From NCBI RefSeq assembly GCF_947501405.1, contig NZ_CANMVK010000005.1:1-64000 (forward strand): DNA of 64,000 bases, in the 5' to 3' direction. Positions 1 through 64,000 of this stretch are shown here, in pieces (the stretch's first letter is position 1; every line of letters begins with the position of its first letter). A program made the position numbers and the translations under genes. The notes under the pieces were generated by a model. It searched no databases and was not told the origin of the DNA. It saw only the letters and a program-made list of their open reading frames with translations. The stretch is from an uncultured Hoeflea sp. GTDB lineage: Bacteria; Pseudomonadota; Alphaproteobacteria; Rhizobiales; Rhizobiaceae.

Positions 1-576
<576 letters not shown>

Positions 577-651
577 GCCCGAAAACTGCCCTTCTCAAAT
601 TCAAACTCAAATTCCGCGCGACGGGATCACGGATGGATCTTGCGGACCGCT

Positions 652-1974
652 CTATACGTGCGCCGGGCCAAGCGGGTCCGGATCATTGGCGGATTGGCCC
701 GCCCGTTGCCCCGCCATCTGTCCGGTCAAGCGTTCTCCATCGTGACCGGTCACCTCGATCTCTGCCATCTGGCCCCTTGGCGCGCCGGGCGCAACCACCG
801 GGGTGAAGTTTTCCGTCCGCGCGACGCCGGAGAACTCGACCAAAACCGGGTGAGAACCGCCGGCCCGGGCCATCCGGTCAAGGTGTACGTGATAGGCCTC
901 GTCGCCTGCAGTCCTGAGCCGTGCGGCGCGTTTCTTGATCAGTCCGCGATCGAGCTGCGGCATCCGCGCCGCCGGCGTACCCTGGCGCGGCGAATAGGGA
1001 AACACGTGCAAAAAGGCAATGCCGCATTCTTCGACAATATCGAGCGAGCGGGCAAACATGTCTTCGGTCTCGGTCGGAAATCCGGCAATCAGATCGGCCC
1101 CGAAGGCAAAACCGGGCCGCAAGTCGCGCACGGTGCGGCAAAAATCAATGGCGTCCCGGCGGGAATGACGGCGTTTCATGCGTTTCAAGATCAGATCGTC
1201 GCCATGCTGCAGCGACAGATGCAGATGCGGCATGAAGCGCGGTTCTTCGGCAATCAGATCCATCAGCGCATCGTCGATCTCGATCGAATCGATCGATGAC
1301 AGCCGGAGCCGCTTGAGATCGGGAACCTGGTTCAGGATCGTTCTTGCCAGCACGCCGAGGCTCGGACGCCCAGGCAGGTCGGCGCCATAGCTGGTGGCGT
1401 CGACGCCGGTGATCACCACCTCCTGGTAGCCATTGTCCACCAGCTTTTCGATCTGGGTCACCACCGCGCCCATCGGCACCGAGCGGGAATTGCCGCGGCC
1501 ATAGGGGATGATGCAGAAGGTGCAACGGTGGTCGCAGCCATTTTGCACCTGAACGAAAGCGCGGGCGTGGCCGGACACCGCCTCGATCATCTGCGGTGCG
1601 GTCTCGCGCACCGCCATGATGTCGTTGACACGGATCTTTTCACTTTCCGACACGCCGAAATCGGGCAATTGGCGATAGCTCTCGGCCTTGCCCTTGGAGT
1701 CGTTGCCGATCACCGCGTCGACCTCGTCCATCGCCGCGAATGTTTCGGGCTCGGTCTGTGCGGCGCAGCCCGACACCACGATGCGCGCATGCGGATTGTC
1801 GCGGCGGGCCCGGCGGATGGTCTGACGCGCCTGCCGCACGGCGTCGGCGGTGACCGCGCAGGTGTTGACCAGCACCGCATTGTTGAGCCCGGCGCTGCTT
1901 GCCGCCTGGCGCATGGTTTCTGATTCAAAGGTGTTGAGCCGGCAGCCCAGGGTCAGCACCTTGACCCCGCTCAT
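652..1974 (-). CDS. mtaB: tRNA (N6-L-threonylcarbamoyladenosine(37)-C(2))-methylthiotransferase
   Basis: This 440-residue MiaB-like radical SAM enzyme adds a methylthio group to t6A37 of ANN-decoding tRNAs. The N-terminal UPF0004 domain carries the three cysteines that hold the auxiliary 4Fe-4S cluster (C11, C39, C70). The radical SAM CxxxCxxC motif follows at C146, C150 and C153 (CDHRCTFC). The protein starts [14 protein letters not shown], typical of MtaB rather than MiaB. Its start codon overlaps the dapF stop in an ATGA, so the two are translationally coupled. It lacks an obvious long C-terminal TRAM domain, although the last 60 residues occupy that position. Cytoplasmic. Confidence 0.93.
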
Positions 1975-2849
1975 GCAGGCACCTCATCGGCCTGCCAGGC
2001 GCCGGTTGCAGGATCGACGCGACCGGAGAATTCCCATTCCGCCGGGCCGGTCATGATCACATGATTATCACTGCGCCAGTCGATATCCAGCGGCCCGCCG
2101 GGGACATTGACGGTCACGCTGCGGCCGGTGCGTCCGGTGCGGGCGGCCGACACGGCAACCGCGCAGGCGCCCGATCCGCAGGCCCGGGTCAGGCCGGCGC
2201 CGCGCTCCCAGGTGCGCATGTCGATCGTCTGTTCATCGATCACCCGGGCAATCGAGATGTTGGCGCGTTCGGGAAAGATCGGGTGGTTTTCCAGAAGCGG
2301 CCCGAATTTCTCCAGCTCATAGGACCACACATCATCGGCAACCCAGAACACGGCGTGTGGGTTTCCCATCGACACCACCGAAGGCGAATGCAGCACCGGA
2401 TCGTCGATCGGCCCGATCTGCAATTCGATGCGGGTCGTGTCGTGAAACTCCTCGGCCAGCGGGATCCTGTCCCAGGCAAATTCCGGCCGGCCCATATCCA
2501 CCGAGATCAGCCCGTCGGCGCGTTCTTCGGCGTCGAGAATCCCGGCCAGTGTCTGGAAGATGAAAGTCTTGCGTCCAGTTTCCGAGGCCAGCGCCTGAAC
2601 CACGCATCTCGTGCCGTTGCCGCAGGCCTGGGCGCGGGAGCCATCGCGGTTCAAAATATCGAGGCGATAGTCGACGCCGTCGAGGCTCGTATCGTGGATT
2701 GCCATGATCTGGTCGAACCCGGTCCTGTCGCCGGCCGCCAGCGCGATCGCGGCGTCGGCGGTCACGGTGTCGCTACGGCCACGCATGTCGATGACGACAA
2801 TATCGTTGCCCAGGCCATTCATCTTGGCGAAAGGAACCATCGAACCCAT
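1971..2849 (-). CDS. dapF: Diaminopimelate epimerase
   Basis: A 292-residue enzyme that interconverts LL- and meso-diaminopimelate, the last step before meso-DAP enters peptidoglycan and lysine synthesis. Both catalytic cysteines are present in their family contexts: ACGNGTRC (C76) and ACGSGACA (C224). The N-terminal [10 protein letters not shown] motif is typical. The start used is [10 protein letters not shown]; the Met at residue 4 is an alternative. It is the first gene of a minus-strand dapF-mtaB-ftsY run, and its TGA overlaps the mtaB ATG by four bases. Confidence 0.96.
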
Positions 2850-2929
2850 GGTCGCGCACCCGTTTGTGTTGGGGGTCTATATGGCGGAAATCCGGCCCGA
2901 TGACCAGAGTGCGCCAGGCGGGCTTTGTC

Positions 2930-4009
2930 TCAGGCGGTCGCCGGGTAATCCCAGACCTCACCCACATGCAGCGGCCTGAAACGGTCTTCGGCAACGCCCT
3001 TGTGAGCCAGCTCGGCCATTAAAACCTCCTTTGGCGCGTCCCGGCCTTCATTGGTCAGCCGGAAGGTGCCCCAGTGATGGCCCAGCGCATAGTCTGCGCC
3101 CGAGAGCAAAAAGCCCTCGATCGCCTCTTGAGGGTTCTGGTGCTGATCCTTCATGAACCAGCGCGGTTCATAGGCGCCGACCGGCAGGATCGCTGCGCGG
3201 AACTTGCCATGGCGATTTCGGGCGTTGGTGTAGGGCCGGCCATTGTCGAAGCCGGTGTCGCCGATATGCAGGATCTTGCCGCCCGGAGTTTCGATCACGA
3301 AGGCCGCCCATAGCGCCATCGAGCGGTCGTTCATTCCGCGTGCCGACCAGTGGTGGCAGGGTTCGAAATGAAACGTCGCGGGACCCGATTGGATGGCGTC
3401 GCCCCAATCGCCTGCCATCACCTGCATGGTCGGTGCATCCGCCTTGATGATCGCATCATTGCCCAGCGGCGTGATCACCAGCGGATTGTGAGCCTGACGC
3501 AGCCGTTTGAGCGTGGTTACATCAAGGTGATCGTAGTGATTGTGGCTCAAAAGCACGACGTCGATCTTCGGCAGGTCCTCGAAGACCACGCCGGGATCGA
3601 TGAACCGTTTCGGCCCTGCAAACGAGACCGGGCTTGCGCGGTCCGACCAGACCGGATCGGTGACAATATTCAGCCCGGCGGTCTGGATCAGCATGGTCGC
3701 GTGGCCGACCATGGTTACACGCAGGCGGTCACCTTCAATCCTCGGTTCTGGCTTGGCGGGTGCGAAGGGGCTGGTGACGCTGGCCGGCCATGGCTCGCGG
3801 TCGCCGCCCAGTTGCCATTTGAGCAGATCCGAAAACCCTTTGGGTGCCGCTCCATCGGGATTGAAAAACCGTGTTCCATCGAAGTGATCGGTGACCGGGC
3901 CGGAATGGTAAGGATTGTTGGCGCTGGCCAGGGCCATGGCGGTTCCCGATGCGCCAAGGCCGATCAGGCCGGCCAAAGCGCCGAATTTGAGGAAAGAGCG
4001 TCTGTTCAT
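2930..4009 (-). CDS. Exported metallo-beta-lactamase-fold hydrolase, NAPE-PLD/RomA-like
   Basis: The 359-residue protein begins MNRRSFLKFGALAGLIG, a twin-arginine signal followed by a hydrophobic segment, so Tat export is likely. This start (ATG at 4009) is preferred over an upstream in-frame ATG at 4081, which would put 24 unrelated residues before the signal. The MBL zinc motif HNHYDH is present, followed by further His/Asp ligands (HIGDTGF) and the GHHWGTF motif near the C-terminus. The last is characteristic of the group containing N-acylphosphatidylethanolamine phospholipase D and RomA. A phospholipase or phosphodiesterase role is an inference from the family; the substrate is unknown. 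It ends 80 bases from the dapF start and is read in the same direction. Confidence 0.85.
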   Translation of the reverse strand: MNRRSFLKFGALAGLIGLGASGTAMALASANNPYHSGPVTDHFDGTRFFNPDGAAPKGFSDLLKWQLGGDREPWPASVTSPFAPAKPEPRIEGDRLRVTMVGHATMLIQTAGLNIVTDPVWSDRASPVSFAGPKRFIDPGVVFEDLPKIDVVLLSHNHYDHLDVTTLKRLRQAHNPLVITPLGNDAIIKADAPTMQVMAGDWGDAIQSGPATFHFEPCHHWSARGMNDRSMALWAAFVIETPGGKILHIGDTGFDNGRPYTNARNRHGKFRAAILPVGAYEPRWFMKDQHQNPQEAIEGFLLSGADYALGHHWGTFRLTNEGRDAPKEVLMAELAHKGVAEDRFRPLHVGEVWDYPATA

Positions 4010-4241
4010 TGCCGGAGATATGGGGGGCTTGGGGCAAGGATCAAGATCGGACGGCAATCCCCGCCTTGGCCGGAAAGCCAAAGCGAGCGCTGAATCGTGA
4101 CTGTAGCACAGCCGAAGCGCCGGCCCTGGGGCCTTGCCAAGGCTTCGTCATAGTCTAGCTTGCAAGAGGTCGGCAACGAGCCAACCGGCCGGTGCGTTGA
4201 TATTAGTCCCGGCTTTGGTCGCGACATGGGAGAGAGGGAAA

Positions 4242-4880
4242 ATGAGCGCAGAAACCAAGATTACGCCGAGACAGGACGGGCCGCTGGTTGTGACATCTCC
4301 GCCGACGCTTCGTGAACAGTCGGGATCTGAGATCGAGACCAAAAATGTCGTGGCGCTGTGCCGTTGCGGCGCGTCGAAGAACAAACCGTTTTGTGACGGG
4401 TCCCACACCGAGGCGGGCTTTTCCAGCGCGCCGGATCATAGCAAGATCCGCAATTCGGAATTGCAGTATTCCGGTGAAGTCGAGGGGCAGTCGGTGGTTA
4501 TTTCCTACACACCGGTTTTGTGCTCGCATGCCGGTGAGTGCGCGCGGATCGCCGGTGCGGTTTTTGAGCCATCGGCAAAACCCTGGATCAGGCCGGAAAA
4601 CGGAACGCTCGAAGGCATTCTCAAGGTCATGTCCGCCTGCCCCTCGGGTGCGCTTCGGGTCAGTGTGTTTGACACCGAGCCTCAGCACCTGGCGGCGGCG
4701 ACCGTGGAGATCGAGGTCGAGCGGCACGGGCCCTACCGGGTCAAAAACGTTCCGATCGAGGCGGAACTCAACGGGGTCGGCGCAAGCCACTCGAAATATG
4801 TTCTGTGCCGCTGCGGGCAATCGAAGAACAAGCCGTTTTGTGATGGTACCCATTATGACGTTGGATGGCGCGATGATTGA
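4242..4880 (+). CDS. Double-CDGSH iron-sulfur protein with a central ferredoxin-like domain
   Basis: The 212-residue protein has three Fe-S modules. The first CDGSH domain has ligands C40, C42, C51 and H55 (CRCGASKNKPFCDGSH). A central segment with C94, C100 and C133 (CSHAGEC, SACPSG) resembles the Fer4_19 type. A second CDGSH motif, CDGTH, has ligands C189, C191, C200 and H204. CDGSH domains bind redox-active 2Fe-2S clusters of the mitoNEET type. The start at 4242 follows a GAGAGGGA ribosome site; a longer frame from 4134 lacks one. It lies 88 bases upstream of a Rieske/glutamate-synthase-like flavoprotein in the same orientation, so it may be the electron partner of that enzyme (inference). 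Confidence 0.88.
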   Translation: MSAETKITPRQDGPLVVTSPPTLREQSGSEIETKNVVALCRCGASKNKPFCDGSHTEAGFSSAPDHSKIRNSELQYSGEVEGQSVVISYTPVLCSHAGECARIAGAVFEPSAKPWIRPENGTLEGILKVMSACPSGALRVSVFDTEPQHLAAATVEIEVERHGPYRVKNVPIEAELNGVGASHSKYVLCRCGQSKNKPFCDGTHYDVGWRDD

Positions 4881-4968
4881 TGGCCCGCACAAACAGGTGA
4901 TTTGACAAGCCTTCCGCCGTGTTTGCCTAATTGCCCGCACTTGAATTATCGGGGGGATGGGACAGGCA

Positions 4969-6576
4969 ATGAAACAATCAGTGGCGAAACTCAGCGAGCT
5001 TCAGGACCGCAAGCCCGCCTATGCGCTGGTCGGCGAAGTGGATTTGGTGGTTGTCCGTTTCGATGAAGCGGTGTCGGTGTTTTACGGGCGCTGCCTGCAC
5101 CGGGGCGCGCTGATGGCCGATGGTTTCGTCAGTGGCGACAATCTGATGTGCGGCGTTCATTACTGGGATTACCGGCTCGACAGCGGGGTGTCCGAATATG
5201 CCAACAACGAGGCCCTGCCCAAGTTCAAATCCTGGATTGAAGGCGATGACGTGCTGGTTGATGCCGATGAAATCAACGCCTGGGCGCATGAGAATCCGCA
5301 GCCGTTTCGCCGAGATGAGTATCTCGGGCTCTACGCCGACACCAGCCACGGCACCGAGGAGGAGCCCTATAACGGGCTCATTCGCTCCTACGCCAAGAAC
5401 GGGCTGAGCAAAACCGGCCATCACGGGGCGGTTGAATCCATGGGGGTGCCGCGGGACCAGCTGCCCGACTGGGACGACATCCAGTTGCTGACCGCGCAAC
5501 TTGCCACCCCGCCCCTGCTTGATGATGATCCGGTTGGAACCGATGTCGTGATCGGCCCCAACGCGCAAAAGCCACTCAGGCTGAAGATCCCGCTGTTCGT
5601 GTCGGATATGAGCTTCGGGGCGTTGTCCGAATCGGCGAAGGTGGCGCTTGCCACCGGAGCGGAGCTTGCCGGCACCGGCATCTGTTCGGGCGAAGGCGGC
5701 ATGCTGCCCGAGGAGCAACAAGCCAACAGCCGCTACCTGTACGAACTGGCGTCGGGGCGGTTCGGGTTTAGCTGGGACAAACTCGACGCGGTTCAGGCAT
5801 TTCATTTCAAGGGTGGCCAGGGCGCCAAGACCGGAACCGGCGGGCATCTGCCGGGCAACAAGGTGAAAGGCAAGATCGCCGAAGTGCGCGGATTGGCGCC
5901 GGGCACCGCCGCGGTTTCGCCGCCGCGCTTTCCGGAATGGACCGAGGTCGGTCAGATCCGCGACTTCGCCGATGAGGTGCGAAGCCGCACCGGCGGCATT
6001 CCGATCGGATACAAGCTGTCGGCGCAGCATATCGAGAGGGACATCGATGCGGCGCTCGAAGTCGGGGTCGACTACATCATTCTCGATGGCCGCGGCGGCG
6101 GCACTGGTGCTGCGCCGATCATCTTCCGGGATAACATATCGGTGCCGACCATCCCGGCTCTGGCGCGTGCCCGCGCGCATCTCGACGGCCTTGGCCGCAA
6201 GGACGTGACGCTGGTGATTACCGGTGGTTTGCGCAAACCGGCCGATTTCATCAAGGCGCTGGCCCTTGGCGCTGATGCGATCGCCATCTCCAATTCCGCC
6301 ATGCAGGCGATCGGATGTTTGGCGATGCGGGCCTGTCACACCAACAATTGCCCGGTGGGAATCGCCACGCAGAAGCCGCATCTGGTCGATCGTCTGGTGG
6401 TGGACAAGTCAGCCCGCCAGCTTGCCAATTTCTTCGAAGCCTCGGTGGGGCTGATGCAGGTGATGGCGCGCGCCTGCGGCCATGATCATGTCTCCAAGTT
6501 CAATCGCGACGATCTGACCACCTGGAAGAAGGACATGGCAGAGCTCTCCGGCGTGCCTTTCGGCGGGATGGGCTGA
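4969..6576 (+). CDS. Rieske domain fused to glutamate-synthase-like FMN oxidoreductase
   Basis: About 535 residues. The first ~100 form a Rieske 2Fe-2S domain with ligands C42/H44 and C61/H64 (CLHRG, CGVH). The rest matches the FMN-binding synthase domain of GltB, with SDMSFGALS, a GTGGHLPG segment and the 3Fe-4S cysteines C450, C456 and C461 (CHTNNCPVG). It lacks the N-terminal glutamine amidotransferase and the C-terminal GXGXG domain of true glutamate synthase, so ammonia transfer from glutamine is not supported. The sequence shows an iron-sulfur flavoprotein; its substrate is unknown. An ATG at 4957 is also possible, but the one at 4969 has a better-placed GGGACA. It probably forms an operon with the CDGSH protein upstream. 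Confidence 0.85.
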   Translation: MKQSVAKLSELQDRKPAYALVGEVDLVVVRFDEAVSVFYGRCLHRGALMADGFVSGDNLMCGVHYWDYRLDSGVSEYANNEALPKFKSWIEGDDVLVDADEINAWAHENPQPFRRDEYLGLYADTSHGTEEEPYNGLIRSYAKNGLSKTGHHGAVESMGVPRDQLPDWDDIQLLTAQLATPPLLDDDPVGTDVVIGPNAQKPLRLKIPLFVSDMSFGALSESAKVALATGAELAGTGICSGEGGMLPEEQQANSRYLYELASGRFGFSWDKLDAVQAFHFKGGQGAKTGTGGHLPGNKVKGKIAEVRGLAPGTAAVSPPRFPEWTEVGQIRDFADEVRSRTGGIPIGYKLSAQHIERDIDAALEVGVDYIILDGRGGGTGAAPIIFRDNISVPTIPALARARAHLDGLGRKDVTLVITGGLRKPADFIKALALGADAIAISNSAMQAIGCLAMRACHTNNCPVGIATQKPHLVDRLVVDKSARQLANFFEASVGLMQVMARACGHDHVSKFNRDDLTTWKKDMAELSGVPFGGMG

Positions 6577-6793
6577 CCGGCGACATACTCAACGGAATCC
6601 GCCGCCGGTGCCGTCGGACGTACGTTCGTGATGGAGCCGGGGCTTAATTGCTGTCTGCAGCCGGCCGGACATATCATATGGTTTGCAAACCGCGTTCCAC
6701 ACGATCAAACTGTCAGAACCAGGGGACGATATCGGCGCGACGATTGGCGCGCGGCCGGTTTGGCTGTCCGGTTCGAGGGAGACCAGAGCATTC

Positions 6794-8560
6794 ATGACCA
6801 CTGACCAGATGTTGCTGTTTGGCATCCTGATCCTGCTGTTCGCCAATCTGGTCTGGGGCCGGTTCCGATACGATCTGGTGGCGTTCGTGGCGCTGCTCGC
6901 CACGGTGCTCTTGGGATTGATCGATTACGGCCAGGCGTTTTCGGGCTTCGGCCATCCGGCGGTGGTAATCATTGCGCTGGTGCTGATCGTCTCGCGCGGC
7001 CTGATGAATTCGGGCGCGGTTGAGCTGATCGCCCGGGTGGTCACTCAGCCCGGCCGGGCGCTGCCGGCCCATATCGGCATCATGGCGGTGGCGGGTGCGG
7101 CGCTGTCGGCGGTGATCAACAATGTTGCCGCGCTAGCGCTTTTGATGTCGCTTGATATGGATGCCGCGCGCAAGGCCAAGCGTGCCGTGTCGGTGACGCT
7201 GATGCCCCTGTCTTTCGGCACCATTTTAGGCGGCATGATTACACTGATCGGCACCCCGCCCAATATCGTCATTGCGCAATATCGCGAGGATGCGCTGGGG
7301 GCCCCGTTCTCGATGTTCGATTTCGCGCCGGTGGGGCTGGCGGTGGCCTGTGCCGGTATTGCCTATGTGGCGTTTATCGGCTGGCGGCTGCTGCCTGAGC
7401 GGCCCGATACGGTGTCGCTGGAAGGCGATGCCGGCCTTTATGTGGCCGAGGCCCGGGTCAAGGACGGATCGAAATCGATCGGCATGACCCTGGGCGAGCT
7501 TTATCCGCTTGGCAATGACAACGATGTTACGATCCTGGGGCTGGTGCGGCGCGGCAAGCGGCTGCCTGGGTTCTCCCGCGGGCAGGAGCTTCGCAAGGGC
7601 GACTTCCTGGTGCTGGAGGGCGATCCCAAGCAGATCGAGGCTTTCATGGGTGGCGCCGAGCTCGATGCGGTGGGCGCGGAGAAACATGGCGGCCTGATGG
7701 GCCGGTCGATGAGCCTGGTCGAGGCGATTGTGCCCGAGGATGCGCGCATCGTTGGCCGCACCACCATGGCGCTCAGGCTGGTGCAGCGCCATGGCGTGAC
7801 GCTTCTGGGTGTATCGCGGCAGGGCAAGCGGTTTCGCGACCGGGTGCGCAATCTGCCGATCAAGCCCGGTGACGTGCTGCTGCTGATCGGACCGGACGAG
7901 AACATTGCCTCGGCGACAAGCTGGCTCGGGGTGCTGCCGCTCGAAAACCGGCGGCTTGAGGTGCTGCAACGGACCAAGGCGCTGCTGGCGCTGGCCTGTT
8001 TCGGCGCGGCGATCGCACTAACCGTGGTTGGATTTGCGCCACTCACCATTGCGCTGGGTCTGTGTGTTGTGGCCTTTCTTGGTCTCGGCATCATCGGCGG
8101 ACGCGATTTTTACGCACTGATCGAGTGGAAGGTGATCGTGCTGCTGGCCTGCCTCATCCCGGTCGGCGCGGCGCTGGAGGACACCGGAGGCAGCCGGTTG
8201 ATCGCCGATCTGGTGGTCTCCCAGACTTCGGGGCTGCCGGCCTGGGCGGTGCTCACAGTGCTGATGGTGATCACCATGACGCTGTCTGATTTTTTAAACA
8301 ATGTGGCGACCGCGCTGATTGCCGCGCCGATTGGCGTGAGTATCGCCAATTCCATCGGCGTAAGCCCCGATCCGTTTCTGATGGGCGTGGCGGTGGCCGC
8401 CTCCTGCGCCTTCCTCACGCCGATCGGCCACAAGAACAACACCATCATCATGGGACCGGGCAACTACCAGTTCGGCGACTACTGGCGCATGGGCCTGATC
8501 CTGGAGGTGATCGTCATCGCGGTTGCGGTGCCGGTGATCGTGCTGGTGTGGCCGTTTTAG
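6794..8560 (+). CDS. SLC13/DASS-family permease with two central TrkA-C domains
   Basis: A 588-residue integral membrane protein. Hydrophobic segments at each end flank a soluble region of about 170 residues that holds two RCK_C/TrkA-C repeats (each with a KGD or KPGD turn and an LLxG/LEG strand). Each transport half has the family signature: ITLIGTPPNIVIA in the first, and DFLNNVATALIAAP with TPIGHKNN in the second. Members move dicarboxylates, sulfate or other anions with sodium; the substrate here cannot be read from sequence. The start at 6794 begins MTTDQMLLFG, directly before the first membrane helix. It is convergent with trhA, with 36 bases between the stops. Confidence 0.85.
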   Translation: MTTDQMLLFGILILLFANLVWGRFRYDLVAFVALLATVLLGLIDYGQAFSGFGHPAVVIIALVLIVSRGLMNSGAVELIARVVTQPGRALPAHIGIMAVAGAALSAVINNVAALALLMSLDMDAARKAKRAVSVTLMPLSFGTILGGMITLIGTPPNIVIAQYREDALGAPFSMFDFAPVGLAVACAGIAYVAFIGWRLLPERPDTVSLEGDAGLYVAEARVKDGSKSIGMTLGELYPLGNDNDVTILGLVRRGKRLPGFSRGQELRKGDFLVLEGDPKQIEAFMGGAELDAVGAEKHGGLMGRSMSLVEAIVPEDARIVGRTTMALRLVQRHGVTLLGVSRQGKRFRDRVRNLPIKPGDVLLLIGPDENIASATSWLGVLPLENRRLEVLQRTKALLALACFGAAIALTVVGFAPLTIALGLCVVAFLGLGIIGGRDFYALIEWKVIVLLACLIPVGAALEDTGGSRLIADLVVSQTSGLPAWAVLTVLMVITMTLSDFLNNVATALIAAPIGVSIANSIGVSPDPFLMGVAVAASCAFLTPIGHKNNTIIMGPGNYQFGDYWRMGLILEVIVIAVAVPVIVLVWPF

Positions 8561-8596
8561 CAGGGATTTTAATCCTAGCCTGAAGATCGGCTGGCG

Positions 8597-9232
8597 CTAA
8601 GCGGCTGCCTGTTGTGTCACGGCAAGTGTGATGGCGGCGAAGAAACAGGCGGATGCCGCAATTACGAATCCGTGCCAGATGGCATTTGCGAATTTCAGTT
8701 TTTCCGCCACGTGGAACACAACGCCGACGGTGTAGAGCAGCCCGCCGGCCACGATCAGGCCGATTGGCAGTTCTTCCCAGGCCGAACGGGCCAGTATGAT
8801 GCTCATCCAGCCCATGATCAGGTAAAGAACCGGACCGAACCGTCCCGGCGTGGACCAAAACACCAGTTTGAGCGTCATGCCGATCACCGCCAGCACCCAG
8901 ACAACGGCAAGTACGACATAGCCGAGGCCCGAGCCGATCATGATCACCAGCGGCGTGTAAGTGCCTGCAATCTTCAGGTAGATCGCCGCGTGATCTATCC
9001 GGCGCAGCACCGGCCGGATATGTTCCCAGGGGGTCATGTGGTAGAACGCGGAGGCCGAAAAGGTGGCGACCAGTGTGACCGCATAAACCGAGACCGCGGT
9101 GATTTCCCAGGCCGAAGCGACCTGCGCGCACCAAATCAGCAGCGAAATCGCGCCGAGAAGTGCCAATGTGACGCCAATCAAATGCATGCTGCCGTCGGCA
9201 ATCCGTTCAGATCGTGTGTAAACCGGGTACAT
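8597..9232 (-). CDS. trhA: Hemolysin III / TrhA-family membrane protein
   Basis: A 211-residue protein with about seven membrane helices of the PAQR superfamily. It carries the conserved SASAFYHMTPWE motif, then RRIDHAAIYLKIAGTYTPL, and ends with a His-containing helix (FHVAEKLKFANAIWHGFV). These conserved Ser, His and Asp positions match the metal-binding hydrolase core of the superfamily. Bacterial members (YqfA/TrhA) are linked to membrane homeostasis; haemolytic activity is not implied. It is convergent with the upstream permease gene. No strong ribosome site is visible before its ATG. Confidence 0.88.
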   Translation of the reverse strand: MYPVYTRSERIADGSMHLIGVTLALLGAISLLIWCAQVASAWEITAVSVYAVTLVATFSASAFYHMTPWEHIRPVLRRIDHAAIYLKIAGTYTPLVIMIGSGLGYVVLAVVWVLAVIGMTLKLVFWSTPGRFGPVLYLIMGWMSIILARSAWEELPIGLIVAGGLLYTVGVVFHVAEKLKFANAIWHGFVIAASACFFAAITLAVTQQAAA

Positions 9233-9331
9233 TCGTTAGTTGCTCTTAAGCTTCGGATCGAAATTGTTCGTTCGTTGCACAAGCAAGCAGTTTAAAGGAA
9301 GACCGTGTCGAAAATCTTACGGTCCACGTTG

Positions 9332-9367
9332 TTGCAAAGGGTGGCCGGGTTGCAAAGGGTGGCCGGG
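9332..9367. repeat. 18-base perfect tandem duplication
   Basis: Two adjacent identical copies of TTGCAAAGGGTGGCCGGG (9332-9349 and 9350-9367). They lie in the 165-base gap between the start of trhA and the stop of the GNAT gene. No coding sequence is affected. It looks like a recent slippage or duplication event. Confidence 0.9.
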
Positions 9368-9397
9368 CCCATACTGTTCCTGACGGACGGCGGCGGT

Positions 9398-9949
9398 TTA
9401 AGGTCGGACCGAGGTTGTAAGCGCCTGCCATTCCGTCCGTGTCGCCTCGTACCAGACTTCCCCCTGATCACTGCCCGGAATTGGATCGGAGAAGTCGGTC
9501 TGGACCGTGCGGACATGATGCATGCCGATTTTCTCCATCACCCGGCGCGAGGCCCGGTTCACTGCCATGGTAGTGGCCACGATCCTGTCATAGCCGGCAA
9601 TTGCAAAGCCCCAGTTGATCAAAGCCGCAGCGCCTTCAGAGGCCAGCCCCCGGCCCCATTCCGTCCGGCGCAGGCGGTATCCAAGCTCGGCTAACCCCGC
9701 GCTCTCCGGCCACAGGCAGAACCAGCCGACAAAAGCGCCATTGGTAGTGCGGCGAGCGGTCCAGACATGCTGATCGGTGCCATTGGGCATAAGGAAGTCT
9801 GAGCCCGGATCTCTGGCTGTACGATCGACCGGGCGACCGCCATTGAGAAAACGCATCACTTCCGGATCCTGCTCCAATGCGATGAAATCCGCCCGGTCGT
9901 CAGGACAGCAGGGGCTTAGCGTCAGGGTTCTGGTTTGCAGTACGGCCAT
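9398..9949 (-). CDS. GNAT-family N-acetyltransferase, RimJ/RimL-like
   Basis: 183 residues starting MAVLQTRTLTL. The RimJ-like layout is visible: the N-terminal LTLSPCCPDDRADFIALEQDPEVMRFL, a central strand LAELGYRLRRTEWGRGLASEGAAALI with the acetyl-CoA pyrophosphate-binding R/Q-x-x-G-x-A/G loop (RGLASEG), and then ATTMAVNRASRRVMEKIG, typical of ribosomal-protein or small-molecule acetyltransferases. The substrate is unknown. The start at 9949 was chosen over 10015 because the extra 22 residues show no similarity to the family. The gene lies alone on the minus strand before the ffh promoter region. Confidence 0.85.
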   Translation of the reverse strand: MAVLQTRTLTLSPCCPDDRADFIALEQDPEVMRFLNGGRPVDRTARDPGSDFLMPNGTDQHVWTARRTTNGAFVGWFCLWPESAGLAELGYRLRRTEWGRGLASEGAAALINWGFAIAGYDRIVATTMAVNRASRRVMEKIGMHHVRTVQTDFSDPIPGSDQGEVWYEATRTEWQALTTSVRP

Positions 9950-10298
9950 GGCGCAATCTCGTTCCCGGTCTTGGTGGAGCTTGTTTGAGGTATAGAGCAC
10001 CTCATGACCGCGCAAGCGCGCGCAAGAATTCCGTGACCATGTTGTCTAAGCGTGGTCCACATTCGCTATCGGGCAATGTACTCACCCCCAACCTTGACTC
10101 CGGCGCCCATTTCCTGTTTATCCCGCTCAAATCTGCGACGAGTATGACTCCGAGCCGCCGACCGGGACCCGCAATGGTGTAAATCGATCCCGGAGGTCCA
10201 CACCCGACAGCGCGATGCGCCCTCGGGTGCTATTTGGCTTTGCGTGATGCGCGTCCCATATTGGCCGGAGCACCCTTCGGCAACCACAGGACGACCCT
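9950..10298. other. Intergenic region upstream of ffh
   Basis: A 349-base divergent gap between the GNAT start and ffh. A sigma70-like promoter reading towards ffh can be proposed: TTGACT (10094-10099), a 17-base spacer and TTTATC (10117-10122), giving a leader of about 170 bases. No small gene, repeat or RNA element was recognised in the remainder. Confidence 0.4.
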
Positions 10299-11885
10299 AT
10301 GTTTGAAAATCTCCAGGACCGGCTCGGCTCCATCCTCAACACGCTCACCGGTCGCGGTGCGCTGTCGGACAAGGATGTGGCGGAGGCCATGCGCGAGGTC
10401 AGGCGCGCGCTTCTGGAGGCGGATGTGGCGCTCGAAGTGGTGCGCGGGTTCACTGACCGGGTGCGCGAAAAGGCAGTCGGCGCCGAGATCGTCAAGTCGA
10501 TCAAACCGGGCCAGATGGTAGTCAAGCTGGTTCATGACGAACTGGTGGCGCTGCTTGGCGAAGAGGGCGTGCCGATCGATTTGAACGCGGCCGCACCCGT
10601 TGTCATCATGATGGTCGGCCTGCAGGGGTCGGGCAAAACCACTACCTCGGCCAAGATTGCCGCGCGGCTCGAAAAGCGCGACCGCAAGAAGGTGATGATG
10701 GCCTCGCTCGACACCCGGCGGCCGGCCGCGCAGGAGCAGTTGCGTCAGTTGGGCGAGCAGACCGGTGTTGCCACGTTGCCAGTGATCGCCGGGCAGCAGC
10801 CCACCGATATTGCCGCGCGCGCGGTGCAGGCGGCCAAGCTCGGCGGCCATGACGTGGTCATTCTCGACACCGCCGGCCGCACCCATATCGACGAGCCGCT
10901 GATGGCCGAGATGGCCGAGATCAAGGCGCGTGCCACGCCGCATGAAATCCTGCTTGTCGCCGATGCGCTGACCGGTCAGGACGCGGTCAATCTGGCGCGG
11001 AATTTCGATGAGCGCGTGGGCATTTCCGGCCTGGTTCTGACCCGCATGGACGGCGACGGCCGGGGTGGCGCTGCGCTGTCGATGCGGGCGGTGACCGGCA
11101 AGCCGATCAAGCTGATCGGCACCGGCGAAAAGATGGATGCTCTGGAAGAGTTCCATCCGCGCCGTGTGGCCGATCGGATCCTGGGCATGGGTGACATCGT
11201 CAGCCTTGTCGAGAAGGCGGCCGAGACCTTCGATGCCGACAAGGCGCAGGCGATGGCCGCGCGCATGAAGACCGGCAAGTTTGATCTTAACGATCTAGCC
11301 GAGCAGCTCGGGCAGATGCAGAAGCTCGGCGGCATGGGTGGGATCATGGGCATGATGCCGGGCATGGGCAAAATGAAGGACCAGATGGCCGCCGCCGGCA
11401 TGGACGACAAGACTTTCGCGCGGCAAATGGCGATCATCGGTTCGATGACCAAGGCCGAACGCGCCAATCCCGAAATTTTAAAGCACAGCCGCAAGAAGCG
11501 CATTGCGGCAGGTTCGGGCACCGACGCGGCGGCGATCAACAAGCTTTTGAAGATGCACCGGCAGATGGCCGACATGATGAAAGCCATGGGCGGCAAGGGA
11601 AAGGGCGCGGGCATGATGCAGCGCGCGATGGGCGGCCTTGCCTCGAAGATGGGGCTCCCCGGCGGCATGGGCGGCATGATGGGGGGCGGCATGCCCGATT
11701 TGTCGAAGATGGATTCCAAACAGCTCGAAGCGCTGCAGAAACAGGCGGAAGCCGCAGGCCTCGGCAAGGGCGGTTTGCCCGGCGGTCTGCCGGGCGGCCC
11801 ACCAGGTGGATTGCCGGGTTTGGGCGGTCCGAAACTTCCGGGCCTGGGTGGCGGCTCGCTGCCCGGATTGCCGAAGAAGAAGTGA
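10299..11885 (+). CDS. ffh: Signal recognition particle protein Ffh (SRP54)
   Basis: A 528-residue GTPase that binds signal sequences and 4.5S RNA and hands nascent chains to FtsY. The N domain helical bundle is followed by the G domain with GLQGSGKTT (P-loop), DTRRPAAQEQL, DTAGR and TRMDG motifs. The methionine-rich M domain (GGMGGIMGMMPGMGKMK, and SRKKRIAAGSG for RNA contact) follows. The C-terminus has an unusually long Gly/Pro/Leu/Met-rich tail of about 100 residues with repeated GLPGG and LPGLGG units, ending in KKK. It heads the ffh-chorismate mutase-NIPSNAP-rpsP run. Confidence 0.97.
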   Translation: MFENLQDRLGSILNTLTGRGALSDKDVAEAMREVRRALLEADVALEVVRGFTDRVREKAVGAEIVKSIKPGQMVVKLVHDELVALLGEEGVPIDLNAAAPVVIMMVGLQGSGKTTTSAKIAARLEKRDRKKVMMASLDTRRPAAQEQLRQLGEQTGVATLPVIAGQQPTDIAARAVQAAKLGGHDVVILDTAGRTHIDEPLMAEMAEIKARATPHEILLVADALTGQDAVNLARNFDERVGISGLVLTRMDGDGRGGAALSMRAVTGKPIKLIGTGEKMDALEEFHPRRVADRILGMGDIVSLVEKAAETFDADKAQAMAARMKTGKFDLNDLAEQLGQMQKLGGMGGIMGMMPGMGKMKDQMAAAGMDDKTFARQMAIIGSMTKAERANPEILKHSRKKRIAAGSGTDAAAINKLLKMHRQMADMMKAMGGKGKGAGMMQRAMGGLASKMGLPGGMGGMMGGGMPDLSKMDSKQLEALQKQAEAAGLGKGGLPGGLPGGPPGGLPGLGGPKLPGLGGGSLPGLPKKK

Positions 11886-11895
11886 GGCGCAGAGG

Positions 11896-12192
11896 ATGAC
11901 CGACAATACCGATGCCATCGCGCAGCTTCACGAGTACCGCCGCTCGATCGATAATTTCGATGCGGCGCTGATCCACATTCTGGCCGAGAGGTTCCGGGTG
12001 ACCAAGGCTGTCGGCACCCTGAAGGCCTCCGCCGAGCTGCCGCCATCCGATCCCAACCGCGAGGCCGAGCAGGTCGAGCGGCTCAGAAATCTGGCCAAAT
12101 CGGCTGATCTTGATCCGGATTTCGCCGAGAAATTTCTCGAATTTGTCATCCGCGAAGTCATTCAGCATCACAAGCAGGCGGCGGCGAAATGA
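11896..12192 (+). CDS. Chorismate mutase, AroQ type
   Basis: A 98-residue all-helical enzyme converting chorismate to prephenate, on the route to phenylalanine and tyrosine. The conserved pattern is visible: YRRSIDNFDAALIHILAERF in helix 1 (the Arg and the ID..D), a K in VTKAVGTLK, and a C-terminal F..FVIREVIQHHK helix. The start at 11896 has AGAGG directly upstream and lies 10 bases after the ffh stop. Its stop overlaps the next start (ATGA). Chorismate mutase between ffh and rpsP is a known rhizobial arrangement. Confidence 0.92.
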   Translation: MTDNTDAIAQLHEYRRSIDNFDAALIHILAERFRVTKAVGTLKASAELPPSDPNREAEQVERLRNLAKSADLDPDFAEKFLEFVIREVIQHHKQAAAK

Positions 12193-12515
12193 TCACCTGC
12201 ACGCTTCGCTACGTCATCGACCCGAAACAGATCGCCGTGTTTGAAGACTACGCCCAGGTCTGGATCGCTCTGGTCAACCGCATGGGCGGAACCCATCACG
12301 GCTACTTCCTGCCCCATGAGGGGCCCAATACCATCGCTTTTGCGATGTTCTCGTTTCCAAGCCTTGCAGCCTATGAAGAGTACAGGCGGGCAACAACGGA
12401 AGACCCCGACTGCCAGCGCGCATTCAAGCTGGCGGCCGACACAGACTGCATCGTCTCCTACGAGCGAAGCTTCACCCGCCCGGTCCTTGAGGGATCGCTG
12501 GCGCCTATCACCTGA
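12189..12515 (+). CDS. NIPSNAP family protein
   Basis: 108 residues of the dimeric alpha/beta-barrel NIPSNAP fold. It starts [25 protein letters not shown] and contains the family's hydrophobic-aromatic strand pattern ([26 protein letters not shown]). The molecular function of bacterial NIPSNAP proteins is not established. Its ATG overlaps the chorismate mutase stop, and rpsP begins 17 bases after its own stop, so it is embedded in the ffh-rpsP operon. Confidence 0.85.
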
Positions 12516-12532
12516 GAAGAAAGTTAAATCCC

Positions 12533-12946
12533 ATGGCACTGAAAATTCGTCTGGCCCGCGGCGGCTCCAAGAAGCGTCCCTATTACCACGTTGTCGTCGC
12601 CGATGTGCGCTCGCCTCGTGATGGCCGTTTTATCGAGCGTCTGGGCTACTGGAACCCGATGCTGGCCAAGGATGACGCCGCCCGCGTCAGCCTCGATCAG
12701 GAACGCATCCAGCACTGGCTCGACAATGGCGCGCTGCCGACCGACCGTGTCGCCCGCTTCATGGCCGATGCCGGCATGATCACCCGCGAAGCCCGCAACA
12801 ATCCCAACAAGGCCAAGCCTGGGAAGAAGGCCGAGGAACGCCTGGCCGAGAAGAAGCAGAAGGAAGAGGATGCGGCAGCCGCCGCCGCCGATGCCGCTGC
12901 CGCTCCGGCTGAAGAAGCCCCAGTTGAAGAGGCAGCGGCGGAATAA
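12533..12946 (+). CDS. rpsP: 30S ribosomal protein S16
   Basis: 137 residues. The first ~80 are the S16 core ([34 protein letters not shown]). The remainder is a low-complexity, charged and then Ala/Glu-rich tail, rich in AEEAPVEEA-like units, a common rhizobial extension. GAGAAGAAAG is the ribosome site. A hairpin downstream probably modulates read-through into rimM. Confidence 0.97.
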
Positions 12947-12976
12947 GCGCAGCCGCTACATTCTGCTATGGTGTCA

Positions 12977-13000
12977 CGGGCGGCTTGAGGCCGCCCGTTT
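12977..13000 (+). terminator. Hairpin between rpsP and rimM (attenuator or weak terminator)
   Basis: A perfect 8-base stem CGGGCGGC / GCCGCCCG with a five-base loop (TTGAG) followed by only three T residues. It lies 31 bases after the rpsP stop and 28 before the rimM start. The short T tract suggests partial termination, or RNA stabilisation that would favour rpsP over rimM-trmD. Confidence 0.6.
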
Positions 13001-13027
13001 CGCGTTCACGTCTGTTCGGAGACCACC

Positions 13028-13597
13028 ATGGACAAGCTTGAAAATCCCGTTCTGGTCGGCGTTATCGGCGCGGCGCAGGGCATTCGCGGCGAGGTCAGGG
13101 TCAAGCCCTATACGGAAGATCCGCTGGCGTTGGGCGAATATGGTGTGCTTTATGCGGCCGACGGGCGGCGGTTCGAGGTGCTCGATCTGCGCTTTGCCAA
13201 GACCGTGGTGGTCGTGCGGTTTCGCGGCATCAACGACCGCAATTCCGCCGAGGCGCTCAAGGGGGTTGAGCTCTATATCGATCGTTCAAGCCTGCCGGAC
13301 GAGGAACTGGAGGACGGCGAATTCTATCACGCCGATCTCGAGGGGCTTGAGGCGCGTGACGCCGAGGGCGTGGTCTGGGGCGTGGTCTCGGCGGTGTTCG
13401 ACTTCGGCGGCGGCGATCTTCTGGAGCTTAGAACGGAAGGCCGCAAGGCCGTGGTGATCCCGTTCACGCTTGCCGCCGTGCCCGAGGTTGATCTTGAAAA
13501 TGGCCGCATTCTGGTCGATCCACTGGCAGCTGGTCTGATCGACCCCGAGGAGGACGGCGATGATGCTTCGGACGATTCGGAGGACAAGCGCCGATGA
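13028..13597 (+). CDS. rimM: 16S rRNA processing / 30S maturation factor RimM
   Basis: 189 residues: an N-terminal RimM beta-barrel ([22 protein letters not shown]) and a C-terminal PRC-barrel ([18 protein letters not shown], then [23 protein letters not shown] split by a short linker). It helps mature the 30S head around S19. The last ~20 residues form an acidic tail ([14 protein letters not shown]). Its TGA overlaps the trmD ATG (ATGA). Confidence 0.95.
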
Positions 13598-14298
13598 CTT
13601 TCCGGGCCACGGTGCTGACGCTTTATCCGGAGATGTTTCCCGGCCATCTGGGCGTCTCGCTGGCGGGCCGGGCGCTCGAGCGCGGTGACGCCAGCATAGA
13701 GCCGGTCAATATCCGTGATTTCGCCACCGACAAGCATCGCTCGGTCGATGATACTCCGGCCGGTGGCGGCGCGGGCATGGTGCTCAAACCCGACGTGCTG
13801 GCCCGGGCGATCGATGCGGTCAGTCCTGGCGAAGATTTGCGGCCGCGACTGCTGATGAGCCCGCGCGGACGGCCGCTTTCCCAGCAACGGGTGCGAGAGC
13901 TTGCCGGAGGGCCCGGCGCGGTCATCATCTGCGGCCGGTTCGAAGGTGTTGACCAGCGGGTGATCGATGCGCGCTCTCTCGAGGAGGTCTCGATCGGCGA
14001 TTATGTGCTGTCGGGCGGCGAACCAGCGGCGCTGGTTGTGCTTGACGCCATTATAAGAGTGCTGCCAGGTGTGATGGGCAACGCGGCGTCGGGAGAGCAG
14101 GAAAGCTTCGAGGCCGGGCTGCTCGAGCACCCGCATTACACACGGCCGCAGGTCTTTGAGGGCAGGGCCATTCCCGAGGTTTTGACCTCGGGCAATCACA
14201 AGGCAATCGAGACCTGGCGCGCGGCGCAGTCGCTGGAGCTCACCAAGCGGCGGCGGCCGGATCTGCTGCCGCGCAAAAAAAACGATCCGGTCGGGTGA
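13594..14298 (+). CDS. trmD: tRNA (guanine(37)-N1)-methyltransferase
   Basis: A 234-residue SPOUT-class enzyme that forms m1G37 and so prevents frameshifting. The trefoil-knot motifs are clear: [42 protein letters not shown], and [15 protein letters not shown] with the SAM-binding knot and catalytic Asp. The C-terminal helical domain is followed by a basic tail ([11 protein letters not shown]). It is coupled to rimM by a 4-base overlap. Confidence 0.97.
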
Positions 14299-14496
14299 CA
14301 AAGCCACGCATTTGGTGTATCGCACCGCCCAATCGGCAATGTCCGACAGCCGTGTGATGCGGCGCCTGCCAAACAATGAATGGTGAACCCGCTCCTGCCT
14401 TCACCGGCACAGCCCCGAGGCCCTTGATGAAGGGATGCCAAGGCGGCGAGACGCGAGCGCTCTGACCGTTTGAGAAAAACGAAAGGTCAAGGACCC

Positions 14497-15051
14497 ATGA
14501 ACATCATCCAGCAGTTGGAGGCCGAGCAGGCCGCCAAGATCGAAGCTTCGCGCAAGTTTCCCGAATTTTCCGCCGGCGACACGCTGCGCGTCCAGGTCCG
14601 CGTGACCGAGGGCAAGCGCACCCGTCTGCAGGCCTTCGAAGGCGTTTGCATTGCCCGCGCCGGCGCCGGCCTCAATGAGAGCTTCACGGTTCGCAAGATT
14701 TCCTATGGCGAAGGCGTCGAGCGCGTGTTCCCGATCTATTCGCCGCTGGTCGAGGCTGTTGAAGTGGTCCGTCGTGGCCGTGTCCGCCGTGCCAAGCTCT
14801 ACTACATGCGCGATCGTCGCGGTAAGTCGGCCCGTATCTCGGAGAACACCGGCACCCGCGCGCGCAAGCTGAACGAAGCCGAGCGCCAGGCGCTGGCCGA
14901 GGAAAAGGCCCGCATCGAGGCCGAGAAGATCGCAGCCGCCGAGGCCTTGGCCGCGGAAAAGGCGGCAGCAGAGGCCGCTGAAGCCGCAGCCGCAAAGGCT
15001 GCAGCCGATGAAGCAGCGGCAGCTTCGGCTGAAGAAGCCAAGAGCGAGTAA
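14497..15051 (+). CDS. rplS: 50S ribosomal protein L19
   Basis: 184 residues beginning [11 protein letters not shown]. The L19 core ([53 protein letters not shown]) ends near residue 115. An Ala/Glu-rich helical tail of about 70 residues follows, longer than in E. coli L19. AAGGTCAAGGA precedes the ATG. An in-frame ATG at 14470 is less likely because family members start at MNII. A strong terminator follows. Confidence 0.97.
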
Positions 15052-15092
15052 GCCGCTTCAGGCTATGCAGACATCCCCTCGGGGAGACGGAG

Positions 15093-15118
15093 AAGCGTCG
15101 GGCAACCGGCGCTTTTTT
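15093..15118 (+). terminator. Rho-independent terminator of the trmD-rplS transcript
   Basis: A nine-base stem AAGCGTCGG / CCGGCGCTT (one G-T pair), a GCAA tetraloop and a tract of six T residues. It lies 42 bases after the rplS stop. Confidence 0.92.
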
Positions 15119-15215
15119 CGTTTGGGCCCGCGTGGTTCCGGGCTAATCGCTCGAATCCGCCCGATGCGCTTAAGCTTCCGCTAATCCGGATCATGGATAC
15201 TTCGAGGCCCTGCCA

Positions 15216-15503
15216 ATGGAGCCGCAACCGATGTCACTGTCTTCTGTCATGACCACCGCCCTGGGCGGCATGCGTGCTCAGCAGTCCCGGATGGCGTCAA
15301 TTGCTGAAACGGTGGCCGGCGGGTTGGCGCAAACATCGAAACCGGTCGCGGCCCAACCGCTGATGACGCAAGCCGAGACCAGTCTGGAATCGCAACTGCT
15401 TGATCTCAAGCAGGCCGAAACCGGCTTCAAGGCCAATGCGGTGGTTTTCGAAACCGGCGCGGACCTATGGGACGTGCTGATGACGGTCATGGAGCCTGAG
15501 TGA
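15216..15503 (+). CDS. Small flagellar rod/hook-like protein (two terminal segments only)
   Basis: 95 residues. The N-terminus (SSVMTTALGGMRAQQSRMASIAETVAGGL) resembles the N-terminal amphipathic helix of flagellar rod and hook proteins. The C-terminus (SLESQLLDLKQAETGFKANAVVFETG) resembles the C-terminal helix of FlgC/FlgE-type proteins. The large middle domain and the usual ANxxTPG motif are missing. It may be a rod-like coiled-coil protein or a diverged relic. A GAGG eight bases before 15216 supports this start; ATG 15231 is an alternative. No other flagellar gene lies nearby, so assembly into a flagellum is unproven. Confidence 0.6.
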   Translation: MEPQPMSLSSVMTTALGGMRAQQSRMASIAETVAGGLAQTSKPVAAQPLMTQAETSLESQLLDLKQAETGFKANAVVFETGADLWDVLMTVMEPE

Positions 15504-15752
15504 GACGGTTACGATGTCCTCGCGCTTGCGTGTCATGAAACTCCTGTGAGGGGTGATTTTAGCAGCTGGCATAATCAGAGCCGCGATTGTGCTGGATCAG
15601 AGTTGATCGACGTTGCAGGATCAATGTCCTGAGCTTCGATCATATCGACCGCAGACGCATCGATCACTGCAGTAGCCGCTTCAATACATTGGCCGGAATC
15701 GTGGCTCAGATTGTTAACACAAGCGAAGCGGCACTTGCAGCCAGGAGCCCGC

Positions 15753-17528
15753 TCAGGACGAGTGCTGGTCTGACGTGGTGACTGGCTCCGGGTCCGGTTG
15801 CCCGGAAGGGGCATCGCCCGGCTCCATGGAGGTCAGGTCGTCGGGGTGATTTACCCCGTAAATGCTCACCTTTGCGCGTTTGCCGCGCACCGGAATCTGC
15901 TGCTGAGCGGATTCCGATACGGTCAGTTCCGCGGCCGTGACGACATCTTCGGAGATGCACAGGATACAACTGAGTGTCTTGGTCGCGGCCTCCAGCCGGC
16001 TGGCAACGTTGACGGTGTCGCCGATCGCTGTGAGGCCGCGGGCCGAACCATAGCCCATTTCGCCCAGAATAACCGTTCCCGAGTGCAGTCCGACGCCCAT
16101 TCTCAACGGCTCATCCAGATCTCCGGCCAACTGGTCGTTGAGGGTACCGAGCCGCTCAATCATCTCTCCGGATGCGGCCAGCGCCGCTAGCGCCGCAGGT
16201 TTGACATCGCTGTCGACGCCAAACAGCGCCATGAACCCGTCACCCAAAAACTTGTCGATACGTCCTCCATGGGCTTCAACAACCTCGCCCATGATTTTTG
16301 AGAACTGATTGATCAGATAGACCACGTCAAACGGCAACCGGGTTTCGGTCATCTTGGTGAAGTCGCGCAAATCGACAAACATCACCGTAACGATTTTTTC
16401 CCGGCCATTGGACCAGGGTGATGCCACCCGCGCAGCCTTGACCGTAACATCGGAAGGCAGCAACCGCAGCACCTTGATGTTGCTGGCCGGGCGCAATTGG
16501 CAGGCCAACCGGACATCGTCGGGCGCGCGGATCCGGTCGAGAACGCGGCGTTCCGATTCAAGCGGTGGATCATTGGCAATGGCGGCTTCGACAATCTGGA
16601 TCCGGCAGGTCGAGCATCTGCCGCGTCCGCCGCAGACACTGGCATGCGGCACGCCAGCCACGCGACTTGCCTCAAGAACAGTGCCGCCTTTCTCCAAAAC
16701 CACCTTGGGGCCGTCAACATAGGAGATGGTGATTTCCCGGCTTCGCCTGCGGGCAAGATAGCGTAAAAGCCGAAACGCCAGCAGTGCCAGAAGAATGGCA
16801 ACGAGCCCCCATCTCGCGGTGTCGATATCGGCGAGGAGCGATGTCCAGGTTTGAGGGTCGGGGACGTTGAGCCCGGCACGGTAATCGGCCATGAAATCCG
16901 GGTTCTGGGCGAGCAGCTCTATTTCGCGGCCGGCGGACAGGAAGCCGGCAAGGGCCGTTGCTGGAAGCAAGGTACCCAGAACCAGTCCGACCGGTTCGAA
17001 CCAGGGCCGATACCAATCCTTGAAACGGAACCACATGTAGAGCCCGATACATCCGTGGATCCACGCCGCGAGAAGACCGGCGGAATTCAGGAATATGTAA
17101 ATCGGCGAAGCGATGAAGGCGGAAATCAGCACATAGTCATAGGAGGGCTCGAGCCCGTAGCGGACCGAGGCATATCGGGTGCCCATGACGTGGACAAGCA
17201 TGAGAAACGGGATCGAAAGGCCAAGTACGGCCTGGATCCATTCACGTGCGGAAAGGTGCATGCGCCGGCGAAGCGCCAGCCCCGCCAATGCAGTCGTGAA
17301 ATGAATGAACATCGCGGAATAAAGTATGGCTGCGACCGGCGGAAATTCCCAAAAATCTCCGGCAATTTCGCCGGCTGCATTCAGCACCTCGTTCGAAACA
17401 AGGCCCAGGCCATGGATCGAGAAATGCACCAGCACATACACAAACAAAACCAGCCCCGAGCCTGTTCGCAACCGTCTGAGCCGTGCGCGCCATTCAGATC
17501 CGCGATTTTGAGGTGAAGTCTTTGGCAT
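15753..17528 (-). CDS. cyaC: Membrane adenylate cyclase with heme-b-type anchor and 2Fe-2S ferredoxin domain (CyaC-like)
   Basis: 591 residues in three parts. Residues 20-255 form six membrane helices resembling the SdhC/FrdC cytochrome anchor, with histidines H35, H39, H76, H113 and H158 placed to bind heme. Residues 265-355 are a plant-type ferredoxin domain (C299, C305, C308, C343). Residues 375-560 are a class III cyclase domain with metal ligands D386 and D430, adenine-specifying K426 and D504, and transition-state N507 and R511, all canonical. This matches Sinorhizobium meliloti CyaC, described as a redox/quinone-responsive adenylate cyclase (established knowledge). The start at 17528 was chosen over 17597, since the longer form adds 23 unrelated residues. 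It is divergent from a second cyclase gene. Confidence 0.88.
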   Translation of the reverse strand: MPKTSPQNRGSEWRARLRRLRTGSGLVLFVYVLVHFSIHGLGLVSNEVLNAAGEIAGDFWEFPPVAAILYSAMFIHFTTALAGLALRRRMHLSAREWIQAVLGLSIPFLMLVHVMGTRYASVRYGLEPSYDYVLISAFIASPIYIFLNSAGLLAAWIHGCIGLYMWFRFKDWYRPWFEPVGLVLGTLLPATALAGFLSAGREIELLAQNPDFMADYRAGLNVPDPQTWTSLLADIDTARWGLVAILLALLAFRLLRYLARRRSREITISYVDGPKVVLEKGGTVLEASRVAGVPHASVCGGRGRCSTCRIQIVEAAIANDPPLESERRVLDRIRAPDDVRLACQLRPASNIKVLRLLPSDVTVKAARVASPWSNGREKIVTVMFVDLRDFTKMTETRLPFDVVYLINQFSKIMGEVVEAHGGRIDKFLGDGFMALFGVDSDVKPAALAALAASGEMIERLGTLNDQLAGDLDEPLRMGVGLHSGTVILGEMGYGSARGLTAIGDTVNVASRLEAATKTLSCILCISEDVVTAAELTVSESAQQQIPVRGKRAKVSIYGVNHPDDLTSMEPGDAPSGQPDPEPVTTSDQHSS

Positions 17529-17970
17529 CAGGCTTCCGGTGATTGATTGTCGTGTCGCAATGACCGCTTTTGCTGCTTTGGATGTGAACAAGACCACAAG
17601 GCAAGCGCAAAAGCCATTGCCAAGTGCACAATCGGGGCACGGCGGTTCAGGCCAACGCGCGTACTCGCGGACGCGTGGATCGATGGTGCGCCCAGGACAT
17701 GCCGCGGCGCCAGCTTTGCCCGCGATTCGACCTAGACATAACGCAACGGATGATCGCCAGCCCCGGTATTTTCAGAGGATGTGCCTGTCAAATGTGCTGC
17801 CAGCTTGCGATCTCGAAAACTTGATGCAACAGGGATGACAGCTCACCAAAGTCTGAATCCTTTCGTGAGCGCGCCTTGTGTTAGGGTCGCAAACCATAGC
17901 GGACCCGAAAGTGCGGGTGAGAGCTGACTATGGGTATGACAATGCGCGGCAATTGCAAGGAATTGGCAAG
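17529..17970. other. Divergent intergenic region between two cyclase genes
   Basis: 442 bases between the CyaC-like start and the start of the second cyclase. It must hold the two divergent promoters. No convincing paired -35/-10 boxes, operator palindrome, repeat or small gene was recognised. Part of the right end (from GTG 17878) stays open in the frame of the second cyclase gene. Confidence 0.4.
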
Positions 17971-19326
17971 ATGATGGGTTTCATGAGTGTCGTGCACCAA
18001 AGCTTCAGGCCAAACACCGGTCAGGATGTTCGTCTGCCCAAACGCGTTGTTCAGGCGATCGCAGACCACGACAACACCAGTGAGGTGGTCATCAAGGTCA
18101 TTCAGCTTGTCATCATCACGGTCATGGCCTTGCTCTATTTCTTTTCGCCAAAGCGCGGCGATCCGGATTGGCAATGGACCGTTCCGATCGCCATGGGTCT
18201 TTATATCGCTGTTACACTTGTCGGGTTGTTTTGGGCAACCAAAGCCCGGCTTCCGGACTGGGCGGTGTATGTCTCGATCGTTTTTGACATGGCCCTGCTC
18301 TATTCGCTGATCTGGAGTTTCCACGTCAAATACGGACAGCCGCCGTCTTTCTATCTCAAATCGCCGACCCTGATGTATGTCTTCATCTTCATCGGGCTGC
18401 GCACCCTGAGGTTCGAGCCCCGTTTCGTTCTGGCGGCCGGTCTTGCTGCGGTTCTCGGCTGGATTGGGATGATCGCCTATGTGGCCTACAGCGATGCCGG
18501 GGATATGATGATCACCCGCGATTACGTGACCTATCTGACCAGCAACAGTCTGCTGATCGGAGCGGAGGTCGAGAAGATCATCCTCATTCTGCTTGTCACG
18601 GGCACTCTGGCGCTGTCTTTGCACCGGGCCAAGGGCATCCTGGAGAGAGCCCTGTCCGATCGTGATGCGGCGCAAACCTTTTCACGCTTTTTCGATTCCG
18701 ATGTGGCGCAGGAGCTGCGCGAATCCGATCTGCAACTGAAATCGGGCGAGGGCGTCAACCGGAATGCCGCGATCCTCATGGTTGATTTGCGCGGTTTTTC
18801 GAAGGCGGCACAATCAATGGAGCCGTCTGATGTGATGAGCATGCTCGGTCAGTACCAAAAGCGCTTGATTCCAATCATTCAGCGCAATGGCGGATCCATC
18901 GACAAGTTTCTGGGCGATGGAATTCTGGCGAGCTTCGGCGCCGCGCATGTCGATGAGGACTATACAGTCGGTGCGGTGCGTACCGTTGAGGAGATTCTGG
19001 CGGATTTCGAGACCTGGGCCGACGATCCGATCCTGACCCGGTTCGCCGGCCGCCATATCGGGATCGCCCTGTCATCCGGCCAGATCGTTTTCGGTGTTGT
19101 CGGAGACGATCATCGTCTGGAGATGACGGTTATCGGATCCGCGGTCAATCTGTGCGCCAAGCTTGAGAAGCACAACAAGGAGCTGGGCTCGCTGGCGGTC
19201 ATCGACAAGGTAACCTATGACGCGGCCGTCGAGCGTGGCTACAGTCCGAAACGCAAGCCGAAGCTGACGTCCGGCACCATTGCCGACCTGGGCCGCACCC
19301 AGGAAGTCTATGCTTACGGGACCTAG
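17971..19326 (+). CDS. Membrane-anchored class III nucleotide cyclase with variant active site
   Basis: 451 residues. Five to six hydrophobic helices (about 40-220) are followed by a short coiled linker and a cyclase domain (265-440). The metal aspartates D272 (VDLRGFS) and D316 (DKFLGDG) and the base-contacting K312 are present. The purine-specifying Asp is Ser390 (VIGSAVN), N393 is kept, and the transition-state Arg is replaced by Lys397. The enzyme may therefore be slow, use another nucleotide, or need a partner. ATG 17971 with AAGGAA eight bases upstream is preferred over a GTG at 17878. It lies tail-to-tail with an ABC permease gene across a palindromic gap. Confidence 0.85.
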   Translation: MMGFMSVVHQSFRPNTGQDVRLPKRVVQAIADHDNTSEVVIKVIQLVIITVMALLYFFSPKRGDPDWQWTVPIAMGLYIAVTLVGLFWATKARLPDWAVYVSIVFDMALLYSLIWSFHVKYGQPPSFYLKSPTLMYVFIFIGLRTLRFEPRFVLAAGLAAVLGWIGMIAYVAYSDAGDMMITRDYVTYLTSNSLLIGAEVEKIILILLVTGTLALSLHRAKGILERALSDRDAAQTFSRFFDSDVAQELRESDLQLKSGEGVNRNAAILMVDLRGFSKAAQSMEPSDVMSMLGQYQKRLIPIIQRNGGSIDKFLGDGILASFGAAHVDEDYTVGAVRTVEEILADFETWADDPILTRFAGRHIGIALSSGQIVFGVVGDDHRLEMTVIGSAVNLCAKLEKHNKELGSLAVIDKVTYDAAVERGYSPKRKPKLTSGTIADLGRTQEVYAYGT

Positions 19327-19339
19327 ATCGTTTCACGCG

Positions 19340-19420
19340 TTGTCGGAAACGGGACAATGAATTCAATCAGTCGAATTCGTTCATGCATTCAGGTTCAGCG
19401 GATTCCGTCTGAACCTGAAT
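19340..19420. repeat. Palindromic intergenic element between convergent genes
   Basis: The 115-base gap between convergent stops holds nested inverted repeats. There is a 5-base pair TTGTC/GACAA around 8 bases (19340-19357), then a perfect 12-base pair ATTCAGGTTCAG / CTGAACCTGAAT around 10 bases (19387-19420). The second could act as a bidirectional terminator hairpin, although no T tract follows. The structure also resembles dispersed REP-like elements. Confidence 0.6.
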
Positions 19421-19441
19421 TCCTCTAAGGCGGCTGAGGCC

Positions 19442-20617
19442 CTATTTGTAGGGATCGGCTGCGTCCCGCAATCCGTCGCCCATGAAGTTGAACGCCAGGA
19501 TGACAAGGATCACCGGAACGGTCGGCAACAACAGCCAGGGGTAAAATGCGATCGCACTGACATCTCGCGCTTCGGTCAGCAATATGCCCCAGCTGGTGAT
19601 CGGCGGCCTCAGTCCAAGACCGAGGAAGCTCAGGGCCGTTTCGCCGAGAATCATGCCGGGTATGGAAATCGTCGCCGTCGCGATGAGATGCGACATGAAG
19701 CCAGGCACCAGGTGCCTGCCGATGATACGGCTACCGCGCGCGCCCATCAGCTGGGCGGCCAGAACGTAGTCTTCTTCCCGCAGCGCAAAGAGTTTTGATC
19801 GGACCGCGCGGGCAAGTCCGGTCCAGTCGAGCAGTCCCAGGATGATCGTGATGCCCAGATAGACCAGGATGGGGCTCCACGTCACTGGCATGATCGCCGC
19901 CAGCGCCAGCCACAGCGGTATGCTTGGAATTGATTGCAGCACCTCGATGACGCGCTGAACAACCAGATCGATTTTTCCGCCGTAGTAGCCGGCAATGCCG
20001 CCGATGACGATTCCGAGCACGAAGCTGAACGCAATTCCCAAAAGCCCGATGGTCAGCGATATCCGTGCGCCATAGAGAATACGAGACAGCATGTCCCGAC
20101 CAAGCCGGTCGGTGCCAAGCAGGAACAACTCGCCGCCTTCGGCAGGGCAGAACAGGTGATTGTCTGCCTCAAACAGGCCCCAGAATCTGTAGGAATCACC
20201 GCTGCAGAAGAATCGTATCTTTTGCACATCGGTCTGGTCGACGACGTAATTGCGGCGCAGTGTCTCCATGTCCAGCGACATGGTCCGGCCATAGACGAAC
20301 GGTCCGACAAGCGTGCCCTCATGGAACAGGTTAATCCCCTGCGGCGGCGCATGGATGAATTCAGTGTTGCGCGTGTGAAGATTGTAAGGAGCCAGGAACT
20401 CCGCAATCACGATCATGCCGTACAGCACCGCCAGAAAGATGGCGGAAATCAAAGCTAGCTTGTGGCGTTTGAACTTCCACCACATCAGCCGCAGTTGCGA
20501 GGCGCGATGAACCCTCTCCTGATCGGCGGTCATGGCTTCAAAGGAATGCGGGTTGAACGGCTCTTCGGAGACAAAATGCTCGAGCGGCGCGCCGGAAGGA
20601 GGAAGGGACGTACTCAC
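19442..20617 (-). CDS. Oligopeptide-type ABC transporter permease (OppC/DppC-like)
   Basis: 391 residues. A cytoplasmic N-terminus of about 50 residues leads to a first membrane helix (LALISAIFLAVLYGMIVIAE). A periplasmic insertion of about 100 residues with two cysteines follows, and then the BPD_transp_1 core. The EAA coupling loop reads DYVLAAQLMGARGSRIIGRHLVP, and GTDRLGRDMLSR is the OppC signature. The long periplasmic insertion is larger than in E. coli OppC. The start overlaps the stop of the partner permease (20614-20617). It is the third gene of a binding protein-permease-permease operon. Confidence 0.92.
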   Translation of the reverse strand: MSTSLPPSGAPLEHFVSEEPFNPHSFEAMTADQERVHRASQLRLMWWKFKRHKLALISAIFLAVLYGMIVIAEFLAPYNLHTRNTEFIHAPPQGINLFHEGTLVGPFVYGRTMSLDMETLRRNYVVDQTDVQKIRFFCSGDSYRFWGLFEADNHLFCPAEGGELFLLGTDRLGRDMLSRILYGARISLTIGLLGIAFSFVLGIVIGGIAGYYGGKIDLVVQRVIEVLQSIPSIPLWLALAAIMPVTWSPILVYLGITIILGLLDWTGLARAVRSKLFALREEDYVLAAQLMGARGSRIIGRHLVPGFMSHLIATATISIPGMILGETALSFLGLGLRPPITSWGILLTEARDVSAIAFYPWLLLPTVPVILVILAFNFMGDGLRDAADPYK

Positions 20618-21612
20618 TTGGTGCTCCCGCCCTGAAGCCGGATCCGGGGATCGAGATAGGCCAGTGCAATATCTGAAACCAGAACCCCGATAACCGTCAG
20701 GAATGCAAGAAACATCAGGAATGATCCGGCCAGATACATATCCTGGCTCTGGAGCGCCTGGATCAACATCGGTCCGGTTGTCTGCAATGACAGTACGATC
20801 GCTGTGATCTCGGCACCGGAGATGATGGCCGGCAAGATTGATCCAATGTCGGATATGAAAAAGTTCAGCGACATCCGCAACGGGTATTTGACCAGGGTGC
20901 GAAAGGGGCTGAGCCCTTTGGCCCGGGCCGTCGTCACATACTGCTTTTCCAGCTCGTCAAGCAGGTTGGCGCGAAGCCGGCGGATCATGCCGGCGGTTCC
21001 GGCGGTTGCGATGATGAACACCGGAATCCAAAGGTGCTCCATGATCGACTTGAATTTTTCCCACGACATCGGCTGGTTGAAATATTCTTCGTCCATCAGG
21101 CCGCCGATGGATGTTCCAAACCAGACATTGGCGAAATACATCATCACCAAGGCCATCATGAAGTTGGGAATCGCGAGACCGATCAGACCCATGAGCGTCA
21201 GGCCGTAGTCGCCCCAGCTGTACTGGTGTGTCGCCGAGTAGATGCCGATAGGAAAGGCGATCAGCCAGGTCACTACGATTGTCACGAAGGAGACGAGGAT
21301 TGTCAGCCACAACCGGTCCCCGACCACCTCGTTGACGGGCAGCCTGTACTCGAACGAATAACCGAAATCACCAACCAGCATACCGCCAACCCATTGCAGA
21401 TAGCGTATCGGTAAAGGTTGATCGAAGCCGTATCTGACGCGGAGTTCCTCGATTTCCGCCATATCGGTGGCTTCGCCCAGGGCGCGCAGTTCGGCCACAT
21501 AGCTTTCGAAGTAGTCGCCCGGCGGCAGTTCAATGATCGCAAAAACCAGCAGTGAGATGAACAGCAGGGTGGGGATCATCACCAGACAACGCCATGCAAT
21601 ATATCTCAACAT
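20614..21612 (-). CDS. Oligopeptide-type ABC transporter permease (OppB/DppB-like)
   Basis: 332 residues beginning MLRYIAWRCLVMIPTLLFISLLVFAI, the usual OppB first helix, followed by the RYGFDQPLPIRYLQWV motif. The EAA loop reads YVTTARAKGLSPFRTLVKYPLRMSL. It forms a heterodimeric channel with the OppC-like protein encoded downstream. It starts two bases after the stop of the binding protein gene and overlaps the OppC-like start. Confidence 0.93.
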   Translation of the reverse strand: MLRYIAWRCLVMIPTLLFISLLVFAIIELPPGDYFESYVAELRALGEATDMAEIEELRVRYGFDQPLPIRYLQWVGGMLVGDFGYSFEYRLPVNEVVGDRLWLTILVSFVTIVVTWLIAFPIGIYSATHQYSWGDYGLTLMGLIGLAIPNFMMALVMMYFANVWFGTSIGGLMDEEYFNQPMSWEKFKSIMEHLWIPVFIIATAGTAGMIRRLRANLLDELEKQYVTTARAKGLSPFRTLVKYPLRMSLNFFISDIGSILPAIISGAEITAIVLSLQTTGPMLIQALQSQDMYLAGSFLMFLAFLTVIGVLVSDIALAYLDPRIRLQGGSTK

Positions 21613-21614
21613 CG

Positions 21615-23522
21615 TCAGGCGCTTTCATCAAACCAGAAGGTATCGGGCATATAGACCCCGAAATAACACGTCGGCGCGAAGCCATAGAGGCCTTCTGCCG
21701 GGACATTTCTCAGCCGTGACGAATGGACGATCGGCTGCAGGGCGGCGTTGACGATGCCGATCGAGAAGACGTTCTCGGCGCGGATCGCCAGCATCTCGTG
21801 CCAGATCACTTCGCGCTCAGAGCTTTCGGTCGAGCGCTCCCAGGCATGAAGCAGGTCGAGCAGACGTTTGGCCGCCGGCATGTCGACCGGCAGGCCTTCC
21901 TTGCCCTGGGTGATGTGGTTCATGCCCCACAGCGGCCACTGCATCTGGTCATCCGCGGTTGGCGCCAGGCCGGCTGGCGTCATGTCCGCGGTCGGCACTC
22001 CATTGTCGAGGCCGACCCAGACCGCCATGGTTGTTTCGCCTGCGATCGCCCGGCTGCGGAAAATATCCCTTTGGGAAACCCGGATGAATGGCGCCAGGCC
22101 AATGGCGCGCCAATGGTCCGTCACCAGTTCGAGCACATCTGTCTCCAGGGTGCTTTCGCCGGCGGTTTCGATGACAATGTCAATGGGGCGACCATCGGGC
22201 AGCAAGCGAACGCCCGCATCATTGCGCTTGGAATACCCGGCTCTGTCCAACAGCGCATTTGCTTCATCGGGGTCGAATTGCGCCCATGCCAAAGCGTAGT
22301 TCGGTTTGTAGAGCGGGCTTTCCTGGAGCACCGTGTCGGCGCTTTCCTTTGCCAGTCCGAAAAACGAGACCATGTTGATCTCACGACGGTTGATCGCAAT
22401 CGACAAGGCACAGCGCACGTCGCGATGGCGCAGGAATTCGCGCCAAACGGGATCGGCGCAGTTCAGGTTTGGAAACAGCGCGATGCGAGAACCCTGCACA
22501 CGCTTCCACAGGTTCACGTCGACCGGGTGGATATCCTCCGCTGATTTGAGGAACGTATAGTCAGAGAAATCGAGATGCGTGATCTGCAGATCGGTCTCGC
22601 CCGCCCCAGTCTTGGCGGAAATGATGTCAGATGAACTCACATTGAGCAAAAACCGGTCAACATAGGGCAATTGCCGGCCGTTTTCATCGACGCGATGGAA
22701 ATAGGGGTTGCGTTCGAAGATGTATTGTTGAGCTGGCGGCAGGGTCGTGTTCCGCCAAGGATCAAGCGTGGGAAGGTCGGGGTTTTCCGGACGATAGCTT
22801 CTTGAAAGCTTGGTATGAAGATCCGGCCAGGTTTCGACCCTGTATTTCTCAATTGCCTCGGCGACCTTTTCCTCGCCGACATAATCGACATGGAACTGCT
22901 TCATGTAGGCGGACGGCATGGCAAGGGTCAGCGCCTGCGCGGATGCAAGGCTCTGCAGGAACCCGGGATGCGGTGTGTCCCAGGTGTACCGGACGGTCTG
23001 CTCGTCAATGACCTCGAAAACCGGCGGTCTGCCGTCGGACAAGAATTCGCGTGGCAATCCGCGCCTTCGCAGCTTCTTGTTGGTCAGCACATCTTCCCAG
23101 GTGTAGCGGAAGTCTTCGGATGTAAACGGGCTGCCGTCCGACCAGCGATGACCGGCACGAAGGCGGAATGTGAAAATCCTGCCGTCAACCTGTTCATAGC
23201 TTTCGAGGATGTCCGGCTGCAGATTGAGCTGTTCGTCAAAGCCGACCAGGCGGGCATAGCCGTTGATGGTCATCAGACGAATGTCTTTTTGGCGGCCGAT
23301 GAGCATCCGGACGTTTCCGCCATGCTTGCCTGGCAATCGGCCCTTTTCCGCGAGGTTGATCACCCGGGGAACCGAAGGAAGACGATCTTTGACCGGAGGC
23401 AGCGCGCCCTTGCCAACCATGTCCATGAAGAACTCGGGCTCGATAGGCGTTGCTCGTGCAACTGCGGGCGTTGCGGCCGCGGCAAGCATGCAAAGTACAG
23501 TGCGCCTGTTGATTGAAGCCAT
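21615..23522 (-). CDS. Extracellular solute-binding protein, peptide/SBP_bac_5 family
   Basis: 635 residues starting MASINRRTVLCMLAAAATPAVARA, a signal peptide with an RR pair. The mature protein has the family-5 pattern: FDEQLNLQPDILESYEQVDGR, FRLRAGHRWSDGSPFTSEDF, and a C-terminal lobe with WPLWGMNHITQG. It resembles the large subgroup that includes YejA. The ligand (oligopeptide or other) cannot be read from sequence. ATG 23522 has GGAG five bases upstream; the in-frame extension to 23570 has no ribosome site. The cognate ATPase is probably the double-domain protein at 29080. Confidence 0.9.
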   Translation of the reverse strand: MASINRRTVLCMLAAAATPAVARATPIEPEFFMDMVGKGALPPVKDRLPSVPRVINLAEKGRLPGKHGGNVRMLIGRQKDIRLMTINGYARLVGFDEQLNLQPDILESYEQVDGRIFTFRLRAGHRWSDGSPFTSEDFRYTWEDVLTNKKLRRRGLPREFLSDGRPPVFEVIDEQTVRYTWDTPHPGFLQSLASAQALTLAMPSAYMKQFHVDYVGEEKVAEAIEKYRVETWPDLHTKLSRSYRPENPDLPTLDPWRNTTLPPAQQYIFERNPYFHRVDENGRQLPYVDRFLLNVSSSDIISAKTGAGETDLQITHLDFSDYTFLKSAEDIHPVDVNLWKRVQGSRIALFPNLNCADPVWREFLRHRDVRCALSIAINRREINMVSFFGLAKESADTVLQESPLYKPNYALAWAQFDPDEANALLDRAGYSKRNDAGVRLLPDGRPIDIVIETAGESTLETDVLELVTDHWRAIGLAPFIRVSQRDIFRSRAIAGETTMAVWVGLDNGVPTADMTPAGLAPTADDQMQWPLWGMNHITQGKEGLPVDMPAAKRLLDLLHAWERSTESSEREVIWHEMLAIRAENVFSIGIVNAALQPIVHSSRLRNVPAEGLYGFAPTCYFGVYMPDTFWFDESA

Positions 23523-23785
23523 AGTACTCCGTGACCGTTGTCGTGTTGCGCCGAATGCAAAACAAGCCAATCATATCAACGCCTACCTGTCCGGGTATAC
23601 GATGTCTTTGGATGCCCCGCCTGCCTCGGCAAATCTCTGCCTGGGCGAAACCGTAGCCCAGAGCCTTTGGGCTGTCCATCCATGTCAGGTCTTTTGGGAA
23701 ATCGCCCAGCAGCGATGGCCGGCCCAAAAAGGCGCCTGCAGGCACGATGGCAGGAAGTCCTGAGCCGGAGACTCAACGTGTCGGC

Positions 23786-25153
23786 TTACCGGCCAATCCG
23801 TCTGGCTGAATTCTGCAGCTCCGGGGATTGTCGATTTACGATGCGGCTTTTGTTGTCATGAACCAGCCTCATCACCTGTTCGGCATCGGAGCGGGTGTCG
23901 GTCACATTGTCGTCGAGGGCGTCGGACTCCCTGAATTGCAAATTGGACGAACCGGGCAAATACACAGCAACCCTGTTGTCGATGCCACGCAACTTTTCTT
24001 CGCCAAGCAATTCCCATTCTCCGCCGCAATAGGTGACGAATTTTTCGCTGGCGACGACCGGTTGGCTGAATTTCTTGGTCAGGCTCTCAAGCCGCTGGAC
24101 TTCATTGACCGCTGCTCCGAATGCGGAAAACGTCAAACGGTTGCTCAGCCCGACATTGCCATACATGACGTTGCCGACATGCAGGCCCAGGCCGTAGCCA
24201 ATGGGGTCCAGACCGAGTTCTTCGCGCGATGTATTGAGCGCTGCCATTCGCGCCTTTGCCTGCCTGACCGCCGACATGGCCGCCCGTGCGGCAGTCTCCG
24301 AGGGGGCTCTGTGCCGGTCACAGGGATAGACGGCCAGAAATCCGTCACCGATAAAACTGATGATCTCGCCGCCGTTGCGATTGAAGGGCATGGCAATGGC
24401 GTCAAAAAAGTCATTGAGTGTATCGATGAACGTCTGACGGCTGCCATGTTCGGCCAGTCTGGTAGAATTGCGCATATCGCCCATTACCAAGATGGCGCGC
24501 ACGGTCTCGCCGTCGCCGCGGCGAATCTGACCAGACAGAACCCGCTTGCCGGCGTCGCTGCCGATATAGGTCGTCAGCATATTCTCCGCCAGTTGTCCGA
24601 GCACCGCCATGCGGCAAGCCATGGCGAGATTGCCCTGAACGCGCAGCAGCGCCTTGATCATATCTTCGCTGAAACCGTCTTTCGCGTCGGTCGCCCATGA
24701 CCCCAGCATGCCACGGTCGTCCACTTCGAATGGCTGAACAAAGGCAAGATAATCGGTAATGCCGAGTTGACGCAGATCCTCAAATATCGGGAACTCGTTT
24801 GAGGGGCTGCTGTCGAGCCGCCGGCGCAGATGTTCGAGATTGTTGCTCAGCAGATGATAGTAGGGGCTATTGACAAAGGCGTCCGGCGGCACCCCGTCCG
24901 GCGTGGCCTGGAAGTCCATCATCTCTGTTTCTGCACCACGCACCCAGGTGAAGCCCGACGCGTTGTACAGCGGGTGCAGCATCGAAAAACTCAGATGCGC
25001 CCTGGCCAGCGGCAACCCGGTCGCTGCCAGCCGATCGCAAGTTCCGACTACGATTGATTTCAAATCGTCCCCCCGCAAGCCTGCCTGCCGCATCCAGCCC
25101 ACAACCCGGTCAATCAGGGTTTCAGAGATTTCTATCCCGTTTGAGGTCGTCAT
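23786..25153 (-). CDS. Soluble class III nucleotide cyclase with N-terminal sensory region and altered base-specifying residues
   Basis: 455 residues without membrane helices. Residues 1-190 form a sensory region that I cannot assign with certainty (possibly GAF-like). Residues 215-400 are a class III cyclase domain. Metal aspartates D226 (VMGDMRNST) and D270 (FIGDGFLAVYP) are kept, as are N350 and R354. The adenine-specifying Lys is Ser266, and the matching Asp is Ala347. Catalytic chemistry looks possible, but nucleotide choice may differ from ATP. A tail of about 60 residues follows. It is divergent from lpsL, with 220 bases between the starts. Confidence 0.82.
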   Translation of the reverse strand: MTTSNGIEISETLIDRVVGWMRQAGLRGDDLKSIVVGTCDRLAATGLPLARAHLSFSMLHPLYNASGFTWVRGAETEMMDFQATPDGVPPDAFVNSPYYHLLSNNLEHLRRRLDSSPSNEFPIFEDLRQLGITDYLAFVQPFEVDDRGMLGSWATDAKDGFSEDMIKALLRVQGNLAMACRMAVLGQLAENMLTTYIGSDAGKRVLSGQIRRGDGETVRAILVMGDMRNSTRLAEHGSRQTFIDTLNDFFDAIAMPFNRNGGEIISFIGDGFLAVYPCDRHRAPSETAARAAMSAVRQAKARMAALNTSREELGLDPIGYGLGLHVGNVMYGNVGLSNRLTFSAFGAAVNEVQRLESLTKKFSQPVVASEKFVTYCGGEWELLGEEKLRGIDNRVAVYLPGSSNLQFRESDALDDNVTDTRSDAEQVMRLVHDNKSRIVNRQSPELQNSARRIGR

Positions 25154-25373
25154 TTGCCTGCTCTTTCCTGCTGATTGCCTTGCCCGCGCAAAGGTTGGAT
25201 CCGGCGCTTGGGGCGTCTATTGCCAATCCTGATGGGGTCCATATATGTAGTGTGCGGTGGATGATCCATGGCGTCCAGCCAATGCAGGTGATTTGCAATT
25301 CGCAATCCGCTGAGGCCGAACCCGGCTTTTGCCGCCACCTGCAAACCCTGCATCCGCCGAAAGCTGGAACTTC

Positions 25374-26411
25374 ATGCGATATCTGATTACGGGAACCGCG
25401 GGATTTGTCGGATTTCACCTGGCGAAGCAACTCCTGGAAGCCGGTCATATCGTAACCGGGTTTGACGGCATGACACCGTATTATGATGTCCGCCTGAAAC
25501 AGATGCGGCATACGATTTTGGAGCGCCATCCGAATTTCACGGCCGTGGTCGGCCTTCTTGAGGACGCTCACGCCTTGAGTGAAGCCGCAAAGGAGCGGCC
25601 CGATGTGATTATGCATCTGGCTGGTCAGGCCGGCGTTCGCTACAGCGTGGAAAATCCGAAGGCCTATTTCGATTCAAATCTGGCGGGTTCCTGGAATGTG
25701 CTCGAACTGGCGCGCAAGCACGAAGTCTCGCATTTGATGCTGGCCTCGACATCTTCCGTCTACGGCGCCAACCAGTCCATTCCCTACAGCGAAGCCGACA
25801 AGGCAGATGAACCGTTGACCTTCTATGCGGCCTCGAAGAAGGCGATGGAAGTGATGGCGCACAGCTACGCCCATGTTTACGGCATCCCGACCACTGCCTT
25901 TCGCTTCTTTACGGTCTACGGCCCGTGGGGCCGGCCCGATATGGCCCTGTTCAAGTTCGTCAAGGCCATTCTTGAAGACAAGGAAATCGAGATCTACGGC
26001 GAAGGCAGGATGAGCCGTGATTTCACCTATGTCGATGATCTGGTGGGAGCCATCATCGATCTTTCTCACGTTGTTCCGTCTGAAACCAACCGGGTCAGAT
26101 CCGCGGATGTTGAAGATACGCTTTCGGCCATGGCGCCGTTCCGGGTTGTCAATATCGGCGGCGGTCAACCTTTCGGTCTGCTCGATTTTATCGATGTGAT
26201 CGAACGAACGCTCGACAAGAAAGCCAGGCGCAAGCTTTTGCCCATGCAGACTGGGGATATGGAGCGAACCTTCGCCAATGCCGATCTGCTGACGGCGCTG
26301 ACCGGGTCGAAACCGCAAACCCCGCTTGAGACAGGTGTGCGGGCGTTTGTCGAATGGTACCTTCGTGACGGAACCGAGTATGATTTTCACACCTTGCCGC
26401 CGGCCGCTTAA
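25374..26411 (+). CDS. lpsL: UDP-glucuronate 4-epimerase (NAD-dependent, extended SDR)
   Basis: 345 residues. The Rossmann motif GTAGFVG is at the N-terminus, the active-site pair is Y151/K155 (YAASK), with S126-S128 before it, and GRPDMALF plus SRDFTYVDD complete the family pattern. The enzyme interconverts UDP-GlcA and UDP-GalA, the activated uronic acids of rhizobial surface polysaccharides. UDP-GlcA would be supplied by the ugd product at 35061. ATG 25374 follows GGAA at a six-base spacing. Confidence 0.9.
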
Positions 26412-26516
26412 AGCGTTGCCGGGGTTGTTGATCGCAAGGCGCTAGGGATTCGGTTGCCGTATTTCCGGCGGTATGATCTGGATTGATGCGGCCTTGCGGC
26501 CGGGAGTGTCAAACAA

Positions 26517-27677
26517 ATGCCCGACATGGAAAAGACGACCCAGGATGGCTTTCTGGCGGTTTTGCCGACGTTCCAGCAGTTCTCCGGCGTCGAGGATATC
26601 GCCAGATACCGGGCCCTGCCCGAAGACTGGGCGCTGGCGGTTGCCGATGTGGTGGATTCCACGGGCGCCATCGCCAGGGGCAAATACAAAGCCGTCAACA
26701 TGGCTGGCGCGTCGGTGATTTCCGCGATGCTCAATGCCCTGGACAACCGCGAGCTGTTGTTCGTGTTCGGTGGCGACGGCGCGGTGGTGGCCATTCCGCC
26801 CGATGGTATCGAGAAAGCCAAAACGGCGATGGCGGCCGTGCTCAGATGGGTCGCTCAGGAACTGGACATCGAAATGCGGGGCGCATTGGTGCCTGTTTCC
26901 GAAATCGCCGCCAATGGTCTTGAGGTCAAGGTGGCCCGTTATCAGGCAAGCCCCGATGTGAGCTATGCGATGTTTGCCGGCGGCGGCGCCTCATGGGCGG
27001 AGAAGCAGATGAAAGCCGGCCAGTTTCGGATCGAATTGGCGCCGGAAGGCACCGCGCCCGACCTGACGGGATTGTCCTGCCGCTGGAGCGCGATACCGGC
27101 ACGTCACGGCCAGATTGCCTCGATCATAGTCGTGCCCGCGCAGGGCTCGGGAGACGCCGGGTTCGCCGCACTTGTCGCAGATATCACGGCGCTGTTGAAA
27201 ACAGAGGCAAGGGATGGTCACCCGGTGCCCGAGCAAGGGCCCGGCTACGGGTTTTCCGTGACCGGGATGGAAGTGGAAACCCAGATCGCGCCGGTTGCGG
27301 GTAACCGTATGAAGGTTCGGCTTTCGGTGATCGCCCAGTGGCTTTTTGTTGTCATTGTCGATCTTATCAACCGGCCGATAGGCGGGTTTGATGCACGGAA
27401 GTATCGTGCCGAAGTCGCACTGAACACCGACTATCGGAAGTTCGATGACGGTTTGAAACTGACTGTCGATATCGACGAAGACCTGACCGCACGTCTCGTT
27501 GAGCGCCTTGATGCGGCCGCGGCCGAGGGTGTTTGCCGATACGGGCTTCATCGTCAGGACTCCGCCCTGATGACATGCATCGTTCCCTCGGCCTTTCGCC
27601 AGGATCACATGCATTTTGTTGATGGCGCCGCGGGCGGCTATGCCGAAGCGGCCAAGCAACTGCGTACGCCAGATTGA
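26517..27677 (+). CDS. DUF3095 (cyclase-fold-like) protein
   Basis: 386 residues. The N-terminal half has a cyclase/GGDEF-like layout: VADVVDSTGAIARGKYKAVNM at the position of the first metal-binding strand and VFGGDGAVVAIPP at the second. These Asp motifs resemble nucleotide cyclases, but the rest of the active site is not recognisable. The C-terminal half (from about residue 240) is a separate alpha/beta domain with a KYRAEVALNTDYRKFDDGLK segment. Activity is unknown; the family is conserved but uncharacterised. It lies 105 bases after lpsL in the same direction. Confidence 0.75.
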   Translation: MPDMEKTTQDGFLAVLPTFQQFSGVEDIARYRALPEDWALAVADVVDSTGAIARGKYKAVNMAGASVISAMLNALDNRELLFVFGGDGAVVAIPPDGIEKAKTAMAAVLRWVAQELDIEMRGALVPVSEIAANGLEVKVARYQASPDVSYAMFAGGGASWAEKQMKAGQFRIELAPEGTAPDLTGLSCRWSAIPARHGQIASIIVVPAQGSGDAGFAALVADITALLKTEARDGHPVPEQGPGYGFSVTGMEVETQIAPVAGNRMKVRLSVIAQWLFVVIVDLINRPIGGFDARKYRAEVALNTDYRKFDDGLKLTVDIDEDLTARLVERLDAAAAEGVCRYGLHRQDSALMTCIVPSAFRQDHMHFVDGAAGGYAEAAKQLRTPD

Positions 27678-27953
27678 GCCCCTTGATGCCCACGCCTCGA
27701 TTTGCCGGCCGGGATCTTCAAGATCAACGTTGCCGGCCGATCAGATGCTGGGCCGTATTCCGGAACTTCGCCGTCCGAAAGTCAAACTCTATAGCTTCAC
27801 ACAACAGTCCAAAACCATGGATTGGTATAGTCTTTGATCGTCCGGCAGACATTGGCCCCCGGTATCTGAAGCGGTTCTTGACTGCGATGCGTTCGACTTG
27901 CAATCTGACCGCCTGATGAACTTCCACCCCGCTTGAGAGAATTCGGAGATGAC

Positions 27954-28940
27954 ATGATATTTGCAGAGACCGCGAGCCGAACAGGACGGCTGATCATTGC
28001 CGCGACATTCCTGGCGGCGGCCGCTACGGCCGCGTCGGCGGAGGAATGGAAAGACAGTCTGATCGACGGGTTTGACGGCAGCGATTTTGCTGAAAGCGGC
28101 GGGCTGTACTATCGCGACAACTTCGAACAATCCGCCGGGATGGTGGAGTTTCAACAGTCGGAAAAACGGACCGGCGCCGGCTCTCTCAAACTCGGGGTCA
28201 AGCCGATATGTCCCGCAGATGGCGAGAATTGCAGCGAGCGCGCCGAGATCTGGGAAGAGACCAAGCTCAGAGTGCCCTATGACGAACCGGTTTGGTATGG
28301 CTTCGCCGTCAAATTCGCCGATCCTGTGCCTTCAGACAGGCATCGCTATGTTATCGCCCAGTGGAAACGGGAGATCGGGCCGGAAGCCGTAGGCAACTTC
28401 AGTCCGTTTCTGGCGCTAAGAGTGTTTAACGGCAGGCTCTTCGCGACGGTTGAAACCAACCACTATCCCGGCCTGTCCGAAAATCCGAAGGGTGTTCCGG
28501 CGTCTTGCGATACCGGCGTTACGCAGGTCTGGCTTCGCCCCGAGACCAACCAGATCCGTGCGCTGGTGGCCGCGGATTCGAAATGGCAAGCCGAAGATGG
28601 CGCGCTTTTCAACGCTTGTTCGGACAGGTTGGTTGTCACCGATCGCGGCAATCCGCTTCCGCTTCCCGATTCAGGCTGGATTGATTTCGCCATTCTCACC
28701 CAGCCGGGCCCCGACGGCACGGGACAGATCGAAATCTTCGCCAACGACCAATGGATCGTGTCGGTCAAAGGCCATATCGGTCACAATGACAAGGGACTGG
28801 AAGAGAACCAGTATTTCAAGTTCGGCCCCTACCGGGCGGCAGCCGACAATGAATGGTGGATGTACTATGATGACTTCCGCCGCAGCCGCAACTGCGAGGA
28901 TGTGCTGGCCGACAGCACACTTTGTGCAAAGATCAACTAG
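27954..28940 (+). CDS. Secreted polysaccharide-lyase-like protein
   Basis: 328 residues. A signal peptide ends near TAASAEEW. The mature domain looks like a beta-jelly-roll of the heparin-lyase-I/PL20-like class (Polysacc_lyase family), with SERAEIWEET, VWYGFAVKFADP, YVIAQWKRE and a C-terminal WWMYYDDFR strand typical of the group. Lyases of this type cut uronic-acid polymers by beta-elimination, which fits nearby lpsL and ugd. It contains several cysteines (CPADGENC, CDTG, NACSD), suggesting disulfides in the periplasm or outside. GGAG lies before ATG 27954. The exact family assignment is by pattern only. Confidence 0.65.
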   Translation: MIFAETASRTGRLIIAATFLAAAATAASAEEWKDSLIDGFDGSDFAESGGLYYRDNFEQSAGMVEFQQSEKRTGAGSLKLGVKPICPADGENCSERAEIWEETKLRVPYDEPVWYGFAVKFADPVPSDRHRYVIAQWKREIGPEAVGNFSPFLALRVFNGRLFATVETNHYPGLSENPKGVPASCDTGVTQVWLRPETNQIRALVAADSKWQAEDGALFNACSDRLVVTDRGNPLPLPDSGWIDFAILTQPGPDGTGQIEIFANDQWIVSVKGHIGHNDKGLEENQYFKFGPYRAAADNEWWMYYDDFRRSRNCEDVLADSTLCAKIN

Positions 28941-29079
28941 AACACAGGGGCGGGTCAGGGCGGCCTATGCCGCCGGGCCTTTGCATCGGTTTTCCAGACG
29001 CGGCCTAAGTCATGGACACGTCTGGAACTGTGCGTTAACGTCGCTCGCATGTAGCCCTGTATGAATGAGAAACGCCTTT

Positions 29080-30972
29080 ATGTCCTCAGGTTCTGACCTC
29101 CTGCGAATTGAGAACCTGAGTATCTCGTTCTCCCTGCTGGGCGGGCGCCTTGACGCGGTCAGGGATGCGAGCCTGCGGGTCCTGCCGGGAAAAGTCACCG
29201 CACTTGTCGGAGAATCGGGTTCCGGCAAATCGGTCATCAGCCAGTCGGTCATGGGCATTCTTCCGAAAACCGCGTCCGCGACCGGCAAGATCCTGTTCAC
29301 TGATCCCAAGGGTGATGGACAGGCTGTCGATATCCTGAAACTGCCCAGGGACGGCCCGCGGATAAGGGCCATTCGGGGAGGGCGGATCGGCAAGATTTTT
29401 CAGGAGCCGATGACATCTTTGTCGCCTCTGCACACGGTCGGCGATCAGATCAGCGAATCGCTGCGCATTCATATCGAAATGACAAAATCCGAACGCCGCG
29501 ACAGCACCGAGGAAATGCTTGGGCTGGTCGGGTTTCCGAATCCGGCGCGGGCCTTCGACATGTATCCGTTCGAGCTGTCGGGCGGTATGCGCCAGCGGGC
29601 GATGATCGCCATGGCGCTCGTCTGCCGTCCGGCTCTGCTGGTCGCTGATGAACCGACGACAGCGCTTGACGTGACGATTCAAGCCCAGATCCTGGAATTG
29701 CTGCTTGAGCTGCAGTCCAAACTCAACATGGCGATGCTGCTGATTACCCATGATCTGGGTGTGGTTGCCAACATGGCCGACGAAGTGGTTGTGATCTATC
29801 ACGGACGGATCATGGAAGCGGGTGAGGTGGAACCGATTTTCCGCCGGCCCGGCCACGCCTATCTCAAGGGCCTGATGGAAGCGGTTCCGCATTTCGATAT
29901 GAAACCGGGTCAGCGGCTCAAGGCGCTAAGAGAGATCCCGGTGAATGCGGGACATTTGCTGGGCAAGGACGCGGCACCACAAGGCGATGCGCCCGAGGTG
30001 GTGTTGTCGGTGAAGGATATCGTCAAATCCTACGGGACACGCAAGTCGGGTATGTTTGATCGGGAGGTCTCGGCTCCGGTGCGCGCGGTTGACGGGGTCA
30101 GCTTTGATATCAAGCGTGGTGAATGTCTCGGGCTGGTTGGCGAAAGCGGTTGCGGAAAGACCACCGTCAGCAAAATCCTGATGCGTGCCGTGACCCCGGA
30201 TTCCGGGTCGGTCACGTTTCATGGGCGCGATGGTGAAATCGACGTGCTTGGCGCCTCCGACGCAGCCTTGCGGAAGCTGCGCACCAGCATTCAGATGGTG
30301 TTTCAGGACCCGGTTTCGTCGCTCTCTCCGCGCATGACGGTTCAGAACATCTTGAGCGAACCGTTGGAGATCCATCAACGCGGAACACCGGCCTCACGGC
30401 GCGAGGCCGTAGGCAATCTGATCGAGGCCATCGGGCTCGATCAGCGTTATCTCAATCGCTATCCGCACAGTTTTTCCGGCGGACAGCGGCAGCGCATAGG
30501 CATCGCCCGCGCGCTGGCGCTCGGTCCGGACCTGCTGATTTGCGATGAGCCGGTCTCGGCGCTGGATGTATCGGTTCAGGCGCAGATTCTCAATCTGCTC
30601 AAGGATTTGCAAAAGGATCTGGGACTGACCTATCTGTTCATATCCCACAATCTGGCGGTCGTGGATTATATGGCTGACCGGATTGCCGTGATGTGCGGGG
30701 GACGCATCGTTGAACTGGCGCCACGGGAAACGTTGATGCGGTCGCCGGTCCATCCCTATACGAAATCCCTTTTGGCGGCCGTCCCGTTCCCGGATCTGGA
30801 CCGCCCGTTGGACTTTGCGACGCTGAAGGCAAGCGGTTCGTCCGATACCAGCGGCTGGGGGGAGAAATTTGTGACCGGTGATCTCGATGACCCGCTTCAG
30901 GCCAAGGACCTGGGGAATGGGCATCTGGTTCTCGCCCGGACTTCCGCCGGCACTCAGGAGTTGCGTGCTTGA
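29080..30972 (+). CDS. Oligopeptide ABC transporter ATPase, two NBDs in one chain (YejF/OppDF-like)
   Basis: About 630 residues with two complete nucleotide-binding domains. NBD1 has GESGSGKS, LSGGMRQR and LLVADEPTTALD; NBD2 has GESGCGKTT, FSGGQRQR and LLICDEPVSALD. Each is followed by the oligopeptide-type extension ending in HPYTKSLL or a similar motif. It energises peptide-type importers, and the only matching permeases and binding protein in the window lie at 19.4-23.5 kb on the other strand. ATG 29065 is an alternative start. The split placement suggests that the transporter genes were separated by insertion of the cyclase and lyase genes. Confidence 0.93.
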   Translation: MSSGSDLLRIENLSISFSLLGGRLDAVRDASLRVLPGKVTALVGESGSGKSVISQSVMGILPKTASATGKILFTDPKGDGQAVDILKLPRDGPRIRAIRGGRIGKIFQEPMTSLSPLHTVGDQISESLRIHIEMTKSERRDSTEEMLGLVGFPNPARAFDMYPFELSGGMRQRAMIAMALVCRPALLVADEPTTALDVTIQAQILELLLELQSKLNMAMLLITHDLGVVANMADEVVVIYHGRIMEAGEVEPIFRRPGHAYLKGLMEAVPHFDMKPGQRLKALREIPVNAGHLLGKDAAPQGDAPEVVLSVKDIVKSYGTRKSGMFDREVSAPVRAVDGVSFDIKRGECLGLVGESGCGKTTVSKILMRAVTPDSGSVTFHGRDGEIDVLGASDAALRKLRTSIQMVFQDPVSSLSPRMTVQNILSEPLEIHQRGTPASRREAVGNLIEAIGLDQRYLNRYPHSFSGGQRQRIGIARALALGPDLLICDEPVSALDVSVQAQILNLLKDLQKDLGLTYLFISHNLAVVDYMADRIAVMCGGRIVELAPRETLMRSPVHPYTKSLLAAVPFPDLDRPLDFATLKASGSSDTSGWGEKFVTGDLDDPLQAKDLGNGHLVLARTSAGTQELRA

Positions 30973-31134
30973 GAGCCAATCCGCAGGCGAACAAGGGCCT
31001 TTTTCATGGCAATTGACGCCAACCTGTCGGCGAATGGCTGCGCCGTCGCGACATCACGGCTTTGCGGCTCTTCCGGTTTCGCGGGGGCCACGAGCCGCTT
31101 CGTCCCTTCAAATGCGAAACACTAGGCATTGGTT

Positions 31135-32343
31135 ATGATCGAGCGCTTCGAAGACGCACGCATCCTCATGTACAGCCATGACACTTTCGGCCTCGGGCAT
31201 CTGCGGCGATGCCGGACGATCGCGCATTCCCTCGTTGAGGACTATCGCGGGCTGAATATTCTTATCATCTCCGGCGCGACGATTGCCGGTGCTTTCGACT
31301 ACAGGGCCCGCGTCGATTTCGTGAAGATCCCGAGCGTCATCAAGCTGCGCAACGGTGAATACACGTCGCTCGACCGGCATATCGATCTCCACGACACCCT
31401 GAAGATGCGAACCTCGATCATCCGCCATACCGCTGAAACGTTCAAACCGGATATCTTCATCGTCGACAAGGAGCCAATGGGCCTCAAAGGTGAAATCGAA
31501 AGCACACTCGCGTATCTCAAGACCCGCGGGACCCGGCTGGTGCTGGGCCTCAGGGAAGTGATGGATGCACCGCATTTGCTGGATGCGGAGTGGAAGAAAA
31601 ACGACGTGATGGGCAAGATCGACAGGTTGTATGACCAGGTCTGGGTTTACGGTCCGCAGGAGTTTCACGATCCGCTCACCGGCCTCGAGGTTCCCAAAAC
31701 CGTGCGCTCGAAGATGGATTTCGTCGGATTTCTGCAGCGCCGGGTCTCCAGCGATGAAGAGTCTGATCATGCGCCCGAAGGGGATTACATTCTCGTGACC
31801 ACCGGTGGCGGCGGCGACGGCGCAGAGCTGGTCCATGATCTCATTCACGCCTACCAGAACGATAAATCCCTGACTCACAGGGCGCTGATTGTCCTGGGTC
31901 CCTACATGCCCGCCAAGCAGCGCCGGAAGCTCAAACGCAAGGGCGGCAAAATCCCCTATCTGGAGGTCATCGAGTTTGACAATCGCATGGAAGGGCTCAT
32001 CGCCGGCGCCAAGGCGGTGGTGGCCATGGGCGGATACAACACCTATTGCGAGATCCTGTCCTTCGACAAGCCGGCACTCATTGTTCCGCGTGTCAAACCG
32101 CGGGAGGAGCAATTGATCCGTGCCCGCCGGGCTTACGAGCTTGGCCTGATCGACATGCTTTTGCCCGAACAGGCGGCACAGCCCTTGCAGTTTGCCGCCG
32201 CCCTGAAAGCACTTCCGGATCGGGCCCCTCCATCGGCAAAGGCCGGCGGGTTGCGGCTCGAAGGCCTTCCGCATATCTCCAAAATTGTCGGACGATGGTT
32301 GCTGAACAAGCAGCAGGCCCAGCTCAGCGTCGTCAAAAGTTGA
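31135..32343 (+). CDS. GT-B glycosyltransferase, MurG/GT28-like (first paralogue)
   Basis: 402 residues. The N-terminal motif LMYSHDTFGLGHLRRCRTIAHSL is a glycine-rich acceptor-side loop. The C-terminal half has TTGGGGDGAELV and AMGGYNTYCEILSFDKPALIVPR, the nucleotide-sugar pocket pattern of GT28-type enzymes. Donor and acceptor are unknown. It starts a tight five-gene glycan run (31.1-38.3 kb) with ugd embedded in it, and is paralogous to the product at 33595. Confidence 0.82.
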   Translation: MIERFEDARILMYSHDTFGLGHLRRCRTIAHSLVEDYRGLNILIISGATIAGAFDYRARVDFVKIPSVIKLRNGEYTSLDRHIDLHDTLKMRTSIIRHTAETFKPDIFIVDKEPMGLKGEIESTLAYLKTRGTRLVLGLREVMDAPHLLDAEWKKNDVMGKIDRLYDQVWVYGPQEFHDPLTGLEVPKTVRSKMDFVGFLQRRVSSDEESDHAPEGDYILVTTGGGGDGAELVHDLIHAYQNDKSLTHRALIVLGPYMPAKQRRKLKRKGGKIPYLEVIEFDNRMEGLIAGAKAVVAMGGYNTYCEILSFDKPALIVPRVKPREEQLIRARRAYELGLIDMLLPEQAAQPLQFAAALKALPDRAPPSAKAGGLRLEGLPHISKIVGRWLLNKQQAQLSVVKS

Positions 32344-32359
32344 ACCCGAAACGGCCCCG

Positions 32360-33598
32360 ATGCGTAAGACTGTCATTGTTTTAAAGGGCTATCCGCGTTT
32401 GTCGGAAACCTTCATTGCCCAGGAGATTCTCGGTCTTGAGCGTGCCGGTTTCGACCTGCATCTGGTGGCGTTGCGGCACCCGACGGACAGCAAGCGCCAT
32501 CCGGTCAATGACGAGATTGCGGCACCGGTCAGCTATCTGCCGGAATACCTTCATGAGGAACCGGCCAGGGTGCTCAAGGCTATGCTAGGCCAGTTGCACA
32601 AGGCGGGTTTCTGGCGCGCCTTCGCATCGCTGCTTGGCGATCTCAGGAAAGATTCCACCCGCAACCGGGTGCGCCGCTTTGGCCAGGCTGCAGTGCTCAG
32701 CGCCGAATGGCCAGAAGACGCCGCCTGGATACACAGCCATTTCATTCACACACCAGCGTCCGTGGCGGCCTATGCCAGCCAGATGCTCGAACTCGGCTGG
32801 AGCTGTTCGGCTCATGCCAAGGACATCTGGACCTCGGCAGATTGGGATTTGCGTGACAAGCTTGGTTCCATGGCCTGGGCCGTGACCTGCACGAAGAGCG
32901 GTTATGTTCACCTCAAGACTCTCGCCGGGGCCCGGGGCAACGTGCATTTGAGTTATCACGGACTTGATCTTGACCGGTTTTCCAGCTTCGAAACAGAAAG
33001 ATCGAGCCGCGATGGAACCGATCCGGCGGACCCGGTCAGGATCGTCAGTGTTGGCCGCGCGGTTGAGAAAAAAGGATACGACATTCTCCTGCTTGCGCTG
33101 AGCCGATTGCCCGCTGCGTTGAACTGGCGCTTCATCCATATTGGTGGTGGCGAAAAGCTCTCCGAGCTCAAGGCACTCGCCGACAGCCTTGGTATCAGTG
33201 ACCGGATCGAATGGCGCGGTGCGCTCGATCAGACCGAAGTGCTGGCTGAATACCGGCGCTCGGACCTTTTTGCGCTCGCCTGCAGGATCACGGCGGATGG
33301 AGATCGCGACGGGCTTCCCAATGTCATTGTGGAAGCTTCAAGCCAACGGCTTCCGACCGTTTCGACGGATATTTCGGGCATACCCGAGCTGATCACCCAT
33401 CGGGAGACCGGACTGCTTGGCCCGCCTGATGATCCCGACGCCTTCTGCGCTTTGCTCGAAGAGGCGATTGCAGACCCGGAACTGAGGCATCGGCTGGGCA
33501 ACGCCGTGGAAGCCAAGGTCCGGTCCGATTTCGATCACCATGCCAGTGTCAAGCAACTCAAACAGTTGTTTGCCGATGCCTGGACCAAAGCGATATGA
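32360..33598 (+). CDS. GT4-family glycosyltransferase
   Basis: 412 residues of the GT-B fold. The N-terminal half begins KGYPRLSETFIAQEI, typical of exopolysaccharide transferases of the ExoL/WcaL type. The C-terminal half has VGRAVEKKGYD, the ExxE-containing DGDRDGLPNVIVEASSQ and STDISGIPELI. It overlaps the next gene by ATGA and lies 16 bases after the previous stop, so all three are co-transcribed. It probably adds one sugar to a lipid-linked glycan on the cytoplasmic face. Confidence 0.9.
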   Translation: MRKTVIVLKGYPRLSETFIAQEILGLERAGFDLHLVALRHPTDSKRHPVNDEIAAPVSYLPEYLHEEPARVLKAMLGQLHKAGFWRAFASLLGDLRKDSTRNRVRRFGQAAVLSAEWPEDAAWIHSHFIHTPASVAAYASQMLELGWSCSAHAKDIWTSADWDLRDKLGSMAWAVTCTKSGYVHLKTLAGARGNVHLSYHGLDLDRFSSFETERSSRDGTDPADPVRIVSVGRAVEKKGYDILLLALSRLPAALNWRFIHIGGGEKLSELKALADSLGISDRIEWRGALDQTEVLAEYRRSDLFALACRITADGDRDGLPNVIVEASSQRLPTVSTDISGIPELITHRETGLLGPPDDPDAFCALLEEAIADPELRHRLGNAVEAKVRSDFDHHASVKQLKQLFADAWTKAI

Positions 33599-34752
33599 AA
33601 CCGCAATCGGTTCTCTTCTATGTGCAGCACCTGCTCGGAATCGGGCATCTGGCCCGCGCAAGCCGGATATCGGAGGCGCTCGCGGACGATGGCTATGATG
33701 TCACGATCGTGACCGGGGGTATGCCGGTGGATGGATTTCCGCCCGTCCGGCTTCGGCACATCGCGTTGCCGTCAATCGCTGCTCTGGATGCCGGATTTTC
33801 AGGTCTGGCCGACGCTTCCGGTGCGCCGATCGACGAGGCTTTCAAGGACCGGCGGCGCAAGCAGCTCATCGACACGTTTCACAGGGTCAAGCCGGATATT
33901 GTCTTGATCGAGGCATTCCCTTTCGGGCGCCGGCAGATGCGCTTTGAATTGCTGCCTTTGCTTAAAGAGATGCACGCCGCCAATCCACGCCCCAGGATCT
34001 ATTCGTCCGTCCGCGATGTTCTGCAAGCGCGTGCCAAACCCGGACGCGACGCGGAAAGTGTCGCTTTGCTCCGGGAATGGTTCGACGGGGTTCTGGTGCA
34101 TGGCCATCCGGATTTCATCCGGCTTGAGGAGACATTTCCGCTGGCCCACGAGATCGCTGACCGGATCATCTATACTGGCCTGGTCGTGGGGCCGGATGCG
34201 GATCCGGCGCAGGCGGGCAAATACGACATCGTTGTCTCCGCAGGCGGGGGTGCTGTCGGCGCCGGCCTTGTTCACGCGGCGGTCGAGGCTGCGCGCGAAT
34301 TGCCGCAAGCCCTGCGCTGGTGCGTGATCGCCGGGCCGTACATGCCCAAGGCTGATTATTATCGCATCGCCGGATCCGCAGCATCAAATGTCGAGATTTG
34401 CCGGTTCCGACGGGATTTCCGGGGCATTCTGAAATCGGCCGAACTCTCCGTTTCTCAGGCCGGCTACAATACGGTTGGTGATGTGTTGAGTGCCGGTTGC
34501 CGATCCATCGTCATACCTTTCACCGCCGGCGGCGAGACCGAGCAGGAAGTCAGGGCCGACCGGCTCGTTCGCAGAGGTTTGGCCCGGGCAATCCATGAGC
34601 GGGACCTGACTTCCGAAAAACTGGGCAGTGAAATCGCAAAGGCCTTGGCGACGCCGAAAATCGCGGATCCCGGGCTGGATCTTGATGGCGCCCGACGCAC
34701 CGCCGCTATCCTGAGGCCCGGCGGCATGAGACACCAGATCCCTTCCAATTGA
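33595..34752 (+). CDS. GT-B glycosyltransferase, MurG/GT28-like (second paralogue)
   Basis: 385 residues with the same plan as the product at 31135: YVQHLLGIGHLARASRISEAL at the N-terminus, SAGGGAVGAGLV in the middle and SQAGYNTVGDVLSAGCRSIVIPF in the donor pocket. The two presumably arose by duplication and now act on different linkages. It overlaps the upstream GT4 gene by four bases. A 308-base gap separates it from ugd. Confidence 0.82.
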   Translation: MKPQSVLFYVQHLLGIGHLARASRISEALADDGYDVTIVTGGMPVDGFPPVRLRHIALPSIAALDAGFSGLADASGAPIDEAFKDRRRKQLIDTFHRVKPDIVLIEAFPFGRRQMRFELLPLLKEMHAANPRPRIYSSVRDVLQARAKPGRDAESVALLREWFDGVLVHGHPDFIRLEETFPLAHEIADRIIYTGLVVGPDADPAQAGKYDIVVSAGGGAVGAGLVHAAVEAARELPQALRWCVIAGPYMPKADYYRIAGSAASNVEICRFRRDFRGILKSAELSVSQAGYNTVGDVLSAGCRSIVIPFTAGGETEQEVRADRLVRRGLARAIHERDLTSEKLGSEIAKALATPKIADPGLDLDGARRTAAILRPGGMRHQIPSN

Positions 34753-35060
34753 GCGGATGGCGCTTGATCCGTCATTGCTTCTTGCCCACGGTCAGATCGT
34801 GTTGGCCTTCTGGTGCGCTAACGATCTTGTTACACGGATCACAGGCGGTTGTGATTGATCTTCGGCAAGTTCAAATATATGCCACGACCAGAAGGCCTGG
34901 ATCGCTGGCCACGATACGGCAAGCGTGGTTTGCGGTGCATATGCTTCGGCACTGACCAGTCAACCGCCACCGGAACATGGCAGTCCCACAACCAGATACC
35001 CCGAACTGACTGAAGGGTGGTTGCACAGTTTCGCACCCCTTTCTGGACCATGGATGCAAA
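34753..35060 (+). promoter_or_regulatory. Intergenic region upstream of ugd with a palindrome
   Basis: 308 bases without a gene. It contains a perfect palindrome ATCACA-N6-TGTGAT (34838-34855) and, overlapping it, a TGTTAC half-site (34828-34833). The half-site resembles the rhizobial cAMP-receptor (Clr) half-site, but the other arm does not match. Either may be an operator for ugd; neither is proven. No promoter boxes were convincing. Confidence 0.35.
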
Positions 35061-36365
35061 ATGAAAATCACGATTGTTGGAACCGGATATGTCGGGCTCG
35101 TTTCCGGTGTGTGTCTGTCTTCGTTTGGTCATGACGTCACTTGCGTCGACAGTTCAGGGGAGAAAATCGATCTGCTGAACTCCGGCCAGGTTCCGATTTT
35201 TGAACCGGGGCTTGATGCCCTCATCGCCGAAAATGTTGCATTGGACCGTCTTCGGTTCAGCACGGATCTCGCCACGTCGGTGGCCAGTGCGCAGGTCGTG
35301 TTCATCGCCGTTGGCACACCTTCCCGGGCCGGCGACGGGCACGCGGATTTGCAGTTCGTGCATACGGCCGTCGGGGATGTGGCGCGTGCGCTCAAGAACT
35401 ACACGGTGATCGCCACCAAATCGACCGTACCCGTGGGCACCGGCGATGACATCGAGCGGATCATCCGGCAAACGAATCCGGAGGCTGATTTTTCAGTGGT
35501 GTCCAATCCCGAGTTTCTGCGCGAGGGCGCGGCCATCGAAGACTTCAGGGCGCCAGATCGTGTGTTGATCGGTGCGGAAGACCCGCGCGCCATCGAAACC
35601 ATGGCTGAACTGTACCAAACACTCGATCCCGACCTTCACCCGCTGGTGTTCACATCACGGCGGACCGCGGAGCTGACCAAATATGCCGCCAATGCGTTTC
35701 TCGCGGTGAAGCTCGCATACATCAACGAGATCGCCGACCTTTGCGAACAGGTTGGCGCGGATGTGCAACATGTCGCGCTTGGCATGGGACTGGACAGCCG
35801 GATTGGCCGCAGGTTTTTGAACGCTGGTCCCGGATATGGCGGATCGTGTTTTCCCAAAGACACGCTTGCGCTGCTGAGGACTGCGCAGGACCATGATTCG
35901 CCGATCCGCGTCATCGAGACGATTGTCGGAATCAATGAAACGCGCAAACGCGCGATGGCGCGCAAGATCGAACGCGCCATCGGCGCCTCCATCAGAGGCA
36001 AGACGATTGGCATTCTCGGGCTGACGTTCAAGCCCAATACCGACGACATCAGGGAATCGCCCGCCCTGTCGATTATCCAGGCCCTGTTCGACAAGGGCGC
36101 ATCGGTGAAGGCCTATGATCCCGCAGGGATGAGCGCAGCGCGTTCCGTGATGCCCGGCATCGAGTATTCCGGCAGCATACGAGCCGCGGCCACCGACGCC
36201 GATGCGCTCGTCATCATTACCGATTGGGATGAATTCAAAACTCTCGACCTGGCCGACCTTCAACCTGTGATGCGTTCGCCGGTTCTGGTGGATCTTCGAA
36301 ACCTGTATGATCCGGCCCAAGTACAGGCGTCAGGATTTGCCTATCACAGCGTCGGCCGCAGATGA
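35061..36365 (+). CDS. ugd: UDP-glucose 6-dehydrogenase
   Basis: A 434-residue enzyme oxidising UDP-glucose to UDP-glucuronate with two NAD. N-terminal Rossmann motif VGTGYVGLVSG; central domain with TKYAANAFLAVKLAYINEIA; catalytic cysteine in GPGYGGSCFPKD; C-terminal UDP-binding domain with LGLTFKPNTDDIRESPAL. The product feeds lpsL (25374) and glucuronosyl transfer. Rhizobial homologues are called RkpK/ExoB-region enzymes. It sits inside the glycosyltransferase run, downstream of its own gap. Confidence 0.96.
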   Translation: MKITIVGTGYVGLVSGVCLSSFGHDVTCVDSSGEKIDLLNSGQVPIFEPGLDALIAENVALDRLRFSTDLATSVASAQVVFIAVGTPSRAGDGHADLQFVHTAVGDVARALKNYTVIATKSTVPVGTGDDIERIIRQTNPEADFSVVSNPEFLREGAAIEDFRAPDRVLIGAEDPRAIETMAELYQTLDPDLHPLVFTSRRTAELTKYAANAFLAVKLAYINEIADLCEQVGADVQHVALGMGLDSRIGRRFLNAGPGYGGSCFPKDTLALLRTAQDHDSPIRVIETIVGINETRKRAMARKIERAIGASIRGKTIGILGLTFKPNTDDIRESPALSIIQALFDKGASVKAYDPAGMSAARSVMPGIEYSGSIRAAATDADALVIITDWDEFKTLDLADLQPVMRSPVLVDLRNLYDPAQVQASGFAYHSVGRR

Positions 36366-36418
36366 TCCTTACGCCCCTCGGCAATGGGAACCACAAACAC
36401 CTGGAAGCGCGCCGTTAG

Positions 36419-37519
36419 ATGAACATCGCGTTCTATGCTCCGTTGAAGTCGCCCAACCATCCGGTTCCGTCAGGAGATCGCCTGATGGCGCGTATGCTGA
36501 TGCGGGCTCTCGAGCGCAAAGGGCACAGCGTCGAGGTTGCGTCCGAATTGCGGAGTTATTCGCGGGTTCCCGATACGGATGTGTGGACCGATCTCATAGC
36601 AAATGCCGGGCTTGAGGTATCGCGCATCTCCGAGCGGTGGCGCGATGAGCCGACCCCGGATGTGTGGTTTTGCTATCACCCCTATTACAAGGCGCCTGAC
36701 CTGATCGGCCCGAGGCTCGCAGAGAGGTTTGGCCTTGCCTATGTCACGGCTGAATCCTCATACGCGGCAAAGCGCGATGACGGTCCGTGGATGAAGTGGC
36801 AAGGTAGCGTCCGCAACGGACTGGAAAGGGCGGTTGTCAATTTCTGTCTTACCGAGCGTGATCGACCGGGGATCCTGGCCGCGGTGCCGACGGCCCGAAC
36901 GGCCTCGCTGAAGCCGTTCATCGACACGGCGCTTTTTGCCGAGAAAGGCTCAAGACGGGATGAACCCGGTTTGTGCCTCATGAGCGTCGCCATGATGCGC
37001 GAGGGCGACAAGTTCGAGAGCTACAGATTTCTTGCCGGGGCTTTGAAAAAGCTTCCCGAAAGCCTGCCCTGGACCCTGTCGGTGATAGGCGACGGCCCGA
37101 AAGCTGCGGAGGTGAAACAGCTTTTCGCAGATATTCCGGCTGGCCGGGTTGAATGGCTCGGATCAAAACCGGAGACCGAAGTCGCGGAGTTGCTAGCCAA
37201 AGGTTCGATATATGTCTGGCCTGGTAATGGCGAAGCCTATGGTCTTGCCTATCTGGAAGCGCAGGCCGCTGGTCTGCCCGTCATTGCCCAAAGAATCGCC
37301 GGTGTTCCGGAGGTGGTCGCGGATGGCGTATCCGGGACCCTCACGCCGCCGGGTGACGGTGACGCTTATGCGGGCGCCATTGCGGATTTGCTCAACGACG
37401 ATGCGAGGCGGATGGCGCTGGCGGCCAAAGCCCGCAATTTCGTGCTGGAGCAACGCTCACTTGATCAAGCCGCCGCCACGATCGATGCGATCCTCAGGGA
37501 AACGACAGGACTGAAATGA
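36419..37519 (+). CDS. GT4-family glycosyltransferase
   Basis: 366 residues. It begins MNIAFYAPLKSPNHPVPSGDRLMARML, the substrate-side loop of GT4 enzymes, and ends with the donor-site motif GNGEAYGLAYLEAQAAGLPVIAQ split by a short linker, then GVPEVVADGVSGTL. Sugar and acceptor are unknown. Its stop overlaps the start of the deacetylase-like gene (ATGATGA), so the two are coupled. It follows ugd by 53 bases. Confidence 0.88.
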   Translation: MNIAFYAPLKSPNHPVPSGDRLMARMLMRALERKGHSVEVASELRSYSRVPDTDVWTDLIANAGLEVSRISERWRDEPTPDVWFCYHPYYKAPDLIGPRLAERFGLAYVTAESSYAAKRDDGPWMKWQGSVRNGLERAVVNFCLTERDRPGILAAVPTARTASLKPFIDTALFAEKGSRRDEPGLCLMSVAMMREGDKFESYRFLAGALKKLPESLPWTLSVIGDGPKAAEVKQLFADIPAGRVEWLGSKPETEVAELLAKGSIYVWPGNGEAYGLAYLEAQAAGLPVIAQRIAGVPEVVADGVSGTLTPPGDGDAYAGAIADLLNDDARRMALAAKARNFVLEQRSLDQAAATIDAILRETTGLK

Positions 37520-38280
37520 TGAGCGGCGACAGTGTTTGGAAACCGCTGATGGATGAGCTCGACCGCTGGCAAGCCTGCGGTCGAGTCGCTGCGTTCTGGT
37601 TGCGCGACGATGATGCCGTTGTGCCAACCCGGCCACTTGAACGATTGGTCGCGATGACCGCGCGGACATCAACGCCCCTGACCCTGGCTGTTATTCCAAA
37701 GGACACGGACGCCGCGCTTTCTGACTGTCTCGGGGCGGCTCGCCACGTTACGGTGGCCGTGCATGGATGGTCTCACACCAACCATGCCGGAAGTTCAGGC
37801 AAGAAGCAGGAACTGGGTCTGCATCGGCCAAGACAAGCTGTCCTTGGTGATCTTGCGGCAGGGTTCGACAAGCTCTCGGGTCTTTACGGAGCGCAGTTTG
37901 GTGCGATGCTGGTTCCGCCATGGAACCGGATCGATTCCGACCTGCTGCCGGACCTTTCCGGCCTGGGTTACAAATCAGTCTCCGTGTTTGGACGGGAGAA
38001 ACCCGCACTCATCCGTATGATCAACACCCATGTGGATCTGATCGATTGGCACGGGAGCCGGGGAGGCCGCGATCCCAGCGTTCTGGTCCAGGAAATCGTA
38101 GCCCGGCTGCAGACGATGTTTGAGGATGGCGGGCATATGGGTTTTTTGACTCACCACCTGGTTCATGATGAGCCGGCCTGGCGTTTTCTGGACGCTTTGC
38201 TTGATAAGACGAGCCAGCATAGAGGATGCCGGTGGATGGCCGCCGGCGATCTGCAAGCGCCCAATACGGCTGCGATGTGA
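37516..38280 (+). CDS. Polysaccharide-deacetylase-like protein (NodB fold)
   Basis: 254 residues. NodB-homology motifs are recognisable in degenerate form: the catalytic-base position LRDDDA, the metal site HGWSHTNH, VPPWNR in motif 3 and GFLTHHLVHD near the end. The fold is predicted to remove acetyl groups from amino sugars. No signal peptide is seen, so it may act in the cytoplasm on the lipid-linked glycan or a precursor. It is coupled to the upstream glycosyltransferase. Confidence 0.8.
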   Translation: MMSGDSVWKPLMDELDRWQACGRVAAFWLRDDDAVVPTRPLERLVAMTARTSTPLTLAVIPKDTDAALSDCLGAARHVTVAVHGWSHTNHAGSSGKKQELGLHRPRQAVLGDLAAGFDKLSGLYGAQFGAMLVPPWNRIDSDLLPDLSGLGYKSVSVFGREKPALIRMINTHVDLIDWHGSRGGRDPSVLVQEIVARLQTMFEDGGHMGFLTHHLVHDEPAWRFLDALLDKTSQHRGCRWMAAGDLQAPNTAAM

Positions 38281-38308
38281 TGCTGCGAACCGGGCTGTCG
38301 GTATGGAT

Positions 38309-39187
38309 TCAGACGTCGATCACCTGGCCATCAAATGCGCAAAACGCGCCCTTGAAGCGCTTGGCTGCGAGCGTGTCGATGGCGGAGAGTTCATCATCGG
38401 TGCGTGTTGGCGCATGGTGAATAAAGCCGACCCGGCCCGCATTGGCAGCCTTTGCAAGCTTGATCGCCTGCTCCCAGGTGGAGTGGCCGTATCCGCGATA
38501 GGTGTCCATTTCGTCTTCCAGATAGGTCGTATCGTAGAAAAACAGATCCACATTGCGGATCAGGTCCAGAACTGTGGGATCCAGTTCGTCGGGAACATGT
38601 TCAGTGTCGGTGATAATGGCGACCGAACGTCCCTCCCATTCAATCCGATAACCGATCGAACCGCCCGGATGGGCCAATCCGCCGGTTTTGATGCGAATGC
38701 CGGGATGGGGTTCGAGCACGTCTCCGGCGCGAAAATCATTCATCCCCATTTTTGCGGCACAAATATCAGGCCCGACCGGAAACCAGGGAGGTTGAATGAA
38801 AGCGCAGATCATTTCCCTGGTGGTCATCTTGCCCGCGAGATGTCCGGACCAGAAGGAGACCGAGTATCCGGGAAGATACATTGGTTTGAAAAAGGGAAGC
38901 CCACTTATGTGGTCGTAATGGCAATGGCTGAAAAACAGGTTGAAGTCGGTCACACCTTCCGCAGCGAGCTCTCTGGCCGCGTTGGGAAGGCCAGTTCCCG
39001 CATCAAACAGCAAGACATGGTCGCCACACCTTACTTCGATGCAGATCGTGTTGCCGCCGAACCGGCGGAACGCGTCGCCGCAAATCGGCATGGTGCCACG
39101 CACACCCCAGCATCGAACCTGGAAAAGCGGATTTTCCGATCTACCTTCTTCGGTCACAAAACTCCATTTCCGTGGCCAGGTATTCAT
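38309..39187 (-). CDS. Metallo-beta-lactamase-fold hydrolase
   Basis: 292 residues. The N-terminal RCWGVRGTMPICG motif is followed by the zinc site SHCHYDHISGLPFF and further ligands (GLAHPGGSIGYRIE, ITDTEH, YDTTY). This is the PhnP/AtsA-like subgroup, whose members include phosphodiesterases; a cyclic-nucleotide substrate is possible but not shown. No signal peptide. It faces the deacetylase-like gene tail-to-tail (28 bases) and is divergent from the calcineurin-like phosphoesterase gene at 39382. Confidence 0.82.
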   Translation of the reverse strand: MNTWPRKWSFVTEEGRSENPLFQVRCWGVRGTMPICGDAFRRFGGNTICIEVRCGDHVLLFDAGTGLPNAARELAAEGVTDFNLFFSHCHYDHISGLPFFKPMYLPGYSVSFWSGHLAGKMTTREMICAFIQPPWFPVGPDICAAKMGMNDFRAGDVLEPHPGIRIKTGGLAHPGGSIGYRIEWEGRSVAIITDTEHVPDELDPTVLDLIRNVDLFFYDTTYLEDEMDTYRGYGHSTWEQAIKLAKAANAGRVGFIHHAPTRTDDELSAIDTLAAKRFKGAFCAFDGQVIDV

Positions 39188-39381
39188 TCACAGGCACGGT
39201 TCACGCCTGCCAATCTCGCTATTTCTGCGTTACCGTCCTGACCGCTACGCAGGCAAACCCTCAATTGCCCAAACTGTAGCCAAACTTGTTGAGTTATGCG
39301 AGGGTTGATTTTCAGATCACCCGCAGCACCTGCACGAGCTGTCGCCGCCGGGCATCGTTCCGCGTCCTGGATTGTTTCCCT

Positions 39382-41148
39382 ATGTCCGTTTCCGAAATGC
39401 CATTGATTGCGGTTGTGGCCGATGCCCATTTCCACGACCTTGAGGGCGATTTCGGGATCGGCACGGATGAACCTGGGCTGGCGTTCCGCCGGCTGGCCGA
39501 CACTGTCAAATCCACGCGGGTGTTCAACGAGAGCTCAGCCGCGCTCACTTACACTCTGGACGATATCGCAGCCCGCGGTATCCGGCATGTGATCTTGCTG
39601 GGCGACTACAGCGATGATGGCCAAGTGGCCAATCTCGACGGGCTGAGCCGGTTGCTTTTGCGCTATGAGCAAGGCTTCGGAATGCGGTTTTTCGCGGTCG
39701 CCGGTAATCATGACATCTTCGGCATGCAGGGGCGGCACCGCAGCAAGCGTTTTGTCGACGAGACCGGGGGCTATGTGCTGGCCACCAGCGATCCCGGGCA
39801 ATCGGACCCGGACGCCCGCCGGGTGACGGTTTCGCCGGCCATGTATTGTCACGGATACCTCAAGGGTCTGGAGCCGCTTCGCCGTATGGGCTTTTTCCGT
39901 CGGGGAGATGAAATCCATTGGGAAACACCGTTTGGCGATTGCGATCATCCCGGGTCGCGATGCTATGCGGCAAAATCGGCTGACGGGGCAATCACATATG
40001 AGATGATGGATGCCTCCTACCTCGTCGAACCCGTGCCGGGGCTTTGGATGCTGATGATCGACGCCAATGTGTTCGTGCCGGTCGCGTCGGGCCTCGAGGC
40101 TGGCGCTGCGGAAGCGCTCGCGGACAGCACGGATGCGGGATGGAACGCCATGCTCGTGCAGAAGAGCTTCGTTCTGGACTGGATGAAAGATGTTTCCAGA
40201 CGCGCCAATCAGCTTGGCAAACGCTTGCTGGCGTTTTCACACTACCCGGTTCTCGATCCGCTACGGGGCACGCGCAATGAGGAGCAGGCGCTCCTCGGCG
40301 AGACAAGCCTGACCAAGCGGGTTCCTGAGCAAGAGGTGGCAGAGGCGTTCATTGAAACGGGCGTTCAGCTGCATTTCAGCGGTCATCTGCACATCAACGA
40401 CACCGCTTGTTTTCAGGGCGAGGAAGGCTTTGTCGTCAATGTCAGCGTTCCTTCGCTCATCGCTTATCCAGCGGCCTACAAGATCATAGCCATGGGCGGC
40501 GAGTCAGTCGAAATCGAAACAATCAGGATCGACGATTGCGGTCTCGATCCGATGATCCAGAAGTCCTACCGAACCGAAATCGAAATGACGGGTCTGCCAG
40601 CCGAACGCCTGATGCGCGCGCAAACCTATGGCCGGTTTCTCCATGAGCATATCGGCCATCTTGTCTCGCGACGTCATCTGCGGCGGGAGTGGCCAGCCGG
40701 GCTGGCTGAACTCGTAAAGTCGCTGACACTTGCCGACGTGGCCGCTCTTGCCTTGATGCCGTCAGTGGACGGTGCGCCGGATATGGAAGCTGTTTCAGCG
40801 CTGGGCGCTTTGAAATCGAGTCCCGCGACCCTCCGAGCAGCATCAGACAAGCTTCACCCGGATCTCCAGCTCGGTGATCTCGACGCGGTGCCGCTGCTGA
40901 CGTTTGTAGAGGATTGGTACCGCATGAAAATGGCGGGCAGGCTGGCGATGGCAGACATTCCCGGGCACCGGCTGAAGGCGTACGATGCCGTGTCCAGCTT
41001 GTTTGATGGGATTGAATGCGAGGGCAACCGATTGCAGGCGCAGCTTGCGGCGCTGTTTGCGATTTTCAGCAAATACTCAGGCAAGCCTTCCGGGAATTTC
41101 ACGGTCAGCCTTCAAAGCGGAAGCATTGACGCGGTGATGCCTGGGTAG
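39382..41148 (+). CDS. Calcineurin-like metallophosphoesterase
   Basis: 588 residues. All five metal-binding blocks are present in order: VADAHFHD, LLGDYSDDG, AVAGNHDIFG, FSHYP and FSGHLHIND. It is about twice the usual size, with a helical C-terminal region of roughly 200 residues without motifs I recognise. The GDY...GNHD spacing is that of cyclic-nucleotide phosphodiesterases (CpdA class) and related enzymes; the substrate is inferred only. MSVSEMPL at 39382 is taken as the start rather than 39286. No signal peptide. Confidence 0.82.
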   Translation: MSVSEMPLIAVVADAHFHDLEGDFGIGTDEPGLAFRRLADTVKSTRVFNESSAALTYTLDDIAARGIRHVILLGDYSDDGQVANLDGLSRLLLRYEQGFGMRFFAVAGNHDIFGMQGRHRSKRFVDETGGYVLATSDPGQSDPDARRVTVSPAMYCHGYLKGLEPLRRMGFFRRGDEIHWETPFGDCDHPGSRCYAAKSADGAITYEMMDASYLVEPVPGLWMLMIDANVFVPVASGLEAGAAEALADSTDAGWNAMLVQKSFVLDWMKDVSRRANQLGKRLLAFSHYPVLDPLRGTRNEEQALLGETSLTKRVPEQEVAEAFIETGVQLHFSGHLHINDTACFQGEEGFVVNVSVPSLIAYPAAYKIIAMGGESVEIETIRIDDCGLDPMIQKSYRTEIEMTGLPAERLMRAQTYGRFLHEHIGHLVSRRHLRREWPAGLAELVKSLTLADVAALALMPSVDGAPDMEAVSALGALKSSPATLRAASDKLHPDLQLGDLDAVPLLTFVEDWYRMKMAGRLAMADIPGHRLKAYDAVSSLFDGIECEGNRLQAQLAALFAIFSKYSGKPSGNFTVSLQSGSIDAVMPG

Positions 41149-41191
41149 GCAAAGCGCACACCTTCACATCGGACACGCCTGACGCGCAAGA

Positions 41192-41659
41192 TCAGTTCGA
41201 GTGCTTGGCCAGGCTTCGGGCTTCCGTCAGTTCTGTCGTCGTTTGGCTGAGACGGTCGGCCAATACGCGCATCACTTCAATTGTCATCTCAGGGTAGTCG
41301 GTCAGCATCTTTACAAAGTGATCCTTGCGGATCCGCAATGCCTCGACCGGGGTCGACGCCTGAACCGTCGCGGTCCTCGAGACATCGCAGAGAATAGCGA
41401 TCTCGCCGACAAGCGAGTTCTGCTCGACTTCAGCAACCCGGATCTGGCCATCGCCATTGGACGAGTTGACGAGAATATCGGCTTTGCCTGTCAGTATCAC
41501 ATAGGCTGCGTCGCCGGGATCTCCCTGGTTGAAGAGCACCTCGCCCGGAGCAAAGGAAACACGATCGGAGGTGAAGGCGAGCAATTTCAGTTTGGTCTGA
41601 TCAATTCCGGCCAACAGCGGCACTCGCCGCAACATCTGTACCTCGTCCTTCAGCAGCAT
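41192..41659 (-). CDS. Stand-alone cyclic-nucleotide-binding protein
   Basis: 155 residues made of a single cNMP-binding domain. The beta-roll has the FAPGEVLFNQGDPGDAAYVIL pattern split by a short linker, and the phosphate-binding cassette reads VGEIAILCDVSRTATV, with the Glu and Arg that contact the ribose and phosphate of cAMP. There is no helix-turn-helix, kinase or channel domain, so it probably regulates by binding a partner. It ends the operon methyltransferase-pseudo-ABC-this gene, and GGGAG precedes its ATG. The neighbouring pseudo-ABC protein is the likeliest partner (inference). Confidence 0.88.
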   Translation of the reverse strand: MLLKDEVQMLRRVPLLAGIDQTKLKLLAFTSDRVSFAPGEVLFNQGDPGDAAYVILTGKADILVNSSNGDGQIRVAEVEQNSLVGEIAILCDVSRTATVQASTPVEALRIRKDHFVKMLTDYPEMTIEVMRVLADRLSQTTTELTEARSLAKHSN

Positions 41660-41719
41660 GACCGCTCTCCCGTTACCGTTGGCCGCGTCATTGTGGCCAA
41701 CACGATTTCCACCCCGGCA

Positions 41720-44425
41720 TTACTTATCGAAGACGTTCTGTGACGCCAGCTTATCATATGATCCGTCTTCGGCGACCTTACCGCGATCGAATTTGATGAT
41801 TCGATCGAATTCAGGCGCCAAACCGGTCTGCGACAGGACCCAGATAACCGAAGGATTCGTGCCGTTGCTGTCGAGTTTCGTCAGCACCGTGCGCACGATT
41901 TGCTCCTGCGCGCGCTGGTCGACGCTGGCCAGCGGTTTGTTGAAGATATAGTACTCCGACTGCCTCATCAGCGCCCGGGCAAGATTGAGTTTCTGACGCT
42001 GCGCAATCGTCAGCCGTCGTCCCGAGGTGCCGATGTCGTAGTCCATTCCTACTGAGAACACGTCGTTGTACATTCCCAGATGGTCGAGGATCTTCGTAAC
42101 GATCGAATTGATTTGCTCGGCGCCATCCGCATATCTGTTGCTCAGCCGCCCGAACAGAACGTTGTCCATGATGCTGGCCGAGGCGATATAGCGCTCCGGA
42201 TCGTAGCGCTCGAAGGATCCTCGCATCTCTTCGGGCATGTTGGCGTGGAATTCCTGACGCGCGGCGACAATGGATTGCATCAGTTCGTCGGTCAAAAGAC
42301 CGAAACGGTGCCGCGGCTCAACATAGGCGAAACTCAATTTGATGATTGCGATTCTCTGTTTTTCAGTGGCGTCTTCAATAGTCTTACCCTTCAACTTCTG
42401 AAGCAATGCCTGATAGGTCGGTATGTCGTCGGAATTCATGAAGGTGAGTTGCTGGAAAAACGGGTGGTCCGGCGGCAGGTCGCTAAACAGCTCGATTGCG
42501 TTTTCAGCGATTTCGTAGCCCATCTTGAACAAGGACTTGTGAAGCTGGTGATTTGTGATCACCTTTCGGAAATAGGCATTGTCGCTGATGGCGCCGTCGG
42601 CGAACACCGCGTCAATGGCATTGCCGAACAGAAGGTTTTCTCCGACCGTCGCTTCGGCATTGTACGAGTTGGGCTCAAACGCGACGACGAGATTGCTCAA
42701 TCCCTCCTTCTCCAATGCCTCGCGCAACGCACCGCGCATTCCAATCAGTCCCTCCGCGAGCAAACCGTTCTGTTCGGGATCAATTTTTGAGCGCAACGCC
42801 AGATCCAGGACATCTTTGGACAGTTGAACGGACTCCAGAACCGCGCTCATCGTTGCGGGCAGTTCTTCCGGACTGGTCGCAATGGCCGTTCCATAATCGA
42901 CCCAGTCGTCGAAGATATCGAAATCAGGATTGCCTGAAAGCCCGGCCTCCAGGATATCGAACCTGCGGCTCTCCAATCCTTTCTCATCATATTCGGCGGG
43001 TTTAAGTGGAGCGTGCTTGAGGCCGTAGATAAGGTTGTCCGCCAGCGTGCCTGAGAAGAAGTAGGGATCTGAAGACACATAGGTGATTGCCCGCCCCGTC
43101 ACGGCTTCCGGCAGGGAGAGTATATCGTCTTCTCCTGCGGTTACCCGTCCACTTTCGGGCCGGACAATGCGCCCGAGCGCCTCGACAAAGGCCTCGCCGC
43201 CATCGGCGCTGTTGCCGATTATTCCAACCTTCTCGCCGGAATTCACCTGAAGATTGACGCGATCGACCAGCTTGGCTCCGCTGTCATCCACCACTGTCAG
43301 GTTCACCGCCGCCAAGGGATGTTTGAGGCCGCCATTGGGGATGTCGCCCGACACGGCCTGCACAGATGGCTCAACCATGTCGTCAACGACAAACTGGCCT
43401 ACCACCTGGACGTATTTGATTTGCACGTCCTGCCTGGTCTGATCCCAGTCGATCAGTTCCTTGAGCGGACCGGGAAGATCCTTGTAGGCGGCGATGACGG
43501 CAACGAGCTGTCCGATATCAAGCTGTCCGTTCAAGGCGAGATAACCGCCGACGATGTAGAACAGGAACGGCGTCACGGAAGCCAGGAAATTGTTGATGAA
43601 TTTGACCAGGAACTTCCACTGGTACAAATCATAGCGAATCCGGAAAATCCGCCCGAGCCTCGAGGTCACATCCGCACGTTCATAATTGGACGTATCGTAG
43701 GCGTGAATCGTGTTGATGCCTTCCACGATCTCACTGACCCGGCCGGAAAGCTGGCGCGCAGTCAACTGCCGTTCGCGGCCAAGCACCAGCAGCCGCTTGC
43801 GCATCTTGGGAATGATCAATGCCTGAATGCTGACCATGAAGGCGGTGATCATGCCAAGCCACATGTTCTGGACGAAGATGAAGGCCAGCGCCGTCAGCGC
43901 CTGGCCGCCGAGCAGCGCCGGCTGGACGAAGGCGTCGCCGGTGAACCCGCCAATGGGTTCGACCTCGTCCTTGACCATGGTGGCTATTTCGGCCGGTTTG
44001 ACCTGCTTGAACATGCGCGGCGGGAAGCGCAGCACCCGGTCCACCAATTCGAAACGAATCCGGCGCAGCAGGCGTTCGCCCAGCCTGCCTTTGTAGGTGT
44101 TGATGTAGAGCTTGAATAGGCCGTTGATGATGACCAGCAGAAGAAAGGTGAAGCTCAACGCATACAGCGTTGACAGCCGATCCAGATCGACTCCGGCAAA
44201 CAGCACGGTTTCGCCAATGAACGGTATATCCGGCGCGAACCGGCCGAACAGCTGTGTGGCGTCCGCCGTTTCAAATCCCTGACCCTGAATCGGCCCGTTG
44301 ACGATCCGCTTCGGCACGTCGAAGGACATGAAGTAGGGGATCATCGACAATGCGATGATAACGAGGATCCAGAGTTGCTGCTTGCGGGTATGGGTCCAGA
44401 TGTAGCGGGAAAGTTTGATTTCCAT
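41720..44425 (-). CDS. ABC exporter-like protein with degenerate ATPase motifs and a ~270-residue insertion
   Basis: 901 residues, uninterrupted. Residues 1-330 form six exporter-type membrane helices. From 370 follows an NBD whose key residues are lost: Walker A GIIGNSADGGEA (401-412) lacks the Lys and Ser/Thr; the Q-loop Gln is Ser (SSDP, 451-454); Walker B YYIFNKPLASVD (825-836) has Asn and Lys for Asp and catalytic Glu; the H-loop His is Gln866. The signature is distorted (TSGRRLTIAQRQ, 800-811). A segment of about 270 residues separates the Q-loop from the signature and repeats the post-Q-loop motif (ADNLIYG, GENLLFG, MDNVLFG). It is unlikely to hydrolyse ATP; a cyclic-nucleotide-controlled scaffold or channel is possible. 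Confidence 0.85.
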   Translation of the reverse strand: MEIKLSRYIWTHTRKQQLWILVIIALSMIPYFMSFDVPKRIVNGPIQGQGFETADATQLFGRFAPDIPFIGETVLFAGVDLDRLSTLYALSFTFLLLVIINGLFKLYINTYKGRLGERLLRRIRFELVDRVLRFPPRMFKQVKPAEIATMVKDEVEPIGGFTGDAFVQPALLGGQALTALAFIFVQNMWLGMITAFMVSIQALIIPKMRKRLLVLGRERQLTARQLSGRVSEIVEGINTIHAYDTSNYERADVTSRLGRIFRIRYDLYQWKFLVKFINNFLASVTPFLFYIVGGYLALNGQLDIGQLVAVIAAYKDLPGPLKELIDWDQTRQDVQIKYVQVVGQFVVDDMVEPSVQAVSGDIPNGGLKHPLAAVNLTVVDDSGAKLVDRVNLQVNSGEKVGIIGNSADGGEAFVEALGRIVRPESGRVTAGEDDILSLPEAVTGRAITYVSSDPYFFSGTLADNLIYGLKHAPLKPAEYDEKGLESRRFDILEAGLSGNPDFDIFDDWVDYGTAIATSPEELPATMSAVLESVQLSKDVLDLALRSKIDPEQNGLLAEGLIGMRGALREALEKEGLSNLVVAFEPNSYNAEATVGENLLFGNAIDAVFADGAISDNAYFRKVITNHQLHKSLFKMGYEIAENAIELFSDLPPDHPFFQQLTFMNSDDIPTYQALLQKLKGKTIEDATEKQRIAIIKLSFAYVEPRHRFGLLTDELMQSIVAARQEFHANMPEEMRGSFERYDPERYIASASIMDNVLFGRLSNRYADGAEQINSIVTKILDHLGMYNDVFSVGMDYDIGTSGRRLTIAQRQKLNLARALMRQSEYYIFNKPLASVDQRAQEQIVRTVLTKLDSNGTNPSVIWVLSQTGLAPEFDRIIKFDRGKVAEDGSYDKLASQNVFDK

Positions 44426-44432
44426 AGATAGA

Positions 44433-44990
44433 TCAGCTGCTTTGGTGAACAGGTTTTAAGACGTGGAACCGGCGCTCGGCGAAGGGAGTATCGGTAATTT
44501 CGGGATCAAAAAGACGCATCTCCAGCTTGCAAACCGTTTCAAGACCGGGCCTCTCGATGACCGCAGGTATCTGCGAGACCGCTCTTTCAAGGCCGGGAGT
44601 GTAATCGACAATAACGGTTTTTGCATTGTCGATCAGCGAAAAAAGCATCTCACCCAACGGATCGCGCGCGCCAAAGGATTTGAGTGAATAGCCCAGCATT
44701 ACCAGCCCATAGGTTCCAGGTTGGTAATCGAACTCCACCTCCTGGAATTTTTTGGGTATATGGCGGACATGGCAGGGCTTGCCGTTGAGCTCGAACGATT
44801 CATAAGCAACCGATTTGGGATCGACTGACATCACCGAACTGGGTGCATGGGTCAGAAACGACAGGATCGGCCGGCTGTGGCTGCCGATCTCGACAACGTG
44901 ATCACAGTCGCGCAAAAAATGGGCTGCCAGGACTTGACGCGCATCCGATCCAACTCCGCTAAGGTGAGGCAAATGCCCGTGTATTTGCAT
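44433..44990 (-). CDS. Small class I SAM-methyltransferase-like protein
   Basis: 185 residues. A Rossmann start DHVVEIGSHSRPILSFL matches SAM-binding motif I, although GxGxG is not strict. SVDPKS occupies motif II, and GLVMLGYSLKSFG the region of motif IV. The later strands are less clear, so it may bind a nucleotide or SAM without methylating. It is the first gene of the minus-strand operon leading into the pseudo-ABC gene (7 bases between them). GGAG lies nine bases before the ATG. It is divergent, by 37 bases, from another methyltransferase-like gene. Confidence 0.65.
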   Translation of the reverse strand: MQIHGHLPHLSGVGSDARQVLAAHFLRDCDHVVEIGSHSRPILSFLTHAPSSVMSVDPKSVAYESFELNGKPCHVRHIPKKFQEVEFDYQPGTYGLVMLGYSLKSFGARDPLGEMLFSLIDNAKTVIVDYTPGLERAVSQIPAVIERPGLETVCKLEMRLFDPEITDTPFAERRFHVLKPVHQSS

Positions 44991-45027
44991 TGCTTGCGCT
45001 CCAATCGAAAGAGACTACAACACGCCC

Positions 45028-45705
45028 ATGACGAACACTACCCATGTAAACCAAGCGCGCCAAATCGATTGGCATGACGCAGCCTTTGATCTGACCAGGG
45101 GACTTGCGGCCTATACCGGCAGCGATCTGGTGGCCGGCATCGCCAATGTGATCGGCAAGCATCCGCAGGCCGATATCGGCAATGCCTTCAACCATAAGCA
45201 GGTGGCCTCCAAAGTGTGGGCCCGGCAGCAGCTTTACGACAATCTCGGCCCCAGCTATCGCCGCATTCTGGTGGTGGGTGGATGGTATGGCATCCTGCCA
45301 GCCATGCTGTTTGACGATGCGCGGTTCGAGATCGGACGCATTGTAAGCTGCGATATCGATCCGGATGTGGAGATTGTGGCCAAGGCCCTGAACCGCCCGT
45401 TCTTGGAGCGTTTCGACGCGATGACAGCGGATATGTACGCTCTGGACTACGCTGCCCAGGACGCTGATCTGGTGATCAACACGAGCTGCGAGCATATCGC
45501 CGATCTTCGTGGTTGGCTTGCGCTGTTGCCGCGCGGCACAAGGGTGTTGCTGCAATCCAATGACTATTTCTCGGAGCCGACCCACATCAGTTGCGTTCCT
45601 GATCTCGACGCGTTCAGGGCTCAGGCGAATTTGGCTTCCGAGGTTTTTGCCGGTGCGTTGAAAACCAAGAACTACACCCGGTTTATGCTGATCGGCTCAG
45701 TCTAA
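45028..45705 (+). CDS. Class I SAM-methyltransferase-like protein
   Basis: 225 residues. A central Rossmann segment RRILVVGGWYGILPAMLF (motif I) is followed by SCDIDPDVEIVAKAL with an acidic residue for the SAM ribose, and DADLVINTSCEHI for motif IV. The N-terminal 80 residues (DWHDAAFDLTRGLAAYTG) are helical. Substrate unknown. It is divergent from the methyltransferase-like gene at 44990; the two face one another over a 37-base promoter gap, so they are likely co-regulated. A strong stem-loop lies downstream. Confidence 0.7.
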   Translation: MTNTTHVNQARQIDWHDAAFDLTRGLAAYTGSDLVAGIANVIGKHPQADIGNAFNHKQVASKVWARQQLYDNLGPSYRRILVVGGWYGILPAMLFDDARFEIGRIVSCDIDPDVEIVAKALNRPFLERFDAMTADMYALDYAAQDADLVINTSCEHIADLRGWLALLPRGTRVLLQSNDYFSEPTHISCVPDLDAFRAQANLASEVFAGALKTKNYTRFMLIGSV

Positions 45706-45851
45706 CACCGAAGCCTCAATGTATTGTCTCCGATTGAGCCGGCCGCCGATGGGTGTTTGGCAATCGAAGGCCATAGTGCCAATCGCATACACGGGTGGTC
45801 TTTACCGATTGAAATCAAGAACGACCGGATTGTTGGCCCGATCCACCTCAG

Positions 45852-45872
45852 GGGTTCACGTATCGTGAACCC
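45852..45872 (+). terminator. Perfect stem-loop downstream of the methyltransferase-like gene
   Basis: A nine-base perfect stem GGGTTCACG / CGTGAACCC with a TAT loop, followed by TGTTT only. A second stem of eight pairs with the same TAT loop lies at 45900-45918. The pair probably ends transcription before the GGDEF gene, but the weak T tracts leave this open. Confidence 0.5.
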
Positions 45873-45973
45873 TGTTTGCCAAAACATGGGTTTGAGCCTG
45901 GGTTTCCTATGGAAGCCCGGTCTTATATTCGAGGTTTCTTAATCAGCCGCCGCCACCATGCCGCCCAAGAAAT

Positions 45974-47380
45974 ATGGTGGATATGGACATGACTGTTGGC
46001 GGACAACCCCGGTTTATCTTCGGCAAGCTGTTTTTGCTGGGCTTCATTGCCGTCGGGATGATCATCGGCAGCGTGTTCTGGCTGACCGGCAGGATCGATC
46101 AGCTTGAACGGGACAGCGCCGAGGACATCGTTCGCGTCATCGTGACCGAGAAGGTCAGCCAGGTGCGGGGCTCGGTTGCCGATTATGCCCATTGGAGTTT
46201 CGCCTATGAGCTCGTCAAACGCGATGACGGCGCGGAAATCTATGAGCATCTGGGATCCGGAGCCTATGAAGAGGGTGTTTTCCACCAGATCGCCATTCTC
46301 AAGGCCGACGGCCGGTTGCATCGATTTTACGACGGTACCGGTACGAACGGCGATTCCAAGACGCCCGATTTGACCGGCCTGCAACCGTTTGTCGACAAGT
46401 TGCGTCAGACAGATCCCGCCGATTATGCGGTTATTTCGGGCATCGGCCAGCTGGGTGGCGCTTATGGCGCGATCTCGGTCACCCGGTTTACGCCGGACAA
46501 TTTCGCGGAGCTCGACGGCAAAGCGCTGCCTTTTCTGGTGGGCATCCGGCTGTTCACCGATCCTGAACTGCAGGCGATCGCCAATCTGACCCAGGGCAGC
46601 GGTTATGCCATCATGCCACTTAGCGGTGCGTTGCAGGACCCGGCCCTGGAACTGGTCGGCCCCGACGGGCAGCCGGTTGCGCAACTGGTCTGGTCGCCCA
46701 GGCATCTGGGCACTGTTTTGAGAACCGAGATCATGCCTGGCATCCTGCTGGTTTGCTTCGGCATTTTCGCCATCTGCTTCTCCGCGGCCCGCTATTTCCA
46801 CCTGCAGAGCAAAGCGCTGGAACATGCGGTAACCGTGGCCTCGACCGACAAGCTGACCGGGTTGCTCAACCGGTCGGGTCTCGAAGACAGGCTTCAGCAG
46901 CCGGGTGTAGGCGAGCAGATCCAGGCCGGGCAAGTGGCGGTGCTGTATCTTGATCTCAATGACTTCAAGAGGCTCAATGACGAGCATGGCCACAAGGATG
47001 GCGATCATGCTTTGAAGGTCACCGCAAAACGGCTGCTGGAATCAGTGCGCCCGCATGACGTTGTGGTCCGGCTGGGCGGCGACGAGTTTGTCTGCGTGGT
47101 GTTTGACAAGAGCCCGCGGGCGGCGGCCAAGACCGTATCCGACCGTGTGCTGATCGCCTGCAACCGCCCGATCGTTTTCAACGATCACCAAACCATTTTG
47201 AGCCCGTCGTTGGGGATTGCGGTTGGCCAGCCGGGCATGGCCTGGGAGACCCTTCTTGGTCAGGCCGACGAGGCGATGTATCAGTCAAAACGAAATGGGC
47301 TGAGCACCGCGACCGTGTTCCCGCCTCATGAGCAGCAAATCGGGTACGTGGCGAAATCCAGCACCGCGGACGCTGCCTAG
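45974..47380 (+). CDS. CHASE4-GGDEF diguanylate cyclase
   Basis: 468 residues. One membrane helix near residues 14-36, a periplasmic CHASE4 sensor with the hallmark DYAHWSFAYE, a second helix near 255-275, then a GGDEF domain with VRLGGDEFVCVVF and TDKLTGLLNRSG. The intact GGDEF signature predicts synthesis of cyclic di-GMP in response to an extracellular signal. No RxxD autoinhibitory site is obvious upstream of GGDEF. Starts at 45974, 45983 and 45989 are all in frame; AAGAA supports the first. It is convergent with the repeat protein at 47391. Confidence 0.9.
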   Translation: MVDMDMTVGGQPRFIFGKLFLLGFIAVGMIIGSVFWLTGRIDQLERDSAEDIVRVIVTEKVSQVRGSVADYAHWSFAYELVKRDDGAEIYEHLGSGAYEEGVFHQIAILKADGRLHRFYDGTGTNGDSKTPDLTGLQPFVDKLRQTDPADYAVISGIGQLGGAYGAISVTRFTPDNFAELDGKALPFLVGIRLFTDPELQAIANLTQGSGYAIMPLSGALQDPALELVGPDGQPVAQLVWSPRHLGTVLRTEIMPGILLVCFGIFAICFSAARYFHLQSKALEHAVTVASTDKLTGLLNRSGLEDRLQQPGVGEQIQAGQVAVLYLDLNDFKRLNDEHGHKDGDHALKVTAKRLLESVRPHDVVVRLGGDEFVCVVFDKSPRAAAKTVSDRVLIACNRPIVFNDHQTILSPSLGIAVGQPGMAWETLLGQADEAMYQSKRNGLSTATVFPPHEQQIGYVAKSSTADAA

Positions 47381-47390
47381 AGTGCTTCTC

Positions 47391-47921
47391 CTAGGGGCGG
47401 ATTACGCAAACGCCTGAGCCTTTGCAGGCGCCGGAATTGCGGTCGATAATGATGACCTTCGGGCCGCTGTTGCCGCTATGGCCGGAACCGCTGCCGTTCC
47501 CGCGCGGTAACCGGACACGGATTTCGTTGTCAGGCCGCTTGATGATGCCGTTCGCATCCCGTGTGCCGTTGCTATCCGTTGTGCTGCGCCGGTTGTTGCG
47601 ATCGTCATTATGGATGATGCGGATCCCGTCATCTCGCCGCTTGATGATGCCGCTGCTGTCCGGCGAGCGCGAAGTCTCGTCCACGATGCGCTTCTTGTTG
47701 CGATCATTGTCGTCGATAATGATCACCGTGACATCGCGGTCGCGCCGCTTCTTGATGCTTGAGCCGCCATCATTGGCAAAGGCGGGAAGTGTCAGCGCAA
47801 CCGTGGTCAACGCCGCGATCGCCACGCGAAGCGCGCGCCCGCGGCGGATGGCGGCCGGCGCCACAGTAGACGCTTGCGAATGTTCGAAGTGGCGGTGTGT
47901 GGCGTCATAATTCGTGGTCAT
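47391..47921 (-). CDS. Exported protein with internal basic/acidic repeats
   Basis: 176 residues. After a signal peptide that ends near PAFA (about residue 49), the sequence repeats a unit of about 25 residues: IKKRRDRDVTVIIIDDNDRN, IIKRRDDGIRIIHNDDRNNR, then IIKRPDNEIRVRLPRGNG, and a final VIIIDRN. Each unit alternates a KRRD segment with a beta-strand and a DNDRN turn. Two cysteines close the protein (GACKGSGVCVI). I know no family for it. It is probably periplasmic or surface-exposed. Confidence 0.65.
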   Translation of the reverse strand: MTTNYDATHRHFEHSQASTVAPAAIRRGRALRVAIAALTTVALTLPAFANDGGSSIKKRRDRDVTVIIIDDNDRNKKRIVDETSRSPDSSGIIKRRDDGIRIIHNDDRNNRRSTTDSNGTRDANGIIKRPDNEIRVRLPRGNGSGSGHSGNSGPKVIIIDRNSGACKGSGVCVIRP

Positions 47922-48243
47922 TTGCCTGTCCTTCGCCGGCTCGGAGATGCCGCGGTTTTGACACTCGTGCGGCCTGGTTCTTGTGCAGGCCCTGTTGCGC
48001 GGCCGGATTCTTTAGCGCCTTGCAGCGTTCCGCGACCGACACTTGCCAAACCGCTTGAGGTCCGCGCGGGTGGTGTTGAGCGACATAGTGCCCGCGTGCG
48101 GGGACGAAGTCACGCGGAGCGCGGGGGCAATCGGGTATTAACCTTAAGGCCCGGGTCGCCGGGGACTCGCACAGCGGTTGGCCGAATGGCGTGAAGATTG
48201 CGACCTTGGACAGGCTTGACCGGGCCCGCGCTTTGAACGAAAC
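47922..48243. other. Intergenic region, nothing recognised
   Basis: 322 bases between the divergent repeat protein and the GNAT gene. GC-rich. No promoter pair, repeat or small gene stood out. Confidence 0.5.
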
Positions 48244-48717
48244 ATGGCGGTCATGAACACACCGGACAATATCGACATTTCGCTGCTACGTCTGAACGAC
48301 GCGCATCAGTTTTCACCGCTGCTTGCAGCCTATGTGCAGTCGCTCAAGCGCGGCGCGCCGCGCCGGCCGGATGATTTTTACGCCGAAACGTTGCTGCAGG
48401 ACCGTGCGGCGCAGATCTTTGGCGCGCGGCTTGATGGCGAGCTGGTCGGGTTCGCCATGTTTTACGATCTGCCCGATCCCGTGACCGGCATGCGTTGCGG
48501 CCAGGTGGACCATCTCTATGTCAGCCATTTGCACCGCAATATGGGCATCGCCCAGGCAATGATCGACATGCTGAGCGAAGAAAGCGACGCGCGCGGCTGG
48601 TCGCGGCTGGTGCTCAACGCGCCACGGTTGCCGGAAGACGGGCGCAAGCTTTACGAGAAAATCGCCGCCAAGGCGGATTTCTCCAGTTGGGAAATCCGCT
48701 TCGACCATTCGCGCTAA
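48244..48717 (+). CDS. GNAT-family N-acetyltransferase
   Basis: 157 residues. The central GNAT strand-loop is GQVDHLYVSHLHRNMGIAQAMID with the R/Q-x-x-G-x-A motif (RNMGIA). ELVGFAMFYDLP forms the preceding strands. The substrate is not predictable. The start at 48244 gives MAVMNTPDN; an in-frame ATG at 48253 is equally possible. It is followed by the sdh promoter region. Confidence 0.82.
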   Translation: MAVMNTPDNIDISLLRLNDAHQFSPLLAAYVQSLKRGAPRRPDDFYAETLLQDRAAQIFGARLDGELVGFAMFYDLPDPVTGMRCGQVDHLYVSHLHRNMGIAQAMIDMLSEESDARGWSRLVLNAPRLPEDGRKLYEKIAAKADFSSWEIRFDHSR

Positions 48718-48845
48718 AGCGTCATCCAGCCGATCCTGTCCGCAATCCGGGCTCTTAACGAGTTTGAACCGATTGAACCGCCGGTTTGGTCGAAAACGGC
48801 TCGCCACTTTCGACCAAAGGCTTGGCCGGAAAGGCGAACTGGGCT

Positions 48846-48874
48846 TTGACGCGGTGCACATAACGCACTAAAAC
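48846..48874 (+). promoter_or_regulatory. Predicted sigma70-type promoter of the sdh operon
   Basis: TTGACG (48846-48851), a 17-base spacer and TAAAAC (48869-48874). It would give a leader of about 70 bases before sdhC. Confidence 0.5.
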
Positions 48875-48951
48875 CGCTGGGCCAAGGCCATGGTCTCCGC
48901 TTCGCGGACCGACCGGGGTTCTATTTCCGGGGATAGAAGGATCAGGTCCCG

Positions 48952-49347
48952 ATGACCAACGTGACTGACAACCGGCCGCTGTCGCCGCACCTGAGCATCT
49001 ACAAGCAGATTCCGACAATGGTGATGTCGATCCTGCATCGCGTCACCGGGATCGCGCTTTATGCCGGCACCATCCTGGTGGCGTGGTGGCTGGTGGCTGC
49101 GGCGTCGGGGCCGGAGTATTTCGACTGGGTCAATGGCGTGTTCGGATCGCTGCTCGGCCGGCTGGTGCTGTTTGGCTACACCTGGGCGCTGGTGCACCAC
49201 TTGCTCGGCGGTATCCGCCATTTCGTCTGGGATATGGGCCATGGTTTCGATCCGCAGACCTCGACCAAGATGGCCTGGGCGACGATCACCGGCTCGATCA
49301 TCCTGACAGTGCTGATCTGGATTGCCGGCTATGCGACCCGGTTCTAA
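48952..49347 (+). CDS. sdhC: Succinate dehydrogenase cytochrome b556 subunit
   Basis: 131 residues with three membrane helices. The N-terminal RPLSPHLSIYKQ motif and VMSILHRVTG are the quinone-site signatures of SdhC; the heme ligand His is in ALVHHLLGGIRH. It anchors the SdhAB dimer in the membrane and, with SdhD, binds ubiquinone and heme b. AGAAGG lies about 11 bases before the ATG. It is the first gene of sdhCDA-orphan-B. Confidence 0.96.
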   Translation: MTNVTDNRPLSPHLSIYKQIPTMVMSILHRVTGIALYAGTILVAWWLVAAASGPEYFDWVNGVFGSLLGRLVLFGYTWALVHHLLGGIRHFVWDMGHGFDPQTSTKMAWATITGSIILTVLIWIAGYATRF

Positions 49348-49371
49348 CGGTGCGAGAAGAGGGATAGGGAC

Positions 49372-49755
49372 ATGAACAAAATGCGCACGCCACTTTCCAG
49401 GGTCCGCGGTCTGGGCTCGGCCAAGGACGGCACCGAGCACTTCTGGCGGCAGCGGGTGACAGCGGTCGCCAATGTGCCGCTGATTGTCTTTTTCATCCTG
49501 TTTCTGGTGGCCTACAATGGTGAACCCTATGCGGTGGTGGCCGGCGCGCTCTCCAATCCTCTGGTCGCGGTGCTGATGGGCCTGGTGGTGATTTCCGGGC
49601 TGGTGCATATGCGGCTCGGGATGCAGGTGGTGATCGAAGACTACATCCACGCCGAGGGCGCCAAGGTGGCGCTTTTGCTTCTCAACACATTCTTCACGGT
49701 CGTAGTCGGCGCGGTGTCGCTGTTTTCGGTCCTCAAACTCGGCTTCGGAGGCTGA
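49372..49755 (+). CDS. sdhD: Succinate dehydrogenase hydrophobic membrane anchor subunit
   Basis: 127 residues, three membrane helices. The family motifs [16 protein letters not shown] and [18 protein letters not shown] are present; the His in the latter is the second heme ligand. It starts 24 bases after sdhC. Confidence 0.96.
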
Positions 49756-49761
49756 CAGATC

Positions 49762-51603
49762 ATGGTCATGACGTCGAGCGTCAACATTGGCGAACGCGCC
49801 TATTCGATTGTCGATCATTCCTATGACGTGGTTGTGGTCGGCGCCGGCGGCGCCGGTCTTCGCGCCACGCTGGGCATGGCCGAACAGGGCTTTCGCACCG
49901 CCTGCATCACCAAGGTGTTTCCCACCCGCTCGCACACGGTGGCCGCCCAGGGCGGCATTGCCGCGTCGCTGACCAACATGACGCCCGATTCATGGCAATG
50001 GCACATGTATGACACCGTCAAGGGCTCGGACTGGCTCGGCGATGTTGACGCCATGCAGTACCTGACCATGGAGGCGCCAAAGGCGGTCTATGAGCTCGAG
50101 CACTACGGCGTACCGTTTTCGCGCACCGAGGATGGCCGCATCTATCAGCGCCCCTTTGGCGGCCACATGCAGAACTACGGTGAAGGCCCTCCGGTGCAGC
50201 GCACCTGCGCGGCTGCCGACCGCACCGGCCACGCCATCCTGCACACGCTTTATGGCCAGTCGCTGAAAAACAATGCCGAGTTCTTCATCGAGTATTTCGC
50301 CATCGATCTGTTGATGGAAGAGGACGGCCGCTGCACCGGCGTGGTGGCTTGGAACCTCGATGACGGCACGATTCACCGGTTCTCGGCCAAGATGGTGGTG
50401 CTGGCGACCGGCGGCTACGGCCGGGCCTATTTCTCGGCGACATCGGCGCACACCTGCACCGGCGATGGTGGCGGCATGATCGCCCGCGCCGGGCTGCCGC
50501 TGCAGGATATGGAATTCGTGCAGTTTCACCCCACCGGGATCTACGGCGCAGGCTGCCTGATCACCGAGGGCGCGCGCGGTGAGGGCGGTTATCTAGTCAA
50601 CTCCGAAGGCGAGCGCTTCATGGAACGCTATGCGCCATCGGCCAAGGATCTGGCTTCACGCGACGTGGTTTCTCGCTGCATGACACTGGAAATCCGTGAG
50701 GGTCGCGGCGTCGGCAAGGCGAATGACCACATCTATCTGCATCTTGATCACCTTGATCCGGCGGTGCTGGCCGAACGGCTTCCGGGTATTTCGGAAAGCG
50801 CGAAAATCTTCGCCGGTGTGGATGTGACCCGCGAGCCGATCCCGGTGCTGCCGACGGTGCATTACAACATGGGCGGGGTGCCGACCAATTACTGGGGCGA
50901 GGTGCTCAGCCCGACCACGGACGATCCCGACCGGGTGACGCCGGGTCTGATGGCGGTCGGCGAAGCCGGTTGCGCCAGCGTGCATGGCGCAAACCGTCTG
51001 GGCTCGAACTCGCTGATCGACCTTGTGGTGTTCGGCCGTGCTGCGGCAATCCGCGCCGGCGAAGTGATCGACCGTGTATCGCCGGTGCCGCAGGTCAACG
51101 AGGCTTCGTTTGAAAAGATCATGACCCGCTTTGACGACCGCCGCTATGCCAGCGGTTCGACGTCGACTGCGGAGTTGCGCGAGAAGATGCAGCGCGCCAT
51201 GCAGGATGATGCGGCGGTGTTCCGCACCCAGGAATCGCTGGAATCGGGCTGCAAGCGGCTTTCGGAAATCTGGTCGGAACTGCCCGACGTCAAGGTTACC
51301 GACCGGTCGCTGATCTGGAACTCGGATCTGATGGAGACCCTGGAGCTCGACAATCTGATGGCCAACGCGATTGTCACCGTCTATTCGGCCGAGGCGCGCA
51401 AGGAAAGCCGCGGCGCGCATGCCCGCGAGGACTACAAGGATGGTCCGATGGGCGGCCGCGACGACGACAACTGGCGCAAGCACACGCTGTCCTGGGTCAA
51501 CGACAAGGGCGAGGTCTCGCTCGACTACCGCCCGGTTCACACCGAACTGATCGCAGACGGCATCGACATCGCCAAGATCGCGCCCAAGGCGCGGGTGTAT
51601 TGA
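49762..51603 (+). CDS. sdhA: Succinate dehydrogenase flavoprotein subunit
   Basis: 613 residues. FAD-binding [12 protein letters not shown]; the covalent-FAD histidine in [11 protein letters not shown]; active-site region [23 protein letters not shown] in two parts; C-terminal YRPVHTEL. The protein ends RVY, as in other rhizobial SdhA, so the gene is complete. The start may be Met1 or Met3 (49768). The next reading frame begins four bases after its stop and is an unrelated AT-rich gene, not sdhB. Confidence 0.97.
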
Positions 51604-51607
51604 GTGC

Positions 51608-52531
51608 ATGCGCGCGTTAACAACAAAACCGAAGATAGCGGACGCCTTTCCGCTATGTTTGGAGCGGACCTTTGAGTCAACGTTGAACCAATCAGACTAT
51701 GAAATTGGGGTTGATCTCGACTATCCATATGATTTGCGGGAGATGTTGACAGCAGCATCTGTAACGCACGCATTGGGTAATAAGTCAATCGATAATGTGC
51801 GTAAAACCTATCTTGGATCTTTATCTTATGAAGATGATCCAGGTGGAGATAAGCGACTTGATAGGAAGTTTCGTGAAGGAGTTTTGCGCTCTGTTTATTC
51901 AGAGTATGAGAGGCTTTCTGGAAGATTTACAAAACTTGACGTCGAACCGCACAGCGGAAGATTTGTTTCATTTCATACGTTGAGTCGTATTCCCTATTCG
52001 ATAAGAAAGACATTCCATCTTGCTGACACGGGCTCTTTGTTAGAAGTCATAGCAATTCTTAGAATGATTTTGGAGCAGATGTGTTGGTCTCTACTGATAT
52101 GCGACATAGAAGATGCCGATATCGCTCTGGGAAAGTCTGTTTCTGGATCTATCGGGAATGCAAAAAAATCTGTTCCAGTTGTGGGTGAATTATATGGGTG
52201 GTTGAGCAATCATGCACATTGGCACCCATCGACACATCTTAAATCCTTTGCCAGTAAAGACGGACGTCTTTTCCATCTTATAAATTCTTCTGAGTATAAG
52301 GCGGAATCTTATATACTGATTTCGATAGTATCCAGTTTGTATGTGCAGATATATAGTTCGGTGGTCGCTACATGCCTCAGAGAAGAGATGATGCCATACG
52401 ACGAGGCGATGTTAGCGGATTGCGATCCAGTTCGGATAATCGAATCTATAGCAACCGCAGACCCAAGTTACGATCTTGATGAAAAACTGAAGACAATAGC
52501 TACGGCAGTCTGGAGACCTACGAATGGTTGA
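51608..52531 (+). CDS. AT-rich orphan gene inserted between sdhA and sdhB
   Basis: 307 residues, no signal peptide or membrane helix. I do not recognise a family with confidence. The segment [21 protein letters not shown] and the later [14 protein letters not shown] loosely recall DUF5677/HEPN-like helical proteins, but the match is weak. Base composition differs sharply from the neighbours: 51781-51840 has 20 G/C of 60, against 41 of 60 in sdhA at 51421-51480, and codons are rich in A/T third positions. It starts four bases after the sdhA stop, and its stop codon lies inside the sdhB reading frame (8-base overlap). The sdhB ribosome site (GGAG) is inside its last codons. This points to horizontal acquisition with preserved operon expression. 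Confidence 0.8.
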
Positions 52532-53303
52532 ACTCACACTCCCGAAAAATTCGCAAATCACCGAGGGCAAGGTCTGGCCGAAGCCGGAGGGCGCCAAGAA
52601 CACGCGCGAATTCAAGATTTACCGCTGGTCACCGGATGACGCGGAAAACCCGCGCATCGACACGTTCCACATCGATACCGATGATTGCGGGCCGATGGTG
52701 CTCGACGGGCTGTTGTGGATCAAGAACAAGATCGACGCGACGCTGACGCTCCGCCGCTCCTGCCGCGAGGGCATTTGCGGTTCCTGCGCCATGAATATCG
52801 ACGGCACCAATACCTTGGCGTGCACCAAGGGTCTCGATGAGATCGACGGGGCGGTCAAGGTCTATCCGCTGCCGCATCTGCCGGTGGTCAAGGATCTGGT
52901 GCCGGATCTGACGCATTTTTATGCCCAGCACCGCTCGATCGAACCCTGGCTCAAGACGGTGTCGCCGACGCCGGCCAAGGAGTGGAAACAAAGCCATGAG
53001 GACCGGGTCAAGCTCGACGGGCTCTACGAGTGCATCCTGTGCGCCTGCTGCTCGACCTCCTGTCCGAGCTACTGGTGGAACGGCGACCGCTATCTCGGCC
53101 CGGCCGTGCTTTTGCAGGCCTATCGCTGGCTGATCGACTCCAGAGATGAGGCCACCGGCGAGCGGCTCGATGATCTGGAAGATCCGTTCCGGCTCTACCG
53201 CTGCCACACCATCATGAACTGTGCGCAGACTTGCCCCAAGGGCCTGAACCCGGCCAAGGCGATCGCCGAGATCAAGAAGATGATGGTCGAGCGCCGGGTG
53301 TAA
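52524..53303 (+). CDS. sdhB: Succinate dehydrogenase iron-sulfur subunit
   Basis: 259 residues. 2Fe-2S ligands [11 protein letters not shown] plus a later Cys; 4Fe-4S motif [16 protein letters not shown]; 3Fe-4S/4Fe-4S motif ending [11 protein letters not shown]. It begins [10 protein letters not shown], the usual rhizobial start, so its N-terminus is intact despite the gene inserted upstream. Its start overlaps the stop of that gene. A terminator follows 42 bases after the stop. Confidence 0.97.
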
Positions 53304-53345
53304 CACTTGGCGGTCGCTCTTTTGCAAAGACATATACGGTAGCAA

Positions 53346-53371
53346 AAAGGCCACCCCAGGGGGTGGCCTTT
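53346..53371. terminator. Bidirectional terminator between sdhB and the outer membrane protein gene
   Basis: A perfect ten-base stem AAAGGCCACC / GGTGGCCTTT around CCAGGG, with an A tract before and T residues at the end. It sits between convergent genes and can serve both. Confidence 0.85.
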
Positions 53372-53422
53372 GTCAATTGAGCTTCGAATGTGCCGCCGCA
53401 TTGGTCATGGGCGAAGTGCAGA

Positions 53423-54043
53423 TCAGAAGTGATAGCTCACGCCGAAACGAACCAGATCAATTTTGCCGTCGACCTGGAAATTTGCCGCGCCGAGATTGTA
53501 GGTTTCATCACCGAAATCGTGGTGCTGATATTCGAGGCGTGCTGAAATGTTTTCGGTTACGAATGCCTCCACACCGGCGCCCACAACCCAGCCGACATGG
53601 GTGTTGCTGTCCGAAACGTTGGTTGTGCGGCGGACCATTTCCAAACCGCCCAGGCTCACACCAGCGGTGGCGAACAACAGGGCCCGGTCAAACGCATAGC
53701 CGGCGCGCACGCGGGCTGTCCCTATCCAATCCGTGCTGGTTGTGATGTTGAACACCGAGGTTACGCTGGCATCAACCAGCGAAGCGTCCAGTTCCGCACC
53801 GAAGACAAACTGGTCGGCTTGCATGTTGTAACCGAAATGGAGGCCGCCGAGAAAACCATCGAAGTCCGATGAGTTTCCGAAGCTGTCCGTGCCCTCGACC
53901 CATCCATAACCCGCAATCGCGCCAACATAGCCGCCGGACCAGTCATAAGCGGGCCCGGTGGGAATGGAAGGAATGTCATCTGCTGCGAATGCCGGCATTG
54001 CCAGCGATGCGAGCAGCAGGCCTGCGATAAGGGAAGTTTTCAT
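53423..54043 (-). CDS. Outer membrane beta-barrel protein, rhizobial Omp25/31-like
   Basis: 206 residues. Signal peptide MKTSLIAGLLLASLAMPAFA. The mature protein starts with the family's YDWSGGYVGAIAGYGWV strand and ends in GVSYHF with the terminal Phe needed for barrel insertion. Strand motifs GTARVRAGYAFDRALLFATAGVSLG and ARLEYQHHDFG are typical. The start at 54043 is fixed by the signal peptide; a longer open frame to 54334 is not credible. Likely a small eight-strand barrel. Confidence 0.92.
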   Translation of the reverse strand: MKTSLIAGLLLASLAMPAFAADDIPSIPTGPAYDWSGGYVGAIAGYGWVEGTDSFGNSSDFDGFLGGLHFGYNMQADQFVFGAELDASLVDASVTSVFNITTSTDWIGTARVRAGYAFDRALLFATAGVSLGGLEMVRRTTNVSDSNTHVGWVVGAGVEAFVTENISARLEYQHHDFGDETYNLGAANFQVDGKIDLVRFGVSYHF

Positions 54044-54433
54044 GCGCGTGATCCAAGTTGAAGTAGTAGCGGCTGTCGTAAATTCGGCTACCGGAGATTG
54101 CAACGGGTTTTGGCAGCTTCGGTTGCACCGAATACGACGTATCGTCAAAGATGTAGCGAGTCCGCCACATGCGAAATCCTGAGGTCGTCGGCAAGCCGAA
54201 GCGTACGCCGTCTGCCGGATCGTCCGCCCGCGACATCGATCAGGCCTGAACGAACTCCGGCAGTCGATGTTTGCGCCGATCCGATGGTCGACAATGGATT
54301 GCCAGACAATGGTCCGAACCTGGCCGCAAAGCATCTTGTTTTGACCGCATCACGGCCCGATTCGCGTTCAAGGTTGCGCTTTTCAGAGCATCCGGGCGCC
54401 GTTTAAGGCTCCGACAACCTCAAGGAGCTTCTC
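54044..54433. other. Intergenic region between divergent omp and creD
   Basis: 390 bases. A perfect small hairpin TTCGGT-TGC-ACCGAA lies at 54118-54132, about 75 bases before the omp start, and could sit in its mRNA leader. No protein gene or promoter boxes were convincing elsewhere. GGAG before creD marks its ribosome site. Confidence 0.4.
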
Positions 54434-55825
54434 ATGACCAATCTCCAACCCTCAGGACTGCTTGGCGCGCTGCGCAGTCCGGGCTTCAAGTTCTTTGTCG
54501 TCGGACTGATCGGCTTTCTGCTTCTGATCCCGGCTTTGATGGTGTGGATGCTGGTGTCCGAGCGGCAAAGCCGGGCGGTCGAAGCCGCCAATGAGGTGGC
54601 GCGGAGTTGGGGTGGGCGCCAGGTTCTGGGCGGGGTGATGATCGCGGTCCCCTATAAAACCCAACAAACCGTGCAAAGTACAAACGGTGTCGGGTTGGCG
54701 TTGCAGCCGGTGCGCAAAACCGCGATCTTTCTGGCCGAGTCGCTTTCCTACGATATCGATCTGACCTCCGATGAGCGCAAGCGCGGCATCTTCACCGTTC
54801 CGGTGTATGAAGCCATGGTGACTGTCAGCGGCACATTCGAAAAGCCCGATCCCGGCCGTTTGGGCCTGGCCGCCTCGACGCAATTGCTGTGGCGGGAGGC
54901 AGTGCTGTCGATCCCGGTGTCCCATCCGCGCGCGCTGCGGGCCGGCGTTGTGGCCGATATCGACGGTGCCGAGCGCGCCGTTGAGCCGGGCAGCGGGTTA
55001 GGTGCAGATTTCTCTCAACGGGGCGTGCATGTGAACAATTTGTTTGCAAACGGACCGCGCGAGTTCGAATTTCGTCTGGTCATGGGGGTAAAGGGATCGG
55101 CGACAATGGCTGTGACACCCGGTGCGCGCGATACCCGGGTCAAAATACTCTCGAACTGGCCGCATCCGAGCTTCTTCGGCGGACATCTGCCCGACACGTC
55201 TTCGATTGCCAAGGACGGCTTCTCCGCGAGCTGGCGGGTGCCGCATTTGGCGCTGTCGATGCCATTGGCTTTCAGAGCGGGCGAGAACACGAGTTTTGGG
55301 TTGCGCTCGGACCAGGCGCTTGGCGTGCGCCTGTATCAACCGGTGGACCATTACCAACTGGTGGAGCGGGCGATCAAATATGCCGTGCTGTTCATCGGTT
55401 CGGTATTTGTCGCCGTCTTCGTGCTCGAAACCCGTTCGGGCAAGGCGGTGCATGGTGCGCAATATGCGCTGATGGGGCTGGCGCTGGTGCTGTTTTACGT
55501 GCTGTTGCTGGCCTTCGCGGAGCATATCGGATTCAAGGCCGCCTATGGGGTGGCGGCCGGCGCCACCGCGGCGCTGGTGTCCAGCTATTGCGGCAAGCTG
55601 CTTGGAAGCCGGCGGCGCGGCATTGTGATCGCCGGGCTGCTCGGCGCGGTGTTCGCTCTGTTGTTTCTGTTCCTGCAGATGGAGGACTTTGCGCTTCTGG
55701 CCGGTGCGATCTTTGCCTTTGCGGTCTTGGCGGTGGTGATGTTTTCCACCGCCTCGCTCGACTGGTCGGGCCGCGGCGAGATCGCGCAAGGCGGCTCTTC
55801 GCCAACGCCGCAGCCGCAAGACTGA
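54434..55825 (+). CDS. creD: Inner membrane protein CreD
   Basis: 463 residues. One N-terminal helix (FFVVGLIGFLLLIPALMVWML), a large periplasmic domain (about 45-310) and five or more C-terminal helices. The family signature is seen in LGVRLYQPVDHYQLVERAIKYAVLFI (in two parts) and ALVLFYVLLLAFAEHIGF. CreD is a cell-envelope protein whose transcription in E. coli responds to CreBC; no CreBC genes are in this window. The start has AAGGAGCTTCTC directly upstream. A GC-rich hairpin terminates it. Confidence 0.93.
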   Translation: MTNLQPSGLLGALRSPGFKFFVVGLIGFLLLIPALMVWMLVSERQSRAVEAANEVARSWGGRQVLGGVMIAVPYKTQQTVQSTNGVGLALQPVRKTAIFLAESLSYDIDLTSDERKRGIFTVPVYEAMVTVSGTFEKPDPGRLGLAASTQLLWREAVLSIPVSHPRALRAGVVADIDGAERAVEPGSGLGADFSQRGVHVNNLFANGPREFEFRLVMGVKGSATMAVTPGARDTRVKILSNWPHPSFFGGHLPDTSSIAKDGFSASWRVPHLALSMPLAFRAGENTSFGLRSDQALGVRLYQPVDHYQLVERAIKYAVLFIGSVFVAVFVLETRSGKAVHGAQYALMGLALVLFYVLLLAFAEHIGFKAAYGVAAGATAALVSSYCGKLLGSRRRGIVIAGLLGAVFALLFLFLQMEDFALLAGAIFAFAVLAVVMFSTASLDWSGRGEIAQGGSSPTPQPQD

Positions 55826-55834
55826 CCGGTCAAT

Positions 55835-55861
55835 CAAGCCCCGGGGTCGCTCCGGGGCTTG
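55835..55861. terminator. Bidirectional terminator between creD and the trans-sulfuration gene
   Basis: A perfect ten-base stem CAAGCCCCGG / CCGGGGCTTG with a seven-base loop, ten bases after the creD stop and ten before the stop of the convergent gene. There is no real T tract. Confidence 0.75.
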
Positions 55862-55870
55862 TTGCATGGC

Positions 55871-57016
55871 TTAGCCCAGCGCCTGCTTGAGGTCGGCTAT
55901 CAGATCACCGGCGTCCTCGATGCCGACGGAAAGACGGATCAGGTTTTCGGGAATGCCGGTATGGGGCTCGATGGTGTGGCGATGCTCGACCAGGCTCTCG
56001 ACCCCGCCCAGCGAGGTGGCGCGGTGGAACAGGTTGAGACGGCCGACCACAGCAAGCGCTTCGGCTCCACCACCCTTGACCAGGAACGACATCAGGCTGC
56101 CAAAGCCGCCGCTCATCTGCCGGGCCGAGATGTCGTGTCCCGGATGGCTGGGCAGGCCCGGATAAAGCACATCTTCGACCCAGTCGTGAGCGGCGAGGTA
56201 TTCGGCAATCTTCATCGCCGAGGCGCTCATCCGCTCCACCCGCAGGGGCAGGGTGCGCATGCCGCGCAGCAGCAACCAGGCCTCGAAAGGGCCAATCACC
56301 GCACCGGCGTCGTGGCGGTCCGCCTTGATGTCAGTCCATATCTGCGCCGCCGGGGCCCGGGTTGCCAGCGCTCCGGCCAGCACGTCGGAATGGCCGTTAA
56401 TCGCCTTGGTGGCCGAGTGCATGACAATGTCGGCGCCGAGCTCCAAAGGCTGTTGTAGCACCGGGGTGGCGGCGGTGGAATCGACGGCGAGCACTGCGCC
56501 TGCCTTGTGCGCGCACTCCGCCGCATGGGCGATGTCGACTGTTTTGAGCCAGGGGTTTGAAGGCGTTTCGACCAACACCATACTTGGCGTATGGTCGATA
56601 CAGGCCTGTTCCAGAGCCGTCGGATCAGCGGCATCCACCTCGTGTAGCGCCATGCCCCGGCGGGCCGAGAAATCGCGCAGCCATTTGACGGTGCCCCAGT
56701 AGATGCCAGATTGGACCACGATGGAGGCGCCGTTGGGCAGCGTGCGAAACAGCGCGGCGATGGCCGCCATGCCCGAGGGGAACAGCAAGGCCTCCTCGGC
56801 TCGCTCCAGCCGCGCCAGCACCGTTTCGGCAATGCGGACGATATCGGAATTGTCGCGCGAATAGATGTTGTCCGGATTGATCAGCGCGTAACTCTCGTCG
56901 CGCAGGAAGGTGGTCGAAGGCTGCACCGGCGGCACCACGCCGCCCGACGGCAGGTCGACGGCGCCGGCGGCCTGAGCCGCGATGGTCGATGGCTTGATGT
57001 CGTTGGGAAGGCTCAT
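55871..57016 (-). CDS. PLP-dependent trans-sulfuration enzyme (Cys/Met metabolism family)
   Basis: 381 residues. The PLP lysine lies in MHSATKAINGHSDVLAG; the N-terminal YSRDNSDIVRIAETVLARLE and FPSGMAAIAALF, and the VLVETPSNPWLKTVDI strand, are family hallmarks. The specific reaction (cystathionine gamma-synthase, beta-lyase, gamma-lyase or homocysteine-forming) cannot be chosen from sequence alone. It faces creD tail-to-tail and has its own start region near the qor-like gene. Confidence 0.9.
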   Translation of the reverse strand: MSLPNDIKPSTIAAQAAGAVDLPSGGVVPPVQPSTTFLRDESYALINPDNIYSRDNSDIVRIAETVLARLERAEEALLFPSGMAAIAALFRTLPNGASIVVQSGIYWGTVKWLRDFSARRGMALHEVDAADPTALEQACIDHTPSMVLVETPSNPWLKTVDIAHAAECAHKAGAVLAVDSTAATPVLQQPLELGADIVMHSATKAINGHSDVLAGALATRAPAAQIWTDIKADRHDAGAVIGPFEAWLLLRGMRTLPLRVERMSASAMKIAEYLAAHDWVEDVLYPGLPSHPGHDISARQMSGGFGSLMSFLVKGGGAEALAVVGRLNLFHRATSLGGVESLVEHRHTIEPHTGIPENLIRLSVGIEDAGDLIADLKQALG

Positions 57017-57114
57017 GCGTAAATGTCTTTCCGAAAGATATAGTCGGTTTCGCGGGAGCCTGCACCGGCATCCTTTGATGCAAGGTCTTTAATGCGTATT
57101 TAGCGGAAATGGAA

Positions 57115-58113
57115 TTATCCCGCTGTCTCGGCTTGCTCTGCAGCAATCGTGACGATGATGTTGCCGGCCTTTTCAGGGGCGGAGAAGAAAGTATGGGCCT
57201 CAGCAATCCGGTCGAAAGTGAAGCGTGCTCCGATATGCGGCCTCAACTGTCCGGCCTCGGCGAGCCCGGCCAGGAACCGCAGATCTTCAGCCCGTTCGGG
57301 TGCGTAGCCACCGGCCGCCTTGCGGCCTTTGGTCTTGCGCGCCAGCAGGGAGCCCAGCAATTGCCAAAGACTGGCGGACACAAGCATCAGGCGTCCGCCG
57401 GGTTTCAGCGCTCCGCCATACCTCGCGTATGTCGCTGTGCCGCTGGTGTCGAGGATGACGTCGTACGCCTCGCTGTCGGCGGCCGGATCTTCGCGTGTGT
57501 AGTCGATCACCCGGTTGGCGCCAAGCGAACGCACCAGGTCGACATGCGGCGTTGAGCATACACCGGTTACGTCCGCGCCGAAGTGCTTGCCGAGTTGCAC
57601 GGCGGCACTGCCGACCCCGCCCGATGCACCCACCACCAAAAGCCGGTCGCCGGATTTGAGCCCTGCCTTGTTGCGCAGGAAATCCAGCGCCGTGGCGCCG
57701 CCGAAGGACAGTGCCGCGGTTTCGTCGAGGGAGAGATTGACAGGCGCATGGGCAATGGCGGCGTCCTCCCGGATCACCGCGTATTCTGCATAACCGCCAA
57801 AACTGCCGCCGGGATAGGCAAACACCCGGTCGCCGGGCCTGAAATGGCGCACCTTGTCGCCGACCGCATCGACGATGCCGGCGAATTCGGTCCCCAGGAT
57901 CTGCTTACGCGGCCGTGTCAAGCCGAACACCAGCCGCCCGATCAGGCCAAATCCCGCAGGCAGGTCCAGCGCCCGGGCGCGATAATCGCCGGCGGTGACG
58001 CTGCTGGCGTGGATCCGGACGAGCACCTCGTCCGGCTTTGGGGCCGGCTTGGGACGCTCGACCAGCTTGAGCACTTCGGGTGGGCCGTAGCGGTTGTAAA
58101 TGGCGGTTTTCAT
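57115..58113 (-). CDS. Zinc-independent NADPH:quinone oxidoreductase-like (MDR family)
   Basis: 332 residues. GroES-like N-terminus (VLVRIHASSVTAGDYRAR, LGTEFAGIVDAVG) and a Rossmann domain with LLVVGASGGVGSAAVQLGKHFGA. The zinc-binding residues of alcohol dehydrogenases are missing, so it belongs to the quinone reductase branch of the MDR superfamily. ATG 58113 has GGAG nine bases upstream; an extension to 58221 lacks support and would run into the divergent LysR gene. It is divergently paired with a LysR regulator, its probable controller. Confidence 0.92.
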   Translation of the reverse strand: MKTAIYNRYGPPEVLKLVERPKPAPKPDEVLVRIHASSVTAGDYRARALDLPAGFGLIGRLVFGLTRPRKQILGTEFAGIVDAVGDKVRHFRPGDRVFAYPGGSFGGYAEYAVIREDAAIAHAPVNLSLDETAALSFGGATALDFLRNKAGLKSGDRLLVVGASGGVGSAAVQLGKHFGADVTGVCSTPHVDLVRSLGANRVIDYTREDPAADSEAYDVILDTSGTATYARYGGALKPGGRLMLVSASLWQLLGSLLARKTKGRKAAGGYAPERAEDLRFLAGLAEAGQLRPHIGARFTFDRIAEAHTFFSAPEKAGNIIVTIAAEQAETAG

Positions 58114-58164
58114 GGTTTCGTGCTCCGTTGATACCGCATCCATACACATGCGCTTGCGCAGAAT

Positions 58165-58177
58165 AAATTGACAATTT
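58165..58177. promoter_or_regulatory. Palindromic LysR-type operator candidate in the divergent promoter
   Basis: AAATTG-A-CAATTT, a perfect 13-base palindrome between the oxidoreductase and LysR starts. It overlaps a TTGACA -35-like box (58168-58173) reading towards the LysR gene, suggesting autorepression. Confidence 0.5.
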
Positions 58178-58190
58178 GCGTGGATTGGAT

Positions 58191-59090
58191 ATGCAAATAT
58201 GCATGGATTGGCGCAAAACACGATTTGACTGGAACCGGGCCCGGGCCTTTCTGGTCACGGTTGAAGAGGGCTCGTTGTCGGCAGCGGCGCGGAAGCTCGG
58301 TATGGCGCAGCCGACGCTGGGACGGCAGGTCGCGGCGCTTGAGCGAGAGCTCGGTGTGGCCCTGTTCGAGCGCGTCGGGCGCGGGCTCGAACTGACGCCG
58401 GGCGGGTTGGCACTGGTCGATCATGTCCGCGCCATGGGCGAAGCCGCAGCGCGGGTGTCGCTGGCCGCCTCGGGCACGGCGCAGTCGATCGAGGGCACGG
58501 TGTCGATCAGCGCCAGCGAGGTGGATGCGGCCTACCGGCTTCCGGCTATCGTCGCGCAGCTGCGAAAGATCGCCCCGGGCGTCGACGTGGAGATCGTGGC
58601 CACCAATGCAGAAAGCGATCTCAGGCGTCGCGAGGCCGATATCGCAATCCGCAACTACCGGCCGACGCAGCCCAACCTCGTGGCGCGGAAGATCCGCGAA
58701 ATCGACGGACGTATTTATGCAACACCAGGATATCTGGACAGCATCGGCAACCCGGTCACGCCCGAAGCGCTGTCGAAAGCAGATTTCATCGGCTTCAATC
58801 GCACGGATGATTTCATTGCGGCAATGACCCGGTTCGGCCTGACGCTGACCCAAGCCAAATTCCCGGTGGTGTCGGAAAGCCATCTGGTGCAGTGGGAGCA
58901 TGTCAAGCAGGGGCTGGGGATTGGCATCATGACCTCGGACATTGGCGGGCGGGAGCCCAGGGTGGTCGAGGTGCTCCCTGATAGTGACCCGATCATCGTG
59001 CCGGTTTGGCTGGTGGCCCATCGCGATGTGCACACCAGCCGGCGGGTGCGGCTGGTGTTCGACCTGCTGGCCCGGGAACTGGGCGCCTGA
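58191..59090 (+). CDS. LysR-family transcriptional regulator
   Basis: About 299 residues. An N-terminal winged helix-turn-helix (ARAFLVTVEEGSLSAAARKLG, QPTLGRQVAALERELGVALFER) precedes the periplasmic-binding-like effector domain (IEGTVSISASE, ADIAIRNY, GLGIGIMTSDIG). It is divergent from the quinone oxidoreductase gene, the classic arrangement for a local regulator. ATG 58191 has GGATT six bases upstream; ATG 58203 is also possible. Confidence 0.93.
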   Translation: MQICMDWRKTRFDWNRARAFLVTVEEGSLSAAARKLGMAQPTLGRQVAALERELGVALFERVGRGLELTPGGLALVDHVRAMGEAAARVSLAASGTAQSIEGTVSISASEVDAAYRLPAIVAQLRKIAPGVDVEIVATNAESDLRRREADIAIRNYRPTQPNLVARKIREIDGRIYATPGYLDSIGNPVTPEALSKADFIGFNRTDDFIAAMTRFGLTLTQAKFPVVSESHLVQWEHVKQGLGIGIMTSDIGGREPRVVEVLPDSDPIIVPVWLVAHRDVHTSRRVRLVFDLLARELGA

Positions 59091-59229
59091 TCGTCACAGG
59101 CGAGCGTTACCTTGCCATCCCGCATCGCTGGATTCCTGGACCTTGAACCGGAATTGACATTGGTCAATGCCGGGGCTGAAGCCGCATGTTTGCCTGTAAA
59201 TCCATCGCAACCTTGGGGCCAAAAATCCG

Positions 59230-60606
59230 ATGCAACGGATCAGGATTCTACTTGTGTTCGCCGTCTCGCTGTGCGGAATTGCCGCCACGCAACCGGCGTC
59301 AGCACAAGCCGTCGGAACCTGTATTGACACTACGGAGATCCGTGCCTGGCTGGATCAGGCAGGCATCGGCGCTGCACCACGTCTGGCCGGGAACAGCGCC
59401 AGCGACACAGAGATTGCAAGCGTGGAAGCAGTGAGTGAAAACACCCCCGCTGCCGGTCAGGCCGGGGACGGGAGCGGCTGCCTGTCGTGCCATTCAAACG
59501 CCGGTTTCCTAATGGGCGAAGTCAAGCCGGCTGAGGCTCCGCCCGAAGATGGCTGCGCCACGGCGCCTTCCCGGCCCGCCTTCCTGAACTCCTTCGTGCG
59601 GCCGGATTTCCTGCAAAGTCTGCATGGCGCCATCGGCTGCGTGACCTGCCATGGCGGCGACGACACGACGACAGACTTTCACGCCGCCCACGCCAACCAG
59701 ACCGACGCCAACGCGATCTGTTCAACCTGCCATGAAGACATCGCCAAACGCCATGAAACCAGCCTGCACGGCACCTTGAACGGCATGGCCGAGGCGCTGC
59801 GCCTGCGCAGTGGCGAAGACAATTTTCACACCCTCAATCCCGTGTGGGAAGCTGATTGCGCGACTTGCCATGCCGCCTGTTCGGACTGTCATCTGACTTT
59901 GCCGCAGGCCGTCGGCGGCGGTCTGATCCGCGGCCATGATTTCTTCGCAACCCCGCCGATGGAAGAGACCTGCGCCACCTGTCACGGATCGCGCGCCGGG
60001 GGTGAGTATCTGGGGCAGCACGAAGGGCTGGAACCGGATGTGCATTTCGAAGCCGGGATGCATTGTGTCGATTGCCACACCAATGATCTTCATGGCGACG
60101 GCAAAACCTATCAATCGCGATGGCAGGTCGAGGGCCGCGCCCAGTGCACCGATTGTCATGCCGCCCTGCCCAACGCCACGGTGATGGCGCATCAGCAAAA
60201 TCACGATGAGCTGAGTTGTCAGACCTGTCACAGCCAGCCCTATCAGAACTGCTTTTCCTGCCATACCGGAGAAGAGGACGGCGCCTATTTCCGCCGCGCC
60301 GGAGACAAGAGGCTGGAGTTGAAGATCGGACGCAACACCGAACCGGATTATCCGCATGGTATCGTGACGCTGCGCAACAACCCGGTCTCGCGTGACAGTT
60401 TCGATCACTTCGGCGAGGGACTTCTGCCGCATTTCGATGACTATCCGACCTGGAAGACCGCAGCGCCTCACAACATCCGCCGGGTGACCGAACAGAACCG
60501 GAGCTGCGGCGCCTGCCATGCCAATCAGGACATCTTTCTTGCACCCGGCGACCTCGATCCCGACGGCGCCGCCGCCAACACCGAGGTCATACTGAATCCC
60601 GATTGA
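59230..60606 (+). CDS. Exported multiheme c-type cytochrome (11 CXXCH sites)
   Basis: 458 residues. A signal peptide ends at ASAQA. Eleven CXXCH heme motifs can be counted in order: CLSCH, CVTCH, CSTCH, CATCH, CSDCH, CATCH, CVDCH, CTDCH, CQTCH, CFSCH and CGACH. The fourth and fifth are only seven residues apart. Many further histidines could serve as distal ligands. Eleven hemes in one periplasmic protein is unusual for this type of bacterium; a role in periplasmic electron transfer (sulfur, nitrogen or metal compounds) is an inference. A rhodanese protein is encoded 75 bases downstream. Confidence 0.92.
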   Translation: MQRIRILLVFAVSLCGIAATQPASAQAVGTCIDTTEIRAWLDQAGIGAAPRLAGNSASDTEIASVEAVSENTPAAGQAGDGSGCLSCHSNAGFLMGEVKPAEAPPEDGCATAPSRPAFLNSFVRPDFLQSLHGAIGCVTCHGGDDTTTDFHAAHANQTDANAICSTCHEDIAKRHETSLHGTLNGMAEALRLRSGEDNFHTLNPVWEADCATCHAACSDCHLTLPQAVGGGLIRGHDFFATPPMEETCATCHGSRAGGEYLGQHEGLEPDVHFEAGMHCVDCHTNDLHGDGKTYQSRWQVEGRAQCTDCHAALPNATVMAHQQNHDELSCQTCHSQPYQNCFSCHTGEEDGAYFRRAGDKRLELKIGRNTEPDYPHGIVTLRNNPVSRDSFDHFGEGLLPHFDDYPTWKTAAPHNIRRVTEQNRSCGACHANQDIFLAPGDLDPDGAAANTEVILNPD

Positions 60607-60681
60607 GGCGCATTGACCGCGCCCGTTCAGGAAGCCGACCGTGGTTTCGCCCCGCCGCCCCATATTAGAAGGAACACCGAC

Positions 60682-61188
60682 ATGAACACTCCGATCAGAT
60701 TGAGCATCATTGCCGCAATCGCTGCAGGCGCCCTGATTGCGGGCGCGGGCGCGGATGCGGCCATGGCAGAGGAAAACCCGCTGTTTGCACCTTCGCCCAA
60801 CTATCTTGAGCGCGCCCATACGACGTTGACGGGATTGCGCAACATGACTCCCAAATGGGGGATTCAGCCGGTGGAGGCCTTCAAGACGACGATGGACGCC
60901 GGCGTACCCATCGTGATGATCGACGTGCGCGAGCCGGCCGAATGGGCCGAAGGCGTGATTGACGGGGCGATGCTGCTCAATCTCAATGAGATTCCGACCG
61001 AGGAGGGCCTAGCGAAGCTTCCGGCCGACCGCATGACAGCGATCGGTGTCTATTGCAAGTCCGGCCACCGATCGGGACTGGCGCTCTCGGTTTTGCATCA
61101 GCTCGGTTATGCAAATGCCATCAATATGGCGGGCGGTTTCGAAGCCTGGAAAAAGGCCGAATACCCCACCGTAAAACCAGCCGAGTAG
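60682..61188 (+). CDS. Exported rhodanese-domain protein
   Basis: 168 residues. A signal peptide of about 30 residues (ends near AAMAEE) precedes a single rhodanese domain with DVREPAEWAEGVIDGA and the active-site loop VYCKSGHRSG with its catalytic Cys. A periplasmic sulfurtransferase or sulfur carrier is expected. AGAAGGA lies before ATG 60682. It follows the 11-heme cytochrome in the same direction with a 75-base gap, so the two probably form an operon. Confidence 0.9.
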   Translation: MNTPIRLSIIAAIAAGALIAGAGADAAMAEENPLFAPSPNYLERAHTTLTGLRNMTPKWGIQPVEAFKTTMDAGVPIVMIDVREPAEWAEGVIDGAMLLNLNEIPTEEGLAKLPADRMTAIGVYCKSGHRSGLALSVLHQLGYANAINMAGGFEAWKKAEYPTVKPAE

Positions 61189-61457
61189 TTTGCTGCCCGG
61201 TGCGTGATCACGCGCCAACTGTGGATGCTTGAGAGCCGGCTTACAAAGGCTCGCGCCGCGAGATGGGACGTGAGCCCGAAGCGGGGCGCAGTGTCAGCGG
61301 GCTCCGGAATAGGGTGCCCCGCAGTGGTGCCGGCAGTCTTGTTATCGTTGGGCCGGCTCCACACATGAAGAGGACACACAGGGTTCGGTCCATGCGCGTT
61401 GGTGAAGACTGGCGGCCTATGCCAAATCCTGCACGCCCTCTCATGAAAGGCACTCCA

Positions 61458-62531
61458 ATGCCTGCTCCCGACTATCCCGCCGCCGGTACCGTGCTTGTGA
61501 CCGGGGCAACCGGTTTTGTCGCAGGTTGGCTGGTCAAGCGGCTGCTTGAGGAAGGAATGAACGTTCACGCCGCCGTGCGCGATCCCTCGAACACCTCGAA
61601 GACCGCCCATCTGACCCGGCTTGCCGGGGAACTGCCCGGTACGCTCGAACTGTTTGAGGCTGATCTTCTCAAAGAAGGCAGTTACGGGGACGCCATGGCG
61701 GGCTGCACGGTGGTGTTTCATACCGCCTCGCCATTCACCAGCAAGTTTGAAGATCCGCAGCGCGATCTGGTCGATCCCGCGGTCAAGGGAACCCGCAACG
61801 TGCTGACCACAGCTAACGAGATTTTAAGTGTAGAGCGGGTGGTGGTGACCAGCTCGGTTGTCGCGATGTATGGCGACAACGTTGATATTGCCCGGGCATC
61901 GGGCGCGGTGCTGACCGAGGAAGACTGGAACACCACCTCGTCGCTTGATCACCAGCCCTACTCCTATTCCAAGGTGGAGGCCGAAAGGGCCGCCTGGCAG
62001 ATCGCCCGGGCGCAGGATCGCTGGAAGCTGGTAACAGTCAATCCGTCGCTGGTGATGGGGCCTACCCTTTCCGGGCACTCGACATCGGAATCCCACACCC
62101 TCGTCAGGCAGATGGGCGACGGCACGCTCAAGACCGGCGCGCCGCCGCTTCAGATCGGCATGGTCGATGTGCGCGATGTGGCCGAGGCCCATATGCGCGC
62201 TGGCTTCGTGGCTGGGGCAGAGGGCCGCTACATCACCTCTGCAGGGTCGGTGTCGTTTCTCGAGATGAGTCGCATGCTACGTGCCGGATTTGGCGACCAG
62301 TGGCCGTTTCCGACACGCGAACTGCCGAAATGGCTGGTCTGGCTGGTCGGACCAATGCTGAACGGATCGCTGACGCGGAAGATGATCTCACGCAATATGG
62401 GTTACCCCTGGAAAGCGGATCACTCGAAGTCACAACGTGATCTCGGTATGCAGTACGGGCCGGTCAGCAAGGCTGTGACGGACATGTTTGCGGAAATGAT
62501 CGAAAACGGGACGGTCAAACCACCGCGATAG
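61458..62531 (+). CDS. NAD(P)-dependent reductase, dihydroflavonol-4-reductase-like extended SDR
   Basis: 357 residues. GATGFVAGWLVKRLLEEG is the Rossmann glycine motif; VVVTSSVVAMYG and the YSYSKVEAERAAW pair hold the catalytic Ser and Tyr/Lys; VNPSLVMGP follows. Members reduce aldehydes or ketones, or epimerise sugars; the substrate here is unknown. ATG 61458 with AAAGG seven bases upstream is preferred over the upstream starts 61443 and 61263. No operon partner is clear; the palindrome GCGTGATCACGC lies upstream (61202-61213). Confidence 0.88.
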   Translation: MPAPDYPAAGTVLVTGATGFVAGWLVKRLLEEGMNVHAAVRDPSNTSKTAHLTRLAGELPGTLELFEADLLKEGSYGDAMAGCTVVFHTASPFTSKFEDPQRDLVDPAVKGTRNVLTTANEILSVERVVVTSSVVAMYGDNVDIARASGAVLTEEDWNTTSSLDHQPYSYSKVEAERAAWQIARAQDRWKLVTVNPSLVMGPTLSGHSTSESHTLVRQMGDGTLKTGAPPLQIGMVDVRDVAEAHMRAGFVAGAEGRYITSAGSVSFLEMSRMLRAGFGDQWPFPTRELPKWLVWLVGPMLNGSLTRKMISRNMGYPWKADHSKSQRDLGMQYGPVSKAVTDMFAEMIENGTVKPPR

Positions 62532-62751
62532 GCAACAGGCGCGTTTGCGCGAGGCCCAGATCCCGGCAACAATTCGGTTGATTGGGTGGTAATCTGGCGA
62601 TCACATTGCTGAATGCCGCCACGCCCAACGCGCCAGGCATCACGCACGGTCTGTGAGCCAAGTCGCTGTGTGGCGGCACTCCGAATCGATGAACTGATGC
62701 CAGAGCCTGGAGGCGCCGGCATCAGCCAAATTCTCTTTCCGTGGTCAGGCT

Positions 62752-63906
<1,155 letters not shown>

Positions 63907-63979
63907 TGGATTGCTCCTTGTGCGTGGAGGATGAGAATTGGTGTCGTGTGACTTCGGCGTGGATCATCTGGGCATCAGC

Positions 63980-64000
63980 CGTCGCGCGCGTTGCGCGACG
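63980..64000. other. GC-rich inverted repeat at the right edge
   Basis: A perfect eight-base stem CGTCGCGC / GCGCGACG with a GCGTT loop. It lies 74 bases upstream of the AKR start and touches the window end, so it could be a terminator of the next gene or an operator. No gene can be called in 63907-64000. Confidence 0.4.

Follow-up and report, generated by a model that had tools for sequence, protein, structure and literature searches.

What does an ABC exporter-like protein do once every catalytic residue of its ATPase has been replaced, and why does a cyclic-nucleotide-binding (CNB) protein accompany it? A locus of an uncultured Hoeflea sp. raises this question (NZ_CANMVK010000005.1, positions 1 to 64,000; GCF_947501405.1); this whole stretch of 64,000 nucleotides is referred to here as the window. 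A preliminary description had placed four ORFs at the locus, with 60 bases between the ABC and CNB genes and 37 bases, a putative promoter, between the divergent pair MTa and MTb, and our ORF check bears out these positions and spacings:

41192..41659, minus strand: stand-alone CNB protein, 155 aa (PF00027; phosphate-binding motif GEIAILCDVSRTATV; no helix-turn-helix match)
41720..44425, minus strand: degenerate ABC exporter-like protein, 901 aa (ORF, Pfam, AlphaFold2), with a membrane domain at about residues 1-345 and an ATP-binding domain (NBD) split by an insert
44433..44990, minus strand: MTa, 185 aa, of no known family; accessory
45028..45705, plus strand: MTb, 225 aa, weakly methyltransferase-like; accessory

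The 901-residue protein carries an exporter-type membrane domain (PF00664, 2.4e-25), and its AlphaFold2 model (mean pLDDT 83.6; below 50 at residues 155-172 and 318-331) matches MsbA, PCAT1 and P-gp in Foldseek, with TM-scores by target length of only 0.44-0.59 for the half-size exporters among the matches listed; a comparison with viral models added nothing. Its NBD scores over the Pfam cutoff in a match split into two stretches (PF00005, 2.7e-9). Set against the canonical Walker A (GxxxxGKST) and signature (LSGGQ) motifs, it is heavily degenerate:

43190..43216, minus strand: dead Walker A, residues 404-412, GNSADGGEA
41936..41953, minus strand: dead Walker B, residues 825-830, YYIFNK, with Asp replaced by N829 and Glu by K830

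The signature reads LTIAQ, the Q-loop Gln is replaced by S452 and the H-loop His by S865 (register uncertain by one), and none of the five catalytic residues (Lys, Ser/Thr, Asp, Glu, His) is present; the D-loop Asp836 is kept. The losses at Walker A, Q-loop, Walker B and H-loop, the retained D-loop and the intact frame had all been claimed before and are all seen here: the ORF is open, and every part of it is under purifying selection (dN/dS 0.07-0.13 against the nearest relative).

Homologues were collected at 203 loci, which encode 202 distinct proteins and fall into 161 clusters at 90% identity. The class-level sample, 103 loci outside the window's order, is the best-scoring and hand-picked part of the class search matches, with weak or partial ones mostly left out. 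A motif count on 98 sequences omitted L102, whose match is oddly long and which is included in the 203 loci. The idea that homologues keep intact Walker motifs as a rule is refuted: all five catalytic residues are kept in a single locus, L182, which lacks only the Q-loop Gln, at least four are kept in five loci, and all five are lost in 111. At the Walker A Ser/Thr position, 171 of the 203 loci have an acidic residue. Local decay of the window gene is ruled out by motif loss in nearly all 203 loci and by low dN/dS, which stays below 0.3 in every part of seven pairs, bar one segment of one pair where dS is saturated and gives no value. ATPase loss as first described thus holds family-wide but not as a uniform loss, since outside the window's order the Walker A Lys persists in 64/103 loci and the Glu in 56/103. 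At the level of sequence, motif loss is graded across the ABC family, and these partly kept residues, together with the nearly intact L182, suggest that some branches may still bind ATP.

Constraint is distributed unlike that of a working exporter. Across seven genomes, the membrane domain of the ABC family is more conserved than the NBD in 21/21 pairs, whereas in a ChvA-type exporter from the same genomes (those with a match, 7 of 20) the NBD lies above the membrane domain in 20/21 pairs. Comparison of the homologues shows an ATPase decayed family-wide and a membrane domain more strongly constrained than the other parts.

We also identified an insert in the NBD, conserved across the ABC family and missed in the preliminary description, as was the wider island (~15.7-45.7 kb). 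Compared by hhalign in segments picked by eye, the insert holds two further copies of the NBD's own Q-loop/helical module:

42191..43000, minus strand: NBD insert, about residues 476-745
42788..43090, minus strand: module copy 1, about residues 446-546 (E 3e-7 against copy 2, 4e-6 against copy 3)
42512..42706, minus strand: module copy 2, about residues 574-638 (E 1.3e-15 against copy 3, probability 98.6)
42038..42232, minus strand: module copy 3, about residues 732-796, followed by the degenerate signature

Two asparagines, N597 and N755, are invariant in 203/203 loci. At the other extreme stand five relatives whose chain shows no NBD (Pfam was run on two of the five). They form one clade, perhaps reflecting one loss event; one of them adjoins the same glycosyltransferase set as the window protein, and none has a CNB match within the stretches fetched.

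The CNB protein has PF00027 (5.6e-21) as its sole Pfam match above cutoff; the C-terminal helix-turn-helix of Crp/Fnr is absent from its 155 residues, and annotators filed the Sinorhizobium meliloti gene as Crp/Fnr. A conserved association of the two genes, as first proposed, is upheld across homologues: the CNB gene adjoins the ABC gene in 197/203 loci and is fused to it in 11 of these, with three further fusions among loci fetched later, and the CNB part is either separate or C-terminal. In CNB pockets, an Arg binds the phosphate and a Glu the ribose; here the Arg is found in 197/197 sequences and the Glu in 188/197, with Asp in 8 more. The regulatory domains of PKA and PKG stand high among solved relatives, after one large parasite protein. 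Comparison thus shows a partner whose predicted cNMP pocket is intact.

Six loci (L130, L143, L212, L225, L226 and L233) have no CNB match, although a diverged CNB could escape detection there; contig ends are ruled out as the cause, with at least 1.4 kb downstream in each. All six retain the Walker A Lys and they include three of the five loci that keep at least four catalytic residues, a link noticed afterwards and one in which two pairs among the six share a genus. Within the class sample alone, a missing CNB is not significantly associated with a kept Lys (p 0.08), and the corresponding p for keeping four or more residues is 0.001.

The flanking genes behave differently. No Pfam, NCBIfam or PDB entry matches MTa at E up to 1, and MTb has weak sub-cutoff methyltransferase matches (Methyltransf_25 in Pfam, 0.015; one NCBIfam model, 0.032) and an S. 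meliloti counterpart annotated as a class I methyltransferase, so that the label "methyltransferase-like" finds weak support for MTb and none for MTa. They are seen in at least 12 and at least 30 of 203 loci, respectively, counts that are lower bounds because the available flank is only ~1.5 kb long in 23 loci and others run into contig ends. Even so, this rarity led us to reject the four-gene cassette as a unit and to treat both genes as accessory. The wider context consists instead of glycosyltransferases, a deacetylase-like gene, class III cyclases and an MBL-fold gene:

15753..17597, minus strand: class III cyclase with an N-terminal membrane part (by eye) and a 2Fe-2S domain
17878..19326, plus strand: class III cyclase (PF00211 4e-5, just over cutoff)
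23786..25153, minus strand: class III cyclase
26517..27677, plus strand: DUF3095 protein, with cyclase-like metal motifs by eye only
31129..32343, plus strand: GTc, GT28-type glycosyltransferase; co-occurs with the ABC family
32360..33598, plus strand: GTb, GT4-type glycosyltransferase
33595..34752, plus strand: GTd, GT28/MurG-like glycosyltransferase
35061..36365, plus strand: UDP-glucose/GDP-mannose dehydrogenase family
36419..37519, plus strand: GTa, GT4-type glycosyltransferase
37516..38280, plus strand: PE254, polysaccharide-deacetylase-like by eye only, with no family match; often adjoins glycosyltransferases
38309..39187, minus strand: MBL-fold (RNase Z-like) hydrolase; in Hyphomicrobiales its gene frequently lies close to the CNB gene

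The ABC family is present in 132/385 sampled alphaproteobacterial genomes, a tally that includes some partial genes and the NBD-less L239 (G384), and its distribution follows that of GTc almost one to one: 125 genomes have both, 7 the ABC family only, 2 GTc only and 251 neither, so that 125 of the 134 genomes with either have both. Genomes such as G439 and G361 have both although the loci lie apart. The DUF3095 gene, taken for comparison, occurs in 25/385 genomes, 20 of them with the ABC family (by-eye count); it too is enriched, far below the match of GTc. Near the ABC locus, GTc was found in 11/19, 58/80 and 52/80 loci of three sets, the third being class-level; the GTc seed alone was used because one ORF can match two glycosyltransferase seeds and inflate a count of "at least two", and even a GTc-seed match can be a GTd gene. 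Only 2/18 genomes of the window's genus carry the ABC family, which is therefore dispensable there.

Across the same three sets, the MBL gene is near 14/19, 36/80 and 1/80 loci, and cyclases of two seed types are near 8/19, 30/80 and 7/80, with none of these types in the available flanks of the other 73/80 class-level loci; a sixteen-genome cyclase search used genomes partly chosen for nearby cyclases and does not give a rate. In the window, the cyclases do not adjoin the ABC gene but lie ~17-24 kb away from it. In L205 and L209, fused ABC-CNB ORFs are preceded by class III cyclase ORFs, which end 88 and 63 bases upstream.

A decayed ATPase, a CNB partner and sugar-transferring enzymes together suggest a membrane device for a sugar or glycolipid, switched by a signaling molecule rather than driven by ATP. 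The reading we prefer, to which we give somewhat less than an even chance, is that of an ABC-fold membrane component that works independently of ATP, is probably switched by cNMP and serves a conserved glycan or glycolipid pathway. The glycosyltransferase set would build this pathway, and the membrane domain may move its glycolipid or glycan, or open a path for it, without ATP hydrolysis. The swollen pseudo-NBD could be a relay and the docking site of the CNB protein. A cyclic nucleotide made by class III cyclases would open or close the device, and the MBL-fold hydrolase may clear this signal in Hyphomicrobiales. That cNMP gates the device "instead of ATP", as first suggested, is what we infer from these sequence features. 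A bolder version, possible but doubtful, is a cyclic-nucleotide-gated conduit or flippase for glycolipids, in which signaling takes over control from ATP and a gradient or scrambling supplies the drive; the ATP-binding domain would have become a second-messenger relay by losing catalysis and by having its Q-loop module copied in tandem. The better ATPase sites of the CNB-less loci are what a swap of ATP for a sensor would leave behind.

Four other explanations deserve weighing. The protein could move nothing and instead be a platform in the membrane where glycosyltransferases are gathered or switched, the CNB protein acting as its sensor. This scaffold would account for the absence of a working NBD and for co-occurrence with GTc even at separate loci, and the conserved pseudo-NBD and insert could offer its binding surface. 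However, the most conserved part is the membrane domain rather than the cytosolic part, and it is all that the five NBD-less relatives keep, which favors a job inside the membrane and makes a scaffold rather unlikely. Heterodimers with a degenerate site occur commonly in type IV exporters, and some branches of the ABC family keep Lys and Glu, so the protein could instead be the degenerate half of an exporter whose intact partner lies elsewhere, or bind ATP alone without splitting it. We hold this very improbable: no second exporter gene stood out among the conserved neighbors, the Walker A Ser/Thr position is mostly acidic, and NBD-less relatives exist.

Those same relatives, and the precedent of SbmA/BacA (PMC13316013), speak for a secondary transporter, one retaining the ABC membrane fold, run by protons on a substrate of its own after losing its ATP drive. 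Against this stand the lack of an SbmA_BacA Pfam match in the window protein (E up to 1) and in two of the five NBD-less relatives (0.01), and a link to GTc and CNB that the accessible part of the SbmA source does not describe (PMC13316013); we consider it improbable. Finally, the CNB protein could read another ligand such as ppGpp, like that of HetC (PMC10986499, accessible part), or regulate independently of the ABC protein; its Crp/Fnr annotation in S. meliloti also speaks for this alternative. The conserved pocket, the PKA and PKG relatives, the unmatched DNA-binding domain, the fusions to the ABC protein and the cyclases upstream of two fused genes speak against it, leaving it little likelihood.

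Taken together, if the preferred reading of a cNMP-switched membrane component is correct, this ABC family would have exchanged its ATP engine for a second-messenger input, a swap visible in stages from near-intact motifs (L182) through lost motifs, an enlarged pseudo-NBD and sensor fusion to NBD loss, and cyclic nucleotides would be tied to a glycan pathway found in about a third of the sampled class genomes. The S. meliloti counterparts of the ABC and CNB genes sit on pSymB and offer a testable handle on the system; the ABC gene there is presumably SMb20813. That gene is termed an msbA homologue in the accessible part of one report (PMC10945364).

The combination had been called unlike any named system, and in line with this we found no description of a dead-ATPase ABC protein with a CNB partner in the open-license literature searched. 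With type IV ABC exporters (MsbA, ABCB family) it shares the membrane domain family and the order of NBD motifs, MsbA being its top NCBIfam match at 153.9 bits, below the cutoff of 602 (TIGR02203); it differs by its lost ATPase residues, module-enlarged NBD and CNB partner. The bacteriocin-type transport-associated CNB proteins of TIGR03896 belong to ABC exporter operons and are likewise tied to an exporter, although the window CNB protein reaches 49.9 bits, below their cutoff of 161. SbmA/BacA is reminiscent of the proposed ATP-independent mode, as an ABC exporter membrane fold that works without NBDs and is proton-driven, according to the accessible part of its source (PMC13316013); five relatives lack an NBD, whereas the ABC family usually keeps a pseudo-NBD, as in the window protein, and has a glycan context. 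In HetC of Nostoc, a CNB domain is also joined to an ABC exporter: in the accessible part of that study, this N-terminal domain bound ppGpp, not cAMP, and was needed for function, as were the ATPase Glu and the peptidase (PMC10986499). Here, by contrast, neither the window ABC protein nor two fused proteins have a Pfam peptidase match, the ATPase is degenerate, and the CNB part is separate or C-terminal.

The four genes lie where the preliminary description had placed them, with 60 bases separating ABC from CNB and a 37-base gap in the divergent pair:

41192-41659 (-), cyclic-nucleotide-binding protein (CNB)
41720-44425 (-), 901-residue degenerate ABC exporter-like protein (ABC)
44433-44990 (-), methyltransferase-like protein (MTa)
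45028-45705 (+), methyltransferase-like protein (MTb)

Two domains are matched in the ABC protein: a membrane domain of the exporter type and, in two separate stretches, ABC_tran. When compared with the canonical ABC motifs, its nucleotide-binding (ATPase) domain (NBD) lacks, as originally read, the Walker A Lys, Q-loop Gln, Walker B Asp, catalytic Glu and H-loop His and retains the D-loop Asp; the Walker A Ser/Thr and the LSGGQ signature are absent as well. The protein also carries ~270 extra residues between the Q-loop and the signature position, where profile comparison revealed one module in three copies, each with an N-x-x-x-G core (copy 2 versus 3, E 1.3e-15; 1 versus 2, 3e-7; 1 versus 3, 4e-6, as single comparisons of segments picked by eye). 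All 203 homologous loci keep the core Asn of copies 2 and 3, and 194 keep that of copy 1. We know of no ABC protein elsewhere with this three-module NBD layout.

The 203 loci comprise the window, 19 near relatives (matches were found in 20 of 61 genomes, the window's own counted), 80 loci from a named genome collection (the best 80 of 557 stretches encoding a relative at E ≤1e-3, many of the others perhaps being ordinary exporters) and 103 loci that form part of the matches in a class sample; one protein is common to two loci, and there are 161 clusters at 90% identity. Across this set, the Walker A Lys is kept in 64/203 loci; the position after it is Ser/Thr in 10/203 and Asp or Glu in 171/203; the Walker B Asp is kept in 18/203, the catalytic Glu in 57/203, the H-loop His in 34/203 and the Q-loop Gln in 22/203. 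Homologues with intact Walker motifs are thus not the rule: Lys, Ser/Thr, Asp, Glu and His are all present at a single locus (L182), and 111/203 have none of the five. Motif loss over the 203 loci rules out local decay of the ATPase. Judged by these residues, the loss is graded and deepest in the window's own lineage, since the Lys is found in 0/100 Hyphomicrobiales-centred loci (a few Rhodobacterales by title) versus 64/103 class-sample loci, and hardly any locus has a complete active site.

All 27 genomes with a match at E ≤1e-90, in a phylum sample of 398, belong to the window's class, a result to be read in light of the unstated proportion of that sample outside the class. The family is patchy, as only 2/18 genomes of the window's genus carry it. 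It also occurs on pSymB of Sinorhizobium meliloti, among 263 plasmid records in all; the gene aligns as two pieces in strain 1021 and as one in strain 2011.

Constraint on the protein was compared with that on ChvA-type exporters with kept motifs, taken from the 7 of 20 searched genomes that had one. In these exporters mean identity is higher for the NBD (73.5%) than for the membrane domain (60.2%), with the NBD ahead in 20/21 pairs, whereas in the ABC family from the same seven genomes the membrane domain (67.1%) exceeds both NBD halves (47.4 and 45.4%) in 21/21 pairs, as it exceeds the NBD in 3009/3160 pairs of a class set of 80. By this measure of sequence identity, the constraint pattern is reversed relative to a working exporter of the ChvA type. 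Purifying selection still acts on all parts of the protein.

Some relatives show no NBD in the same chain. L239, an ORF of 345 aa with no NBD seen, lies next to the set of glycosyltransferase and deacetylase-like genes described below; the domain is likewise absent from L235-L238, of ~400 residues. ABC_membrane is the sole Pfam match in L239 and L237, the two relatives run. No CNB match was found near them in the stretches covered, that of L239 reaching only 2.2 kb downstream. These relatives form one clade (support 0.989), whose position in the tree is unsupported. L235-L238 bear an additional N-terminal stretch, and L235-L237 share neighbors resembling, by eye, copper resistance genes.

The proposed association with CNB is conserved: the gene lies downstream, on the same strand and within 700 bases, in 197/203 loci. 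It is fused to the ABC C-terminus in 11 of these and in three additional cases; in L209 and L040, Pfam places the membrane, ABC_tran and CNB domains in a single chain. The pocket Arg is present in 197/197 and the pocket Glu in 188/197, with Asp in eight more. Pfam matched no DNA-binding domain in the CNB protein, and among solved relatives the PKA and PKG regulatory domains rank high, after one large parasite protein. A CNB match is absent from 6/203 loci, each with at least 1.4 kb of downstream sequence. L182 and L233 have the best-preserved motifs, and of these two it is L233 that has no CNB neighbor. The Walker A Lys is retained in every one of the six, which also account for three of the five loci keeping at least four of five catalytic residues, a link seen post hoc in loci that include two same-genus pairs; within the class sample alone, CNB absence versus kept Lys is not significant (p 0.08). 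Better-kept ATPase residues without CNB are the pattern that would be expected if the sensor had replaced ATP.

The ABC gene also has a glycan-related partner, the glycosyltransferase GTc (31129-32343, +). Matches to it lie near ABC in 11/19 near-relative, 58/80 named-collection and 52/80 class loci (flanks for this and later neighbor counts extend to about 9 kb at most for near-relative and named-collection loci and to about 6 kb at most for class loci), where in the class set GTc often comes first in a divergent run GTc-GTb-GTa-GTd-PE254, three further glycosyltransferases and a deacetylase-like gene. Over 385 genomes, 125 have both families, 7 ABC alone, 2 GTc alone and 251 neither; as the genomes are related, they are less independent than the Fisher value of 8e-90 implies. 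Co-occurrence is more than gene neighborhood, as the two are far apart in some of the 125 genomes, e.g., G439 and G361 (one contig, distant places). The island also holds peptide-type ABC importer genes (19442-23570 and 29065-30972), namely two permeases (by eye), a solute-binding protein and a dual ATPase; on S. meliloti pSymB, importer genes adjoin the same glycosyltransferases.

Three class III cyclases lie in the island, ~17-24 kb from the ABC gene:

15753-17597, class III cyclase
17878-19326, class III cyclase
23786-25153, class III cyclase

The whole genome has seven cyclase matches at E ≤1e-6, a threshold at which 17878-19326 is not among them. Cyclases of two seed types occur near ABC in 8/19, 30/80 and 7/80 loci of the three sets, and in L205 and L209, whose ABC and CNB are fused, the gap between an upstream same-strand cyclase ORF and the fused ORF is 88 and 63 bases, respectively. 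An MBL-fold hydrolase (38309-39187, - in the window) is near ABC in 14/19, 36/80 and 1/80 loci; it scores 28 bits against a cyclic-nucleotide phosphodiesterase model, far below the cutoff of 400. Between the CNB and MBL genes, on the opposite strand, is a calcineurin-like phosphoesterase (39286-41148, 620 aa, TTG start), found near ABC in 3/19, 10/80 and 0/80 loci. A DUF3095 protein (26517-27677) has apparent class III cyclase metal motifs, its family occurring in 25/385 class genomes. Immediately after MTb comes a CHASE4-GGDEF protein, a probable diguanylate cyclase (45974-47380), with matches near ABC in only 1/19, 2/80 and 3/80 loci.

Sequence comparison establishes the ATPase loss, the membrane-domain constraint, the near-constant CNB with its intact pocket and the GTc association. 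We infer that ABC may act in the membrane without ATP, on a glycosyltransferase product, with the pseudo-NBD as a putative relay for CNB and a cyclic nucleotide as the probable signal. HetC offers a precedent for an ABC exporter that requires its CNB domain, and also warns that the CNB ligand may be something other than a cyclic nucleotide (PMC10986499). The drive, if any, could be a proton gradient, as described for SbmA/BacA (PMC13316013), or there could be none if ABC scrambles.
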